Shown one piece after another: positions 1 through 48,406 of a stretch of 48,406 bases of DNA. The DNA is from Kiloniellaceae bacterium. GTDB taxonomy: Bacteria > Pseudomonadota > Alphaproteobacteria > Kiloniellales > J153. The translations under genes and the position numbers were made by a program. The notes under the pieces are model-generated. The model did no database searches. It saw only the letters and a program-made list of their open reading frames with translations, and was not told the origin of the DNA. Position 1 is the first letter of the stretch. Each line of letters begins with the position of its first letter. The stretch is from positions 1 to 48,406 of the forward strand of contig JAJFGN010000033.1 in NCBI GenBank assembly GCA_021776115.1. The letters run 5' to 3'.

Positions 1-170
1 TGTCCCTGCTTGCGCGCCGCAATTTCACCCGTCTCGCGATAGCGCCGGTACCAAGTCACCGCAGTCGAAACCCCGATCCCAAAACGAGCCGCAGCCTGGC
101 GCGTCGAAAGACCACCCGAGATCGCCCCGATCACCCGAACCCGAAGATCCGTACTGTAGCTCCGTGACAT
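1..170 (-). CDS. IS630-family transposase, N-terminal part (runs off left edge)
   Basis: The minus-strand frame starting with ATG at 170-168 encodes about 56 residues before the window ends. It begins MSRSYSTDLRVRVIGAISGG and continues with a helix-turn-helix (LSTRQAAARFGIGVSTAVTWYRRYRETGEIAARKQG). This is the usual N-terminal DNA-binding part of IS630/Tc1-type transposases; the DDE catalytic part would lie outside the window. A strong ribosome binding site (GAGGAGG) precedes the ATG on the minus strand, near 176-182. The longer overlapping frame to 207 has no family resemblance and is a shadow. IS630 elements insert at TA, and a TA lies at 262-263, so the element probably ends near there, next to a broken ggt gene. 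Whether the transposase is intact cannot be seen. Confidence 0.8.
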   Translation of the reverse strand, partial: MSRSYSTDLRVRVIGAISGGLSTRQAAARFGIGVSTAVTWYRRYRETGEIAARKQG

Positions 171-262
171 CGAATCCTCCTCTCTGGACCAGAGAGAACC
201 GAATCACAGATCAGGCCGCAGGGGAATCCCCAAAATGATTCGGCGTTCTTTGAAACCGCTCT
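171..262 (-). mobile_element. Probable IS630 element end (terminal region)
   Basis: This is the stretch between the transposase start and a candidate TA target at 262-263. On the minus strand it begins GAGCGGTTTCAAAGAACG, directly after TA, as expected for the tip of an IS630-type element. The opposite terminal inverted repeat is outside the window, so the end is inferred from spacing and the TA dinucleotide only. Confidence 0.4.
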
Positions 263-410
263 AACCAGATTCGGGGCCACCAACCTCACAAATGTGCGAA
301 AGATATTTTACGTTATCGACGCCACTTCGAAGCGGCCGAAGAATCCTCGCACCGATCCGGACAGGGCCAGAAGTGCGGCCCAGCGTCGTTCGGTGTCGGG
401 CAGATCGCCT

Positions 411-548
411 GGCATCAAGTGGCGGGGAGGCCTGGCCGGCGATCCGCTTGCGGCGCCGGTCGTTGTAGTCATTGGACAGATGCAATTCGATCGGGACTTC
501 GACGAAATTGGGATCGCCGTATAACACGTCGCGATCGATCAGGTCATG
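411..548 (-). pseudogene. Gamma-glutamyltranspeptidase (GGT) internal fragment
   Basis: A minus-strand frame without a plausible start encodes about 46 residues of the form LIDRDVLYGDPNFVEVPIEL, then HLSNDYNDRRRKRIAGQASPPL. This matches the GGT segment usually read as ADRaxxYGDPDFVdVPvexLLSxdYaxxRRxLI, which precedes the autocatalytic Thr. Nothing upstream or downstream in frame looks like GGT. After ASPPL the similarity seems to move to another frame (MPGDLPDTERR), which suggests a frameshift. The fragment lies between the IS630 end and the peptide transporter ATPase. GGT genes often sit beside glutathione or peptide ABC importers, so this may be the remnant of a functional partner. The assignment rests on motif recognition. 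Confidence 0.6.
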
Positions 549-672
549 ATCAGACTCCTTACATTCTCGTGACCCCGTGGGCTGCTCGCTTGACCCCATG
601 TCGGGGTTTCGGCACGCTGTATCGAACCGGCGCGCCCGCTCGCGAAGCGCCATAACGATTTGAGGCACTGCG

Positions 673-1644
673 ATGGCGCGGCTTCTCGACATTCAGGGAC
701 TCAGCGTTCGTTTCAACACACCGGAGGGACCGCTGCAGGCGGTCGACAACATTTCCTACGGCGTCGATGCCGGGGAGTCGGTTGCCGTGGTTGGTGAATC
801 GGGGTCCGGTAAGTCGGTCAGCGCGCTGGCGATCATGGGACTGGTCCCCAGGCCGCCGGGCCAGGTGAGCGGAAAGGTCCTGTTCGAAAGCCAGGACCTC
901 ATGTCGCTCGATGAAGAGTCCTTTCGGAACATCCGCGGCGCGCGCATCGGTATGGTATTTCAGGAGCCGATGACCTCGCTCAACCCCTTGTTGAGCATCG
1001 GCACCCAGTTGCGCGAGACCATGGAACTGCATCTTGGCCTGACCCGGAGACAGGCCGAGGCGCGTGCGCTCGACTTGCTGAAGATGGTGGGGATCTCGGA
1101 AGCGGATCGACGGTTGAAACAGTACCCCCATCACCTTTCCGGCGGTATGCGTCAGCGCGTCATGATCGCGATCGCAGTGTCGTGCGAACCGCGCCTGCTG
1201 ATCGCGGACGAACCGACAACCGCTCTGGACGTCACGATCCAAGCGCAAATCCTGGAGCTCATGAAGGACCTGACCACGAGGTTGGGGGCGGCCTTAATCC
1301 TGATCACGCACAATCTAGGCATCGTCGCGCGCTATACCTCGCGCGTGCACGTCATGTATGCCGGCCGCGTGGTAGAAAGCAGCGATACCGGCCAGATCTT
1401 CGCCCATCCGCGCCACCCCTATACCCGCGGCTTGCTGGCATCCGTGCCCCGTCTGGATAAGCCGCGCGGCGAGCGTCTGGTGCCGATCGACGGTCAACCG
1501 CCAGACTTGGCGCGCTTGGGGGCCGGATGCGCCTACCGACCGCGCTGCGGCTTCGCGGTCGCGGACTGCGCGGCGACTAAACCGGCGCTCGAAGCCATCG
1601 CGCCAAAACATCACGCCGCGTGTTTTCAATCGATCCATCTATGA
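673..1644 (+). CDS. dppD: Peptide ABC transporter ATP-binding protein (DppD/OppD type)
   Basis: This 323-residue cytoplasmic ATPase should energise import of di- or oligopeptides (or nickel or glutathione, which use the same family). Visible motifs are Walker A GESGSGKS at residues 41-48, Q-loop Gln97, signature LSGGMRQR at 155-162, Walker B LLIADE at 175-180 and the switch His213. The C-terminus carries the oligo_HPY extension with the cysteine pattern CAYRPRC-x6-C typical of DppD/OppD. Length is normal. The start is the ATG at 673 after a weak GAGG-like site. It is convergent with, and only 9 bp from, the permease at 1654-2556, so it is not co-transcribed with the rest of the transporter. 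This is unusual, since D and F are normally adjacent. The specific substrate cannot be told from the sequence. Confidence 0.9.
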   Translation: MARLLDIQGLSVRFNTPEGPLQAVDNISYGVDAGESVAVVGESGSGKSVSALAIMGLVPRPPGQVSGKVLFESQDLMSLDEESFRNIRGARIGMVFQEPMTSLNPLLSIGTQLRETMELHLGLTRRQAEARALDLLKMVGISEADRRLKQYPHHLSGGMRQRVMIAIAVSCEPRLLIADEPTTALDVTIQAQILELMKDLTTRLGAALILITHNLGIVARYTSRVHVMYAGRVVESSDTGQIFAHPRHPYTRGLLASVPRLDKPRGERLVPIDGQPPDLARLGAGCAYRPRCGFAVADCAATKPALEAIAPKHHAACFQSIHL

Positions 1645-1653
1645 AATAGTCGC

Positions 1654-2556
1654 TCAGCCCGGGTCCTTGAGTTCCTTGACGTCCAGAACGTCGCGCATGG
1701 CGTCGCCGAGAAAGTTGATGCTGAGCACGGTGATCATAATGAAGAAGCCCGGAAAGACGCCCAGCCACCATGCGCGCGAAATGAAGCTGCGCGATTCCGC
1801 CAGGATCAAACCCCAGGTCGGGGTAGAGGCCTGGACGCCCAGACCGAGGAACGACAACCCGGCCTCGGCCAGAATCGCGTAAGAGACGCTCACCGTTGCT
1901 TGGACGATCAGCGGCGCCATCGCGTTAGGCAGGATGTGGCGCCACATGATCCGGTTGTTGGAGGCCCCCAGTGTGCGCGCCGCAGCGACGTATTGCTCTT
2001 CCCTTATGGTCAGCACCATGCCGCGCGCAATGCGTGCGAAGTCGTCGACGAAGGCGAGAGAAATAGCAATAATGACGTTGGACAAACCCGTACCGAAGAC
2101 CGCGACCAGATAAACCGCGATGATAAAGTTCGGGAAGGCCCACTGCAGATCGATATAGCGCATGATGATTGCATCGATCCAGCCGCCGAAGAATCCGGCG
2201 GCGACCCCAAGTCCGACACCGGCAACCAATGAAATCAGCACCGTCGAGAAGCCGACGAAAAGCGACACCTGCGCGCCATAGATCAGGCGGCTGAGCAAAT
2301 CGCGGCCCAGATCGTCGGTACCAAGTGGGTGGGTCCACGATGGCCCGATAATCATGTCGAAATCCATCGCGTTGGGATCGTAGGGCACAATCCAGTACGC
2401 GAAAACGGCGCATACGACCAAAAGGCCAAGGACGATCGATCCGACCAGCGCCTTTTTGTCACGCACCATTTGGCGGCGCCAAAGCTGCGCATGGCTCGGC
2501 CGGCGGTAGTCGTCGTCGTCGGGTTCAAGCGGCTTATGAACGGCGAGATCGGCCAT
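1654..2556 (-). CDS. dppC: Peptide ABC transporter permease (DppC/OppC type)
   Basis: A 300-residue inner-membrane permease with the N-terminal OppC-type segment (first membrane helix around residues 38-58) followed by the BPD_transp_1 core. The cytoplasmic EAA-type loop, ...AARTLGASNNRIMWRHILPN..., contacts the ATPase. Its ATG overlaps the stop of the upstream dppB by one base (TGATG), which points to translational coupling. It is the last gene of the minus-strand operon dppF - binding protein - dppB - dppC, and ends 9 bp from the convergent dppD. With DppB it should form the translocation channel. Confidence 0.9.
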   Translation of the reverse strand: MADLAVHKPLEPDDDDYRRPSHAQLWRRQMVRDKKALVGSIVLGLLVVCAVFAYWIVPYDPNAMDFDMIIGPSWTHPLGTDDLGRDLLSRLIYGAQVSLFVGFSTVLISLVAGVGLGVAAGFFGGWIDAIIMRYIDLQWAFPNFIIAVYLVAVFGTGLSNVIIAISLAFVDDFARIARGMVLTIREEQYVAAARTLGASNNRIMWRHILPNAMAPLIVQATVSVSYAILAEAGLSFLGLGVQASTPTWGLILAESRSFISRAWWLGVFPGFFIMITVLSINFLGDAMRDVLDVKELKDPG

Positions 2557-3503
2557 CAGTCATACCGGATACGAGGATCGATGACCGTATAGAGGGCGTC
2601 GACCAGAAGATTGGAGAAGACGAAAATCGCGGAGACCACCAGGATGGCGCCCTGCACGACAGGATAGTCCCGGTTAAGAATGCCCTGAATAAGGACCCGC
2701 CCGAGGCCCTTGATCGCGAAAACGTTCTCGACCACAACGGTGCCGGCCATGAGCAGCGCCAGGGCAATCCCCATCACGGTCACCACGGGGATCAGGGCAT
2801 TGGGAAAAGCGTGGACCATGAGCAAGCGTTTTTCCAGCAAGCCCTTCGATCGCGACACACGCATGAAATCCGCCTTTAGCACTTCCAGCATCGAGGAGCG
2901 AATCATGCGCGCGATAATTGCCGCGAAAGGCGTGCCGATAGCGATCGTCGGCAGGATAAGATGCGAAAGCCACGGCCAGACCCCCTGGGCAAGCGGCACA
3001 TACCCAACGGCGGGTAACCACTGGAGCTGCGCCGCGAAGACAATGATCAGCAGGATGGCGAGCCAGAAGTCCGGCATGCTGAGCCCGATAAAGGCGACCA
3101 AGGTCACCCCGTGATCGATGGCCGAGTGTTTCTTGAGAGCCGAGATAAGGCCCGCCGGCACGGCGATCAGGAGCGCCAAGAGGAATGACAGCAGAGCCAG
3201 CGACATGGTGCGTGGGAATGCCTCGGCGACAATTCGCGAAACCGGAATCCGGCTGCCGTATATCGACGTCCCCAGGTTGCCCTGCGCGACCTGGAAGAAA
3301 TATTTGACGTACTGCACGTAGACGGGCTGATCGAGGCCGAAGTCGCGGCGCATTTCATCGGCCGCGGCCGGATCGCCGGTGTCAAAAACCATCGCCAGCA
3401 TGGGATCGCCGGGAACGGCGCGGAGCATGAAAAAGACCAGGGTGGCCACAGCCCACATCACGACTACGGCGCCAAGTGTCCGCCTAAAAAGGAATTTACC
3501 CAT
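2556..3503 (-). CDS. dppB: Peptide ABC transporter permease (DppB/OppB type)
   Basis: A 315-residue integral membrane permease. It begins MGKFLFRRTLGAVVVMWAVA, the usual DppB opening with a first helix, then a periplasmic part containing RRDFGLDQPVYVQY-like sequence, then the BPD_transp_1 helices. The EAA-type loop (RSSMLEVLKADFMRVSRSKG) contacts the ATPase. It lies 99 bp downstream of the binding-protein gene, across a gap holding two strong hairpins, and overlaps dppC by one base. Family length is normal. Confidence 0.9.
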   Translation of the reverse strand: MGKFLFRRTLGAVVVMWAVATLVFFMLRAVPGDPMLAMVFDTGDPAAADEMRRDFGLDQPVYVQYVKYFFQVAQGNLGTSIYGSRIPVSRIVAEAFPRTMSLALLSFLLALLIAVPAGLISALKKHSAIDHGVTLVAFIGLSMPDFWLAILLIIVFAAQLQWLPAVGYVPLAQGVWPWLSHLILPTIAIGTPFAAIIARMIRSSMLEVLKADFMRVSRSKGLLEKRLLMVHAFPNALIPVVTVMGIALALLMAGTVVVENVFAIKGLGRVLIQGILNRDYPVVQGAILVVSAIFVFSNLLVDALYTVIDPRIRYD

Positions 3504-3520
3504 AGGCTCCGTTCGTGCTT

Positions 3521-3584
3521 CGCGGCAATTTTTGCCGCGCTAGCGCAACCGGTGGGGCACTCACAGAGACCCCACCGGTACGCT
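3521..3584 (-). terminator. Two consecutive hairpins between binding-protein gene and dppB
   Basis: Two perfect inverted repeats fill the 99 bp gap. The first, nearer the binding-protein stop, is ACCGGTGGGG (3548-3557) with CCCCACCGGT (3570-3579), around a 12-base loop, and flanking AGCG/CGCT can extend it. The second is CGCGGCAA (3521-3528) with TTGCCGCG (3532-3539) and a 3-base loop. Neither is followed by a long T-run on the minus strand. Such structures after binding-protein genes commonly act as partial terminators or protect the upstream mRNA, giving more binding protein than permease. That role is inferred here. Confidence 0.65.
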
Positions 3585-3602
3585 CGTTTTGCCGGGTCTG
3601 CT

Positions 3603-5390
3603 CTAGGACATCGTCACCCGGTCGAATTCGACCAAGCCCGGAATCCGGCTGACCGCCGGATAGTCCACCGACTTGCGATGAACCAGGATCGACATTTGGT
3701 GGTACAGAAAGGCGCAAGCGACCTTAGCCGAGGTAATGGCATTGGCCTCCTGAACCAGGGCCCTGCGCTTCACCGGATCGGTTTCCAAGCGTTGCTGATC
3801 GATAAGCTCGTCGGCCCGCTTGTCGGAGAAATAGCCGAACGCCATCTTGCTCTTGTCGCGCTTGAGACCGTTGAATTTCGACTCGGTCTGCATCCAGTCG
3901 ACGATAGCATCGTCCGGGTCGAAATCACCGCCGCTGCCCAGCAGCGCCATATCGAAGTTCATTTGCAGGTAGTCTTGCAGCACGACCGGGCCGTCCTTTG
4001 TCTCCAGCTCAAGCTCGATGTTGAGGTTACGCTTCATAATGCCGGCGATGACCTGCACCCGGCGGCGATCCGACGGGTTGTGCAGCAGCTTCAGCTTCGG
4101 GAAGCCCTTGCCGTCCGGATAGCCGGCCTCGGCCAACAGCTTTCGGGCGACCTCCGGCTCATAGCGCTGCGGGCTATTGTTGCCGAGGTCCTTGTCGAAG
4201 AAGAAGCCCATCGCCGGGTTGATCGAGCCGTAGGCCGGAAAACCGCGACCGAAAAGGGCCTGGTCGATGAAGCGCTGACGATCGAGCGCCTTGGCGAGGG
4301 CCAGGCGAACCTTGAAGCCTTTCTGTTTCATCAGTTGGTCAACCGGTAGGTTGAAATCGGAGACCTTGAAGGGTTCGCGCCAGGGGTTCATCCAGACCGC
4401 CTGGAACCCAGGATCAGAGACCGAATTGACAACCAGGTCAGGATTTTTTTCGAAGCGGTCGACCAGTTCGGACGCCGGCGTGTTGCCGCCGATCAAATCG
4501 ATGTCGCCGGCCTCGAGCGCGGCGGCCAGCGGCTCTGGATCGGCAATCGGCGTAATCGTAACTTTGTCGAGCTTTGGCCGGTCCGGATCGTAATAGTCTT
4601 CGTTTCGTTCGAGTACGACGCCCTGGCCCAGTTGATGCTGGGTAATGCGGAAAGGCCCGGTCCCGACTGGCGTCAGGCCGTACTGCGATTCTCCCATGGA
4701 TTCGAGCGCGCCGCGACTGACGATGGTCATGGCGCGGCCGCTGGATCGCTCCAATGTCTTAACCAGGAACGAGGCCTGCGGCGCCTTCAGGAGAATTTTA
4801 ACCTTGTGATCGCCAAGCTTGTCCACTTTTTCGACGTTCGCAATAACGCGCGAGTGGATCGATTTCTTGGGATCTTTCGAGCGGTTATAGGTGAACAAGA
4901 CATCGTCGGCGGTGAAGGGATCGCCGTTGTGGAACTTCACGCCCTCGCGCAGGTTGAAAATCCATTCCATACCGTCCGGCGAAACGCTCCAGTCCTTGGC
5001 GAGGTCGCCTTGGGCAACCAGATCGGCGTCGATGTGGGTCAAACCACTCAAGGCGTTGGAGGTGATTTGAAACTGCAAGACCTGGTTCATGCGCGCCGGA
5101 TCGAGCGTGACGATCTCAGCCGTACCGGCCCAGCCGCAGCGAAGGTGACCGCCCGATTTCGCGGCCGCCGCGCTCCGGACGCCCACGCCAGGAACAAGGT
5201 GCGAAGCCGTGAGCGCACCCGCCGCCGCCAGAAGACGCAACACCGTGCGCCGCTCAAGCTTGGGACCGGACAGGTCTCGATGGTCCAGCCCGAACAAAGG
5301 ATCGCGCGGGTCGAAGTCGTGAGCATGCGTGAGTTCGCCTTCGATCGACTCACGAAGGACGCCATGGGCATCTGGGGTTTTTCTTACCAT
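3603..5390 (-). CDS. Peptide ABC transporter substrate-binding protein (SBP_bac_5), Tat signal
   Basis: A 595-residue periplasmic binding protein of the DppA/OppA family (SBP_bac_5), expected to capture peptides or similar ligands for DppBCDF. I chose the ATG at 5388-5390 (MVRKTPDAHG) because the longer frame to 5516 runs into the upstream dppF gene; this start sits 5 bp after the dppF stop. About 58-90 residues in is a twin-arginine export signal (ERRTVLRLLAAAGALTA ... AAAA), so it probably leaves the cell folded via Tat, preceded by an unusually long N-terminal extension. The core shows family hallmarks such as LREGVKFHNGDPFTADDVLFT and the later GTGPF segment. Two hairpins follow the gene. 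Confidence 0.9.
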   Translation of the reverse strand: MVRKTPDAHGVLRESIEGELTHAHDFDPRDPLFGLDHRDLSGPKLERRTVLRLLAAAGALTASHLVPGVGVRSAAAAKSGGHLRCGWAGTAEIVTLDPARMNQVLQFQITSNALSGLTHIDADLVAQGDLAKDWSVSPDGMEWIFNLREGVKFHNGDPFTADDVLFTYNRSKDPKKSIHSRVIANVEKVDKLGDHKVKILLKAPQASFLVKTLERSSGRAMTIVSRGALESMGESQYGLTPVGTGPFRITQHQLGQGVVLERNEDYYDPDRPKLDKVTITPIADPEPLAAALEAGDIDLIGGNTPASELVDRFEKNPDLVVNSVSDPGFQAVWMNPWREPFKVSDFNLPVDQLMKQKGFKVRLALAKALDRQRFIDQALFGRGFPAYGSINPAMGFFFDKDLGNNSPQRYEPEVARKLLAEAGYPDGKGFPKLKLLHNPSDRRRVQVIAGIMKRNLNIELELETKDGPVVLQDYLQMNFDMALLGSGGDFDPDDAIVDWMQTESKFNGLKRDKSKMAFGYFSDKRADELIDQQRLETDPVKRRALVQEANAITSAKVACAFLYHQMSILVHRKSVDYPAVSRIPGLVEFDRVTMS

Positions 5391-5395
5391 GTCTG

Positions 5396-6502
5396 CTACC
5401 TCCCTGTTGGGCCGGCGGTGATGCCGGCCGGTGGAATTTGCGTTGGCGGTGGCGCCGCCAGCGGCAGTTCGCACGGATCGACGCGGCCCGAAGCAGCCAC
5501 TGGGCAAGCCGCCCAATGTCCGGGCCGAATCTCTTCAAGCCGCGGCACGTCTTCGCGGCACCGTGGAATCGCGATCGGGCAGCGCGTGTGGAAGACACAC
5601 CCGCCCGGCGGATTGAGCGGGCTGGGGATTTCCCCCGCGAGAACTTGATGTGGCCGTGCCGCCTCGATTTCGGGGTCCGGCACTGGAATCGCCTCCATCA
5701 GCGCGACGGTATAGGGATGCAGCGGTTCATCGAACAGAACTTCGCTGTCGCCTAATTCGGCGGTTTTCCCCAGGTACATCACGGCCACCCGGTCGCACAG
5801 GTGCTTCACGACGCTGAGGTCGTGGCCGATGAAGAGGTAGGTCAAACCGAGATCGTCCTTGAGATCCTGAAGCAGATTGATGATCTGCGCCTGGATCGAA
5901 ACATCAAGCGCCGAGACCGCTTCATCGCAAACGATCAGGTCGGGGTTCAAGGCAAGCGCCCGGGCGATGCCCACCCTCTGACGCTGACCGCCGCTCATCT
6001 CGTGCGGGTAGCGCTCGGCCATCCGCCCGGGTAGGCCGCACATTTCCAGAAGCCGCCGCACGCGCCTGTCGATCTCCACGCGACCCAGCCCGGCTTCGTG
6101 GATCAGATAGGGCTCACCGACGATCTCGCGCACGGCCATGCGTGGGTTAAGCGAGGAATAGGGGTCCTGGAAAATAGCCTGGACCCGCCGCCGGTAACCT
6201 AGTTCCTCGGCCTTATTCATGGTCCAGATATCTTGACCGTCGAACAGGATCTGGCCGGCGCTTGGCGCGACCAGTTTCAGGATCGTGCGGGCGACCGTGG
6301 TCTTGCCACAGCCCGACTCCCCGACCAGGCCTAGGACCTCGCCCTTGGCGATTGCAAACGAGATGCCATCGACCGCTTTGACGTGGCCGATGGTCCGCCG
6401 CAAGACCGCGCCCTTGGTGACCGGGAAGTGAACCTTCAGGTCCCGCACCTCCAGGATCGGCGTCGACGCGCCGCCCGCGCCTTTGGGCGCCGTCGGTGTC
6501 AT
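5396..6502 (-). CDS. dppF: Peptide ABC transporter ATP-binding protein (DppF/OppF type)
   Basis: A 368-residue ATPase and the first gene of the minus-strand peptide importer operon. It shows Walker A GESGCGKT at residues 61-68, an intact Q-loop (FQDPYSSLNPRM), signature MSGGQRQRVGIARAL, Walker B LIVCDEAVSALD, and the switch His in FIGHDLSVVKHL. The C-terminus has the oligo_HPY segment with GCVFHTRCPIA...C. An extra tail rich in Pro, Ala and Gly follows (about 30 residues), slightly longer than typical. It should heterodimerise with the separately encoded DppD. The gene is divergent from the GntR regulator at 6766, with 263 bp between the starts. Confidence 0.9.
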   Translation of the reverse strand: MTPTAPKGAGGASTPILEVRDLKVHFPVTKGAVLRRTIGHVKAVDGISFAIAKGEVLGLVGESGCGKTTVARTILKLVAPSAGQILFDGQDIWTMNKAEELGYRRRVQAIFQDPYSSLNPRMAVREIVGEPYLIHEAGLGRVEIDRRVRRLLEMCGLPGRMAERYPHEMSGGQRQRVGIARALALNPDLIVCDEAVSALDVSIQAQIINLLQDLKDDLGLTYLFIGHDLSVVKHLCDRVAVMYLGKTAELGDSEVLFDEPLHPYTVALMEAIPVPDPEIEAARPHQVLAGEIPSPLNPPGGCVFHTRCPIAIPRCREDVPRLEEIRPGHWAACPVAASGRVDPCELPLAAPPPTQIPPAGITAGPTGR

Positions 6503-6765
6503 GGACGTGCCACCGAACCGTACGGTTTGGGGCCCCGGCTGCCCCCGGCCGCTTCGCGCGCCAAGTTGCGGCGACCCCGGGATCGCCCTGTACCGCCGAT
6601 AGATCTCGCTACGTCAGCTCTCACTACCTCGGCCTCAAGCTTCGCCTGAGCCATGCGAGCAACCTTTCCTTCCTGACCCAGCCCCAGTGTGTCGGGTCCC
6701 CGATTGCACTCCTGATATTTCCGGTTAAGATTATCGATATCGATTTTGAAAGATATCGAAGGGCT
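6503..6765. promoter_or_regulatory. Divergent control region of dpp operon and GntR gene, with palindrome
   Basis: The 263 bp between two divergent genes should hold both promoters. The perfect 12-bp palindrome ATCGATATCGAT lies at 6733-6744, about 21 bases before the GntR start, and a related half (AGATATCGAA) follows at 6751-6760. FCD-type GntR proteins bind short palindromes and often repress their own gene, so this is a candidate operator. Promoter boxes could not be assigned with confidence. Confidence 0.4.
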
Positions 6766-7497
6766 ATGTCAATACACGCGCAGTCCCAGGCGGCCCATCA
6801 GCCGCGCTTCGACCCACTCCGGAACGTCAAGAAGGGCGATGCGGCCTATCATGCGGTGCGCCGCTCGATTCTCCTGGGCCACACGCAGCCGGGCGAACCC
6901 TTGCTGGAGCAACGCATCGCCGAGCAGCTCAACTGCAGCCAAGGCACGGTCCGCGAGGCTTTGCTGCGCCTGGAGCAGGACGGTTTAGTGCTGCGCCGGG
7001 GTTACCGCGGCACGGTCGTCTCAACGACCTCGATGCAGGAGGCGGCCCAAATGGTTGAGATCCGGCTCCAGGTCGAGTCGACTGGCATACGTCAATCAAC
7101 CATGTCCATAGGCCGCGATATCCTGGCCGAGCTGGCCGCGATTACAAGCGACATGGACGAGGCGGTACGCGCGCTTGATTTCTATCGCTGCAGCGAACTC
7201 GACCGCGAGTTTCACATGATCTTGTTCCGCCAGGCCGCTCTGCCCTCTCTTGAGCCGATCCTCAATCGCTGCGCTCTGCACATTCACCGCTTCACCTATC
7301 TGAACGCGGAAACGATGGAACCGGAGTTGTCGTTTGGCGACAACCATCGTGCCCTGCTCGGGGTTATCGGAACCCGCGACCCGGCCGCCGCCTGCGAGTC
7401 GATCAAGTCCCACATCGGCCATGTCATCGAACGCTGGGCGCCGCTCCTAGTCCAAGAACTCGACAGGATACATACACATGGAACCGGCCTTCTGTGA
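6766..7497 (+). CDS. GntR-family transcriptional regulator, FCD subfamily
   Basis: A 243-residue DNA-binding regulator. The start is taken at ATG 6766 (MSIHAQSQAA); the longer open frame back to 6496 overlaps the upstream operator region and has no family similarity. Residues about 20-85 form a GntR winged helix (YHAVRRSILLGHTQPGEPLLEQRIAEQL, then SQGTVREALLRLEQDGLV). The rest is an FCD effector domain, with the metal/ligand-type residues in SELDREFHMILF and FGDNHRALLGVI. These proteins usually respond to small carboxylates or amino acids. Its divergent position makes it the probable regulator of the peptide importer. The ligand is unknown. Confidence 0.85.
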   Translation: MSIHAQSQAAHQPRFDPLRNVKKGDAAYHAVRRSILLGHTQPGEPLLEQRIAEQLNCSQGTVREALLRLEQDGLVLRRGYRGTVVSTTSMQEAAQMVEIRLQVESTGIRQSTMSIGRDILAELAAITSDMDEAVRALDFYRCSELDREFHMILFRQAALPSLEPILNRCALHIHRFTYLNAETMEPELSFGDNHRALLGVIGTRDPAAACESIKSHIGHVIERWAPLLVQELDRIHTHGTGLL

Positions 7498-7792
7498 GGC
7501 GAAACCCACGGGCTGTCATTTCTGAGAACCTTGTCGGCTGCGGAAACTTGCGCATTTTCCGCCAAGGCAGGATAACGCCTCGCTACGTCATCTATGACCG
7601 GAGTAGCGCATACGCGAGGATAATCGGCGCCAGTATCGTTGCCTTTCCGCGGGACGGCGCATCGGTACACACGGATAGCCGCCTGATCCACTGCCTTTGT
7701 GCCGGCTTATTTCAAGGTGCGAAGCCGGCTGCCAGGGCACAGATAGATTTTTTGGGAAGGACGGGTCCTAAATCGGGCAGCACTTCACCGGC
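7498..7792. terminator. Convergent intergenic region with two hairpins
   Basis: This 295 bp lies between the tail-to-tail GntR genes. It holds the inverted repeats GCGGAAA (7540-7546) / TTTCCGC (7556-7562) and GCCGGCTT (7701-7708) / AAGCCGGC (7722-7729). A T-run (ATTTTTT) lies near 7757, too far from the second stem for a classic terminator. They may end transcription of either gene. No coding sequence is convincing here. Confidence 0.4.
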
Positions 7793-8791
7793 TCAACGGG
7801 TCTTAACCAGGTAGGGTGGGACATTGGGGGCCGGAACGACTGAAAGCACCTTGAGGCGGGCGAGGCTCCTTTTTTGAGCGGAGCCGAGATGGGCGACGAG
7901 GGCCGCTGCCGCCGCTTCGGCAGCGTCTTTCAAAAGCAGTTCGAGCACGAGGCGGTGTTCGGAAAGCGTCGCGCTCTCATCCGAGAGGCCAAGGTACTGC
8001 TGAAATGTCTGGGCCGTGGCGAGCGGCAGTTGATTTTGGCGGATGATCAAGGCGAGCCGCTTGTTGTCGATATTCAGCACGCACTCGACATGGAGAAATC
8101 GGTCGAATTGATGCAGCAGCTCGGGAGTCAGGTTCGAATGGTCGAATTCCAGTGCCAGCATGTGATCCCGCATGCCCGCCAATGCCGCCCGATCGAGGCG
8201 CGGAGCGGCACGGATCAGCGCGGCGGGCTCCAGAAGCTTCCGGATCTCATACATTTCCTTTATCGCCGCCGCGGTGAGAGGGCCGGCAATCCACCGGGAG
8301 CTTGAGCTCTTTTGCACGAGGCCCCGTTCATGGAGTCGCCAAAGGACATCCCGGGCGACCGTCCGACTAACGTGAAAGAAACTAGCTAATCGCGCTTCAT
8401 GGATGCGGTAGCGGCCGAACGCCGCCGCGGAGGCTACTTCCCGCTCAACCCGTCCGTAGATGCGTTGCCACGACGACCGCGATCGGATCGCTTGGTCGAT
8501 GTTTTCTGGCAGCGTCAGGCCTGTTTGGCGAATATCCGTGCGGTCGGGTATGGTACGGCCGTTACGCTTGGCGATGACGTAACCCCGTCCCTCGAATCGG
8601 CGGATGATGCCCTCGTCGTTGAGGATCTTGAGGGCCTTTTGGACCGGGGCACGGCTCGTGCCGAATAAGTCGGCGATCGGACCTTCGAGCAGGACCAGCC
8701 CATCCGGAAGCTTGCTGGCTTCCACGTGATCGCGCAGAACCCTGTAAACGAGCTCGTAGAGCCGCTCCGGTGTCCTCTCTGTCGCTGGCAT
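7793..8791 (-). CDS. GntR-like regulator with two predicted winged-helix domains and a helical sensor domain
   Basis: A 332-residue protein. Residues about 8-75 form a GntR-type winged helix (LYELVYRVLRDHVEASKLPDG, then FGTSRAPVQKALKILNDEGII, ending with the wing RFEGRGYVIAK). A second similar unit appears at about 108-170 (WQRIYGRVEREVASAAAFG, RIHEARLASFFHVSRTVARD, VLWRLHERGLVQK). The rest is an FCD-like helical domain starting at IKEMYEIRKLLEPAALI. Two tandem winged helices are unusual, since most GntR proteins have one. The gene is divergent from the 26 kb plus-strand cluster and is the best candidate for its regulator, sensing a pathway compound. The start is the ATG at 8791. Confidence 0.8.
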   Translation of the reverse strand: MPATERTPERLYELVYRVLRDHVEASKLPDGLVLLEGPIADLFGTSRAPVQKALKILNDEGIIRRFEGRGYVIAKRNGRTIPDRTDIRQTGLTLPENIDQAIRSRSSWQRIYGRVEREVASAAAFGRYRIHEARLASFFHVSRTVARDVLWRLHERGLVQKSSSSRWIAGPLTAAAIKEMYEIRKLLEPAALIRAAPRLDRAALAGMRDHMLALEFDHSNLTPELLHQFDRFLHVECVLNIDNKRLALIIRQNQLPLATAQTFQQYLGLSDESATLSEHRLVLELLLKDAAEAAAAALVAHLGSAQKRSLARLKVLSVVPAPNVPPYLVKTR

Positions 8792-9430
8792 CTGTGTCCT
8801 ACCGTCCGACCGGGCGACACCCGGTCAAGCGCCTTCGGGCTCGGGACGCTCGTATGCGGACCGCAGTAGTCTCGGCTGCGGTCGGCGGATGGCAGTTCAA
8901 TATGGCCTCGGGCATGAATCGGTATGAGGACCGGCCGCATTCTAGCGGAGCTGCCTCGAACCTCCCAGTGTCGGATATGCGTTGGAACGCCATTCTACAA
9001 GGTAAAAAATGACTTTGCACGCGAGATGCATTTTTCCTCAGCCGAAAAAATCTCAAACAGAAATAATATTTCTCGATCGCGATTCACATCGAAGGGATAT
9101 TAGGAATATCTAACCTCGTCGAAATGTCAGAAATACAAAAAAGACTATTGCATGCAAAAATCATCTACGCTACCGTTTTGGCAATAAGAAGTGCCGGTGC
9201 CGAAATGGGAGTGGCCGGCACGCAAAATAGATATGACGGCGCGCAGCACGTCGTCATCGGCTAACGACAGGGGAGGCCCGCGTGGCAGTCGGGACTCACG
9301 ATATTTTCTTTGCGCCTCGGGTCGAGGCAGTGTGCGGCCGGTTAGGCTGGTCAGAACGCCGTCATGGGCGTTGCACGATCAGCGTTGTGAATGGCTTGTT
9401 GTGAATGGTTTGTAAGGTCCGATCCTCGTA
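8792..9430. promoter_or_regulatory. Divergent control region upstream of the large catabolic cluster
   Basis: This 639 bp lies between the double-domain GntR gene and the first importer ATPase. Positions 9005-9185 are much more AT-rich than the surroundings, as expected for a promoter region. A perfect palindrome TTGCATGCAA lies at 9148-9157. It could also supply a -35-like TTGCAT, with TACCGT 17 bases later, a weak match. A related TTGCAC...ATGCA pair lies at 9015-9029. These are candidate operator sites for the neighbouring GntR protein. Small open frames here lack coding character. Confidence 0.45.
9384..9411 (+). repeat. 14-bp tandem duplication upstream of the first importer ATPase
   Basis: GTTGTGAATGGCTT at 9384-9397 is immediately followed by GTTGTGAATGGTTT at 9398-9411, with one mismatch. 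It ends 19 bases before the ATG of the ATPase, so it lies in the probable 5' leader. It may be a simple slippage duplication or a protein-binding repeat. Confidence 0.75.
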
Positions 9431-10510
9431 ATGACCACCATCCTCGACGTAAAGAACGTGACCAAACTCTACGATGGTGAGGTGGCTCTCGACGGTCTTT
9501 CCGTCGAACTGCAGGTCAACGAATACCTTTCGCTTCTCGGCCCTAGCGGTTCTGGCAAATCGACTTTGCTTCGCGTCATCGCCGGTTTCGAAATGTCCGA
9601 TGCCGGCGATATTCATCTTGCCGGCGAATCGGTCGCCGGGGTACCTGCGCACAAACGGGGCATCGGTTTCGTATCACAAGGCTTCGCGCTGTTTCCCCAT
9701 ATATCGGTCTTCGACAATGTTGCGTTCGGACTTCGGCACAGGGAGGACGACCCCGTACGCGATGAGGGCGACGTCGCCCGTCGCGTCAATGAAATGCTCG
9801 ATTTGGTTGGGCTGGCGGATTTGGGCGATCGCGGTATCAATCAGATTTCCGGGGGACAAAAGCAGCGGGTAGCTCTCGCTCGGACGCTGGTCGCCGATCC
9901 CAAGATTATTCTACTGGATGAGCCCCTCGGTGCCCTGGACGCTAACCTGAGGGCGCGCATGCGCATCGAGCTCAGGCGTATTCGTCAGCAGTTGGGCATC
10001 ACCTTCATGCACGTGACCGGTAATGAGCAAGAAGCACTGGCCATGGGAGACAGGGTTGCAGTCCTCGACAATGGCCGGCTCGCGCAGGTTGCTGATCCGG
10101 ATACCGTGTACAATCAGCCAGCTTCGGCGCGGGTGGCGCGTTTCCTGAACTGCTACAATATGTTCGAGGGACGAGCCGGAGACGACAAACAGTTTTGCGT
10201 CGGCGACGCCAGCTTCCCTTATCCCTCGCCCCAAGACGCCTCGATCGGACCGGGGACATATTGTGTCCGTTTCGACAAAATCCGGGTTGCGCCGGCTACT
10301 GCGGCGCCTCGGCCGGGTGAGGCCGGCGTTCGGGCAACTTTCATCACCAGCGAATATTCGGGGCCCAGCATCACGTACTTTTTCGAGGGCCAGGGGAACA
10401 AAGTGCTTGAGGTGGAGTATCACCTCAGCCACCGCCAGCCAGAAGAGTTTTCTCCCGGCAGCGAATACTCGCTCTTGTGGTCGCCGGGCGATGCACTCGT
10501 TTACTCCTGA
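9431..10510 (+). CDS. Polyamine-type ABC transporter ATPase, switch histidine replaced by Gly
   Basis: A 359-residue PotA-like ATPase with a C-terminal TOBE-type regulatory region. Walker A GPSGSGKS (residues 37-44), Q-loop Gln83 (VSQGFALFPH), signature ISGGQKQRVALAR (139-151) and Walker B IILLDE (159-164) are present. The usual switch motif VTHDQEEAL reads VTGNEQEAL, so the catalytic-switch His is Gly197 (codon GGT at 10019-10021). This suggests a weak or non-hydrolysing site. A second PotA-like ATPase with all motifs intact is encoded at 15294-16403 in the same cluster, and the two may form an asymmetric heterodimer. It is the first gene of the 26 kb plus-strand run, followed 18 bp later by permease genes. 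Confidence 0.88.
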   Translation: MTTILDVKNVTKLYDGEVALDGLSVELQVNEYLSLLGPSGSGKSTLLRVIAGFEMSDAGDIHLAGESVAGVPAHKRGIGFVSQGFALFPHISVFDNVAFGLRHREDDPVRDEGDVARRVNEMLDLVGLADLGDRGINQISGGQKQRVALARTLVADPKIILLDEPLGALDANLRARMRIELRRIRQQLGITFMHVTGNEQEALAMGDRVAVLDNGRLAQVADPDTVYNQPASARVARFLNCYNMFEGRAGDDKQFCVGDASFPYPSPQDASIGPGTYCVRFDKIRVAPATAAPRPGEAGVRATFITSEYSGPSITYFFEGQGNKVLEVEYHLSHRQPEEFSPGSEYSLLWSPGDALVYS

Positions 10511-10528
10511 TGGGAAACCGTAAGGCTG

Positions 10529-11455
10529 ATGGAAGAGGCTAGACGCAGGATTCAGGGCGGTTCCGGAGTCTCCGCCGTGGCTGGGGTGGCCGCGGAGAAG
10601 AAGGATCCGCGCGCCCGCCGGATCACGGCCCTGCTGGTCGCTCCAGGAATTATCTGGATGGTTCTGTTCCTTGTCGTGCCGATGCTGATGATGGTTTATG
10701 TCAGCTTCTGGACGCAGAAGACCTTCACGATCGAACCGACTTTGACGCTGAATAGCTGGATCGCATTCTTCTCCAGTGAAACCTATTTCGGCGCTCTGCT
10801 CAGGACGATCAGAATATGGTTGATCGTTCTCGCCGCGACCTTCTTTCTGGGCTATCCAACAGCCCTCTTTATCGGCCTCTTCATCAAAAACAAGACGATC
10901 CAGACCATTGTTCTCGTGCTTTGCGTTGTGCCGTTCTGGACGTCGTTTCTAATTCGCGTGCTTGCTTGGCGTCCGATGCTCGGCAAGGAGGGCGCGGTCA
11001 ATATCGTGCTGCAAAAAATCGGTTTGATCAGCCAGCCGATTGAGGTTCTGCTATTCACCGAGTTCAGCGTCGTCATCGGCATGACGCAGATCTATGTCGT
11101 GTTCATGGTCGGGCCAATCGCCTTCATGCTGTCGCGCATCGATCCCAGCCTTATCGAGGCGGCGCGCGATCTTGGTGCGAGCACCTGGCGCATTTTCCGC
11201 ACCATCATCTTTCCCTTGAGCCTGCCTGGCGTAGTTGTCGGCGCCATCTTCGTTTCGGTCATGGTGCTGGGCGAATTCGCCACGTCGGCCGCGCTGTCGG
11301 GGCGCAAGGTCAATCTGCTCGGCAATATTATCGTGACTCAGGTCGGCTCGCTGAAGTGGGCGTTCGCCGCCGTTGTCGGGGTGATGCTGACCGCAGTTAT
11401 GGCCATCGTTGTTGCCGCGCTGCTCCGACTCGCGGACTTGAGGAAGGAGCTCTGA
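10529..11455 (+). CDS. Polyamine-type ABC transporter permease (PotB-like)
   Basis: A 308-residue inner-membrane permease with an N-terminal cytoplasmic tail of about 30 residues and about six membrane helices (first near 36-60). The ATPase-contact EAA loop is EAARDLGASTWRIFRTIIFP at residues 210-229. It belongs to the PotB/binding-protein-dependent permease family, which imports polyamines and related cations, but homologues carry many other small molecules. It starts at ATG 10529 and its stop is 2 bp before the GTG of the partner permease. No ligand can be assigned from the sequence. Confidence 0.88.
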   Translation: MEEARRRIQGGSGVSAVAGVAAEKKDPRARRITALLVAPGIIWMVLFLVVPMLMMVYVSFWTQKTFTIEPTLTLNSWIAFFSSETYFGALLRTIRIWLIVLAATFFLGYPTALFIGLFIKNKTIQTIVLVLCVVPFWTSFLIRVLAWRPMLGKEGAVNIVLQKIGLISQPIEVLLFTEFSVVIGMTQIYVVFMVGPIAFMLSRIDPSLIEAARDLGASTWRIFRTIIFPLSLPGVVVGAIFVSVMVLGEFATSAALSGRKVNLLGNIIVTQVGSLKWAFAAVVGVMLTAVMAIVVAALLRLADLRKEL

Positions 11456-11457
11456 GC

Positions 11458-12309
11458 GTGGAAAACCGACCCATTCTGCGCTCGGCGTTGGCTTTATATA
11501 CAGCTCTCTTCATCGGTTTTCTCTATGCGCCGTTTGTGGTTCTCGGGATCTTGAGTTTCCAGTCCGGACCAGAGGGCGGCCCGCAATTCCCGATCACGGA
11601 ATGGTCTACCTACTGGTACGAGCACATCTTCGGTCTGACGCCTCCATCGAGGGTGGCTCCGCTTCCGATCGGCGAGACGCTCGTGAGGTCGCTGACGCTT
11701 GCCTTCACAACCATGGTGACGTCGACGGTTCTTGGGACCATGACGGCGCAGGCGTTCCGGCGACGCTTTAAAGGCTCGGGGTTCGTATTCTATCTGGTAG
11801 TTCTCGGCATGATCGTGCCCGGCGTTTTGGTGGGGCTGGGCATCGCCCTGGTCGCCAACAACCTGGGAATCTCCCGGGCGTGGTGGGGCACAGCGTTCGT
11901 GGCGCATGTCGTTTACACCTTTCCGTTCGCATTCCTCGTCATGTTGGCGATCTTCAATCGCTTCGACAAATCGGTAGAGGAAGCAGCCTGGAGCCTGGGA
12001 GTTCCGCCGATGCGGACATTCCGGAAGGTGACGTTCCCCCTGATTTTTCCCGGTGTCCTGAGTTCGATGCTGTTCGCCTTCACCCTCAGTTATGACGAAT
12101 TTCCGCGTACCTTGTTCGCGGCCGGCGCCGACCTCACGTTGCCGCTGGCGATATACGGTACCTTTGCCGTGGAAATCCATCCGAACCTTTTCGCGTTCGG
12201 TGTGCTGACCACATTGTTCTCGTTCTCGCTGCTGACGGTTTACGGGATCCTCATGTCGATTTCCATACATCGCGCGAAAAAAGTCGCCATCCAGGAAGAA
12301 ATCGAATGA
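11458..12309 (+). CDS. Polyamine-type ABC transporter permease (PotC-like)
   Basis: A 283-residue permease and partner of the preceding gene. The GTG at 11458 is chosen as start because AGGAAGGAG lies 8-16 bases upstream and the encoded MENRPILRSALALYTALFIG gives a normal PotC-like first helix; the longer frame from 11356 overlaps the upstream gene. The EAA-type loop is EEAAWSLGVPPMRTFRKVTF followed by PLIFPG. Its 3' end overlaps the start of the next SDR gene (ATGA), so transport and metabolism are translationally linked. Confidence 0.88.
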   Translation: MENRPILRSALALYTALFIGFLYAPFVVLGILSFQSGPEGGPQFPITEWSTYWYEHIFGLTPPSRVAPLPIGETLVRSLTLAFTTMVTSTVLGTMTAQAFRRRFKGSGFVFYLVVLGMIVPGVLVGLGIALVANNLGISRAWWGTAFVAHVVYTFPFAFLVMLAIFNRFDKSVEEAAWSLGVPPMRTFRKVTFPLIFPGVLSSMLFAFTLSYDEFPRTLFAAGADLTLPLAIYGTFAVEIHPNLFAFGVLTTLFSFSLLTVYGILMSISIHRAKKVAIQEEIE

Positions 12310-13052
12310 GGCAAGTTTCCGAACATGTTGCCGTGATTACCGGCGCCGGCAATGGCATCGGGCGGGCGATCGCCGTGCGTCTTGCCAGAGAGGGCGCTCA
12401 GGTTGTCGTCAACGATCTTCGCCTGGAAGCGGCAGACCGGGTTGCGGCTGCGATCAACGCTGACGGCGGCAAGGCTGTGGCGGCTCCGGGCGATGTTTCG
12501 TCGCCCGAGGATGTCGCGGGTGTGTTCGAGCACTGCCGCGACGCATTCGGAGAGTGTTCGCTGCTCGTCAACAATGCTGGCTTTGTCCACCAATCCCTTT
12601 TCGAAGACCTGACGATCGACGAGTGGGACCGGATGATCGCGGTTCATTTGCGCGGCACTTTCCTTTGCGCGCGGCAAGCCATCATTACGATGCTGGAACG
12701 CCGTGAAGGGGTGATAATCAATATCGCTTCGCAGCTCGGGCAGATTGGTGGCGTCGAGCTTTGCCATTACAGCGCGGCGAAAGCCGGCATCATCGGCCTT
12801 ACCAAGTCGCTGGCGCGAGAGGTCGGCAAGCGCGGCGTCCGCGTGAATGCTGTCGCACCGGGGCCGATCAACACGAATTTGGTCCGCGATCTTTCGGAGC
12901 AGTGGCGTTCGGCCAAGGCGGCGGAACTGCCGCTGGGCCATTTCGGCGAGCCGGAGGACGTGGCCGATACTGTGGCCTTTCTCGCTTCTCCAAAAGCGCG
13001 AATCTACTTAGGCCAAACGCTGGGGCCTAATTCTGGAGACGTAATGCTCTGA
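12306..13052 (+). CDS. Short-chain dehydrogenase/reductase (SDR), FabG-like
   Basis: A 248-residue classical SDR. The nucleotide-binding motif TGAGNGIG lies near residues 12-19, the NNAG motif follows, the active-site Ser is in NIASQ, and the catalytic pair is YSAAK. Asp in VVNDLR after the second strand suggests NAD(H) rather than NADP(H). It overlaps the upstream permease gene by four bases, so it belongs to the operon. It probably oxidises an alcohol or reduces a ketone formed from the imported compound; the substrate is unknown. A second, different SDR follows at 13111. Confidence 0.87.
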   Translation: MRQVSEHVAVITGAGNGIGRAIAVRLAREGAQVVVNDLRLEAADRVAAAINADGGKAVAAPGDVSSPEDVAGVFEHCRDAFGECSLLVNNAGFVHQSLFEDLTIDEWDRMIAVHLRGTFLCARQAIITMLERREGVIINIASQLGQIGGVELCHYSAAKAGIIGLTKSLAREVGKRGVRVNAVAPGPINTNLVRDLSEQWRSAKAAELPLGHFGEPEDVADTVAFLASPKARIYLGQTLGPNSGDVML

Positions 13053-13110
13053 CAAGACGCCGGCGGCAGCGGCTGGCCGCAGACGGGAAGAAATCGGGGA
13101 GTCACAAAGT

Positions 13111-13872
13111 ATGGCGGATCATAAGAGCGTGCTCATTACCGGAGGTGGCATCGGTATCGGAAAGGCAACGGCGTTCGCCTTCGCCGACACCGGCTATCAC
13201 GTGATCGTAACGGACGTGCTCGACAAGGAAGGCAATGCCGTCGCCGATGAGATCCGCGGAAAGGGCGGTTCCAGCGAGTTCCACCGACTGGACGTCACGA
13301 ATACGAAAAATGCCAACGATGTTGTCGCTGCCGCGGAAGCAAGATGCGGCGCGTTGGACGTCATCGTCGCCAATGCGGGCATCGCTCACAGGGTACCATT
13401 GGCACAAATGACGGACGAAAAATGGGATCACACCTTCGAAGTCGATCTGAAGGGCATCATGCGCATCGTGCGCGCGGCCACTCCGGCTATGAGGACGAAA
13501 AAATCGGGCACTGTTATCGCTTTGTCTTCGATCATGGGCGTCGCGTATGGCTGGGACGAACACGTTCACTACTCGGCCGCCAAATCGGGCGTGGTTGGCC
13601 TGGTGCGTGGCTTGGCCGTTGAGCTGGCGAAGGATGGCATCCGTGTCAACGGGGTCGCACCGGGCTACGTCCGCACCGCCCAGGCGCTTTCCGAAGAACA
13701 TTCGCTCGGGCCAGCGGGGCTCGAAAAAGCAGCCGAGTTCATTCCCATGGGTCGGGTCGGGGAACCCGACGATATTGCGGACGTCGTTGTTTTCTTGGCG
13801 TCGCATGCTGCCCGGTACATGACCGGGCAAATAGTCGTGGTCGATGGCGGCCTTCTTGTCGGGAGATATTGA
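13111..13872 (+). CDS. Short-chain dehydrogenase/reductase (SDR), second copy
   Basis: A 253-residue classical SDR with TGGGIGIG (residues 10-17), Asp in VTDVLD suggesting NAD preference, VANAG, the catalytic Ser in SSIMG and the catalytic YSAAK pair. The C-terminal GQIVVVDGG is the normal SDR end. It is clearly diverged from the SDR at 12306, so this is not a recent duplication, and the pair may act on two steps or two isomers. It lies 58 bp after the first SDR. A tiny open frame overlaps its stop codon (TGATG). Confidence 0.87.
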   Translation: MADHKSVLITGGGIGIGKATAFAFADTGYHVIVTDVLDKEGNAVADEIRGKGGSSEFHRLDVTNTKNANDVVAAAEARCGALDVIVANAGIAHRVPLAQMTDEKWDHTFEVDLKGIMRIVRAATPAMRTKKSGTVIALSSIMGVAYGWDEHVHYSAAKSGVVGLVRGLAVELAKDGIRVNGVAPGYVRTAQALSEEHSLGPAGLEKAAEFIPMGRVGEPDDIADVVVFLASHAARYMTGQIVVVDGGLLVGRY

Positions 13873-13961
13873 TGCGCAAGAAGTCTTTCCAGGCCACCAA
13901 CATCCATACGAGCGTCATCCATAAGAGCGTCATTGAAGGGAGACAACACAGATGTCTGTGA
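13872..13961 (+). CDS. Possible 29-residue leader peptide containing a tandem repeat
   Basis: An ATG overlapping the SDR stop (TGATG) opens a frame of 29 residues, starting MRKKSFQATN and ending 10 bases inside the following binding-protein gene. It could couple translation of the SDR and the binding protein by reinitiation. A 15-bp tandem repeat in it (13901-13930) encodes IHTSV-IHKSV. No homologue is recognised and it may be chance. Its AAGGGAG near 13936-13942 is the ribosome binding site of the next gene. Confidence 0.25.
   Translation: MRKKSFQATNIHTSVIHKSVIEGRQHRCL
13901..13930 (+). repeat. 15-bp tandem repeat upstream of the binding-protein gene
   Basis: CATCCATACGAGCGT (13901-13915) is followed directly by CATCCATAAGAGCGT (13916-13930), with one mismatch and a following CAT. 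It ends 21 bases before the binding-protein ATG. It resembles the 14-bp duplication at 9384-9411 in position, just before a transporter gene, though not in sequence. Confidence 0.75.
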
Positions 13962-15199
13962 AGAACGAATACACTCGCCGCAGCGTTTTGAGCGCTGCGT
14001 TGAAGGGCTCGGTTGCCACGACGGCGCTGGCCTTAGGCGGTGGCACGCCGTTCTTGAGTTCGAGCAAGGCTTATGCGGCCGCCATGGATCTTTCGAAGCA
14101 GGAGTTGCGCACCATCGGCCTGTCGGTGACGGTGCAGGAACGCATCCTCGATGATTTCCGGGCCAAGTCCGGCGTCGGCAGCACCACGGGCACCGCGGCG
14201 ACCTTCCCCGATGCCCAAACCAAAATCCTCTCCGGTTCGAAGGACTTCGACTGCTGGGAGACTATCGGCGAGCGTCTGCCTGCCGTGGTGATGACCAACA
14301 ACATCGACCCGGTTCCGACGTCGAGCCTGAAGAACTGGGGCAACATTCGTGACACCTTTACCAAAGTAAATCCCAAGTGGGAGAAGAGGGCGCAGATCAC
14401 CGGTCAGATTTGGGCGGACGATGCCCAGACCAAGCTGTGGATGGTGCCGACCGTCTATAACTACGACTCCATCGGCTACAACCCGTCGGTGGTCAGCGAC
14501 GAAGAGGCCAATACCTGGACAGCCATTTTCGACAAGAAGTGGAAAGGCCGCTCGGGTCTCAACACCGATCCCCTGATCGCACTGGGCCAGGCCGTTCTGG
14601 CGATGAATAGCTTGGGCCTGTCGGACGTCAAGAACCCCGGTAACCCGAACAAGGCGCAAATCGACGAGGCCATGAAGTTCCTCATCTCCAAGAAGAAGGA
14701 AGGCCAGTTCCGAGCCCTGTGGGGTGATTTCGGCGAGCTGGTGAACCTCCTCGCTTCGGGCGAGATGGTGGTTGTCGACGCCTGGCAGCCGGCCGTGATG
14801 GCGGTAAAGGCACAGGGTACGCCCTGCCGTTACGCGGTTCCGAAGGAAGGCTACCGCGCCTGGTCGATCGGCATTTCCCCGATCGCCGGCACGCCCAACA
14901 AGGATGCGGTCAACGCCTATGCCGACTACTGGTTGTCCGGCCCGCCGGCGATCACTGTGTCCGAGCAGGGCTATTATTCGCCGACGACCAACGTTAAGGA
15001 CGCCATGGATCCCGACCGCTATGCCTTCTGGTACGAGGGCAAACCCTGGAAGGGCGCACCGTCCCGCGGCATCAAGGAAGGCGATCTGCGCGATGGCGGC
15101 TCGCTCGATGAGCGTGCCTCGACGGTGGCCTACTGGCACCAATGGCCGGACGAGTACGACTACGTCACCGCGAAATGGGACGAGTTCCTCAGCGCCTGA
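13952..15199 (+). CDS. Polyamine-type ABC transporter substrate-binding protein, Tat signal
   Basis: A 415-residue periplasmic binding protein of the spermidine/putrescine (PotD-like, SBP_bac_8) class. The N-terminus YTRRSVLSAALKGSVATTAL, followed by an alanine-rich region ending KAYAA, is a twin-arginine signal, so export probably occurs after folding. Good spacing to AAGGGAG supports the ATG at 13952. It should capture the ligand for the importer at 9431-12309 and 15294. The residues that set ligand specificity are not recognised; the genetic setting suggests a cyclic amide or its opened product rather than a polyamine. A strong UUCG hairpin follows. A paralogue without signal peptide is at 34488. 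Confidence 0.9.
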   Translation: MSVKNEYTRRSVLSAALKGSVATTALALGGGTPFLSSSKAYAAAMDLSKQELRTIGLSVTVQERILDDFRAKSGVGSTTGTAATFPDAQTKILSGSKDFDCWETIGERLPAVVMTNNIDPVPTSSLKNWGNIRDTFTKVNPKWEKRAQITGQIWADDAQTKLWMVPTVYNYDSIGYNPSVVSDEEANTWTAIFDKKWKGRSGLNTDPLIALGQAVLAMNSLGLSDVKNPGNPNKAQIDEAMKFLISKKKEGQFRALWGDFGELVNLLASGEMVVVDAWQPAVMAVKAQGTPCRYAVPKEGYRAWSIGISPIAGTPNKDAVNAYADYWLSGPPAITVSEQGYYSPTTNVKDAMDPDRYAFWYEGKPWKGAPSRGIKEGDLRDGGSLDERASTVAYWHQWPDEYDYVTAKWDEFLSA

Positions 15200-15230
15200 G
15201 GACTTTCCCTGGCGACCAAGTACGGAGACA

Positions 15231-15256
15231 GACCGGAGCTGTTCGCAGCTCCGGTC
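15231..15256 (+). terminator. 11-bp stem with TTCG loop after binding-protein gene
   Basis: GACCGGAGCTG (15231-15241), loop TTCG, then the exact complement CAGCTCCGGTC (15246-15256). It starts 32 bases after the binding-protein stop and ends 37 bases before the next ATPase. No T-run follows, so it is better explained as an mRNA-stabilising hairpin or partial terminator that raises binding-protein output over the membrane components. Confidence 0.75.
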
Positions 15257-15293
15257 CACTCCACATTAAGAAATTCCAGAGGGCATACTATTC

Positions 15294-16403
15294 GTGGCAT
15301 ACGATCTGGAACTGATCGGCGTAGAAAAGATCTACGATAACGGCACGGTCGCCGTTCGGAACTTCGACCTTCAAGTCGAGAAGGGCCAGTTTATATCATT
15401 CGTAGGGCCGTCCGGCTGCGGCAAGACGACGACTCTGCGCATGATCGCGGGGTTCGAATCGATCACATCGGGCGAAGTGCGAATTCGCGGCCGCCGCATC
15501 AACGAGCTTCCCGCGGAGCAGAGGCCGACCTCCACGATTTTCCAGAACTACGCGCTGTTTCCACACATGACGGTGCGGCAGAACATTGAATACGGGTTGT
15601 CCGTCAAAGGGCTTCCGGCGCCCGACCGCCGGAAGAAAGCGGAAGGGATCATGGAGAAGTTCGAGCTTCTCGAAGTTGCCGACCGCCGGCATGAAGTTCT
15701 CTCGGGCGGGCAACAGCAGCGTATTGCGCTGGCACGGGGCATAGCGGTCGAACCGGAGATCCTGCTGCTCGATGAGCCATTGGGCTCGCTCGACGCAAAC
15801 TTGCGCAAGTCGATTCAGAACGAACTCAAGCTGCTGCAACGCGATCTGGGTATCACCTTCATTTTTGTCACCCATGCGCAGGAGGAGGCGCTGGTGCTGT
15901 CCGATCGCGTCATCGTCATGAATCGCGGCGAGGTTGAACAAGTCAGCCCACCATATGAGCTCTATACCCGCCCCAAAACGCGGTTTGTAGCCCAGTTCAT
16001 CGGACGCAACACCAACATTCCCGGAACGCTCAAAGGCCGAGATGGCGAAATCGCAGTGGTCGATACCGGGTATGGGACCCTGAAAGGGTTTCTCAATGAC
16101 AGTTCTCTGTCGGACGGCGAGGGAGTCATCGCGGTGGTGCCATCGGAGGCGATCGACGTCTATCCGGTAACCGTCAACCGCGAAGAACTGGTCGCGCGAT
16201 ACCAGGGCAATGTGGTGGAAGGCGTGGTCCGAGCCGCCGACTTGGTGGGCCACACCGTATTTTATGCCATCGATTTGCCCGACAATCGGGAAGTACGCAT
16301 AGAAAGCCATATCGAGAAGTACCACGAGGCCTTCGAGGCCGGCGTCTCGCGCGTCTACCTGGGTTGGGCACCTAACGAGGCAACGGTCATAGGTAAGGGC
16401 TAA
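15294..16403 (+). CDS. Polyamine-type ABC transporter ATPase with intact motifs
   Basis: A 369-residue PotA/UgpC-like ATPase with a C-terminal TOBE-like domain. Motifs are complete: Walker A GPSGCGKT (residues 38-45), Gln84 in IFQNYALFPH, LSGGQQQRIALARG (136-149), Walker B ILLLDE (156-161) and switch His194 in VTHAQEEAL. I use the GTG at 15294, which encodes MAYDLELIGV, after a CCAGAGGG-like site. With the degenerate ATPase at 9431 it gives two different ATPases for one permease pair, so an asymmetric transporter is likely. The alternative is that one ATPase serves a transporter elsewhere. Confidence 0.88.
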   Translation: MAYDLELIGVEKIYDNGTVAVRNFDLQVEKGQFISFVGPSGCGKTTTLRMIAGFESITSGEVRIRGRRINELPAEQRPTSTIFQNYALFPHMTVRQNIEYGLSVKGLPAPDRRKKAEGIMEKFELLEVADRRHEVLSGGQQQRIALARGIAVEPEILLLDEPLGSLDANLRKSIQNELKLLQRDLGITFIFVTHAQEEALVLSDRVIVMNRGEVEQVSPPYELYTRPKTRFVAQFIGRNTNIPGTLKGRDGEIAVVDTGYGTLKGFLNDSSLSDGEGVIAVVPSEAIDVYPVTVNREELVARYQGNVVEGVVRAADLVGHTVFYAIDLPDNREVRIESHIEKYHEAFEAGVSRVYLGWAPNEATVIGKG

Positions 16404-16440
16404 TGGGCGAAGGCAGGGATTTCATGGAGGGGGCGAACGG

Positions 16441-17817
16441 ATGACCAATTTGGACGCGCTGCCGCGAACCTCGGCGGCGAACCTCGGCCGTGTTCTTGCC
16501 AGCGGCGCCATGGATCCCGTCGAAGTCGCTGAGTTCTTTCTCGGGCGGATTGCCGAAGCGACGCCGCGGAATGTGTTTCTGTCCGTTGCCGGCGACCGCG
16601 CGCGGCTGGAAGCCGAGGCGAGCCGGAAGCGTTACCGGGAGGGCCGCGCCCTGGGCCCCCTAGACGGCGTGCCCGTCTCGTGGAAGGACCTGTTCGATGT
16701 CGCCGGCAGTCCGACGACGGCAGGATCCGCTTTGTTCTGTGACACCCCCCCTGCCGGGCGCGACGCGCCCGTCGTCGCCAACCTTGCAGCCGCCGGCATG
16801 GTCAGCCTGGGCAAAGTAAATCTCACCGAGTTCGCCTATTCGGGATTGGGTCTTAACCCCCACTACGGAACGCCGGCCAATCCCCATGACACAGCCGTCG
16901 AGCGCGCGCCGGGCGGATCGAGCTCAGGGTCGGGGGTCTCGGTTGCCAGCGGGCTGTGCCCGTGTTCCATCGGCTCTGATACCGGCGGATCGGTTCGCAT
17001 CCCGGCCGCCTTCAACGGCATCGTCGGCTACAAGACTTCGGAGCGGCGGATCGATAAATCGGGCGTCTTTCCCCTGTCCGATACCCTCGACACGGTTGGG
17101 CCGCTAGCAAGATCGGTCGAGGATGTTGTTCTCCTCGACATGGCGATGCGGGGCATGGTGGCCACAGGCGTCCGGCGTGGCGATCTTTCCGTGCTGACCA
17201 TTGTCGTTCCGGACAATGTCGTCCACGACGGCGTCGATGATGCGGTAGGTGCCAACTTCGAGGCTGCTATCGAACGTCTCTCGCGGGTGGGCGCGAATGT
17301 GATCCGGCGGACTCTGCCGCTACTCGACGAGGTTCAGGCGGTCACGCAGGCTTATGGATCGGTTACCGCCGCCGAGGCTTATTTCGTCCACAAGGATAGG
17401 GTCGATGGGCCCGATTGCGAAGCGATCGACCGCCGTGTCGTGGCACGGATCTTGGGCGGCAAGCGGATGTCTTCCCACGACCTAGTCGTCATCACACGTG
17501 CTCGGAAACGGCTTATCCGTGACCTGGAAAAGGAACTCGACGGCGCGCTTCTGGCGATGCCGACGACGCCGCATACGGCGCCCGAGATCGCGCCGCTGGA
17601 GGCCGACGACGAACTTTTTCACAGGACCAACCTTAAAACCCTGCGAAACACCATGCTGGGCAATTTTCTTGCCACGTGCGGACTTGCTTTGCCCTCGGGG
17701 CGGGATGCCAAGGGATTGCCTACCAGTATTCTTTTCTCGGCGCCCTGGGGTGCAGACGAGATGCTTCTGTCAAAAGGGCTTGCGATCGAGCCGGCGCTTA
17801 CCGAGGTGCCGTCGTAA
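16441..17817 (+). CDS. Amidase signature (AS) family amidohydrolase
   Basis: A 458-residue amidase of the Ser-cisSer-Lys class. The catalytic Lys82 is in PVSWKDLFDVAG, the cis-Ser is around residue 160 in GGSSSGSG, and the nucleophile Ser184 is in GSDTGGSVRIPAAFNG. Length fits the family. AS enzymes hydrolyse linear amides, here possibly the half-amides released when cyclic imides or lactams are opened; half-amidases of imide pathways are a known example of such a role. The start is the ATG at 16441 after GGAGGGGGCGAAC. It lies 37 bp after the ATPase and 53 bp before hyuA. The actual substrate is unproven. Confidence 0.88.
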   Translation: MTNLDALPRTSAANLGRVLASGAMDPVEVAEFFLGRIAEATPRNVFLSVAGDRARLEAEASRKRYREGRALGPLDGVPVSWKDLFDVAGSPTTAGSALFCDTPPAGRDAPVVANLAAAGMVSLGKVNLTEFAYSGLGLNPHYGTPANPHDTAVERAPGGSSSGSGVSVASGLCPCSIGSDTGGSVRIPAAFNGIVGYKTSERRIDKSGVFPLSDTLDTVGPLARSVEDVVLLDMAMRGMVATGVRRGDLSVLTIVVPDNVVHDGVDDAVGANFEAAIERLSRVGANVIRRTLPLLDEVQAVTQAYGSVTAAEAYFVHKDRVDGPDCEAIDRRVVARILGGKRMSSHDLVVITRARKRLIRDLEKELDGALLAMPTTPHTAPEIAPLEADDELFHRTNLKTLRNTMLGNFLATCGLALPSGRDAKGLPTSILFSAPWGADEMLLSKGLAIEPALTEVPS

Positions 17818-17870
17818 CTTTTCGGTTCATGCGCGGAGTAAACAGGTACAAAAAAAGGAGGGAGTGGCAC

Positions 17871-19952
17871 GTGGCGAAGATCGGGGTTGATGTCGGTGGG
17901 ACCTTTACCGACCTGATTCTCGAGGCCGAGGTGGAGGGCGAGAGTAGAGTCTATGTCCACAAGGTGCCGAGCACACCGGATGATCAATCCAAGGGGGTGC
18001 TCAAGGGGATCGACGAGATTTGCCGGATGGGGGGCGTCGCCCCCGCCGATGTCAAACTGGTCGTGCACGGAACGACGATTGCCACCAATATCATCCTCGA
18101 ACATACCGGTGCCGAAGTCGGCATGCTGACGACGCGGGGGTTTCGCGACATTCTGCACATCGCCCGTCACAAGCGGCCGCACAATTTTTCCATGCAGTTC
18201 GATGTCCCCTGGCAGTCGAAGCCGTTGGTGAAGCGTCGCAACCGGATTCCGATTTCCGAACGCATCCTGCCGCCGTCGGGCGACGTGGATACGGCGCTTG
18301 CCGAAGACGAAGTTCGCGAGGCGGCGGAGTTGTTCCGAAAGCGCGGGGTCGACGCGGTTCTGATCGCCTTCTTGTTCTCCTTTCTCAACAATGCGCATGA
18401 GCGTCGCGCCAAGGAAATCATCAAGGAGATGCTGCCCGACGTCTACATCTGCTGCTCCTCGGAAGTGGTTGATGTGATCCGCGAATATGAGCGGTTCTCG
18501 ACGACCGCGATGAACGCCTATGTCGGACCGAAAACGGCCTATTACCTGCGCAACCTGGAGAAAAACCTCCATCGGGAGGGGTTCGACGCCCAGGTGCGTA
18601 TCATGCAGTCGAACGGCGGTATCGGCACCGTCGAAACCTGTTCCGAGAAAGCGGTCACGATCCTGACATCGGGACCCGCCGGCGGCGTGATCGGTGGCCG
18701 GTGGGCCGGCGCCCTGTCCGGGGTCGATAATATCATCACGGTGGATATCGGCGGCACTTCGGCCGATATCAGCACCATCCCCAACGGCGAAATAAAGATC
18801 AAGAACCCGCGCGATACCTATGTCGGCGACTATCCCGTCCTGGCGCCGATGATCGATCTGACGACGATCGGCGCTGGCGGCGGTTCGATCGCATACATCG
18901 ACGAGGGCGGTGCGTTCCGTGTGGGTCCGCGCTCTGCCGGCGCGGATCCGGGGCCGGTGTGTTACGCCAAGGGCGGAACCGAACCGACGGTCACGGACGC
19001 CCAGGTCGTGCTCGGACGTCTCGATGCCGACAAGCTCCTGGGCGGCGATCTCATGGCCAACCCGGACTTGGCGCGCAAGGCCATCGAGGAAAAAATTGCC
19101 GCGCCACTGGGGCTTTCAGTCGAGGAAGCGGCGCTCGGCATCATCAAGATCATCAACAACAACATGGCGCTTGCAATCCGCGCCAACTCGGTGGCACGGG
19201 GGCTGGACCCCCGCAATTTCGCGCTGATGCCCTTTGGCGGGGCCGGACCGTTGCATGGTGTGTCGCTCGCTCGCGTCGTATCCGCCAAGGAGGTGATTGT
19301 TCCGCCGGCACCCGGCATCACGGCGGCGGTCGGCCTGTTGGTCACCGATATGCAATACGAGTTTACCCGCTCGGTGCTGACCATCCTCAATGACGCCGAC
19401 CAGAAGGCGCTCGACAATGTCAACGTCCATATCGAGAAGCTCGAACAATTGTGCCGCGAACGACTGCGGGCCGATGGTGTGCCACCCGAGAAACACCGTT
19501 TTGTCAGGATCGCCGAGTGCCGCTATCAGGGACAGGGTTTCGAGCTGCGGGCCGAAATGCCCAGCGGGCCGCTAACCCCGGAAAACAAGGGGGTGGTGAT
19601 GGAGAATTTCCATCAACAACACAGGCAGGACTACGGCTATGACTTCGCGGGGTCTCTGGTGGAGATTGTCACCCTGCGTGTTGTTGGCGTGGCCGAGGTA
19701 AGGAGCCTGGAGTGGCCCAAGCTTGCGGCGGTTAATGGCACTGGCATCGAGGACGCCTACCTCTTCAGCCGCCCGACCACGTTCGACGATGGCCAAACGC
19801 TGGAGACCCCGCGCTACGACCGCGGCAAGTTACTGGCCGGCCACGAGGTGGCCGGACCGGCGATCATAATTCAGCACAATTCGACGACCCTTATCCCGCC
19901 GAGATCCACCGCCCGTGTGCACGAATCCGGCAACCTTCACGTTTCAGTTTGA
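17871..19952 (+). CDS. hyuA: Hydantoinase/oxoprolinase subunit A (HyuA-like)
   Basis: A 693-residue protein with Hydant_A_N and Hydantoinase_A domains. It opens with the ASKHA ATP-binding motif GVDVGGTFTDLI, has HGTTIATN near residue 63, and a second phosphate-binding motif VDIGGTSADIS near 290. With the HyuB-type partner encoded next it should use ATP to activate and open a ring amide such as a hydantoin or 5-oxoproline; related pairs carboxylate ketones. The GTG at 17871 is chosen because AAAAGGAGGG lies just upstream and the first residues MAKIGVDVGG match the family; the open frame back to 17676 overlaps the amidase. It lies 22 bp before hyuB. Confidence 0.9.
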   Translation: MAKIGVDVGGTFTDLILEAEVEGESRVYVHKVPSTPDDQSKGVLKGIDEICRMGGVAPADVKLVVHGTTIATNIILEHTGAEVGMLTTRGFRDILHIARHKRPHNFSMQFDVPWQSKPLVKRRNRIPISERILPPSGDVDTALAEDEVREAAELFRKRGVDAVLIAFLFSFLNNAHERRAKEIIKEMLPDVYICCSSEVVDVIREYERFSTTAMNAYVGPKTAYYLRNLEKNLHREGFDAQVRIMQSNGGIGTVETCSEKAVTILTSGPAGGVIGGRWAGALSGVDNIITVDIGGTSADISTIPNGEIKIKNPRDTYVGDYPVLAPMIDLTTIGAGGGSIAYIDEGGAFRVGPRSAGADPGPVCYAKGGTEPTVTDAQVVLGRLDADKLLGGDLMANPDLARKAIEEKIAAPLGLSVEEAALGIIKIINNNMALAIRANSVARGLDPRNFALMPFGGAGPLHGVSLARVVSAKEVIVPPAPGITAAVGLLVTDMQYEFTRSVLTILNDADQKALDNVNVHIEKLEQLCRERLRADGVPPEKHRFVRIAECRYQGQGFELRAEMPSGPLTPENKGVVMENFHQQHRQDYGYDFAGSLVEIVTLRVVGVAEVRSLEWPKLAAVNGTGIEDAYLFSRPTTFDDGQTLETPRYDRGKLLAGHEVAGPAIIIQHNSTTLIPPRSTARVHESGNLHVSV

Positions 19953-19974
19953 TCGCAGACCAGGGAGAGTAGTG

Positions 19975-21744
19975 ATGAGCATCAAGGAAGTCGATCCGAT
20001 CACCCTGCAAGTGATCGGTGGGGCGTTCGATACCATCGCGCAGGAGATGGGACACGTGCTTTATCGCATGTCGTTCTCGTCCATCATCCGGGAATCTCAG
20101 GATCTTGGTGCGGGGTTGTTCGACACCAACTTCAGTACTCTGTGCGAGTCGGATTCGACGCCGCTGCATATCGGCTCCATTCCGGGATATCTGCGCGGCA
20201 TTCAGGAAACCCTGCAGGGCGGCGAATGGAACGAAGGTGACATCGTCATTCACAATCACCCCTACTACGGGGCGAGCCATTCCCCGGATATCGCCGTTGT
20301 CATGCCGATCTTCTGGAAGGGCGAACTGGTCGGCTTCTCTGCCAACACCGCCCATCATGTCGACATTGGTTCGGCGACGCCGGGTCTGATCATCGACATC
20401 CCCGACGTCTTCGCCGAGGGTATGCTGTTTGCCGGAACCAAGCTCTACGAGAAGGGCAAACGGAATGAAGCGATTTGGCAGTTCCTCGGCCGCAACAGCC
20501 GCATGCCAAAGCAGTTGCAAGACGATCTCGAGGCGCAGATCGCCTCGGTCAAGCTCGGCGCCCGGCGGTTTATCGAACTGATCGAAAACTATGGCAAGGA
20601 CACGGTCTCGGCCGCAGCTAACCAGTTGATGGATTACTCGGAACGCATCTTGCGCAGCCGGATTGCGGAAATTCCCGATGGAGAATATTACGCCGAAGGC
20701 TTTTTGGATGATGACGGACGTAACCGCGACAAGCGATTGCCCATCAAAGTGTGTGTCCGCGTCAAGGGGGATTCGGTAGAGGTCGATTTGACGGGGTCGG
20801 CCGACCAGGTACCCACCGGTTTTAACGTCCCCTTCGAAGGGTCCACCAAGGTCGCTTGCTTCTTTGCTTTCCGGGCGCTGCTCCTGGATACGGCAACATC
20901 GGAGGAATACGTCCCACAGAACGAGGGATCGTTCCGGCCGATCAATGTGATTGCGCCTGAGGGGTCTAGTTTCCATCCCAAATTTCCCGCTGCGGCCGAG
21001 GCCCGGTTCACCCAGTGCAACCGCGTTATCGACCTCATCGTAAGGGCGTTGTCGCCGGTGTTGCCGGAACGGGTCACGGCGGGCAATTCCGCCAGCCTCT
21101 CGTTTGTCGCCTATTCGGGTATCCGACCGAGCGGCGATTACTGGGTGTTTCTCGAGGTCAACGAGGGTGCCTATGGCGGCCGGCCGCACTCCGATGGCCC
21201 CGATTCCATCGACAATCTGATGTGCAATACCCGCAATAACCCCATCGAGGATCTCGGCATGCACCTGCCGATGATCTGCGACCGCTATGAACTGCGCGAC
21301 GACGTCATGCCTGGCGCCGGCAAATATCGCGGCGGAATCGGCGTGGTCAAGGCGCAGCGACTCCTCACGGACGGGTCAATCACTCATGAGAACGAAAGGC
21401 ATCTCGATACGCCATGGGGCGTTTTCGGCGGCGAGTTGGGCGCCGTCGGAAAGGTCGAGATCTACAACACTCTGGAAGACAGGGGCGTCAAACAGTTGCC
21501 GGCCAAGTTTTCGGGTGTGCCGGTGAAAGCCGGCGACGTAATGGCATTCTATGCGCCCTGCGGCGGCGGTTTCGGTAACCCGCTCGAACGTACTCCCAAG
21601 CAGGTGCGCGAGGACGTGCTGGATGGCTTCTGCACACGCGAGCACGCCCGGCAGTCCTACGGGGTCGTCGTAATGGAGGACGAGGAGATCGACGTCGCGG
21701 CAACCAGCGAGCTGCGCGAACAAATGCGGCAGAAGGTAGCTTGA
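19975..21744 (+). CDS. hyuB: Hydantoinase/oxoprolinase subunit B (HyuB-like)
   Basis: A 589-residue Hydantoinase_B-family subunit that partners the preceding HyuA-like protein. It starts at ATG 19975, MSIKEVDPITLQVIGGAFDT, with AGGGAGAG upstream; the longer frame is rejected because it overlaps hyuA. Family features include FDTNFSTLCES, HNHPYYGASHSPDI and HHVDIGS, which includes probable metal ligands in this family, and the C-terminal APCGGGFGNPLERT. Length is normal. Its sequence is well diverged from the second HyuB at 29462, so the two pairs probably act on different substrates. Confidence 0.9.
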   Translation: MSIKEVDPITLQVIGGAFDTIAQEMGHVLYRMSFSSIIRESQDLGAGLFDTNFSTLCESDSTPLHIGSIPGYLRGIQETLQGGEWNEGDIVIHNHPYYGASHSPDIAVVMPIFWKGELVGFSANTAHHVDIGSATPGLIIDIPDVFAEGMLFAGTKLYEKGKRNEAIWQFLGRNSRMPKQLQDDLEAQIASVKLGARRFIELIENYGKDTVSAAANQLMDYSERILRSRIAEIPDGEYYAEGFLDDDGRNRDKRLPIKVCVRVKGDSVEVDLTGSADQVPTGFNVPFEGSTKVACFFAFRALLLDTATSEEYVPQNEGSFRPINVIAPEGSSFHPKFPAAAEARFTQCNRVIDLIVRALSPVLPERVTAGNSASLSFVAYSGIRPSGDYWVFLEVNEGAYGGRPHSDGPDSIDNLMCNTRNNPIEDLGMHLPMICDRYELRDDVMPGAGKYRGGIGVVKAQRLLTDGSITHENERHLDTPWGVFGGELGAVGKVEIYNTLEDRGVKQLPAKFSGVPVKAGDVMAFYAPCGGGFGNPLERTPKQVREDVLDGFCTREHARQSYGVVVMEDEEIDVAATSELREQMRQKVA

Positions 21745-21809
21745 AAACCCAAACCGGCGAATTGGCGATTTGCGCTTCGGCAAAGGATTCTTGAGAGCAG
21801 GAAAAGCTG

Positions 21810-22541
21810 ATGGCACTGGATATCAATTGCGACATGGGCGAGAGCTTCGGGCTCTACAAGATGGGCGACGATCTAGGCATCATGCCCTATATCACGGTGG
21901 CCAACGTTGCCTGTGGATTTCATGCCTCCGATCCCGTGGTGATGCGGGAAACCGTGCGTTTGGCCAAGGCCCATGGCGTGCGTGCGGGGGCACACCCCTC
22001 GCTGCCGGACTTGCAGGGTTTCGGCCGCCGCGAGATGAAGATGCGCCCCGACGAGTTGACGGCCTGTATTATCTACCAAGTTGGCGCGCTGAAGGCGTTT
22101 CTCGACGCCGAGGGCATGGCGCTCAACCACATCAAGCCGCACGGCTCGCTTTATGGCATGGCGGCCCGCGATGAGGAGGTTGCGGGCGCCGTGGCGGACG
22201 CCGCTCAGATATTTGGTGTGCCGGTGTTCGGGATGGCGGGCACGGCCCATGAGAAAATCTATCGCGGGCGAGGACTTGAGTTCATACCCGAGTTCTATGC
22301 CGATCTCGGCTACGGCAAGAATGGCGGCCTGATCATTACACGCGAGCATGAAGCGGTGGAGCCAGCGGAATCCGCCGCCCGGTGCGTGCGGGCCTTGAAG
22401 GAAGGTTTGGTTAAGAGCGTTGAGGGAACCGACATTCCCGTGCGGGCTGAGACGGTTTGCATTCACTCCGATACTCCCAATGCCGTCGATGTCGCCAAGG
22501 CTGTTCGCAAAGCGCTCGGTGCGTTCTTTGAGGGAGCGTAA
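21810..22541 (+). CDS. pxpA: 5-oxoprolinase subunit A, LamB/YcsF family
   Basis: A 243-residue cytoplasmic protein of the LamB/YcsF family. It begins MALDINCDMGESFG and has ANVACGFHASDP, GAHPSLPDLQGFGRR and HIKPHGSLYG, the conserved motifs of PxpA. In bacteria PxpA works with PxpB and PxpC as an ATP-dependent 5-oxoprolinase that makes glutamate from 5-oxoproline. Here it is separated from pxpB/pxpC by genes for a biotin carrier and a biotin carboxylase. This arrangement suggests that activation of the lactam may involve carboxybiotin. The start is ATG 21810 with GAGAGCAGG upstream. Confidence 0.9.
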   Translation: MALDINCDMGESFGLYKMGDDLGIMPYITVANVACGFHASDPVVMRETVRLAKAHGVRAGAHPSLPDLQGFGRREMKMRPDELTACIIYQVGALKAFLDAEGMALNHIKPHGSLYGMAARDEEVAGAVADAAQIFGVPVFGMAGTAHEKIYRGRGLEFIPEFYADLGYGKNGGLIITREHEAVEPAESAARCVRALKEGLVKSVEGTDIPVRAETVCIHSDTPNAVDVAKAVRKALGAFFEGA

Positions 22542-22598
22542 CGGCTCGATTAAATAGGGAAATTCACAGGAACCATTGGAAATATTCGAGGTAAGGGC

Positions 22599-22841
22599 AT
22601 GGCAATGAAACAAATACTCTCTCCGCTGCCGGGCACGTTCTATCGCAAGCCGGCGCCAGACCAGCCGGCTTTCAAATCCGAGGGCGATAGCATTGCGCAG
22701 GGGGACGTCATCGGCCTCGTGGAGGTGATGAAGACTTTTTTCGAAGTTAAGGCGGAGGCCGCGGGAAAGTTGAAGGTCTTCTTGGTCGAGAACGAGGATC
22801 CGGTGACGGCGGGACAGCCGCTGGCCGATCTCGAAGATTAA
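22599..22841 (+). CDS. Stand-alone biotin carboxyl carrier protein
   Basis: An 80-residue biotinyl domain. The biotin attachment motif is EVMKTF with Lys45, 35 residues from the C-terminus, the usual distance. It lacks the N-terminal half of AccB (about 150 residues), so it is a minimal carrier rather than the fatty-acid synthesis AccB. It precedes a biotin carboxylase by 17 bp and lies among the pxp genes. ATG 22599 is chosen with GAGGTAAGG just before; ATG 22605 is an alternative. It is expected to carry CO2 to a partner carboxyltransferase; the only candidates here are PxpB and PxpC. Confidence 0.9.
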   Translation: MAMKQILSPLPGTFYRKPAPDQPAFKSEGDSIAQGDVIGLVEVMKTFFEVKAEAAGKLKVFLVENEDPVTAGQPLADLED

Positions 22842-22858
22842 GGGCCGGATTTTCGGAA

Positions 22859-24223
22859 ATGGGCATTAATACCCTCCTGATAGCCAACCGCGGCGAGATC
22901 GCCGTTCGGATCATCCGGGCGGCGCGCGAACTGGGCATTCGCACAGTCCAGGTCCACAGCGACGCTGATACAGAGTCTCTGGCGGTGCGGATGGCTGACA
23001 AGGCGGTGAACATCGGCCCGCCACAAGCGGCAAAGTCGTATCTCAATGCAGCGGCAATTCTCGATGCGGCGGCCAAGACCGGTGCCGACGCGATCCATCC
23101 CGGTTATGGCTTCTTCGCGGAAAACGCGGCTTTCGCTGATGCAGTCGCGGAGGCGGGCCTGATCTTCGTCGGCCCGGACGGCAATACCATCCGCCTCATG
23201 GGCGACAAGGCCACGGCGCGTGGCGTGGCGGCCTCGGCCGGCGTGCCCACCGTGCCCGGGAGCGATGGCCGAGTTGGCGATCCGGCGGCCGCGCGACACC
23301 TGGTCGAGGAGATCGGTTTCCCGGTTATGATCAAGGCTGCCGCCGGTGGCGGGGGACGGGGGATCCGGATCGTCACTGACATGGCCGAATTCGACCGGAT
23401 GACCCTTCAAGCCCGTGCAGAGGCGGAAGCGGCGTTCGGAGACGGCGGAATCTATATCGAAAAGTTCGTCGAGAAGGCCCGCCATATCGAGGTGCAGGTA
23501 CTGGGCGATGGGAAGGACGTCATCCATTGTTTCGAGCGCGAATGTTCGCTTCAGCGACGGCGTCAGAAGGTCTGGGAGGAAGCCCCCTCCGCGACATTGC
23601 CGCAGAAAGCCCGCGAAGAGATGTGTATGGCGGCCGTGAAACTCGCCTCTGCCGTCAACTATCGTGGCGCAGGTACGGTCGAGTTCTTGTACGATGACAG
23701 TACCGGAGATTTCTATTTCATCGAGATGAACACCCGCATCCAAGTTGAGCATCCGGTAACGGAATTCGTCACCGGCATCGACCTCGTACGTGAGATGATT
23801 CGGGTTGCGGCGGGGGAGCGGTTACGTCTGCGCCAGGATGAGGTGCGCGTTCATGGTCACGCGATCGAGGTCAGAATCAACGCCGAGGATCCATCTAAGG
23901 ATTTCATGCCTTTCCCCGGCATGGTCGAAACCCTCACCGTTCCGGGCGGGCCGGGCGTCCGGTTCGATAGTATGCTTTACAGCGGTTATACCATCCCGCC
24001 GTTCTATGACTCACTTCTCGGCAAGCTGATCGTCCACGACGAGACGCGCGAGGCCGCGATAGAGCGGCTGCACCGCGCCCTCATGGAATTCGACGTGGGC
24101 GCCCTCAAAACGACGAAGCCTTTGTTCCTGGTGCTAGCGCGGGACGGGAGCGTTCGGTCGGGAGCGTTCCACACGCGCTGGCTCGAACAGTGGCTTGAAG
24201 TGAATGCAAGCCGACTGGCATGA
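22859..24223 (+). CDS. Biotin carboxylase, AccC-like
   Basis: A 454-residue ATP-grasp enzyme that carboxylates biotin using ATP and bicarbonate. It shows NRGEIAVRIIRAARELG at the N-terminus, HPGYGFFAENA, the glycine-rich ATP loop AAAGGGGRGIRI and the active-site segment EMNTRIQVEHPVTE. Length matches AccC and the BC domain of urea carboxylase. The genetic setting, with a mini-carrier before it and pxpB/pxpC after it, differs from the accBC fatty-acid operon, and no AccA/AccD or propionyl-type carboxyltransferase is in the window. Its cofactor partner should be the 80-residue carrier. Confidence 0.9.
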   Translation: MGINTLLIANRGEIAVRIIRAARELGIRTVQVHSDADTESLAVRMADKAVNIGPPQAAKSYLNAAAILDAAAKTGADAIHPGYGFFAENAAFADAVAEAGLIFVGPDGNTIRLMGDKATARGVAASAGVPTVPGSDGRVGDPAAARHLVEEIGFPVMIKAAAGGGGRGIRIVTDMAEFDRMTLQARAEAEAAFGDGGIYIEKFVEKARHIEVQVLGDGKDVIHCFERECSLQRRRQKVWEEAPSATLPQKAREEMCMAAVKLASAVNYRGAGTVEFLYDDSTGDFYFIEMNTRIQVEHPVTEFVTGIDLVREMIRVAAGERLRLRQDEVRVHGHAIEVRINAEDPSKDFMPFPGMVETLTVPGGPGVRFDSMLYSGYTIPPFYDSLLGKLIVHDETREAAIERLHRALMEFDVGALKTTKPLFLVLARDGSVRSGAFHTRWLEQWLEVNASRLA

Positions 24224-24242
24224 AAGGGAGAATGGTTGAGCA

Positions 24243-25118
24243 ATGAAAACCAGATACACCTTCGGAGGAGACGAGCACATTTTCGTCGAGATGGACGAGG
24301 AGATGTCGCTCGATGCGTTTTTCAAAAGCCTTTCCATGACCAATGCCGTCCGTGCGGCGCAGATCGATGGCGTCACTGAGATCTGTCCGGCCAACGCCAG
24401 CTTCCAGGTCAAGTTCGATCCGGACAAGATCGCACCGGACGACATGCTGGCGGAGTTGAAGGCGCTGGAAACCACGGCGGAGAGTGCGGAGAGGCGCCTG
24501 AACACGCGGATCATCGAAGTTCCTGTGTTCTATCAGGACCCCTGGACGCACGAGACGCTGATGCGTTTCCGCGAGCGGCACCAGGATCCGAACGGGACGG
24601 ATCTGGACTATGCGGCGCGGATCAACGGTTACGATAGCGCCGCTGAATTCATCGTCGCGCACCATTCGTCGCCGTGGTTCGTGTCGATGGTCGGTTTCGT
24701 CGCCGGGCTGCCTTTCCTCTACCAGTTGGTGGAGCGCGAGCGCCAACTCGAGGTGCCGAAGTATCTGCGGCCGCGCACCGACACGCCAAAGCAGACCGTA
24801 GGGTACGGCGGCTGCTTTTCCTGCATCTATTCCGTGCGCGGTGCCGGCGGTTACCAGATGTTCGGCATTACGCCGATGACCATTTACGACCCCACACAGA
24901 CGACCTCGTACCTGCGGGACTTCCTGGTGTTCTTCAACCCGGGCGACATCGTCAAGTGGAAGCCGATCGACCGGGAAGAGTACGACTCGATTCTCGCCGA
25001 CGTGGAATCGAACCGGTACGAGCCGTTGGTCAGGGAAGTGGAATTCGATCTAACCGCCTTCAACGCGGACATCGATGGCTACAATGCAAAGCTGATGGAG
25101 GCTCTCCATGGCGTTTAA
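24243..25118 (+). CDS. pxpB: 5-oxoprolinase subunit B-like protein (KipI / AHS1), divergent
   Basis: A 291-residue KipI/AHS1-type protein, longer than usual PxpB (about 220-240). The core order is preserved: VPVFYQD, then HHSSPWFVSMVGFVAGLPFL in place of the usual HTSPTYRVYMLGFLPGFPYL. The common GGQTGIYPxxSPGGW is replaced by GGCFSCIYSVRGAGGYQMFG. The residues lining the usual site therefore differ, including a CxxC-like CFSC. AHS1 is homologous to part of the carboxyltransferase domain of urea carboxylase. It overlaps pxpC by 11 bases, and the two proteins probably form a complex. The substrate may be a lactam other than 5-oxoproline. Confidence 0.82.
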   Translation: MKTRYTFGGDEHIFVEMDEEMSLDAFFKSLSMTNAVRAAQIDGVTEICPANASFQVKFDPDKIAPDDMLAELKALETTAESAERRLNTRIIEVPVFYQDPWTHETLMRFRERHQDPNGTDLDYAARINGYDSAAEFIVAHHSSPWFVSMVGFVAGLPFLYQLVERERQLEVPKYLRPRTDTPKQTVGYGGCFSCIYSVRGAGGYQMFGITPMTIYDPTQTTSYLRDFLVFFNPGDIVKWKPIDREEYDSILADVESNRYEPLVREVEFDLTAFNADIDGYNAKLMEALHGV

Positions 25119-26079
25119 AGTCCTCAATCCGGGTCTTTTCACAACCGTTCAGGACCTCGGGCGGCCAGGATACTTCCACCTTGGTATTCCCGTATCCGGC
25201 GCGATGGATCGTTTCGCCTTGCGCGCTGCCAACCTTCTCGTCGGCAATGACGAAGGTGCGGCCGCGCTCGAAAGCGTCTTCATGGGACCGCAGCTCGAAT
25301 TCGAGATCGATGCGACGGTCGCCGTCACCGGCGCCGACATGCCCGCCCGCGTGGATGGCGAGGCGAAGCCGGGTTGGACCGCGTTCAAGGTTCGTGCTGG
25401 GCAAGTGCTTACTTTCGACTATTTGAAGGGCGGAGCGCGGATCTACATAGCTATTTCCGGCGGCGTCGATACGCCGCCGTCACTGAACAGCCGCTCCACA
25501 TATCCGATTGGAGCCCTCGGCGGCGTGGAGGGTCGCCCCCTGGCGATTGGCGACGTTGTGCAGCTGGGCAAGGGCGTGGGCGCTAAGGAAGGTCGTAGCG
25601 TTCCCGAAAATTTGCGGCGCATGCCGGGATCGCCGGTGGAGCTTCGGGTATTGCCCGGCCTGTATTGGCGACTGATCACGGAGGAGGCGGGTCGTAATTT
25701 TTTCGAAGACGAATGGGCCGTGGCGCCGGAAGCGGACCGGATGGGCTATCGCTTTCGGGGCGGCCGCCCCATTGAGTTCGAGAAGCGGGATCAGCCGTTC
25801 GGAGCCGGCTCCGACCCGTCGAACATCGTCGACGGCTGTTATCCCTACGGATCGATTCAGGTCCCCGGTGGGACCGAGCCGATTGTCCTGCATCGCGACG
25901 CGGTGTCCGGCGGCGGCTATTTCACGCTGGGGGCAGTGATCTCGGCGGATATGGATCTCATTGGGCAACTTCAGCCGCACACACCGGCGCGCTTCGTCAA
26001 AGTCGATATGGAGACGGCGCTGACTGCCAGGCACGACAGGCGGTCGCTGCTCGACAAGGTGCGGGAGTCGCTAAGTTAA
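25108..26079 (+). CDS. pxpC: 5-oxoprolinase subunit C (KipA / AHS2 family)
   Basis: A 323-residue AHS2/KipA-family protein, sometimes annotated as biotin-dependent carboxyltransferase. Family motifs are GLFTTVQDLGRPGYFHLGIP, VSGAMDRFALRAAN, AISGGVDTPPSLNSRST and a later EPIVLHRDAVSGGGY. It overlaps pxpB (ATG 25108 inside the pxpB end), as is usual for this pair. With PxpB it corresponds to the carboxyltransferase part of urea carboxylase, which accepts CO2 from carboxybiotin. That homology, together with the linked carrier and biotin carboxylase, is the basis for proposing a biotin-dependent lactam carboxylase here. Confidence 0.9.
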   Translation: MAFKVLNPGLFTTVQDLGRPGYFHLGIPVSGAMDRFALRAANLLVGNDEGAAALESVFMGPQLEFEIDATVAVTGADMPARVDGEAKPGWTAFKVRAGQVLTFDYLKGGARIYIAISGGVDTPPSLNSRSTYPIGALGGVEGRPLAIGDVVQLGKGVGAKEGRSVPENLRRMPGSPVELRVLPGLYWRLITEEAGRNFFEDEWAVAPEADRMGYRFRGGRPIEFEKRDQPFGAGSDPSNIVDGCYPYGSIQVPGGTEPIVLHRDAVSGGGYFTLGAVISADMDLIGQLQPHTPARFVKVDMETALTARHDRRSLLDKVRESLS

Positions 26080-26104
26080 TTCCGAACACAATAGGGAGCG
26101 ATTT

Positions 26105-26689
26105 GTGATGAACACTGTCCTCGTATCGGCCTTCTGGCCCCAGAAAAGTCAGTCTTTGATATTTAAGTTGGCCCTCGTCCTCGTAGGGTCACTCCTGCTT
26201 GCCGTCTCGAGCAAGATTCAGGTGCCGTTCTGGCCCGTTCCGATGACCATGCAGACTTTCGTGGTGCTGGTCATCGGCATGGCCTTCGGACCAAAGCTTG
26301 GGCTGGCCACGGTGGGGCTTTATCTCGTGGAGGGGGCGTTCGGCCTCCCGGTGTTTGCTGGCACACCCGAGAAGGGCCTTGGGCTTGCGTACATGTTCGG
26401 CCCCACAGGGGGCTATCTGGCCGGGTTCGTTGTGGCCACCCTTCTCATGGGCAGGCTTGCGGGGCGCCAATGGGACAGGAATCCGGTGACTACCGCTGCG
26501 GCAATGGCAATCGGTATAGCGGTGATTTATGCCCTCGGTGCGACCTGGCTTGCCACGTTCATCGGCGTCGAAAAAGCCGTGCAGCTCGGCGTCGCGCCGT
26601 TTCTGCTGGCGGATGCTCTGAAGATACTTCTGGCGACGGCACTCATGCCCCTGGCGTGGAAGGCCGCGAAGAAGTTCTCGAGGGGTTGA
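26105..26689 (+). CDS. bioY: Biotin transporter, BioY family S-component
   Basis: A 194-residue membrane protein with about six helices. LLLAVSSKIQVPFWPVPMTM and QTFVVLVIGMAFGPKLGL are the BioY signature (biotin-binding substrate component of an ECF transporter). FGPTGGYLAGFV is also conserved. It starts at GTG 26105 or ATG 26108 after AGGGAGCG. No bioM/bioN energising genes are nearby; solitary BioY can work alone or with ECF modules elsewhere. Its position directly after the biotin-dependent genes and 2 bp before the cupin suggests it supplies biotin for the carrier in this cluster. Confidence 0.9.
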   Translation: MMNTVLVSAFWPQKSQSLIFKLALVLVGSLLLAVSSKIQVPFWPVPMTMQTFVVLVIGMAFGPKLGLATVGLYLVEGAFGLPVFAGTPEKGLGLAYMFGPTGGYLAGFVVATLLMGRLAGRQWDRNPVTTAAAMAIGIAVIYALGATWLATFIGVEKAVQLGVAPFLLADALKILLATALMPLAWKAAKKFSRG

Positions 26690-26691
26690 GC

Positions 26692-26985
26692 ATGACCATC
26701 GAACGACCCCGGGCGAGATCGACTGTTCAATTGGATGACGATCGCGTCAGAGTCACCGAGTGGCGGTTTCCGCCCGGTGCGGCGACCGGTTTTCACCGGC
26801 ACGAGATGGACTACGTGGTGGTGCCCATGACCACGGGGCACCTGCTGCTTCAGACGCCGGATGGCGAAAGCACGGCCAATCTGACGGCCGGTCAGGCTTA
26901 CGCACGGCAGGCGGGCGTTGAACACGACGTCATCAATGCCAATGAATATGACTTCGTCTTCGTCGAAGTCGAGATCAAGAAATAG
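26692..26985 (+). CDS. Small cupin-fold protein
   Basis: A 97-residue cupin with one conserved beta barrel. The usual motif 1 is seen as [17 protein letters not shown], with His and Glu that could bind a metal; motif 2 is less clear ([20 protein letters not shown]). The ATG at 26692 follows GAGGGG and lies 2 bp after the bioY stop; the longer frame from 26470 overlaps bioY and is rejected. It may be an isomerase, a hydrolase helper or a small-molecule sensor. It sits directly before the deacetylase-fold hydrolase, 16 bp away, so a joint function is likely. No precise activity can be given. Confidence 0.8.
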
Positions 26986-27001
26986 GAAGGAGATAAATCA
27001 G

Positions 27002-27877
27002 ATGGCTAAGGAAATTCTCTGTGCGTTTGGCATCGACGTGGATGCCGTCGCGGGCTGGCTGGGGTCATATGCCGGTGAAGATTCCCCCGATGACATATCG
27101 CGCGGCATGTTCTCGGGCGAAGTGGGTTCCATGCGGCTGCTCAAACTGTTTGAGCGCCTGGATGTGAAGACCACATGGTTCATCCCGGGTCACTCGGTGG
27201 AAACCTTTCCCGAGCAGATGAAGGCGGTTGTCGAGGCCGGTCACGAAGTCGGCATGCATGGCTACAGCCATGAAAACCCCATTGCCATGACTCCCGAGCA
27301 GGAAGAAGCGGTGATGGACAAGTGTATCGATGTCATCACCGATCTCTCGGGCAAGCGCCCGACCGGTTATGTGGCGCCGTGGTGGGAATTCAGCCCGGTC
27401 AGCAATGAACTGTTACTGAAGAAGGGCATCAAGTACGACCACAGCCTGATGCACAAAGACTTCACGCCCTACTACGTGCGTGTTGGCGATACCTGGACCA
27501 AGATCGACTATTCGAAGAAACCTAAGGACTGGATGAAGCCGCTGGTTCGCGGGCGAGAAACCGACCTGATCGAGATTCCGGCGAACTGGTATCTCGATGA
27601 TCTGCCGCCAATGATGTTCATAAAAAAGGCCCCGAACAGTCACGGTTTCGTCAATCCCCACGACATAGAGCAAATGTGGCGCGACCAGTTCGATTGGGTC
27701 TATCGCGAAATGGACTATGCCGTGTTCACCATGACCATACATCCCGACGTCTCCGGGCGACCGCAGGTGCTCATGATGCTGGAGCGATTGTACAATCACA
27801 TAATCCGGCATCCCGGCGTCAAGTTCCTCACGTTCGACGAAATAGCTGACGACTTCGCGCGCCGCTCCCCGCGCTAG
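27002..27877 (+). CDS. Deacetylase-fold hydrolase, possible cyclic imide hydrolase
   Basis: A 291-residue NodB/polysaccharide deacetylase-fold (CE4-like) protein. Motif 1 is FGIDVDA (Asp12 and Asp14) and motif 2 is [13 protein letters not shown] (His86 and His90), the metal site. There is no signal peptide, so a cell-wall substrate is unlikely. Cytoplasmic members include PuuE allantoinase, the HP0310-type proteins and the Pseudomonas putida imidase (cyclic imide hydrolase, about 293 residues), whose size matches. In this cluster a hydrolase of cyclic imides, hydantoins or ureides is the best fit. The start is ATG 27002 after AGGAAGGAG; the frame from 26918 overlaps the cupin gene. Confidence 0.85.
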
Positions 27878-28012
27878 ACACTGAAAATGGCGGTCACGGT
27901 TAAGTCCAATGCCAAGGGCGACAAATGAGTTTTTATGAACCAGCAGGCTTGGGGGCAAACCCCCGGCCTGCCGGTACATCGTGTGTCTTCGTTTGTTTCG
28001 AAAGTCGGAACC
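27878..28012 (+). other. Gap between hydrolase and CxxC-protein genes
   Basis: This 135 bp gap is one of the larger ones in the plus-strand cluster. It could hold a second promoter for the downstream CobW-hyuB-hyuA part, but no clear boxes or hairpins are seen. An alternative start for the next gene at 27935 would use part of it. Confidence 0.3.
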
Positions 28013-28345
28013 ATGTGTAGTTTGTGCGGCCTGTTGGGCGAGGATCACTGGACGGACATGTCGGCCAGCCCAGAGGTTTTCGGAGGTGGTGATGCCTCAG
28101 TGCCTCGCCGGCAAGAACGCTTTTACCGTGTCAAACTGGTCAACGAAGTTCTCGATTTCTTTGGCCTGCGTCTCGATGACTGGCAAGGCCAGTCGTTCAT
28201 TTTGCGCAGCCGCACCGGTAACACTGAGATTGTCGAGGACCTCATGGCAGTGTGGCCCGCGGCGGAAGGGATGATCGGGCGCAAGCTCGATCCGATGGAG
28301 CCGGCGTTGCTGGAGCATTTCCAGCACCGCGTCGCGGGGCATTGA
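28013..28345 (+). CDS. Small CxxC protein beside CobW GTPase, unknown function
   Basis: A protein of 110 residues beginning MCSLCGLLGEDHWTD. The Cys2-x-x-Cys5 pair with His12 suggests a metal site. The middle RRQERFYRVKLVNEVLDFFG and LRLDDWQGQSFILRS is basic and helical. I chose ATG 28013 because the CxxC at the very N-terminus looks conserved; a start at 27935 would add 26 residues of no recognisable type. Similar small CxxC proteins are, as far as I recall, found next to CobW-type GTPases. Its stop is 3 bp before the GTPase start, so the two are probably co-translated and may work together in metal delivery. The function is not known. Confidence 0.65.
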   Translation: MCSLCGLLGEDHWTDMSASPEVFGGGDASVPRRQERFYRVKLVNEVLDFFGLRLDDWQGQSFILRSRTGNTEIVEDLMAVWPAAEGMIGRKLDPMEPALLEHFQHRVAGH

Positions 28346-28348
28346 GCC

Positions 28349-29413
28349 GTGACTGAAGAGCTGACCCATATTCCGGTCAATATCATCACCGGGTTTCTCG
28401 GGAGCGGCAAAACGACGCTACTGCAGCGGCTGCTCAACTCCCCTGAATTCTCCGATACGGCGGTGTTGATCAACGAATTCGGTGAAGTGGGCCTCGATCA
28501 CCACCTTCTCGAAGAGATCGACGAGGACACTCTGTTGCTGCAAAGCGGTTGTATCTGTTGCACCATCAGGGGTGATCTAAAGGATGCTGTCCGCGATCTC
28601 TATTCGCGACGCGAAAGGGGCCGAATTCCGCCGTTTCGCAGGCTGGTCATCGAAACCACGGGACTGGCCGATCCGGCGCCGATCCTGGCCACCTTTATGT
28701 CGGAGCCGGTGATTCGACATCATTTCCGCCTCGGCAATGTCATTGCCACGGTTGATGCCGTGAACGGCATTCTTCACCTCGAGTGTCAGCCGGAATCGGT
28801 GAAGCAGGTCGCCGTCGCCGACAGGATCATTCTGACCAAGACGGATCTTGCCGCGGCGGGCCAAGCAGCGGCTGTCAAAGCAAGGCTGAAGCGTCTCAAT
28901 CCTTCGGCTGCACTGATCGAGTCCGCCAATAAGCCCGTCGACCCCGCGGAATTGCTAGCGCACGATATTCATGACGAAAGCCACAAGCTAAGCGAGGTCG
29001 CGCGTTGGTTGGAGTCGGAAGGCAGCAATAGCGAGGATGACCGCGATCATGCGCACCACAACGACGTCAATCGCCATGATGCCAACATTTCGTCTTTCGC
29101 CCTGACCTTCGACAAGCCGATGGATTGGACAGCCTTCGGAATCTGGCTGACTATGCTGCTGCAAAGCCGCGGCGAGGACGTGTTGCGTGTGAAAGGTATC
29201 CTCAATGTTGTCGGCGTTCCCACTCCGGTGGTGATACATGGCGTGCAGCACATCGTGCACCCACCGGTGCATATGAAAGCTTGGCCCGACAGCGACCGCC
29301 GGTCGCGTATTGTATTCATCGTACGGAATATTTCGCGGGAACATATCGAAAAATCGCTGTCCGCGTTTAATGGACTCGCCCACAGCCTCGAGACGCAGCC
29401 GGACGCTGCATAG
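28349..29413 (+). CDS. CobW/COG0523-family GTP-binding metallochaperone
   Basis: A 354-residue GTPase. Walker A is GFLGSGKTT (residues 15-23), the Walker B/switch region includes NEFGEVGLD, the metal-binding CxCC-type motif is SGCICC (Cys68, Cys70, Cys71), the base-specificity motif is TKTD at 163-166, and the C-terminal CobW_C domain follows. A His/Asp-rich stretch at 232-243 (DRDHAHHNDVNR) may buffer metal. COG0523 proteins use GTP to load Zn, Co, Fe or Mn into enzymes. It sits 3 bp after the CxxC protein and 48 bp before hyuB, so HyuB or the deacetylase-fold hydrolase is the likely client. It starts with GTG 28349. Confidence 0.88.
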   Translation: MTEELTHIPVNIITGFLGSGKTTLLQRLLNSPEFSDTAVLINEFGEVGLDHHLLEEIDEDTLLLQSGCICCTIRGDLKDAVRDLYSRRERGRIPPFRRLVIETTGLADPAPILATFMSEPVIRHHFRLGNVIATVDAVNGILHLECQPESVKQVAVADRIILTKTDLAAAGQAAAVKARLKRLNPSAALIESANKPVDPAELLAHDIHDESHKLSEVARWLESEGSNSEDDRDHAHHNDVNRHDANISSFALTFDKPMDWTAFGIWLTMLLQSRGEDVLRVKGILNVVGVPTPVVIHGVQHIVHPPVHMKAWPDSDRRSRIVFIVRNISREHIEKSLSAFNGLAHSLETQPDAA

Positions 29414-29461
29414 GGTCCGCGTTCGTTTACACAGTAAGAGCAAACTGACAGGAGCATGGCC

Positions 29462-31222
29462 ATGTCGAGAAAAGTAGATCCCATCACGTTGTCGGTGATA
29501 CGTGGAGTACTTGAGACGACGCAGCGCGAGATGACCGTGGCGCTCGAGAAGACCGCTCGCTCCAGTGTGTTCAATCTCGCCCACGACTATTCCAACGCGA
29601 TCTTTAATCATGTCCCCGAAATGATCATGCAGGGTCAGGATATTCCCATCCATCTGGGTTCTCTGATACCGGCGATGAAGTGTGTGGCCGGGTATTTCGG
29701 CGACGACATACATCCCGGCGACGTCCTCCTGCACAACGACCCGGCCTACATGGGCTCGCACATGATCGACACCTGCATGTACAAGCCGGTGTTCTACAAA
29801 GGCGAGCTTGTCTTCTGGACCGTATGCAAGGGGCATCTCACCGATATCGGTGGTCCGGTTCCGGCCGGATATAACCCTGCCGCTACGGAGATCTATGCGG
29901 AGGGCCTACGGATTCCGCCGGTGAAGATCTTCGACAGGGGTGTGAAGCGCTACGACGTGATGAATCTCATTCTCACCAATATGCGGGCACGCCGGGATCA
30001 AGAGGGCGATTTCAACGCTCAGCTCGGCGCCGTCCAGGTGGGCGAGCGGAATCTGATCGCGCTGCTCGACAAGTATGGTCTTGACGAGGTGCGCGCCTCC
30101 ATCGGTGAGCTCATGGCTATGGCGGACAGGCAGATGCGTTCGCTGATGGACAGCGTTCCCGACGGCGTCTATGAGGGCAAAGCGGTGGTCGAGGACGCCG
30201 GGCATGGTCTCGGCGACATGGCGATCACCGCGACGGTCACTATCGAGGGGGACGCCTGCAGCATCAAGATCAACAGTCCGCCGCAGGTGCCCTACTTCAT
30301 CAACTCCTACGAGGGAAATTCGTACTCCGGGGTGTATCTGGGCGTGATGATGTTCGCTCAGCTACCGCCGCCATATAACGAGGGGCTGTATCGCTGCATC
30401 TCCGTCGACATGGGGCCAAAAGGAACCATATGCAACGCGAAGGAACCGGCGCCGCACATGAATTGCACGACGACGCCGATGGAAACGCTGACGGACGCCG
30501 TGCGTCTCGCGTTTGAAGAGGCGGCGCCGGATCATGTCTCGGCCGGGTGGGGACACGCTAACGGCTGCAATATCGCGGGCTGGGATACCCGGAACGACGA
30601 GGAGTATGTCACCATGGTTCTGGCCTCGATCATCTCCGGGGCCGGTGCGACGCCGCAGCAGGATGGCTGGCACGCCTGCGGACCCGAGTGCTGCTTCGGC
30701 GCTTTGACCTCAGGCGACGTCGAGCTTCTCGAATATTCCTACCCGATCATAATTCACGGCTACAGCCTGATGACCGATTCGGGGGGTGCCGGCAAGTTTC
30801 GGGGCGGCTCTGGCACGCGCTGGGAGGTGGAACCGATCGACAAGCCCATGACCTTCATCACTTTCGGCGAAGGCCGTCGTATCCCGGCGATGGGCGCGGC
30901 CGGCGCAAAATCCCGGATGGTCGAGCCCAAGGTGGGCCGCATTGAGATCAGCCGCGGCGGTCGGGTCGACTTGATCAAGACCAATGTCATCGAAACTATC
31001 AATCCCGGTGAACGTGCCGCGAACATGAACCCCGGCGGCGGCGGCTACGGCAACCCATTCGCGCGGCCGATTGACAAGGTAGTCTGGGACGTCAGAAACC
31101 GGCTGGTGTCCGTCGAAGGCGCCCGCGAGGACTACGGCGTCGTGGTCGAGGATCCGGAGACGCTCAAGGTCGATATGGCGGCGACGGAGGCATTGCGATC
31201 GCAGCAGGCGATCGCGGAGTAA
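29462..31222 (+). CDS. hyuB: Hydantoinase/oxoprolinase subunit B, second copy
   Basis: A 586-residue Hydantoinase_B-family protein (MSRKVDPITLSVIRGVLETT). The first in-frame ATG at 29456 is only one base from GGAG, so ATG 29462 with seven-base spacing is the better start. Motifs include FNHVPEMIMQGQDIPIH, LHNDPAYMGSHMIDTC, GHLTDIGGPVPAGY and the C-terminal NPGGGGYGNPF. It carries the LTDIGG and NDP motifs, unlike the first copy, which has VDIGS and NHP. The pair here is in B-A order, unlike the first, A-B pair. It follows CobW, which may deliver its metal. Substrate unknown. Confidence 0.88.
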   Translation: MSRKVDPITLSVIRGVLETTQREMTVALEKTARSSVFNLAHDYSNAIFNHVPEMIMQGQDIPIHLGSLIPAMKCVAGYFGDDIHPGDVLLHNDPAYMGSHMIDTCMYKPVFYKGELVFWTVCKGHLTDIGGPVPAGYNPAATEIYAEGLRIPPVKIFDRGVKRYDVMNLILTNMRARRDQEGDFNAQLGAVQVGERNLIALLDKYGLDEVRASIGELMAMADRQMRSLMDSVPDGVYEGKAVVEDAGHGLGDMAITATVTIEGDACSIKINSPPQVPYFINSYEGNSYSGVYLGVMMFAQLPPPYNEGLYRCISVDMGPKGTICNAKEPAPHMNCTTTPMETLTDAVRLAFEEAAPDHVSAGWGHANGCNIAGWDTRNDEEYVTMVLASIISGAGATPQQDGWHACGPECCFGALTSGDVELLEYSYPIIIHGYSLMTDSGGAGKFRGGSGTRWEVEPIDKPMTFITFGEGRRIPAMGAAGAKSRMVEPKVGRIEISRGGRVDLIKTNVIETINPGERAANMNPGGGGYGNPFARPIDKVVWDVRNRLVSVEGAREDYGVVVEDPETLKVDMAATEALRSQQAIAE

Positions 31223-31309
31223 CAGGGGTAGGCGGGCCTCGGGGAACGAAGTGCCGAGGCCGAATCGGTGCAAAATTCCCACAAGGGACAAGAACGGGAA
31301 GGGTAAATC

Positions 31310-33388
31310 ATGCGCACGAAATATCGCCTCGGCGTCGATGCCGGGGGCACATTCACCGATTTCGTTCTCGCAGACGACACCGGGAACGTCAGGCTTTTCA
31401 AGGCCCTCTCGACGCCCGACGACCCGACGAAGGCGATCGAGAACGGACTGGCGCTGATGTCCGAAGAACTCGGCACCGAGCCAAGCAAGATCATTGCGGA
31501 GTGCGACCTTTGTATCAACGGCACCACCGTCGGCCTCAATGCACTGATTCAGCACAAAGGCGCCAAGACAGGTCTCATCTGCACCGCCGGGCACGAGGAT
31601 TCGCTGGAGATCCGCCTCGGCCACAAGGAGGATGGCTATCGTTATGACGCGGAATACCCGCCGGCTGAAATGCTGGTGCCGCGGTATCTGCGTCGCGGCG
31701 TGCGCGAGCGCGTACTGTCCAACGGCGAGGTGAGAACAGCTCTTCACGAAGAAGATGTGCGGGCGGCTTGCGAATTGTTCCTTAAGGAGGGCATCGAAAC
31801 CGTGGCTATCTCTTTCGTTTGGTCGGTCCTCAATCAGGCCCACGAGCGTCGTGCCGCGGAGATCGTCCGTGAGATGATGCCGAACACGTTCTTAACGGTC
31901 GGCAGCGAACTCTATCCTCAGGTGCGCGAATATACTCGTACATCGACGGCCGTAACCAACTCTTATCTTGGCCCGACCCTCAAGAAGTATGTCGATTCGG
32001 TGGACCGCTATTTCGCCGAACATGGCGCGCGATACCCGGTCCGCTATTTTCAGTCGAATGGCGGCCTTGCGATCGGTCAAGCCATGACGGATCGTTCGGT
32101 TTACGCAATCAATTCCGGGCCCGCGTCGGCGCCTCAGGCGGGGCTTTTTGTTTCCGCTCCTTTCGGCAAGAATAACGTTATTACCGTCGACATGGGTGGC
32201 ACGTCCTTCGATATCACGCTGACCAAGGACGCCAACACGAACCTCAACAAGAACATCGATTTCCTGCGTTACCGCATCGGCGTGCCGATGATTCAAGTTG
32301 AGACTCTGGGTGCCGGCGGCGGTTCCATCGGCTGGATCGATGAGATGGGGCTGTTGCAGGTTGGTCCCCAAAGCGCCGGCGCCGATCCCGGACCGGCCTG
32401 CTACGATCAGGGCGGCACGGAGCCGACGGTCACCGACGCCAATGTGGTTCTCGGTTATGTCAATCCGGGATCTCTGCTCGGCGGCCGTATGACCCTCGAC
32501 AAGGACAAGGCCCATGCCGCAATCAAGCAGCGCATCGCCAACCCTCTGGGCATTTCGGTCGAGCGGGCGGCCTACGGCATGTTTACCATCGTCAACAATA
32601 ATATGGTGAATGGCATTCGCCGGGTCTCTGTCGAGCGGGGCTACGACCCCAGGGATTTCGTTCTCGTTGCAGCCGGGGGCGCGGGCGCCGCACATATCAC
32701 CGCTTTGGCGCGCGAGATCGGGATAGACACCGTGCTTGTTCCCAAGCTTGCCTCGGGGCTGTGCGCCTTCGGACAAATCATTTCAAACGTCAAATACAAT
32801 TATATGGCGTCGGCGCCATTGCGTCTTGAGGGCGCGGAGGCTTTCAGCCGCATCAACAAGCTCTTTGTGGAAATCGAGGCCCAGGGCGTGGAACACCTCG
32901 AGGCGGATGGCTTCGAACGCGACCGCATCGAAATCGGGCGCAGCATGGATATGCGCTATGTCGGACAGGTTCACGAATGCACGGTGGGAATCGGAAAATT
33001 CGAGATCGACGGCGATACGGTGGACCAAGTGAAGGATGCTTTTCACCAGCGTCACGAGCAGCTCTATACATACTCGGAGCGCAACAATGCCGTCGAGGTC
33101 GTCAACATCGAGAGCACGATTTATGGCCGTGTCGACAAACCGAAGCCTCCGAGCCTGGGCACCGGTGTCGGTGCCGATTACGCCATTAAGTCCCGCCGGC
33201 CAATGATCTTCTCGCCCGACGGCGAAGCGGTCGAGGGGCCGGTATACGATGGTGGCATGCTCGGAGCCGGGGACGAGATCGCCGGCCCGGCGGTCATCGA
33301 GGAAACGACGACGACCATCGTCATCGATCCGGGCTGGCGCGCGCGGCTTCACGAAAGCGGTTCCTACGTACTCACGCACGATACCTGA
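31310..33388 (+). CDS. hyuA: Hydantoinase/oxoprolinase subunit A, second copy
   Basis: A 692-residue HyuA-like subunit with LGVDAGGTFTDFVLAD at the N-terminus, NGTTVGLNAL, VDMGGTSFDITLTK near residue 295 and the GAGGGSIGWIDE, GADPGPACYDQGGTEPTVTDA stretch typical of the family. It starts at ATG 31310 after GGGAAGGG, 87 bp after its hyuB partner. It should bind ATP and act with HyuB on a cyclic amide or a ketone. The two HyuA proteins are recognisably related but not close, so this is not a recent duplication. Confidence 0.88.
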   Translation: MRTKYRLGVDAGGTFTDFVLADDTGNVRLFKALSTPDDPTKAIENGLALMSEELGTEPSKIIAECDLCINGTTVGLNALIQHKGAKTGLICTAGHEDSLEIRLGHKEDGYRYDAEYPPAEMLVPRYLRRGVRERVLSNGEVRTALHEEDVRAACELFLKEGIETVAISFVWSVLNQAHERRAAEIVREMMPNTFLTVGSELYPQVREYTRTSTAVTNSYLGPTLKKYVDSVDRYFAEHGARYPVRYFQSNGGLAIGQAMTDRSVYAINSGPASAPQAGLFVSAPFGKNNVITVDMGGTSFDITLTKDANTNLNKNIDFLRYRIGVPMIQVETLGAGGGSIGWIDEMGLLQVGPQSAGADPGPACYDQGGTEPTVTDANVVLGYVNPGSLLGGRMTLDKDKAHAAIKQRIANPLGISVERAAYGMFTIVNNNMVNGIRRVSVERGYDPRDFVLVAAGGAGAAHITALAREIGIDTVLVPKLASGLCAFGQIISNVKYNYMASAPLRLEGAEAFSRINKLFVEIEAQGVEHLEADGFERDRIEIGRSMDMRYVGQVHECTVGIGKFEIDGDTVDQVKDAFHQRHEQLYTYSERNNAVEVVNIESTIYGRVDKPKPPSLGTGVGADYAIKSRRPMIFSPDGEAVEGPVYDGGMLGAGDEIAGPAVIEETTTTIVIDPGWRARLHESGSYVLTHDT

Positions 33389-33427
33389 AACATCGCCGGA
33401 TCTAGGCGGGCACCAATCAAGACTCTC

Positions 33428-33470
33428 GGTGGACGCCGGAGGATTTGTATGGGGGGAGAATCCGTCCACC
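33428..33470 (+). repeat. Inverted repeat between hyuA and the AEC transporter gene
   Basis: GGTGGACG at 33428-33435 pairs with CGTCCACC at 33463-33470, with partial inner pairing of GGATT with AATCC. It lies in the 116 bp between two co-directional genes. No T-run follows, so it may stabilise the upstream message or attenuate transcription. The stem is short and could be chance. Confidence 0.35.
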
Positions 33471-33504
33471 CAAAACGCTGGTGGTGCGCCGCCCAGGAGG
33501 ATGA

Positions 33505-34434
33505 ATGGAAGCGGTCTTCAACGTCGTTATCCCGGTCTTCGCGGTGATTTTGAGCGGTTATGCCGCCGGTCGGCTCGGCATCCTGGGGTCAGCGAGCAGC
33601 GAAGCGCTTAATCGTTTCGTCTATTATGGGGCGCTGCCGCCGCTCCTGTTTGTGTCGATGGCCACGGTCGAGCCCGATGCGATCTTCAACTGGCCCTTTG
33701 TCGGCGCCTATCTCGGGGGGATTCTCACGATCTCCATTCTGTCGTTTTTCCTGTCGAAGTTCGTGTTCGGCCAGGATTTGCCGTCATCGAGCATCCATGG
33801 GATGACGGCAATCTTTGGCAATACCGGCTATATGGGCATTCCGCTTTCCCTGGTGGCGTTCGGTCCCGAAGCGGTGCTGCCAGCGGCGATCGCGACGGTG
33901 ATCAACAGTGCCATCGTCATCGGCGTTGTCACGGCCCTCGTCGAGCTCGGGCAGCGCCGGGCGCAGGGATGGGCCATTGCCCGCGACGTGGTACGCGCGT
34001 TGGTGCGAAACCCCCTTCTCGTGGCCTCCCTGGCCGGTATCATCCTATCGATAGCCGGTGTGCCCCTGCCCAAGCCGATCGAGACCTTTTGCCGGATTCT
34101 CGGCGGGGCGGCCGGGCCCGGTGCGTTGTTCGCCATTGGTCTTTTTCTCGTCGGGCGGTCATTTCGCGGCCATGTGGGAGAAGTGGCGTCCATGGTCTTG
34201 CTGAAGCTCGCGGTACAGCCGCTGATCACATTGGCGCTTGTGGCGACATTGTTCCCGATGGACCCGCCATGGGCCGGCATGGCGATTCTTCTGGCGGCTC
34301 TGCCAAGCGGTGCGAACGTTTTCGTTATCGCGCAACGCTATAACACCTACGTTGAGCAATCGTCGGCAGCCATCTTGTTTTCCACGTGTCTTTCCGTGGC
34401 TTCCATAGCTGTGATCCTGGCGTACATAGGGTAG
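33505..34434 (+). CDS. AEC-family (auxin efflux carrier-like) transporter
   Basis: A 309-residue integral membrane protein of the Mem_trans/AEC family with about ten predicted helices. The opening MEAVFNVVIPVFAVILSGYA and the internal ATIFGNTGYMG-like segment (AIFGNTGYMGIPLSLVAFG) are typical. Members export auxin or carry dicarboxylates such as malate and malonate. In this cluster it may move a product or intermediate (for instance a dicarboxylate or amino acid). It starts at ATG 33505 with CAGGAGG upstream. It is followed 53 bp later by the second binding protein. Confidence 0.85.
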   Translation: MEAVFNVVIPVFAVILSGYAAGRLGILGSASSEALNRFVYYGALPPLLFVSMATVEPDAIFNWPFVGAYLGGILTISILSFFLSKFVFGQDLPSSSIHGMTAIFGNTGYMGIPLSLVAFGPEAVLPAAIATVINSAIVIGVVTALVELGQRRAQGWAIARDVVRALVRNPLLVASLAGIILSIAGVPLPKPIETFCRILGGAAGPGALFAIGLFLVGRSFRGHVGEVASMVLLKLAVQPLITLALVATLFPMDPPWAGMAILLAALPSGANVFVIAQRYNTYVEQSSAAILFSTCLSVASIAVILAYIG

Positions 34435-34487
34435 GGTCAAGGACGCCGGGCGCGTCGACATTTCGGCTTTCCGAAGAGGATCAGGGA

Positions 34488-35741
34488 ATGGTGAAGCGGG
34501 GCGAAAAGCAGATACTGGCGTCGCCCAGCGTCCAGACCGCCGGCAAGCCGGTTCTCAGGGTGCTGGGCACTGGCGTGACGCTTATCGAGCCTATAAGGCA
34601 AAGAGCCGAGAAAGACCTTGGGATCGGGCTGGAGTTCGAGGTTCTCGACGGCGTGGCAGCCCAGGCGAAGGGGGTGATGCAGCCGGCAAGCTACAATGTT
34701 TACGATCAGTGGTTCCACAGCGTGGAGTTGCTCTGGCTTTCCGGGGCGATACAACCCATCGACATCGATCGGATCGAACTCTGGAGCGAGGTCAACTCCC
34801 TGGCCAAGGAGGGGCGGTTAACGCCGGAGGCTCGCTTCGGACACGGCGACAATCCAGTGGACCGGCTTTACGTGCATCCTGGCCGCGGCCTGGGGCGGGA
34901 ACCCAACGGCAAGATCAGCATGCTGCCTGGCGCTCACAACGTCGATAGCTTCGCCTACAACCTGGAGGCGGTGACTGCCGGCGAGCCTTACCGGACGGAA
35001 AGCTGGGGATGGCTGCTCGATGAACGGTGGCGAGGAAAGGTCGCTCTGGTCAACGATCCGGCGATCGGTGTCATCGATGCCGCCCTGGCGGCAGAGGCAC
35101 AGGGTCTGATGACCTTCGCGGATGTCGGCAATATGACGCTTGAGGAGATCGATCGCCTCATCGATATCCTTCTCGACAAAAAGAAGGCGGGCCATATCAA
35201 AACCTTCTGGAATTCTTTTGCCGAAGCAGACGAACTAATGGCGCGCCGTGAAGTCGTGATCGAGAGCATGTGGTCGCCGAGTGTGATGCGCCTCAAAGGG
35301 CGGGGTATCCCGGTGCGATATGCGGCACCCAGGGAAGGGTACCGGGCGTGGCAGGGTGGAATGTGCATTTCGTCGCGCACGGAAGGCCGCACCCTCGATA
35401 TCGCTTACGAATATCTCAATTGGTGGATGTCCGGCTGGCCTGGGGCGATAATGGCGAGGCAGGGTTATTATTTCTCGATTCCCGACCGTATTCGCGATCA
35501 CCTGTTGGACGACGAATGGGCCTATTGGTACATGGGGCAAGAGGCCGCCAGCGACTTGCCCGGCCCCGATGGCGCCGTTGTCGTGCGAGCCGGCGAATGC
35601 CGGGATGGCGGCTCCTACTGGCAGCGCTTCGCCAATATCGGCGTGTGGAACTCGATCATGGACGAACACAACTATCTTGTTCGTCGTTGGCAGGAGCTGA
35701 CTGCTGGGAACGGCTCGTCGGGCGGACGCGGCAAGAGATAG
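34488..35741 (+). CDS. Polyamine-type substrate-binding protein lacking a signal peptide
   Basis: A 417-residue SBP_bac_8/PotD-like protein related to the one at 13952: both share the RQGYY/EQGYY segment, the PDR...YAFWY/WAYWY pattern and the RDGGS motif near the C-terminus. The ATG at 34488 (MVKRGEKQIL) has AGAGGATCAGGGA upstream. The N-terminus has no hydrophobic signal or twin-Arg motif, and the open frame back to 34386 overlaps the AEC gene and lacks one too. It may therefore stay in the cytoplasm as a ligand sink or sensor, be exported with a partner, or be a decayed transporter part. It ends the plus-strand cluster. Confidence 0.8.
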   Translation: MVKRGEKQILASPSVQTAGKPVLRVLGTGVTLIEPIRQRAEKDLGIGLEFEVLDGVAAQAKGVMQPASYNVYDQWFHSVELLWLSGAIQPIDIDRIELWSEVNSLAKEGRLTPEARFGHGDNPVDRLYVHPGRGLGREPNGKISMLPGAHNVDSFAYNLEAVTAGEPYRTESWGWLLDERWRGKVALVNDPAIGVIDAALAAEAQGLMTFADVGNMTLEEIDRLIDILLDKKKAGHIKTFWNSFAEADELMARREVVIESMWSPSVMRLKGRGIPVRYAAPREGYRAWQGGMCISSRTEGRTLDIAYEYLNWWMSGWPGAIMARQGYYFSIPDRIRDHLLDDEWAYWYMGQEAASDLPGPDGAVVVRAGECRDGGSYWQRFANIGVWNSIMDEHNYLVRRWQELTAGNGSSGGRGKR

Positions 35742-36072
35742 CAGGCAGGATTCATCGCCCTATCCGGCTCCAACTCTCGCTCCTGATAGTATCGGTCGCG
35801 CGCTATCGCCACATGGCCGGCCACGGCGCGGGACCTGCGGCTCGCTTCGCCCGACGTTTTCAGTAATCGACAAGATGTTCTCAGTTGGTTCGTTGAACAC
35901 AAAAGAAAAAATAAAAAAAATCAATTACATAGAATCTGCGTTGCCCCATGATGGACTGGAGTGAAAACCTTAATATATCAATTGGTTAGTCTATGCTCTG
36001 TGCATTTTGTGTGCACCAAAAGAGCCAAATAAATCCAACGTAGTCTAAGTCCGGCGGGCTCATAACGGTGTT
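35742..36072. other. Non-coding, AT-rich spacer right of the cluster
   Basis: About 330 bp without a convincing gene. It is markedly AT-rich from about 35880 to 36030, including a purine run of A-rich tracts, unlike the neighbouring GC-rich genes. This fits a scar between the catabolic cluster and the mobile debris. No tRNA 5' half is seen. Confidence 0.5.
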
Positions 36073-36103
36073 GTCGCAGGTTCGAATCCTGCCGGGCCCA
36101 CCA
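36073..36103 (+). tRNA. 3' tRNA remnant, resembling tRNA-Ile2(CAT)
   Basis: GTCGCAGGTTCGAATCCTGC and then CGGGCCCACCA at the end give a complete T-arm, acceptor 3' strand and CCA, and the preceding GGGCTCATAAC looks like an anticodon loop with CAT. The 5' half, D-arm and a paired acceptor strand are missing, and the anticodon stem is disturbed, so this is not a functional tRNA. Such 3' tRNA ends are often left behind as the copied attachment site when an integrative element inserts in a tRNA gene. An intact partner gene would be expected elsewhere in the genome. Confidence 0.6.
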
Positions 36104-36110
36104 CCGAGAC

Positions 36111-36166
36111 CGTGTCCGACCCGGAGACATGGGTAACAGATTGTACCTAAGAGATGGGTGACAATC
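36111..36166. mobile_element. Possible IS481-type end fragment
   Basis: GTGTCCGACCCGGAGACATGGGTAACA resembles the ends of IS481-like elements as I recall them. ACATGGGTAACA and AGATGGGTGACA form an imperfect repeat pair. No IS481 transposase is present, so only a terminal scrap would remain. Recognition is from memory and weak. Confidence 0.3.
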
Positions 36167-36297
36167 TCGAGCCGAACGGATTGTCGATGGTTTGCAATGT
36201 TTTCTGCTCCAGGTCGATATATCCGAGATCGTAATTTAGGAAGCTCACGAGCTAAATTCCATCGTCGACCTCCTTTAAGCTGAGCCTTTGCCCGGCC

Positions 36298-37301
36298 ATG
36301 ACGGTTGATATGTTGATTTTCTTTCGGTGCATGCAGATACGCCCGCAAGCGGTGATCCGAAAGACCTTGAGATGGGAGGAAGTTAGCCGTTTCTTTGTCA
36401 ATATGCCGCCCTGTCTGATTGCTATGGAAGCCTGCTCCGGCACGCATTACTGGGCGCGCGAGTTGATGGATCTCGGCCACGAAGCTCGGCTGATCAACTC
36501 TCAGTTCGTAAAGCCCTACGTCAAGACCAACAAGAGTGACCTGAATGACGCAGAAGCGATTTGTGAGGCCGCAAGCCGCCCCAGCATGCGATTTGTAGCG
36601 ATAAAGTCGGGCTAGCAGTTGAGCATTCAGGCGAGCCATCGCATTCGCTCTCGGCTAGTCGGCAACCGGACGTCTCTTGCCAACCAGATCCGCGGTATTC
36701 TTGCAGAGTTCGGCATCGTTGTCGCACGCAACCTTGCAGCCCTGCGGCGGCGCCTGCCAGAGGTCCTTGGGTCCGATATGGTCACACTCGATCCACTGAC
36801 CAGATCTCTCGTTCTGGACCTTCAGGACGAGCTTGTTGTGGCTGAAGAGCGGGTCCGTATGACCGTCGGATCAAGCAGCTCTGCAAAGCCAGTGAAGTAT
36901 GCCGACGGCTCGAACGCATCGAGGGGATCGGACCCTTGACCGCTACCGCGCTTGTCGCGGCGGCTGGCAATGCCGCCTCGTTCCGGAATGGTCGTCAGTT
37001 TGCGGCCTGGCTTGGTCTTGTGCCGCGGCACCACTCAAGTGGCGGACGAACGCGCCTGCTCGGCATCTCCAAACGCGGCGACCGATATATCCGAACCCTC
37101 CTGATCCATGACGCACGATCAGCGCTTGGGCGTATCGGGCACAAGAAGGACCCTCGGAGCCGATGGTTGCAGAAATTGTGCGGGCGCAGGCCCTATAACA
37201 TTGCCGCAGTGGCCCTTGCCAACAAGAACGCCTGGATTGCTTGGGCCTTGTTGCGGCATGGCGAGGCCTACGATCAGAGATTAACTGTCTCAGCACTGTA
37301 A
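36298..37301 (+). pseudogene. IS110/IS1111-family transposase, decayed
   Basis: The frames together give an IS110-type transposase: LIAMEACSGTHYWARELMDLG, FVKPYVKTNKSDLNDAEAIC in the N-terminal DEDD part, and the Transposase_20 part TATALVAAAGNAASFRNGRQ, FAAWLGLVPRHHSSGGRTRL. Lesions are an in-frame TAG at 36613-36615 (after AIKSG, where homologues continue), a frameshift near 36850-36858 that puts the C-terminal part, beginning YDRRIKQLC, in another frame, and an apparent frameshift near the N-terminus (36310-36345). It cannot make a full transposase. The element lies just right of the tRNA remnant. Confidence 0.85.
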
Positions 37302-37618
37302 CCACAGGCAAACACAACCCAGTCAAGGAGGTTTCCCACCGCAATTGCAACAAGACGCCACGGAATGGAGAAGCGGTTGCACCGCCGCCTTTTAAACCTG
37401 GTCTATGGACTGGCAGATCAACCGATCATGTCACGGGGGCGATAAGGGAAAGGCGAGCGAAAAACCATTATGGCTCGCGGCATATCCGTTCCGCGCCGCA
37501 CCACAGAAGCCGAATATACGAAAGCAGTTGCATTTCAGCCATCCAGTCCAAGGCCAACCGTTGCAATCGGGTGCGTGTCCATATACGTCCATAGATGACA
37601 AGGCCCGCCGTCTCCCCC
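37302..37618. other. Non-coding tail of the IS110-type element and spacer
   Basis: Between the transposase remnant and tamB. The first part (GTAACCACAGGCAAACACAA and onward) looks like the usual 3' non-coding end of IS1111-type elements, but its exact limit cannot be placed. No gene, tRNA or strong terminator for tamB was seen. Confidence 0.4.
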
Positions 37619-40600
37619 TTAGTAATCCCACTTGAATTTGATCCCGAGGTCGCTTTCGCCGGTCGTGCCGGTTTCGCTCTCGACCGAAATGTTCGGTGTC
37701 AACTCGATCTCGACGCCCACCGCGCCGGCGTCGTCCGTGACGCCCTTCTTCACGCCCACGTAGACGTTGTCTCTTAAATATTTCCCGGCTTCCACCTCGG
37801 GCCCGCCGACCTCGCCCGGTCCGGCCGTCTCGATTCTCAGCACGTCGACGCCCAACAAGCTGCGCGCGAAGTCGAGCGCCTTCAGCCCCCCACCGGCACC
37901 GGTCAGTTCGGCGACCGCGGCGGCAAGTTGGGCGGCCTCCAGCGCGCCCAATTGTGTGGTGCTTCTGTCGAAGAGAATCCGTGAAACGATCTCGTCCTGA
38001 GGCAACGACGGCACCGAGGAGAGCGAAATCGACGGGTTTGTCGCGGGTCCTCTGGCCCGTGCCGTCACGATCAGGTCCTTGGCCTTGTGCTCGGCCTGCA
38101 CGTCGAGTTCCGGAGCGACGGCCGCGCCGCCGGGAAAGCGCACGCTGCCGCCCGTAAGTCGAAAGGCTTTCGTCAGCACGGACAAGTGCCCGCGCACCAA
38201 CGTCAGTTCGCCCTCTATGATCGGTTCCTGTGCCGTGCCCGTCACCTTCAGGTCGCCGGACCATTCCGAATCCAGGCCACGGCCGCGGACAAAGACCCGG
38301 CGCGGCATCGCCACGGCGACATCGAGCGCAATGTCTGGCCCGGCTCCGTTCTTCTTTACGTCGTCGCGAAAGATCTCCGCTTTCCCGGACGTGTCGGTTT
38401 CGATGACGTCCAGAGAGGCCACCTCGGCGGGCAGCCGGTCGACGATCCGCACTTCAACAGAGCGCGTCTCGAATTGCCCGGTCAAGGAAGCGCGTTCCAG
38501 AGCCCCCTCGAACGACAGGTGTCCGTCGGATACGGCGGTCACGTCGTCCCGCCGAACCAAGGCAAACTCCGTCACGTCGGTTTCGAATTTGAACGGATAT
38601 CCTTGCTCAGAGGCGACGGCGACCTCTCCGGTCGCCGAGAGCCGTCCCTTCGCGCCGTCATTCCCGGTGAAGCGGGTCAGCACGGCCCGGTTGTCCTCGA
38701 CATCGATGGCGATCTCGACATCTTTTAGGAGCGTGCCGATCTCCAGATTCTCATATACGCCCTCGGTCAACCGCAGCGACCCGGAGACCTTCGGCATGGT
38801 CAGGCTGCCCGCCAGTGTCCCGGTGACCTCGGTCGCGCCCGCCACCTGGTGCGTTGCCAGTGGCACGAGAGCCCACACCGATGCCATGTCGCCCTGCCAG
38901 GATAGCCGCGCGGAGATTGGCTCGCCGGCGGATACCGTGAACGCGAGACGATCCGCGTCGAGGCGCAGCGGTACATCGGCATCCAGTTCGGCGTCGCGGC
39001 CGGGCGTTCCGGTGAGCCGGCCGGTAATTTTCAGGCGCCGATCACGCCAATCGCCCGAAATATTCAATCCGAGTGGCGGCACGCCGTCAGCCGCCTCGAG
39101 CTTCAGGTTGGTCCCTTCGAGGCGTCCTTCGCCCGATGGGTTGGCGCGCGGCCCGTCGATGGTAATCGCACCGGTCACGATCCCGGTCACGATCCCGGTC
39201 ACGCCGCCCGTCGGCGAGAGCGACGCCAGGCTTGCGATCGGCAAGCCATCGACGGTGAGGTCGCCAGAGACACGTTCGGAATCGAATCGGGCGCTTGCGC
39301 TTAGGCGGGCCGGGCCGAGGTCCAGATCGAGCCGGCTTAGTTCGAACGCCTCCGGCCGGTAGGTCATCTTGGCGGGATCGCGCAACGTCAGGGCATTCCC
39401 GAAAGCCTGTCCCGCGGCGGTATCGAGATCGAGTGAAAATTCGTTCTGTTCGACCCGCAGGCGGCCGGTCGCATCCAAGGCAAGCGGGTCACGGAACGCG
39501 CCCGCGGTCTGAAGCCGTAACGCCGCTTCCGATCTGTCACCCTCGGCGCTGAGCGAGAGCCGGTCGAGTTGAAGTTCGCCCAATGTGACAGCTGTCGCCT
39601 CGACGACTGCACGGCCTGCGAGCGACTTCATCAAATCGGCGATGCGCAGGGTGACCGCCGCGGTCTCGGCCCGCAGCACCTGTTCGCCCTCGGACCGCCA
39701 GGTCAGGTTCGTCAGGTTGCCCTTGAGATCGGCGGTCTGCTGCCGCCCGTCGCCGGAGAGACGAAGCTCGGCGGTCGCGGCGCCACCGCCGTCCAGGCCG
39801 GCCAGAGCGAGCCAGGGGGACAGGCTCTCGGCTTTGATGCTCAGCGCGCCCAGCAACGGGGCGCCATCAGTCGGTACGGTCAAGATGCCGTCCGCCGCCG
39901 TCTTCTGGCTGCGCAGCCGCAGGCCCGTCAACTGGATCTCGGGATCGGCGAAGACATAGTCGGCGCTGGCTTCAAGTGGCCCGATTGATGGCTTGGCGCT
40001 TAGCGTGACGTGGCCACGCGGGGTATTCGGCAGGTCCTCCGCGCTGTATGTCCCGTCGATCCGGCCCATGCCGACGTCGTCGACCCGGGCATCCGTCAGG
40101 ACAAGCCGGCCGTTGAAGCTAGGATTGCCAGGCCGTCCCTCGGCTCTGCCCTGGACGTCCGCGCGGCCGGCGATCCCAAAGCCAAGCGGAGCGGAGAGCA
40201 CCGAGGTATCCGCAACCGTCAGACCGTAGGTGGCCTCGATCCTCTCGAAGCCGCCGGTGAGTGCCGCCTCGCCGACGAGCCGGGCGGCCGAAGACTCGAT
40301 TCTCACGTTTGCCAGCGTCAGCCCACCGTCCGGACGGCGCGCCAGATCGGCGGCGGCCGCCGCGCGTCCGCCAAGCAGAGCCTGGGCGATCTCATCGTCG
40401 AGCCGGACCTCGTTGAAGTTACCGGCCAGCTTGGCGGTCAATTGCTCGCCGAAACCGGTTGTCTTCACCTGCGCCGCCATATCGCTGCGGCCTTGCACAT
40501 CGATGCCGAGCAGGGGGCTCAGCCCGGCAAGGTCGCCCAATGTAACCCGCACATCGGCGTCGGCCGTGCCGTCGGCCAACCCGAAGGCGCCGCTTCCCGC

Positions 40601-42016
40601 AACCTCGGTCGCCCCGGCCTGCGCGAACAACTCGCTTGCGTCCAGCAAACCGTTGTCGAGATCGAGCGTGCCCGCGAGGCGCCAAGCGAAGCGGCGGCCG
40701 AGCAGGGGCTCGAGGTCGGCCAGGGCCTCGGCGGCCAGGTCCTCGACCTCCCCTTGTGCGTCGATGGTGCCCGTCACGATCCCTTGGTCGAGAGAGCGGT
40801 CAGGCAGGAAGCTGAAGCGGCCTGTCACCTGCCGGGCGTCGATGCCGGGGGCGGTGAGCCGCTGGATCGACACGGCGGCGGTAATGTTCGGTTGAAGCAA
40901 AGGACCTTTCGCCTCGGCGTCCAGACCAATCCCATCGGCCGCGGCACCGGGGACGAGAGTTTCGGCAACCGCCGGATCCTTGATCCGCGCGGTCGCGCGG
41001 GCATCGACCGTGAGATCGGCGAGCGCCAAGTGGCCTTCGATGTCCAGCTGGATGGCCGGCCCATCGAGTTGCGCTCGCTCCACGGTCAGGAGGTCGCGGG
41101 TCCATTGGCCGCGCACCTCGAAATCGAGGTCGCCGGCGAGGAGACGCCAGGGCATCTGTTTGGCTGGCCGTGCGGACAGGGCAGACCCGGCAATCCGGAA
41201 CTGCGTGCCGTCCTGTCGGGTCAGCGCCAGTTCCGCTGCCAGCGAGCCAAGATCGTCGAACGAGACTGTCACGTCTCCGCGCCAGTCCGCGAGGGTGCCG
41301 TCGCCCGAAAGATTTGCCGCGACGGCAGGTAGTTCCGGCAGGTCGAGCGCCCGTGCGATGAGGCCGCCGGCGGGTTCATTCACCGCGACGTCCAGGGTCA
41401 AACGGTCGTCGCTGGGTGCATAGACGGCACTCACTTCGGCGCGGCCGATGGTGCCATCGGTGCGCTCTATGACCAGGGAGGAAGTGAGCCTGCCGGCGTT
41501 CCCGGAGGCGGCCTTCCCGGCAATGCGGAACGAGGCGGGTTGCCCCAGCACGGCTGTTCCGAGCGTTACGTCCTCGACCGAAAGCTGTTCGACCGTGATG
41601 CGGAAGGGCAGGGCGGGAAGGCCGCGCGGACCGTCGCCAGCCTGCCGCTCGGCGGTCTCGGGCGGGCGCGCGACGTCCAGGTCGACGATGCGCAGCGCGG
41701 TTACATCGAGCTTGCCGGAGAAGAGCGCGAGCGGCCGCCAGTCGATCTCTACGGTAGACGCGTTCAGCCACCGGCCCGCCCTGTCCCGGATAGAAAGCCC
41801 CGACAGCCGGATCTCCTGGGGCAGCCGGCCCTCAAGCCGGTTAATGGAGATCTCGATCTCTCCCGGCGTGCTCAGCGTCGCCGCGGCGGCGCGGGCGATC
41901 CAGGCCCGCCCCGCTTCGGTCTGTGCCAGGCCATAGGCGCCGAGGACCGTCAAGCCTAGGGCTGCCAGCAGCACCACGCCGCCGATGGCGAGGCGGAGTC
42001 CCACGCGCCTGATCAT
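37619..42016 (-). CDS. tamB: Translocation and assembly module protein TamB
   Basis: A 1465-residue inner-membrane protein. A single N-terminal helix (about residues 8-30, LAIGGVVLLAALGLTVLGAY) anchors it; the long middle is made of repeated beta-strand segments (AsmA-like), and the C-terminal DUF490/TamB domain ends with YVGVKKGVTDDAGAVGVEIE then LTPNISVESETG and KFKWDY. TamB spans the periplasm and works with TamA, and is now linked to outer-membrane lipid transport and protein assembly. It starts 18 bp after the tamA stop, in a tamA-tamB operon. Length is normal for alphaproteobacteria. The long plus-strand open frames here are shadows. Confidence 0.92.
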   Translation of the reverse strand: MIRRVGLRLAIGGVVLLAALGLTVLGAYGLAQTEAGRAWIARAAAATLSTPGEIEISINRLEGRLPQEIRLSGLSIRDRAGRWLNASTVEIDWRPLALFSGKLDVTALRIVDLDVARPPETAERQAGDGPRGLPALPFRITVEQLSVEDVTLGTAVLGQPASFRIAGKAASGNAGRLTSSLVIERTDGTIGRAEVSAVYAPSDDRLTLDVAVNEPAGGLIARALDLPELPAVAANLSGDGTLADWRGDVTVSFDDLGSLAAELALTRQDGTQFRIAGSALSARPAKQMPWRLLAGDLDFEVRGQWTRDLLTVERAQLDGPAIQLDIEGHLALADLTVDARATARIKDPAVAETLVPGAAADGIGLDAEAKGPLLQPNITAAVSIQRLTAPGIDARQVTGRFSFLPDRSLDQGIVTGTIDAQGEVEDLAAEALADLEPLLGRRFAWRLAGTLDLDNGLLDASELFAQAGATEVAGSGAFGLADGTADADVRVTLGDLAGLSPLLGIDVQGRSDMAAQVKTTGFGEQLTAKLAGNFNEVRLDDEIAQALLGGRAAAAADLARRPDGGLTLANVRIESSAARLVGEAALTGGFERIEATYGLTVADTSVLSAPLGFGIAGRADVQGRAEGRPGNPSFNGRLVLTDARVDDVGMGRIDGTYSAEDLPNTPRGHVTLSAKPSIGPLEASADYVFADPEIQLTGLRLRSQKTAADGILTVPTDGAPLLGALSIKAESLSPWLALAGLDGGGAATAELRLSGDGRQQTADLKGNLTNLTWRSEGEQVLRAETAAVTLRIADLMKSLAGRAVVEATAVTLGELQLDRLSLSAEGDRSEAALRLQTAGAFRDPLALDATGRLRVEQNEFSLDLDTAAGQAFGNALTLRDPAKMTYRPEAFELSRLDLDLGPARLSASARFDSERVSGDLTVDGLPIASLASLSPTGGVTGIVTGIVTGAITIDGPRANPSGEGRLEGTNLKLEAADGVPPLGLNISGDWRDRRLKITGRLTGTPGRDAELDADVPLRLDADRLAFTVSAGEPISARLSWQGDMASVWALVPLATHQVAGATEVTGTLAGSLTMPKVSGSLRLTEGVYENLEIGTLLKDVEIAIDVEDNRAVLTRFTGNDGAKGRLSATGEVAVASEQGYPFKFETDVTEFALVRRDDVTAVSDGHLSFEGALERASLTGQFETRSVEVRIVDRLPAEVASLDVIETDTSGKAEIFRDDVKKNGAGPDIALDVAVAMPRRVFVRGRGLDSEWSGDLKVTGTAQEPIIEGELTLVRGHLSVLTKAFRLTGGSVRFPGGAAVAPELDVQAEHKAKDLIVTARARGPATNPSISLSSVPSLPQDEIVSRILFDRSTTQLGALEAAQLAAAVAELTGAGGGLKALDFARSLLGVDVLRIETAGPGEVGGPEVEAGKYLRDNVYVGVKKGVTDDAGAVGVEIELTPNISVESETGTTGESDLGIKFKWDY

Positions 42017-42034
42017 TTTATTTCCGTCCGCTGT

Positions 42035-43930
42035 TTAGAATGCCTGGCCGAGGCTGATGTAAAATTGGAAGCTATCGTCTATATCGCGCCTGTTGAGCGG
42101 CACCGCAAGATCCACGCGCAGCGGCCCAAAATCGCTGAAATAGCGGCCGCCGAGACCGGCCGCCCAGCGGACGGTCTCGTCAAAGTCCAGATAGGACAAA
42201 TCGGAGACCGTACCCCCGTCGACGAAGGGTACCAGCCCGAACCGCTCGGTTAGTCGGATGCGGACCTCGCCGTTGAGCTCCAAAATCGAACGGCCGCCGA
42301 GCGGGTCGTTTTCACTGTCGAGCGGGCTGACGCTTTGGAACTCGAACCCCCGGATCGAGCCACCGCCACCGGCGTAGAATCGCTTGTTGGCCGGGACGGT
42401 TTCGGTTTCCTCTCCCACGATCGTGCCCATTTTGGCACGCCCCGCGAGAACGAAGCGTCGGTCGCGATCCAAGGCATAGTAGGCAGTGCCCGCGGCGGTC
42501 GCCACGGCAAAGAGCAGGTTGTCGTCGCTCTTTCCGAGGTAAGGGGTCAGGGCCAGGTTCAACCGCGTGCCTCGTACCGGATTCAGAGGGTCGCCCGTTG
42601 TATCTCGAGCGCCCCTAACTGGCAGACCAAAGAGCCGAAAGGTTTCTTCACCTTCCTCATCCTCGAGAATACTGTACTCGCCGGAGACCCCGCCGCTCAC
42701 CCGCCAGTTCTCGCCCCAAGGACGCTCTACGCCAACCGAGCCGCTCACGCTCTGTTCGTCGAAGGCATCGGTTGTGCGGTTGCTCACCGCAACGTTGCTC
42801 AATAGGTCTTGATCGCGCTGAAGGAACCCTGGCTTGCGAAAATCCGCCTCCAGGACCTGCTCGATCTCGGCGGCGGTGAGGGTCAGGCGCAGCCGTTCGT
42901 TGCGCCCGAACAGATTGCGATGTTCCCAGAACACCTCGCCGCCAAGACCCTCGCTGGTGGAATAGTTCGCTCCGAAGCCGATCGAACGGTGCTTACCTTC
43001 AACCAGCGTGACTGTCATGGGCAGGTCGCCCTCGCTACCGACCTCGGTCTCGGCTGCGATGGCAACTGAGGCGAACAGCCCAGCGTCGGAAAGCGCGCCG
43101 CGCGTCGCCTCAACCTTGGCGCGGTCGTATCGTTCGCCTTCCGTCCAGGTAATTTTGCCGCGCACGTAGTCTTCTTCGACAACGCTCAGCCCTTCGATGG
43201 TCATGGCGCCGAAACGGGCCAAAGGGCCGGCGTCCGCCGCCAGCGAGACCGTCATCGTCGTCGTGCCGTGATCGACGAGGGTTTTGCGGCCCAGCACCTT
43301 GGCCAGGGGATAGCCCCGGTTAGCGAGGGTATCGAGCAACGCACGTTGGGCCGCCAAAATTGCCGGCGCCCGGGCTGGCATACCGATGTACAGGCCGAGG
43401 TCCTCGAGGCTCGGCTGCACGTCCGCCTCCGGCGGTGGGGACTCCTCATAACGTACGTCGTATTCGGCGAGCAGATATTGGATGCCGGTCGACACCTCGA
43501 CCGTGATCCCGATCGGCGTGATGCCGCGGTCGATGGTGTACTGGACCTCGGCTGCATAGAACCCTTCGGACCGCAGGGCTGTTTGCAGGCGTTCGACGTC
43601 GCCTTTCGCGCGTTGCTGCAGGGCCCCCGGGGTCGAGGGAGGTCGGTCCTTCAGGGCGACCAATTGGGACGAACCCTCAAGCAATTCCAGAAGATCCGGC
43701 TCGGGCACGCCGGCGATCGAGACGTCGTAGGCGATGCCCGGCGCTTGCTCGACAACGGGCTCCGCGGCGGTTTCGCGATTCTCGGTTTCGGCCCTGTTGC
43801 CCCCCATGCCAAGCGTGCGCAGCTCGGCGCAGGCCATCAATGCGACGCTCAAAAGGAGGATCGCCGCAATCCGCGAGCCGGCACGGAACCTGCCACTAAC
43901 CGAATTCGCGCCGACCTGTTCCATTCTCAC
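42035..43930 (-). CDS. tamA: Outer-membrane assembly factor TamA (BamA family)
   Basis: A 631-residue Omp85-family beta-barrel protein. N-terminal signal sequence SRIAAILLLSVALMACAELR, then POTRA-like repeats (e.g. LQTALRSEGFYAAEVQYTID), then the 16-strand barrel with the family RGF motif in GGGSIRGFEFQSVSP, ending in FYISLGQAF with C-terminal aromatic Phe. The LMAC could be read as a weak lipobox, which would be odd for this family; Tat/Sec signal cleavage is more likely. GTG 43930 or ATG 43924 are possible starts; the ATG has GGTGAG ahead. It should insert and assemble outer-membrane proteins with TamB. Confidence 0.9.
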   Translation of the reverse strand: MRMEQVGANSVSGRFRAGSRIAAILLLSVALMACAELRTLGMGGNRAETENRETAAEPVVEQAPGIAYDVSIAGVPEPDLLELLEGSSQLVALKDRPPSTPGALQQRAKGDVERLQTALRSEGFYAAEVQYTIDRGITPIGITVEVSTGIQYLLAEYDVRYEESPPPEADVQPSLEDLGLYIGMPARAPAILAAQRALLDTLANRGYPLAKVLGRKTLVDHGTTTMTVSLAADAGPLARFGAMTIEGLSVVEEDYVRGKITWTEGERYDRAKVEATRGALSDAGLFASVAIAAETEVGSEGDLPMTVTLVEGKHRSIGFGANYSTSEGLGGEVFWEHRNLFGRNERLRLTLTAAEIEQVLEADFRKPGFLQRDQDLLSNVAVSNRTTDAFDEQSVSGSVGVERPWGENWRVSGGVSGEYSILEDEEGEETFRLFGLPVRGARDTTGDPLNPVRGTRLNLALTPYLGKSDDNLLFAVATAAGTAYYALDRDRRFVLAGRAKMGTIVGEETETVPANKRFYAGGGGSIRGFEFQSVSPLDSENDPLGGRSILELNGEVRIRLTERFGLVPFVDGGTVSDLSYLDFDETVRWAAGLGGRYFSDFGPLRVDLAVPLNRRDIDDSFQFYISLGQAF

Positions 43931-44367
43931 CGTACCCAGCCGAAAAGCCGCTTGGCGTTCCCAGGCGGCTTATTTTGCAGGATGCCTGTTTGGTGCCCCA
44001 CGTGACGGGCAATTTGCGCAGCCCTCCCTTCAGTGTGCAAGTAACGCCGTCTCGTGTCCGTACCGTTGGCGTGCCGTCGAATGCGCGCGACGGCAAAGAT
44101 TTACGTCCTATTCTTACGCCGGGCGGAGTTCCGTGAGGAAATTGGCTCGCCATCTCCTCTCAGCTTGCCGGGCAGTTGATGTGGCGCCGGGATAATTGTC
44201 AGCGAATGGTATGCTTGCGACGGTGCCGCTTGGGCTTCAGACCGGGCAATTGACCTAGCCATCCCCGCCGATACGGCTTGACCGGCGATCTTCCGCACGC
44301 GATATGGTACCTTCTCCAAATGCCCGGCGGCCGGGGCCATGACCCCTTTTCACCTAGGAGCTGAGAT
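43931..44367. promoter_or_regulatory. Divergent intergenic region of tamA and an exported-protein gene
   Basis: About 440 bp should hold promoters for the two divergent genes. I see no coding capacity of note and no clear palindrome. A ribosome binding site, TAGGAGCTGAG, precedes the TTG start of the gene on the right. Nothing else can be supported. Confidence 0.4.
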
Positions 44368-44949
44368 TTGCGAGGTTTCCGTATCTCTGCATTTTCATGT
44401 CTGTGCCTTTTGCTGGTCACTGTTTCCGGCGCGCGAGATGCGTCGGCGCAAGCCGCTCCCACGCCGAGCGCCAGAATGGTCGCCGTCGCCTACGGGACGC
44501 TTCCCGATGATGCGAGCATCGGTATCGATTTCCGCGACGACACCGATCTGAATGTTCGCCTTAAAACGATTTTTGAACAGGAACTCAAGGCGCAAGGGCG
44601 CCGCCCGAGCGATGGTGGAGACCTGATCCTGCGTTTTGAGACATTGGTTGAGGAAAAGCTCAGTGCCGACGAGCCGGCAACCGTCGTTGGCCGTGGCGGC
44701 AGCAGAAGCGGGGCGGAGGTCGGCTTCCAGCTCCGGCTGCCACTGAAAAAGTTGAAGCCGGAGGTCGGCGGTCGCCGCTACAGCCTCAACGCGACGCTGG
44801 GCAGACAAAGCGAGCCCCCAATATGGGTTGCCTCCGCCGTGGCAGTGGCCGGTCAAAGTGATCGATTCGTTGTCCAGAGCGCGATGGTAAGAGCCATGGT
44901 CGAGGCGCTTGGTCAGACCGTGCCCTCGCGACCGATTCCGATCGAGTAA
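44368..44949 (+). CDS. Exported protein of unknown function
   Basis: A 193-residue protein starting at TTG 44368 (MRGFRISAFSCLCLLLVTVS), with AGGAG just before. The first 28 residues look like a Sec signal ending ASA-QA. The mature part has about 165 residues, one predicted strand-rich unit (MVAVAYGTLPDDASIGIDFR, then LKTIFEQELKAQGRRPSDGG, then LILRFETLVEEK) and an acidic C-terminal helix. It resembles the general shape of small periplasmic DUF4136-like proteins, but no family is recognised. It faces away from tamA and precedes an MFS gene, with no obvious functional tie. Similar exported proteins near envelope genes may be envelope factors. Confidence 0.7.
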   Translation: MRGFRISAFSCLCLLLVTVSGARDASAQAAPTPSARMVAVAYGTLPDDASIGIDFRDDTDLNVRLKTIFEQELKAQGRRPSDGGDLILRFETLVEEKLSADEPATVVGRGGSRSGAEVGFQLRLPLKKLKPEVGGRRYSLNATLGRQSEPPIWVASAVAVAGQSDRFVVQSAMVRAMVEALGQTVPSRPIPIE

Positions 44950-45141
44950 TAGCCGCGCGGCCGCGAGGGTCGCTGACGCCTGGTCCACGCCCAGCATCCG
45001 CTCCCCATGAGGACAAGTACCGCCCAGCGCGGCCGCCGGTTGCCTGACGCTTAAATCTACTGTCCTATTGGGACGCGGTGAGCCCGGAAACGCGCCGCCG
45101 TGACTCCCAACTCACGTCAACGATGGCGGCTTACCGGAACG

Positions 45142-46392
45142 ATGACCGCTCCCCTCGCACCCATAGCGGCCCTACTCCTGAGCGTTGCGTTTCTTCTTAT
45201 GGGCAACGGTCTCCAGGGCACCTTGCTGCCGATTCGCGCCAACATCGAGGCGTTTTCGACCCTGGAGGTCGGCATACTGGGCTCGTCGTATTTTCTCGGT
45301 TTTGCCGCCGGCTGCCTTCTTGGCGCCCGCGTGGTCCGCCGGGTCGGGCACATTCGGGCGTTCACGGCGATGGTCTCGATCGCTTCGACGACCGCCCTCG
45401 TGCATGCCCTGGTGCCGAGCCCGGTCGCGTGGTGGTTTCTCAGGGCGGCGACCGGGTTCTGTTTCGCCGTTCTCTACATGATCATCGAGAGCTGGCTCAA
45501 CGAGCGTTCGACGAACGAAACGCGGGGCTCTATTTTTTCTGTGTACACGATCATCAACCTATCGGTTCTCACGCTGGGTCAGTTGATGATCACCCTTTAC
45601 GATCCAGCGGCTTTTCCGCTGTTCGCTTTGGCCTCTATCCTTGTTTCGATTGCCGCGGTGCCGGTCGCCATGACCACGGCGCCGGCACCGGCGCCGCTTG
45701 GCGATGTCCGCATCCGTATTCGGCGCCTTTTCAATATGTCGCCCGTAGGCTTTGCTGGATGTCTCGCGGTCGGACTGGCCAACGGCTCTTTCTGGGCGCT
45801 AGGTCCGGTCTTCGCCCAGCAAAGCGGCATGAACGTCGCAGGTGTCGCGTTCTTTATGAGCGTGACGGTGATCGCCGGCGCGCTTGGGCAATGGCCGCTC
45901 GGCCGGGCCTCGGACATGGTCGATCGTCGCAAGATCATCATCGGCGCTTGCCTGGCTGGCGCCTTGGCGGGCGTCGGTATGGTCGTTTTCAACGAATTCT
46001 GGGGACGCGGGATTCTCGTTTTCTCGTTTCTCTTTGGCGTGTTCGCCTTTCCGCTTTATGCGCTCTCCGTCGCCCATACGAACGACTTCGTGCCGCCGGA
46101 AGACTATGTCGAAGTAGCGAGCGGGCTTCTCCTCGTCTACGCAATCGGCGCGGTGATCGGCCCGATGGCCGCGTCCGGCGCTATGGCGTTTATGGGGCCT
46201 GATGGGCTATTCGGCTTTACCGCGTTCGTCCACGCGGCGATGGCCCTCTTTACCATTTACCGCATGCGAATGCGCGCGCGGCCACCGGAGGAGGAGCGGG
46301 CCGCCTTTGCGGAATCTCTGCTCACCGCGCAAACAGTCTCGCCCATGGATCCCGCGGCTAAATCCGCGGCGGAGGAAGAGCCCGCGACGTAG
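45142..46392 (+). CDS. MFS transporter, 12-helix
   Basis: A major facilitator superfamily protein of about 416 residues (430 if it starts at GTG 45100). The ATG at 45142 (MTAPLAPIAALLLSVAFLLM) is preferred because it opens directly into the first membrane helix. Motif A-like GFAAGCLLGARVVRRVGHIR lies after helix 2; a second GRASDMVDRRKIIIG copy is in the second half. It belongs to the YfcJ-like, UMF-type group of general importers or exporters. Substrate unknown. It is followed by an antiporter remnant in the same direction. Confidence 0.85.
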   Translation: MTAPLAPIAALLLSVAFLLMGNGLQGTLLPIRANIEAFSTLEVGILGSSYFLGFAAGCLLGARVVRRVGHIRAFTAMVSIASTTALVHALVPSPVAWWFLRAATGFCFAVLYMIIESWLNERSTNETRGSIFSVYTIINLSVLTLGQLMITLYDPAAFPLFALASILVSIAAVPVAMTTAPAPAPLGDVRIRIRRLFNMSPVGFAGCLAVGLANGSFWALGPVFAQQSGMNVAGVAFFMSVTVIAGALGQWPLGRASDMVDRRKIIIGACLAGALAGVGMVVFNEFWGRGILVFSFLFGVFAFPLYALSVAHTNDFVPPEDYVEVASGLLLVYAIGAVIGPMAASGAMAFMGPDGLFGFTAFVHAAMALFTIYRMRMRARPPEEERAAFAESLLTAQTVSPMDPAAKSAAEEEPAT

Positions 46393-46437
46393 ATGCCCGG
46401 GTGAACCTTCAAGATTGCAGTTGCGTAGGTCCGCAAG

Positions 46438-46672
46438 ATTCGAAAAGGTTTGGATCGCCGGATCGCTGCAGGGATTGTTAGGCACGAGTTTGTCCCAGGT
46501 CGGCGAGTTCAGCTTCGTGCTGGCTGCGGTGGGATCTCAGGCTGGCATCATCAGCACCTTCGGCTACCAAATGACAATCGCAATCGTGGCCATCAGCCTG
46601 CTGGTCAGTCCGGCCTGGATTGCACTTGCGAAACGGATCCTATACGGCGGTATTCGACAGGCAACCCCCTGA
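46438..46672 (+). pseudogene. CPA2 (Kef-type) antiporter C-terminal fragment
   Basis: The frame RFEKVWIAGSLQGLLGTSLS, then QVGEFSFVLAAVGSQAGIIS and TFGYQMTIAIVAISLLVSPA, matches the last membrane helices of Kef-type K+/H+ or Na+/H+ antiporters (LSQIGEFSFVLA is their hallmark). No start codon, no upstream helices and no C-terminal nucleotide-binding part are present. The fragment is therefore the relic of a much longer gene lost by deletion. It lies between two intact genes. Confidence 0.7.
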
Positions 46673-46783
46673 AGGGCGGCACTATGAGGTGCCAGCGCCT
46701 GGGGCGGAGCCATCCTCTGGCTGTCCCGTACGTGGCATTGATTGCCATGAGCCAAGTTGGAATATCAGAAGGTAACATGCACC

Positions 46784-47944
46784 ATGACGATTCCTAAGCG
46801 CGATGCGACGTCTCTGAGAAAAATACGCGCCATCCGGCAAAAGCGGCGGGCGGCACCAGGATCGCCACCGGGCACGCTCGTTCCAGACCCCTCGGCGGTC
46901 GCACCGGTGATCCGTTTCATTGGTTACGGACCAGACGATTTCCATGAGCAAGAAGTCTCGGAGATAGAAAATCTGGGACCCATGATCGCAAAGTGGCCGG
47001 TTACCTGGATTAACGTCGATGGCTTGGCCGATCTGAGTCTAATCCAACGTCTGGGGGAGATGTTTGGGCTCCACCGGCTCGCGCTAGAGGATGTCGTCAA
47101 TGTGCATCAGCGGCCCAAGGTCGAGGAGTATGAGGATCATTCCTTCATCGTCACGCGCATGATCCATAGCGACCAAGCGCCGATAACGGAGCAGGTCTCT
47201 ATGTTCTTAGGCGATCGCTTCCTCCTGACATTTCAGGAACAGCCGGGTGACTGCTTCGATTTGGTCCGCGATCGTCTTCGTAAGCACCGTGGGCAGATTC
47301 GCGAACGGAAGGCGGATTACCTCGTCTATGCCCTGTTGGACGCAGTCATCGACGGCTATTTCCCAGTATTCGAGAATTTCGGGGAGCGTCTCGAGACCTT
47401 GGAAAACCTCGTAATGGGTCAGCCGTCTCGGGACCAGGTCGCCCAAATCCACGGCATGAAGCGCGATCTCCTGATCCCGCGACGGGCGATCTGGCCGCAA
47501 AGAGAAATGGTGAACGCTCTCGCCCGGGATTCCTCTCTTCACATATCCGAACAAACACGTCCGTACCTGCGTGATTGCTACGATCACACGATTCAACTGA
47601 TGGATATGGTCGAGATTTACCGTGAAATCGCGTCAGGCCTATTCGACATCTATCTGTCGAACGTCAGCGCCAAGATGAATGAGATCATGAAGGTTCTGAC
47701 CATTATCGCGACGATCTTCATCCCTCTCGGCTTCATCGCCAGTCTCTTTGGCATGAACTTCGACCGCGACGCCTCGCCCTGGAACATGCCGGAGCTAGGG
47801 TGGTATCTGGGCTACCCGTTCGCCCTGGCCGTGATGCTCGCGATTGCCCTCGGTCTGCTCTGGTTCTTCCACCGCAGGCGCTGGATTGGGGGCGGCGCGG
47901 GCAATGGCGGCGAAGGAACCGCCCAAACGGACTATGCCGACTAG
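46784..47944 (+). CDS. corA: CorA-family divalent cation transporter
   Basis: A 386-residue magnesium/cobalt-type transporter. A large cytoplasmic N-terminal domain (WINVDGLADLSLIQRLGEMF, LALEDVVNVHQRPKVEEYED) is followed by a coiled helix and two membrane helices, with the pore motif GMNFD following the first helix (FIASLFGMNFD). The ATG at 46784 follows AGAAGG by about ten bases; the TTG at 46757 is less likely. It forms pentameric channels for Mg, Co or Ni. It stands alone, flanked by gene relics. A hairpin, GGACCGGT...ACCGGTCC (47999-48019), lies 55 bases after the stop. Confidence 0.88.
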   Translation: MTIPKRDATSLRKIRAIRQKRRAAPGSPPGTLVPDPSAVAPVIRFIGYGPDDFHEQEVSEIENLGPMIAKWPVTWINVDGLADLSLIQRLGEMFGLHRLALEDVVNVHQRPKVEEYEDHSFIVTRMIHSDQAPITEQVSMFLGDRFLLTFQEQPGDCFDLVRDRLRKHRGQIRERKADYLVYALLDAVIDGYFPVFENFGERLETLENLVMGQPSRDQVAQIHGMKRDLLIPRRAIWPQREMVNALARDSSLHISEQTRPYLRDCYDHTIQLMDMVEIYREIASGLFDIYLSNVSAKMNEIMKVLTIIATIFIPLGFIASLFGMNFDRDASPWNMPELGWYLGYPFALAVMLAIALGLLWFFHRRRWIGGGAGNGGEGTAQTDYAD

Positions 47945-47995
47945 CTTCGTTCGATTGAGATCGGCTTCACGAACGACCCGACGTCAGGCTCTCGG

Positions 47996-48142
47996 TCAGG
48001 ACCGGTACCGCACCGGTCCGAAATCGACGTGGCCGAAGCCGGGGTTGGGATAGTAGTCGACCCCGCCGGCCTGGAGATCGAGTGCCGCGCGGCGCAGGTC
48101 GCGCACCGTGAGCGCGATATCTATGGCCATTCTCCTGGTGTT
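47996..48142 (-). pseudogene. M15/DUF882-type peptidase C-terminal fragment
   Basis: The minus-strand frame NTRRMAIDIALTVRDLRRAA, then LDLQAGGVDYYPNPGFGHVD and FGPVRYRS with stop matches the C-terminal part of DUF882 (peptidase M15-type, YcbK-like) proteins, usually read HMxGxAIDI...AGGVGYYPxSxFVHVDxGxVR. The upstream zinc-site part (SxH) is absent and the frame further up (to 48259) has no similarity. It is a relic of a gene lost by truncation. YcbK proteins are murein-related. Confidence 0.65.
47999..48019 (+). terminator. 8-bp stem downstream of corA
   Basis: GGACCGGT (47999-48006) and ACCGGTCC (48012-48019) with a 5-base loop. No T-run follows and the same bases lie inside the M15 remnant, so a terminator role is only possible. 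Confidence 0.3.
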
Positions 48143-48324
48143 GGAAGCTGTTCTTCGCCACAGCGGTGCTTCTTTCCCGAAGCATGGCGTTGGTCGTCCG
48201 CGAGCGGTCGGTAGGTACAAGAATTCTTCCGTGGACATGCCTTTTTCTAACGAGAGCAAGGGATTCCCCCGGCGACCACGAACGGAAGTATCCGGCCGCC
48301 CCGGTTAACGATCCGTTCCCGATG

Positions 48325-48406
48325 CTACCCACCCACTAGCCCGAGTTTCTCCGCCAGGAGTTGGTCGCGGCGATAGACGTCCTCGCGAAACTGCAACCTA
48401 CCGGAC
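48325..48406 (-). CDS. C-terminal end of an unidentified protein (runs off right edge)
   Basis: The minus-strand frame entering at 48406 encodes SGRLQFREDVYRRDQLLAEK, then LGLVGG and a TAG stop at 48325-48327. The charged helical tail looks like a real C-terminus with typical codon use, but 26 residues are too few to name the family. The rest lies outside the window. Confidence 0.5.
   Translation of the reverse strand, partial: SGRLQFREDVYRRDQLLAEKLGLVGG

Follow-up and report, generated by a model that had tools for sequence, protein, structure and literature searches.

How many of its two ATP sites does an importer use when it is encoded with two different ATPases, one of which has lost the switch histidine? 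This question is raised by an operon in the window, meaning here the whole analysed stretch of 48,406 nucleotides (contig JAJFGN010000033.1 of a Kiloniellaceae bacterium), for which the original prediction was a heteromeric importer with one degenerate site. The features concerned are the following:

9431..10510, + strand: ATP1, PotA/MalK-type ABC ATPase of 359 aa (ABC_tran and TOBE_2)
10019..10021, + strand: codon GGT of Gly197, the H-switch position of ATP1 (sequence; ungapped alignment to the PotA His)
10529..11455, + strand: TM1, PotB-like type I importer permease (BPD_transp_1; top NCBIfam match PotB, under its cut-off)
11452..12309 (start approximate), + strand: TM2, PotC-like type I importer permease (BPD_transp_1; top NCBIfam match PotC, under cut-off)
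12306..13052, + strand: SDR1, short-chain dehydrogenase within the operon (domain match; same site in most orthologous loci)
13111..13872, + strand: SDR2, short-chain dehydrogenase within the operon (evidence as for SDR1)
13952..15199, + strand: SBP, solute-binding protein (SBP_bac_8; export signal at the N-terminus with RRSVLS, by eye twin-arginine-like)
15294..16403, + strand: ATP2, PotA/MalK-type ABC ATPase with all motifs (sequence, domain and family matches)
34386..35741, + strand: second solute-binding protein, 28% identical to SBP (sequence comparison)

The gene content is that of a type I (PotBC-like) importer, with two BPD_transp_1 permeases and an exported binding protein in one operon, and TM1, TM2 and SBP do lie between the two ATPases, where a single permease pair and one exported binding protein had been described. 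The two dehydrogenases SDR1 and SDR2, omitted from that earlier account, lie there as well; searches of the second copies of the locus in Shinella (L082, L129, L130) detected neither of them. Among the annotated ORFs of the window (about 0.7-35.7 kb), the only ABC permeases besides TM1 and TM2 form an upstream Opp-type pair that has its own oligo_HPY ATPases, so that ATP2 serving it was rejected, and the pairing of ATP2 with another permease, named beforehand as evidence against a heteromeric importer, was not seen in this range. The second solute-binding protein possibly serves the same transporter as the first, and a substrate resembling a lactam or hydantoin is suggested by genes nearby (PxpA, biotin-carboxylase, carboxyltransferase, hydantoinase, amidase).

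Both ATPases contain ABC_tran and a C-terminal TOBE_2 domain above the Pfam gathering scores, albeit barely in the case of the ATP2 TOBE_2 (21.3 versus 21). They score 285.7 (ATP1) and 302.7 bits (ATP2) with TIGR01187, both below its cut-off of 355.6 bits, and among 25 of 188 families listed neither reached any family cut-off, those for PotA included, nor matched any Liv/Urt model; BCA_ABC_TP_C was found in neither at E up to 0.001. The two ATPases do not qualify as LivF/LivG (HAAT) importer subunits; best matches to Liv/Urt are seen for four Liv-like pairs of the genome. The E. coli PotABCD system ranks first both in the structural comparison of the ATP1 model (PotA; 8y5f, 8zx1) and among the PDB sequence matches of ATP2, and its PotB and PotC are closest to TM1 and TM2. 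By sequence, ATP1 matches best the iron-importer ATPase 9j4r_B, with PotA next; the nearest studied relative is MalK. ATP1 and ATP2 are 36% identical and each forms one clade in the tree (SH-aLRT 100 and 99, respectively), which together rule out a recent duplication.

The segment of ATP1 around the position in question reads LGITFMHVTGNEQEALAMGDRV. As its VTGNE aligns without gaps to VTHDQEEAL of PotA, Gly197 occupies the place of the switch histidine expected after Walker B, and in the ATP1 model it directly follows a strand formed by residues 191-196. The remaining nucleotide-site motifs are present (Walker A GPSGSGKS, Q83, signature ISGGQ, Walker B LLDEP), and ATP2 has the full canonical set, with GPSGCGKT, LSGGQ, LLDEP and the histidine in VTHAQEEAL; both ATPases are in this respect as the original prediction described them. 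Every one of the 40 orthologous ATP1 loci read has glycine at the switch position, even where identity to the ATP1 of the window falls to 46%, and three synonymous codons are used for it; a sequencing error or frameshift is thereby ruled out. Among the other ABC ATPases in the alignment (91, of which 35 are ATP2 orthologues), 90 have His and one has Ser. LLDEP occurs in 37/37 ATP1 rows and LSGGQ in 34/34 rows of ATP2 orthologues. That Gly197 reflects neutral decay in a spare gene, with ATP2 alone powering the importer, is highly improbable: the faster evolution of the ATP1 nucleotide-binding domain, described below, would suit it, but it is contradicted by the invariance of the glycine over such distances and over different codons, by the 74 of the first 240 ATP1 positions that are invariant in 37 rows, including K43, Q83, SGGQ 140-143, D163 and E164, and by the fact that loss of the ATP1 gene alone was not seen in the records searched.

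Two residues near the glycine, His194 and Glu199, are likewise invariant in ATP1 (His194 in 37/37 rows), and they give some weight to a heterodimer in which both sites hydrolyse ATP, the Gly site relying on its Walker B glutamate and perhaps on a further residue such as His194 or Asn/Ser198-Glu199. No row shows a change in the Walker B Glu, the Q-loop Gln or the ATP2 signature, and since ATP1 keeps the Walker B glutamate, some hydrolysis at the Gly site is possible. According to PMC6222333, an H-loop mutant of Pdr5 retains ATPase activity, and in PMC12136057 both DppD and DppF of a two-ATPase importer are described as hydrolysing ATP, which implies that such importers need not be asymmetric. 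His194 is however placed by the model inside the strand that precedes Gly197, and it accompanies a normal switch histidine in 6/90 His-bearing rows, meaning that it need not compensate for anything; for both reasons it was rejected as an obvious relocated histidine. The core of ATP1 is, moreover, less conserved than that of ATP2, and we regard hydrolysis at both sites as unlikely.

Does the Gly-variant ATPase always come with a canonical one? This check, proposed together with the original prediction, gave a uniform answer: a His-bearing ATP2 lies in the same operon as ATP1 in 38/38 loci long enough to tell, and an ATP2 match accompanies ATP1 in 46/46 plasmid records that have the latter; the switch residue was read in 16 of these 46, which are also among the 38 loci. 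The ATP2 match seems incomplete in two of the plasmid records, CP090202 (two pieces) and CP090120 (69% covered). ATP1-led and ATP2-led searches retrieved the same 2/385 genomes carrying both, and the SBP-led search found 7/61 genomes of the order, with the pair in 7/7, only one of these being new beyond the earlier locus scan and the window. One of the six seed patterns of the locus scan, FMHVTGNE, is biased towards loci with Gly, a bias not shared by the searches that start from SBP or ATP2. The ATP1 profile searches are built from Gly rows but score whole proteins; one of them gave 546-570 bits for two orthologues and 323-341 bits for the next-best 10 matches, all with a normal His; SBP-led, ATP2-led and ATP1-profile searches are concordant on the pair. 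The S. meliloti region examined encodes an ordinary His system, and the family of genome G096 consists of a single genome. The sole further record with a close ATP2 and no ATP1 match, Rhizobium sp. SU303, is devoid of ATP1, TM1 and TM2 alike, apparently through one deletion. Relatedness of the loci, and the origin of many plasmid records from strains of one species, make these counts non-independent, and, with all parts in one operon, co-inheritance is expected even without contact between the proteins.

MalK-type ATPases usually work as homodimers, and this, together with the TOBE_2 domain and the ATP-binding motifs that both proteins keep, could be taken to mean that ATP1 and ATP2 form alternative homodimers, or that one is a regulator (for instance ATP1 as a TOBE-domain control subunit), without any fixed heterodimer. 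We consider such an arrangement distinctly improbable, given that an ATP1 homodimer would have no switch histidine whatsoever and that a Gly-variant ATPase without its ATP2 partner, the case that was to speak against the predicted pairing, was looked for and found neither in the 46 plasmid records nor in the 38 loci (overlapping sets).

A further indication comes from unequal conservation. The nucleotide-binding domain is more conserved in ATP2 than in ATP1 in 528/528 locus pairs (mean identity 0.730 versus 0.624), with the C-terminal parts being similar (0.359 and 0.382, respectively). The difference resides in the core (ATP2 0.776, ATP1 0.626), and the helical/signature part, which serves the site of the partner, is by a small margin the better kept one in ATP1 (ATP2 0.599, ATP1 0.634); a tighter ATP2 core along with a tighter ATP1 helical/signature part is what would be expected if the Walker motifs of ATP2 and the signature of ATP1 formed the working site. 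The contrast weakens if adjacent columns are not separated (13/233 circular shifts as extreme), the biggest differences are at 4-36 and 208-240 and not in motifs, and ATP1 and ATP2 are alike in the conservation of the H-loop segment.

From these comparisons we infer the assembly, site use and stoichiometry of the complex. ATP1 and ATP2 would pair obligately under the single TM1/TM2 of an importer of type I (PotABCD-like), and each ATP site would combine the Walker, Q and H elements of one partner with the signature of its neighbour. Where ATP2 supplies Walker/His and ATP1 the signature, the site would be canonical and hydrolyse ATP; its counterpart, in which ATP1 Walker/Gly faces the ATP2 signature, would retain ATP binding and its Walker B glutamate while lacking the switch histidine, and should thus bind ATP, help dimer closure and hydrolyse slowly or never, so that one ATP would be spent per transport cycle. 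On sequence grounds we hold it probable that the two form an obligate heterodimer on TM1/TM2 in which the ATP2-Walker site hydrolyses and the Gly site is slow or inactive. For the histidine permease, one intact ATP-binding subunit reportedly suffices (Nikaido and Ames 1999), and mutation of one MalK subunit is said to severely impair transport (Davidson and Sharma 1997), which counts against a one-site reading. Switch-His mutants of HisP and MalK have <2% of their ATPase left, according to PMC6222333.

The predicted heteromeric nature and altered site are backed by the comparison, but the word "degenerate" applies to the switch residue only: a non-consensus residue is present in one site (Gly197 of ATP1, with His in ATP2), and no change is seen across the two ATPases in the Walker A lysines, the Walker B glutamate or either signature. 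Degenerate exporter sites commonly lack that glutamate or the partner signature, and in exporters NBDs and membrane domains form fused proteins; here the switch residue alone differs and each subunit has its own gene. In outline, the arrangement is similar to that of heterodimeric exporters with a degenerate site (TM287/288, BmrCD, TmrAB, ABCC1), which have one consensus and one altered site (PMC7756269). The further assertion that this design is better known from exporters does not hold as a generality, as 10/10 LivF/LivG-like importer pairs read in the genome of the window lack the switch histidine in one partner (Gln in 9, Lys in 1). LivF/LivG and UrtD/UrtE share with the present system an unlike ATPase pair of which one member has no switch histidine, whereas PotABC entry 8y5g contains PotA as both of its ATPase chains. 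The Liv and Urt systems differ in that their ATPases are of another family by sequence and in that the His-bearing partner of the LivF/LivG-like pairs also has a non-LSGGQ signature in 9/10, both signatures being normal here. Their permeases likewise belong to another family. The same genome has another unequal MalK/PotA-type pair, UgpC/MalK-like (G000:C11, locus L098) and presumably resembling GlpS/GlpT, with Ser at one switch position; its partner reads LTADA for LSGGQ, unlike the normal signatures of ATP1 and ATP2, so that both halves of one composite site are altered. Nothing was found in the open-licence literature on the Gly variant, the LivF/LivG H-loop, or GlpS/GlpT in Rhizobium.

The ATP1/ATP2 pairing is kept across many alphaproteobacteria, and comparably lopsided importers are already known. 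Whether one or two ATP are hydrolysed per importer cycle is an old question that has mostly been addressed by mutants; here a natural type I importer near the MalK/PotA fold keeps a single switch-His-to-Gly change across a wide bacterial group. In LivF/LivG and many exporters several motifs are changed together, and since no other nucleotide motif of the Gly site is altered, the role of the histidine is better isolated in the present system. A bolder and more tentative reading, which we put forward as a possibility somewhat less likely than its opposite, is that of an old alphaproteobacterial PotA/MalK-fold lineage hard-wired for one ATP per cycle, in a fold whose studied homodimeric member reportedly suffers when one subunit is mutated. 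The Gly site might then serve as a permanent ATP-holding latch, and the composite sites would have diverged reciprocally, the ATP2 core and the ATP1 signature part being held tighter and the remaining parts relaxed.

The importer operon of the window carries two ATPases of unequal make-up:

9431-10510, plus strand: ATP1, an ABC ATPase of 359 residues with ABC_tran and TOBE_2 domains
between ATP1 and ATP2: permeases TM1 and TM2, two short-chain dehydrogenases and a solute-binding protein
15294-16403, plus strand: ATP2, with standard motifs and the H-loop VTHAQEEAL

The H-loop of ATP1 reads HVTGNEQEAL, and an alignment with Escherichia coli PotA, ungapped at this loop, pairs the histidine of PotA VTHDQEEAL with Gly197 of ATP1 (codon GGT, 10019-10021), while Walker A, the Q-loop, the signature (ISGGQ) and Walker B (LLDEP) are unaltered. 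Reading and alignment thus agree with the original prediction that ATP1 has lost only its switch histidine and that ATP2 has all its motifs; its account of the intervening genes was right on the permease pair and the binding protein, and left out both dehydrogenases. An AlphaFold model of ATP1 (mean pLDDT 88.5, 20-row input), whose best PDB matches are PotA, MalK and related ATPases, places Gly197 directly after the strand 191-196, with a helix from 199. According to one study, switch-histidine mutants of HisP, MalK and HlyB have ATPase activity below 2% (PMC6222333), and the absence of one such histidine from a PotA-like importer is therefore noteworthy.

Glycine occupies this position in 40 of 40 orthologous ATP1 loci read, the window included. 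They comprise a genome-scan part (L010-L028 and L046), three further genomes (L077, L079, L128) and 16 plasmid loci (L081-L094, L129, L130), repeats being left out (L073-L076 equal L010-L013, L078 equals L019, L009 and L114 equal L079). Titled loci belong to Kiloniellaceae, Rhodovibrionaceae, Rhodobacterales, Rhizobiaceae and SAR116, and one plasmid record carries the label Roseateles, flagged as unverified. The codons GGA, GGC and GGT are all in use, in a tally where one locus was entered twice and L129 and L130 are absent, and the glycine is followed by Asn or Ser and then invariably by Glu. In a 128-row ATPase alignment, all 37 ATP1 rows have glycine, and the remaining 91, which include 35 ATP2 orthologues, have histidine (90) or serine (1); identity to the window's ATP1 falls as low as 46% (among 32 ATP1 rows). 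Three residues before the glycine, His194 (codon 10010-10012), which the model sets within the strand 191-196, is present in 37 of 37 ATP1 rows vs 6 of the 90 histidine-bearing rows.

An ATP2 with VTHAQ lies in the operon of ATP1 at all 38 loci long enough to tell, L014 and L027 stopping short of its expected position. A tblastn search of the plasmid collection with ATP1 (E up to 1e-60) gave 46 records, all of them within the 47 that have an ATP2 match of at least 56% identity; beyond those 47, ATP2 matches were below 48% identity among the matches listed. The two best places are 5.7-6.0 kb apart in 43 of the 46 records, and the other three have two places each, the checked copy in each having its own ATP2. 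The switch residue was read in 16 of the 46, the other 30 being known from similarity search alone. The original prediction raised the question of whether the glycine ATPase is always accompanied by a canonical one; an ATP2 accompanies it at every such locus and in every such plasmid record, with the reservation that, judging by the matches, ATP2 may be broken in CP090202 (two pieces) and CP090120 (69% of the query). Both are Rhizobium leguminosarum records with a full ATP1 match. The 47th record, a plasmid of Rhizobium sp. SU303 (L095, 195000-212000), is missing ATP1 and the TM1-TM2 pair, and from the expected position of the carboxylase genes a long predicted gene extends into the dehydrogenase. 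Apparently one deletion took ATP1 and both permeases, together with most of the carboxylase genes, and stranded the binding protein and ATP2. The dehydrogenases are absent from 3 of the 38 loci (L082, L129, L130), which are second importer copies on Shinella plasmids, followed in L082 by a cyclase-family gene; these copies suggest that the transporter can stand without them.

Since the seed of the first scan favoured the glycine motif, the search was repeated from other starting points. The binding protein matched in seven of 61 genomes of the order, and the ATP1/ATP2 pair was found in all seven, window counted; of the six other loci, four repeat L010-L013, one repeats L019, and L077 is the single addition. 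With ATP2 as query (E up to 1e-88), two of 385 genomes of the class matched, the same two as with ATP1 (E up to 1e-85). An ATP1 profile likewise returned two orthologues from these 385 genomes (546-570 bits), the next ten ATPases (323-341 bits) all having histidine, and one orthologue beyond the window, with its entire operon, from 398 genomes of the phylum.

A quick maximum-likelihood tree (117 rows, 43 open forks), relied on here for two clades only, puts the 32 ATP1 rows in one clade and the 31 ATP2 rows in another (SH-aLRT 100 and 99, respectively); their nearest neighbours are histidine-bearing ATPases, two rows by ATP1 (86) and one by ATP2 (96). In all 528 comparisons across the 33 loci that have both proteins, the nucleotide-binding domain is more conserved in ATP2 than in ATP1 (means 0.730 vs 0.624), and the C-terminal parts are similarly conserved (0.359 and 0.382). 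With near-copies removed (29 of the 33 loci), the gap comes from the core at residues 4-90 and 153-240 (ATP2 0.776 vs ATP1 0.626), and it is slightly reversed in the helical/signature part 91-152, which completes the partner's site (ATP1 0.634 vs ATP2 0.599). Within the core, ATP1 and ATP2 differ most at 4-36 and 208-240; in the H-loop segment they are equally conserved (0.88). None of 20,000 column shuffles reached this contrast, although columns are not independent, and 13 of 233 circular shifts were as extreme. We take the contrast as support for functional asymmetry, short of proof.

The neighbouring genes include:

16441-33388: dense lactam/hydantoin-type cluster (amidase, two hydantoinase A/B pairs, PxpA-like, carboxylase genes, BioY, CobW)
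673-1644, plus strand, and 5396-6502, minus strand: oligo_HPY ATPases of an upstream Opp/Dpp-type importer

Downstream of the operon, on the same strand, lie an amidase, hydantoinase A and B, a PxpA homologue (LamB/YcsF), biotin carboxylase, two carboxyltransferase halves, BioY, a polysaccharide-deacetylase-family gene, CobW, a second hydantoinase pair, a Mem_trans-family carrier and a second binding protein. Several of these kinds also occur on Rhizobium, Thioclava and Shinella plasmids, and from the neighbours our guess is a lactam- or hydantoin-like substrate. The second binding protein (34386-35741), beside the Mem_trans carrier, is 28% identical to the first, and no ABC permease was found next to it; many relatives have further related binding-protein genes near the operon. 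In the upstream importer (673-6502), the two ATPases flank the permeases on opposite strands.

Importers with unequal ATPases are common. Fifteen adjoining ATPase pairs of the window's own genome, chosen from similarity matches, were read, and ten are LivF/LivG-like by motif (L099-L106, L110, L111); in the four run against NCBIfam, best matches were LivF, LivG, UrtD or UrtE, under cut-offs. One partner lacks the switch histidine in all ten (Gln in nine, Lys in one), and the other partner's signature differs from LSGGQ in nine. Histidine is present in both partners of L097, L107 and L109, and L108, exporter-like in appearance, has Ala in one. The remaining pair is UgpC/MalK-like:

G000:C11:22000-31000, at 3650-4744 and 4729-5871, minus strand: adjacent ATPases of locus L098, same genome

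One subunit has Ser for the switch histidine and the other LTADA for LSGGQ, so that one composite site (Walker, Q and H elements of one subunit, signature of its partner) seems changed on either side. As a case of importer asymmetry, L098 is stronger than ATP1/ATP2. RbsA and NupO are also described as importers with one degenerate site (PMC11466899), whereas DppD and DppF are both reported to hydrolyse ATP (PMC12136057). The original prediction that this design is better known from exporters does not hold as a general statement against the Liv-like pairs; the exporter focus of a degenerate-site review (PMC7756269, from a search of open-licence papers) may lie behind that impression.

The simplest account of the ATP1-ATP2 pair is a fixed heterodimer over TM1-TM2. 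The site made of ATP2 Walker and His elements and the ATP1 signature would turn over, and that of ATP1 Walker and Gly with the ATP2 signature would hold ATP and rarely hydrolyse it. Going by its title, the work of Nikaido and Ames (1999) on the histidine permease is a precedent for such a one-site account. Other precedents are exporters for which hydrolysis of one ATP is considered enough to reset the cycle (PMC7756565), and ABCC1, in which a change of the NBS1 histidine has little effect (PMC7756269). If the fixed-heterodimer account is right, the ATP1/ATP2 lineage would have adapted to a condition that is not tolerated in MalK.
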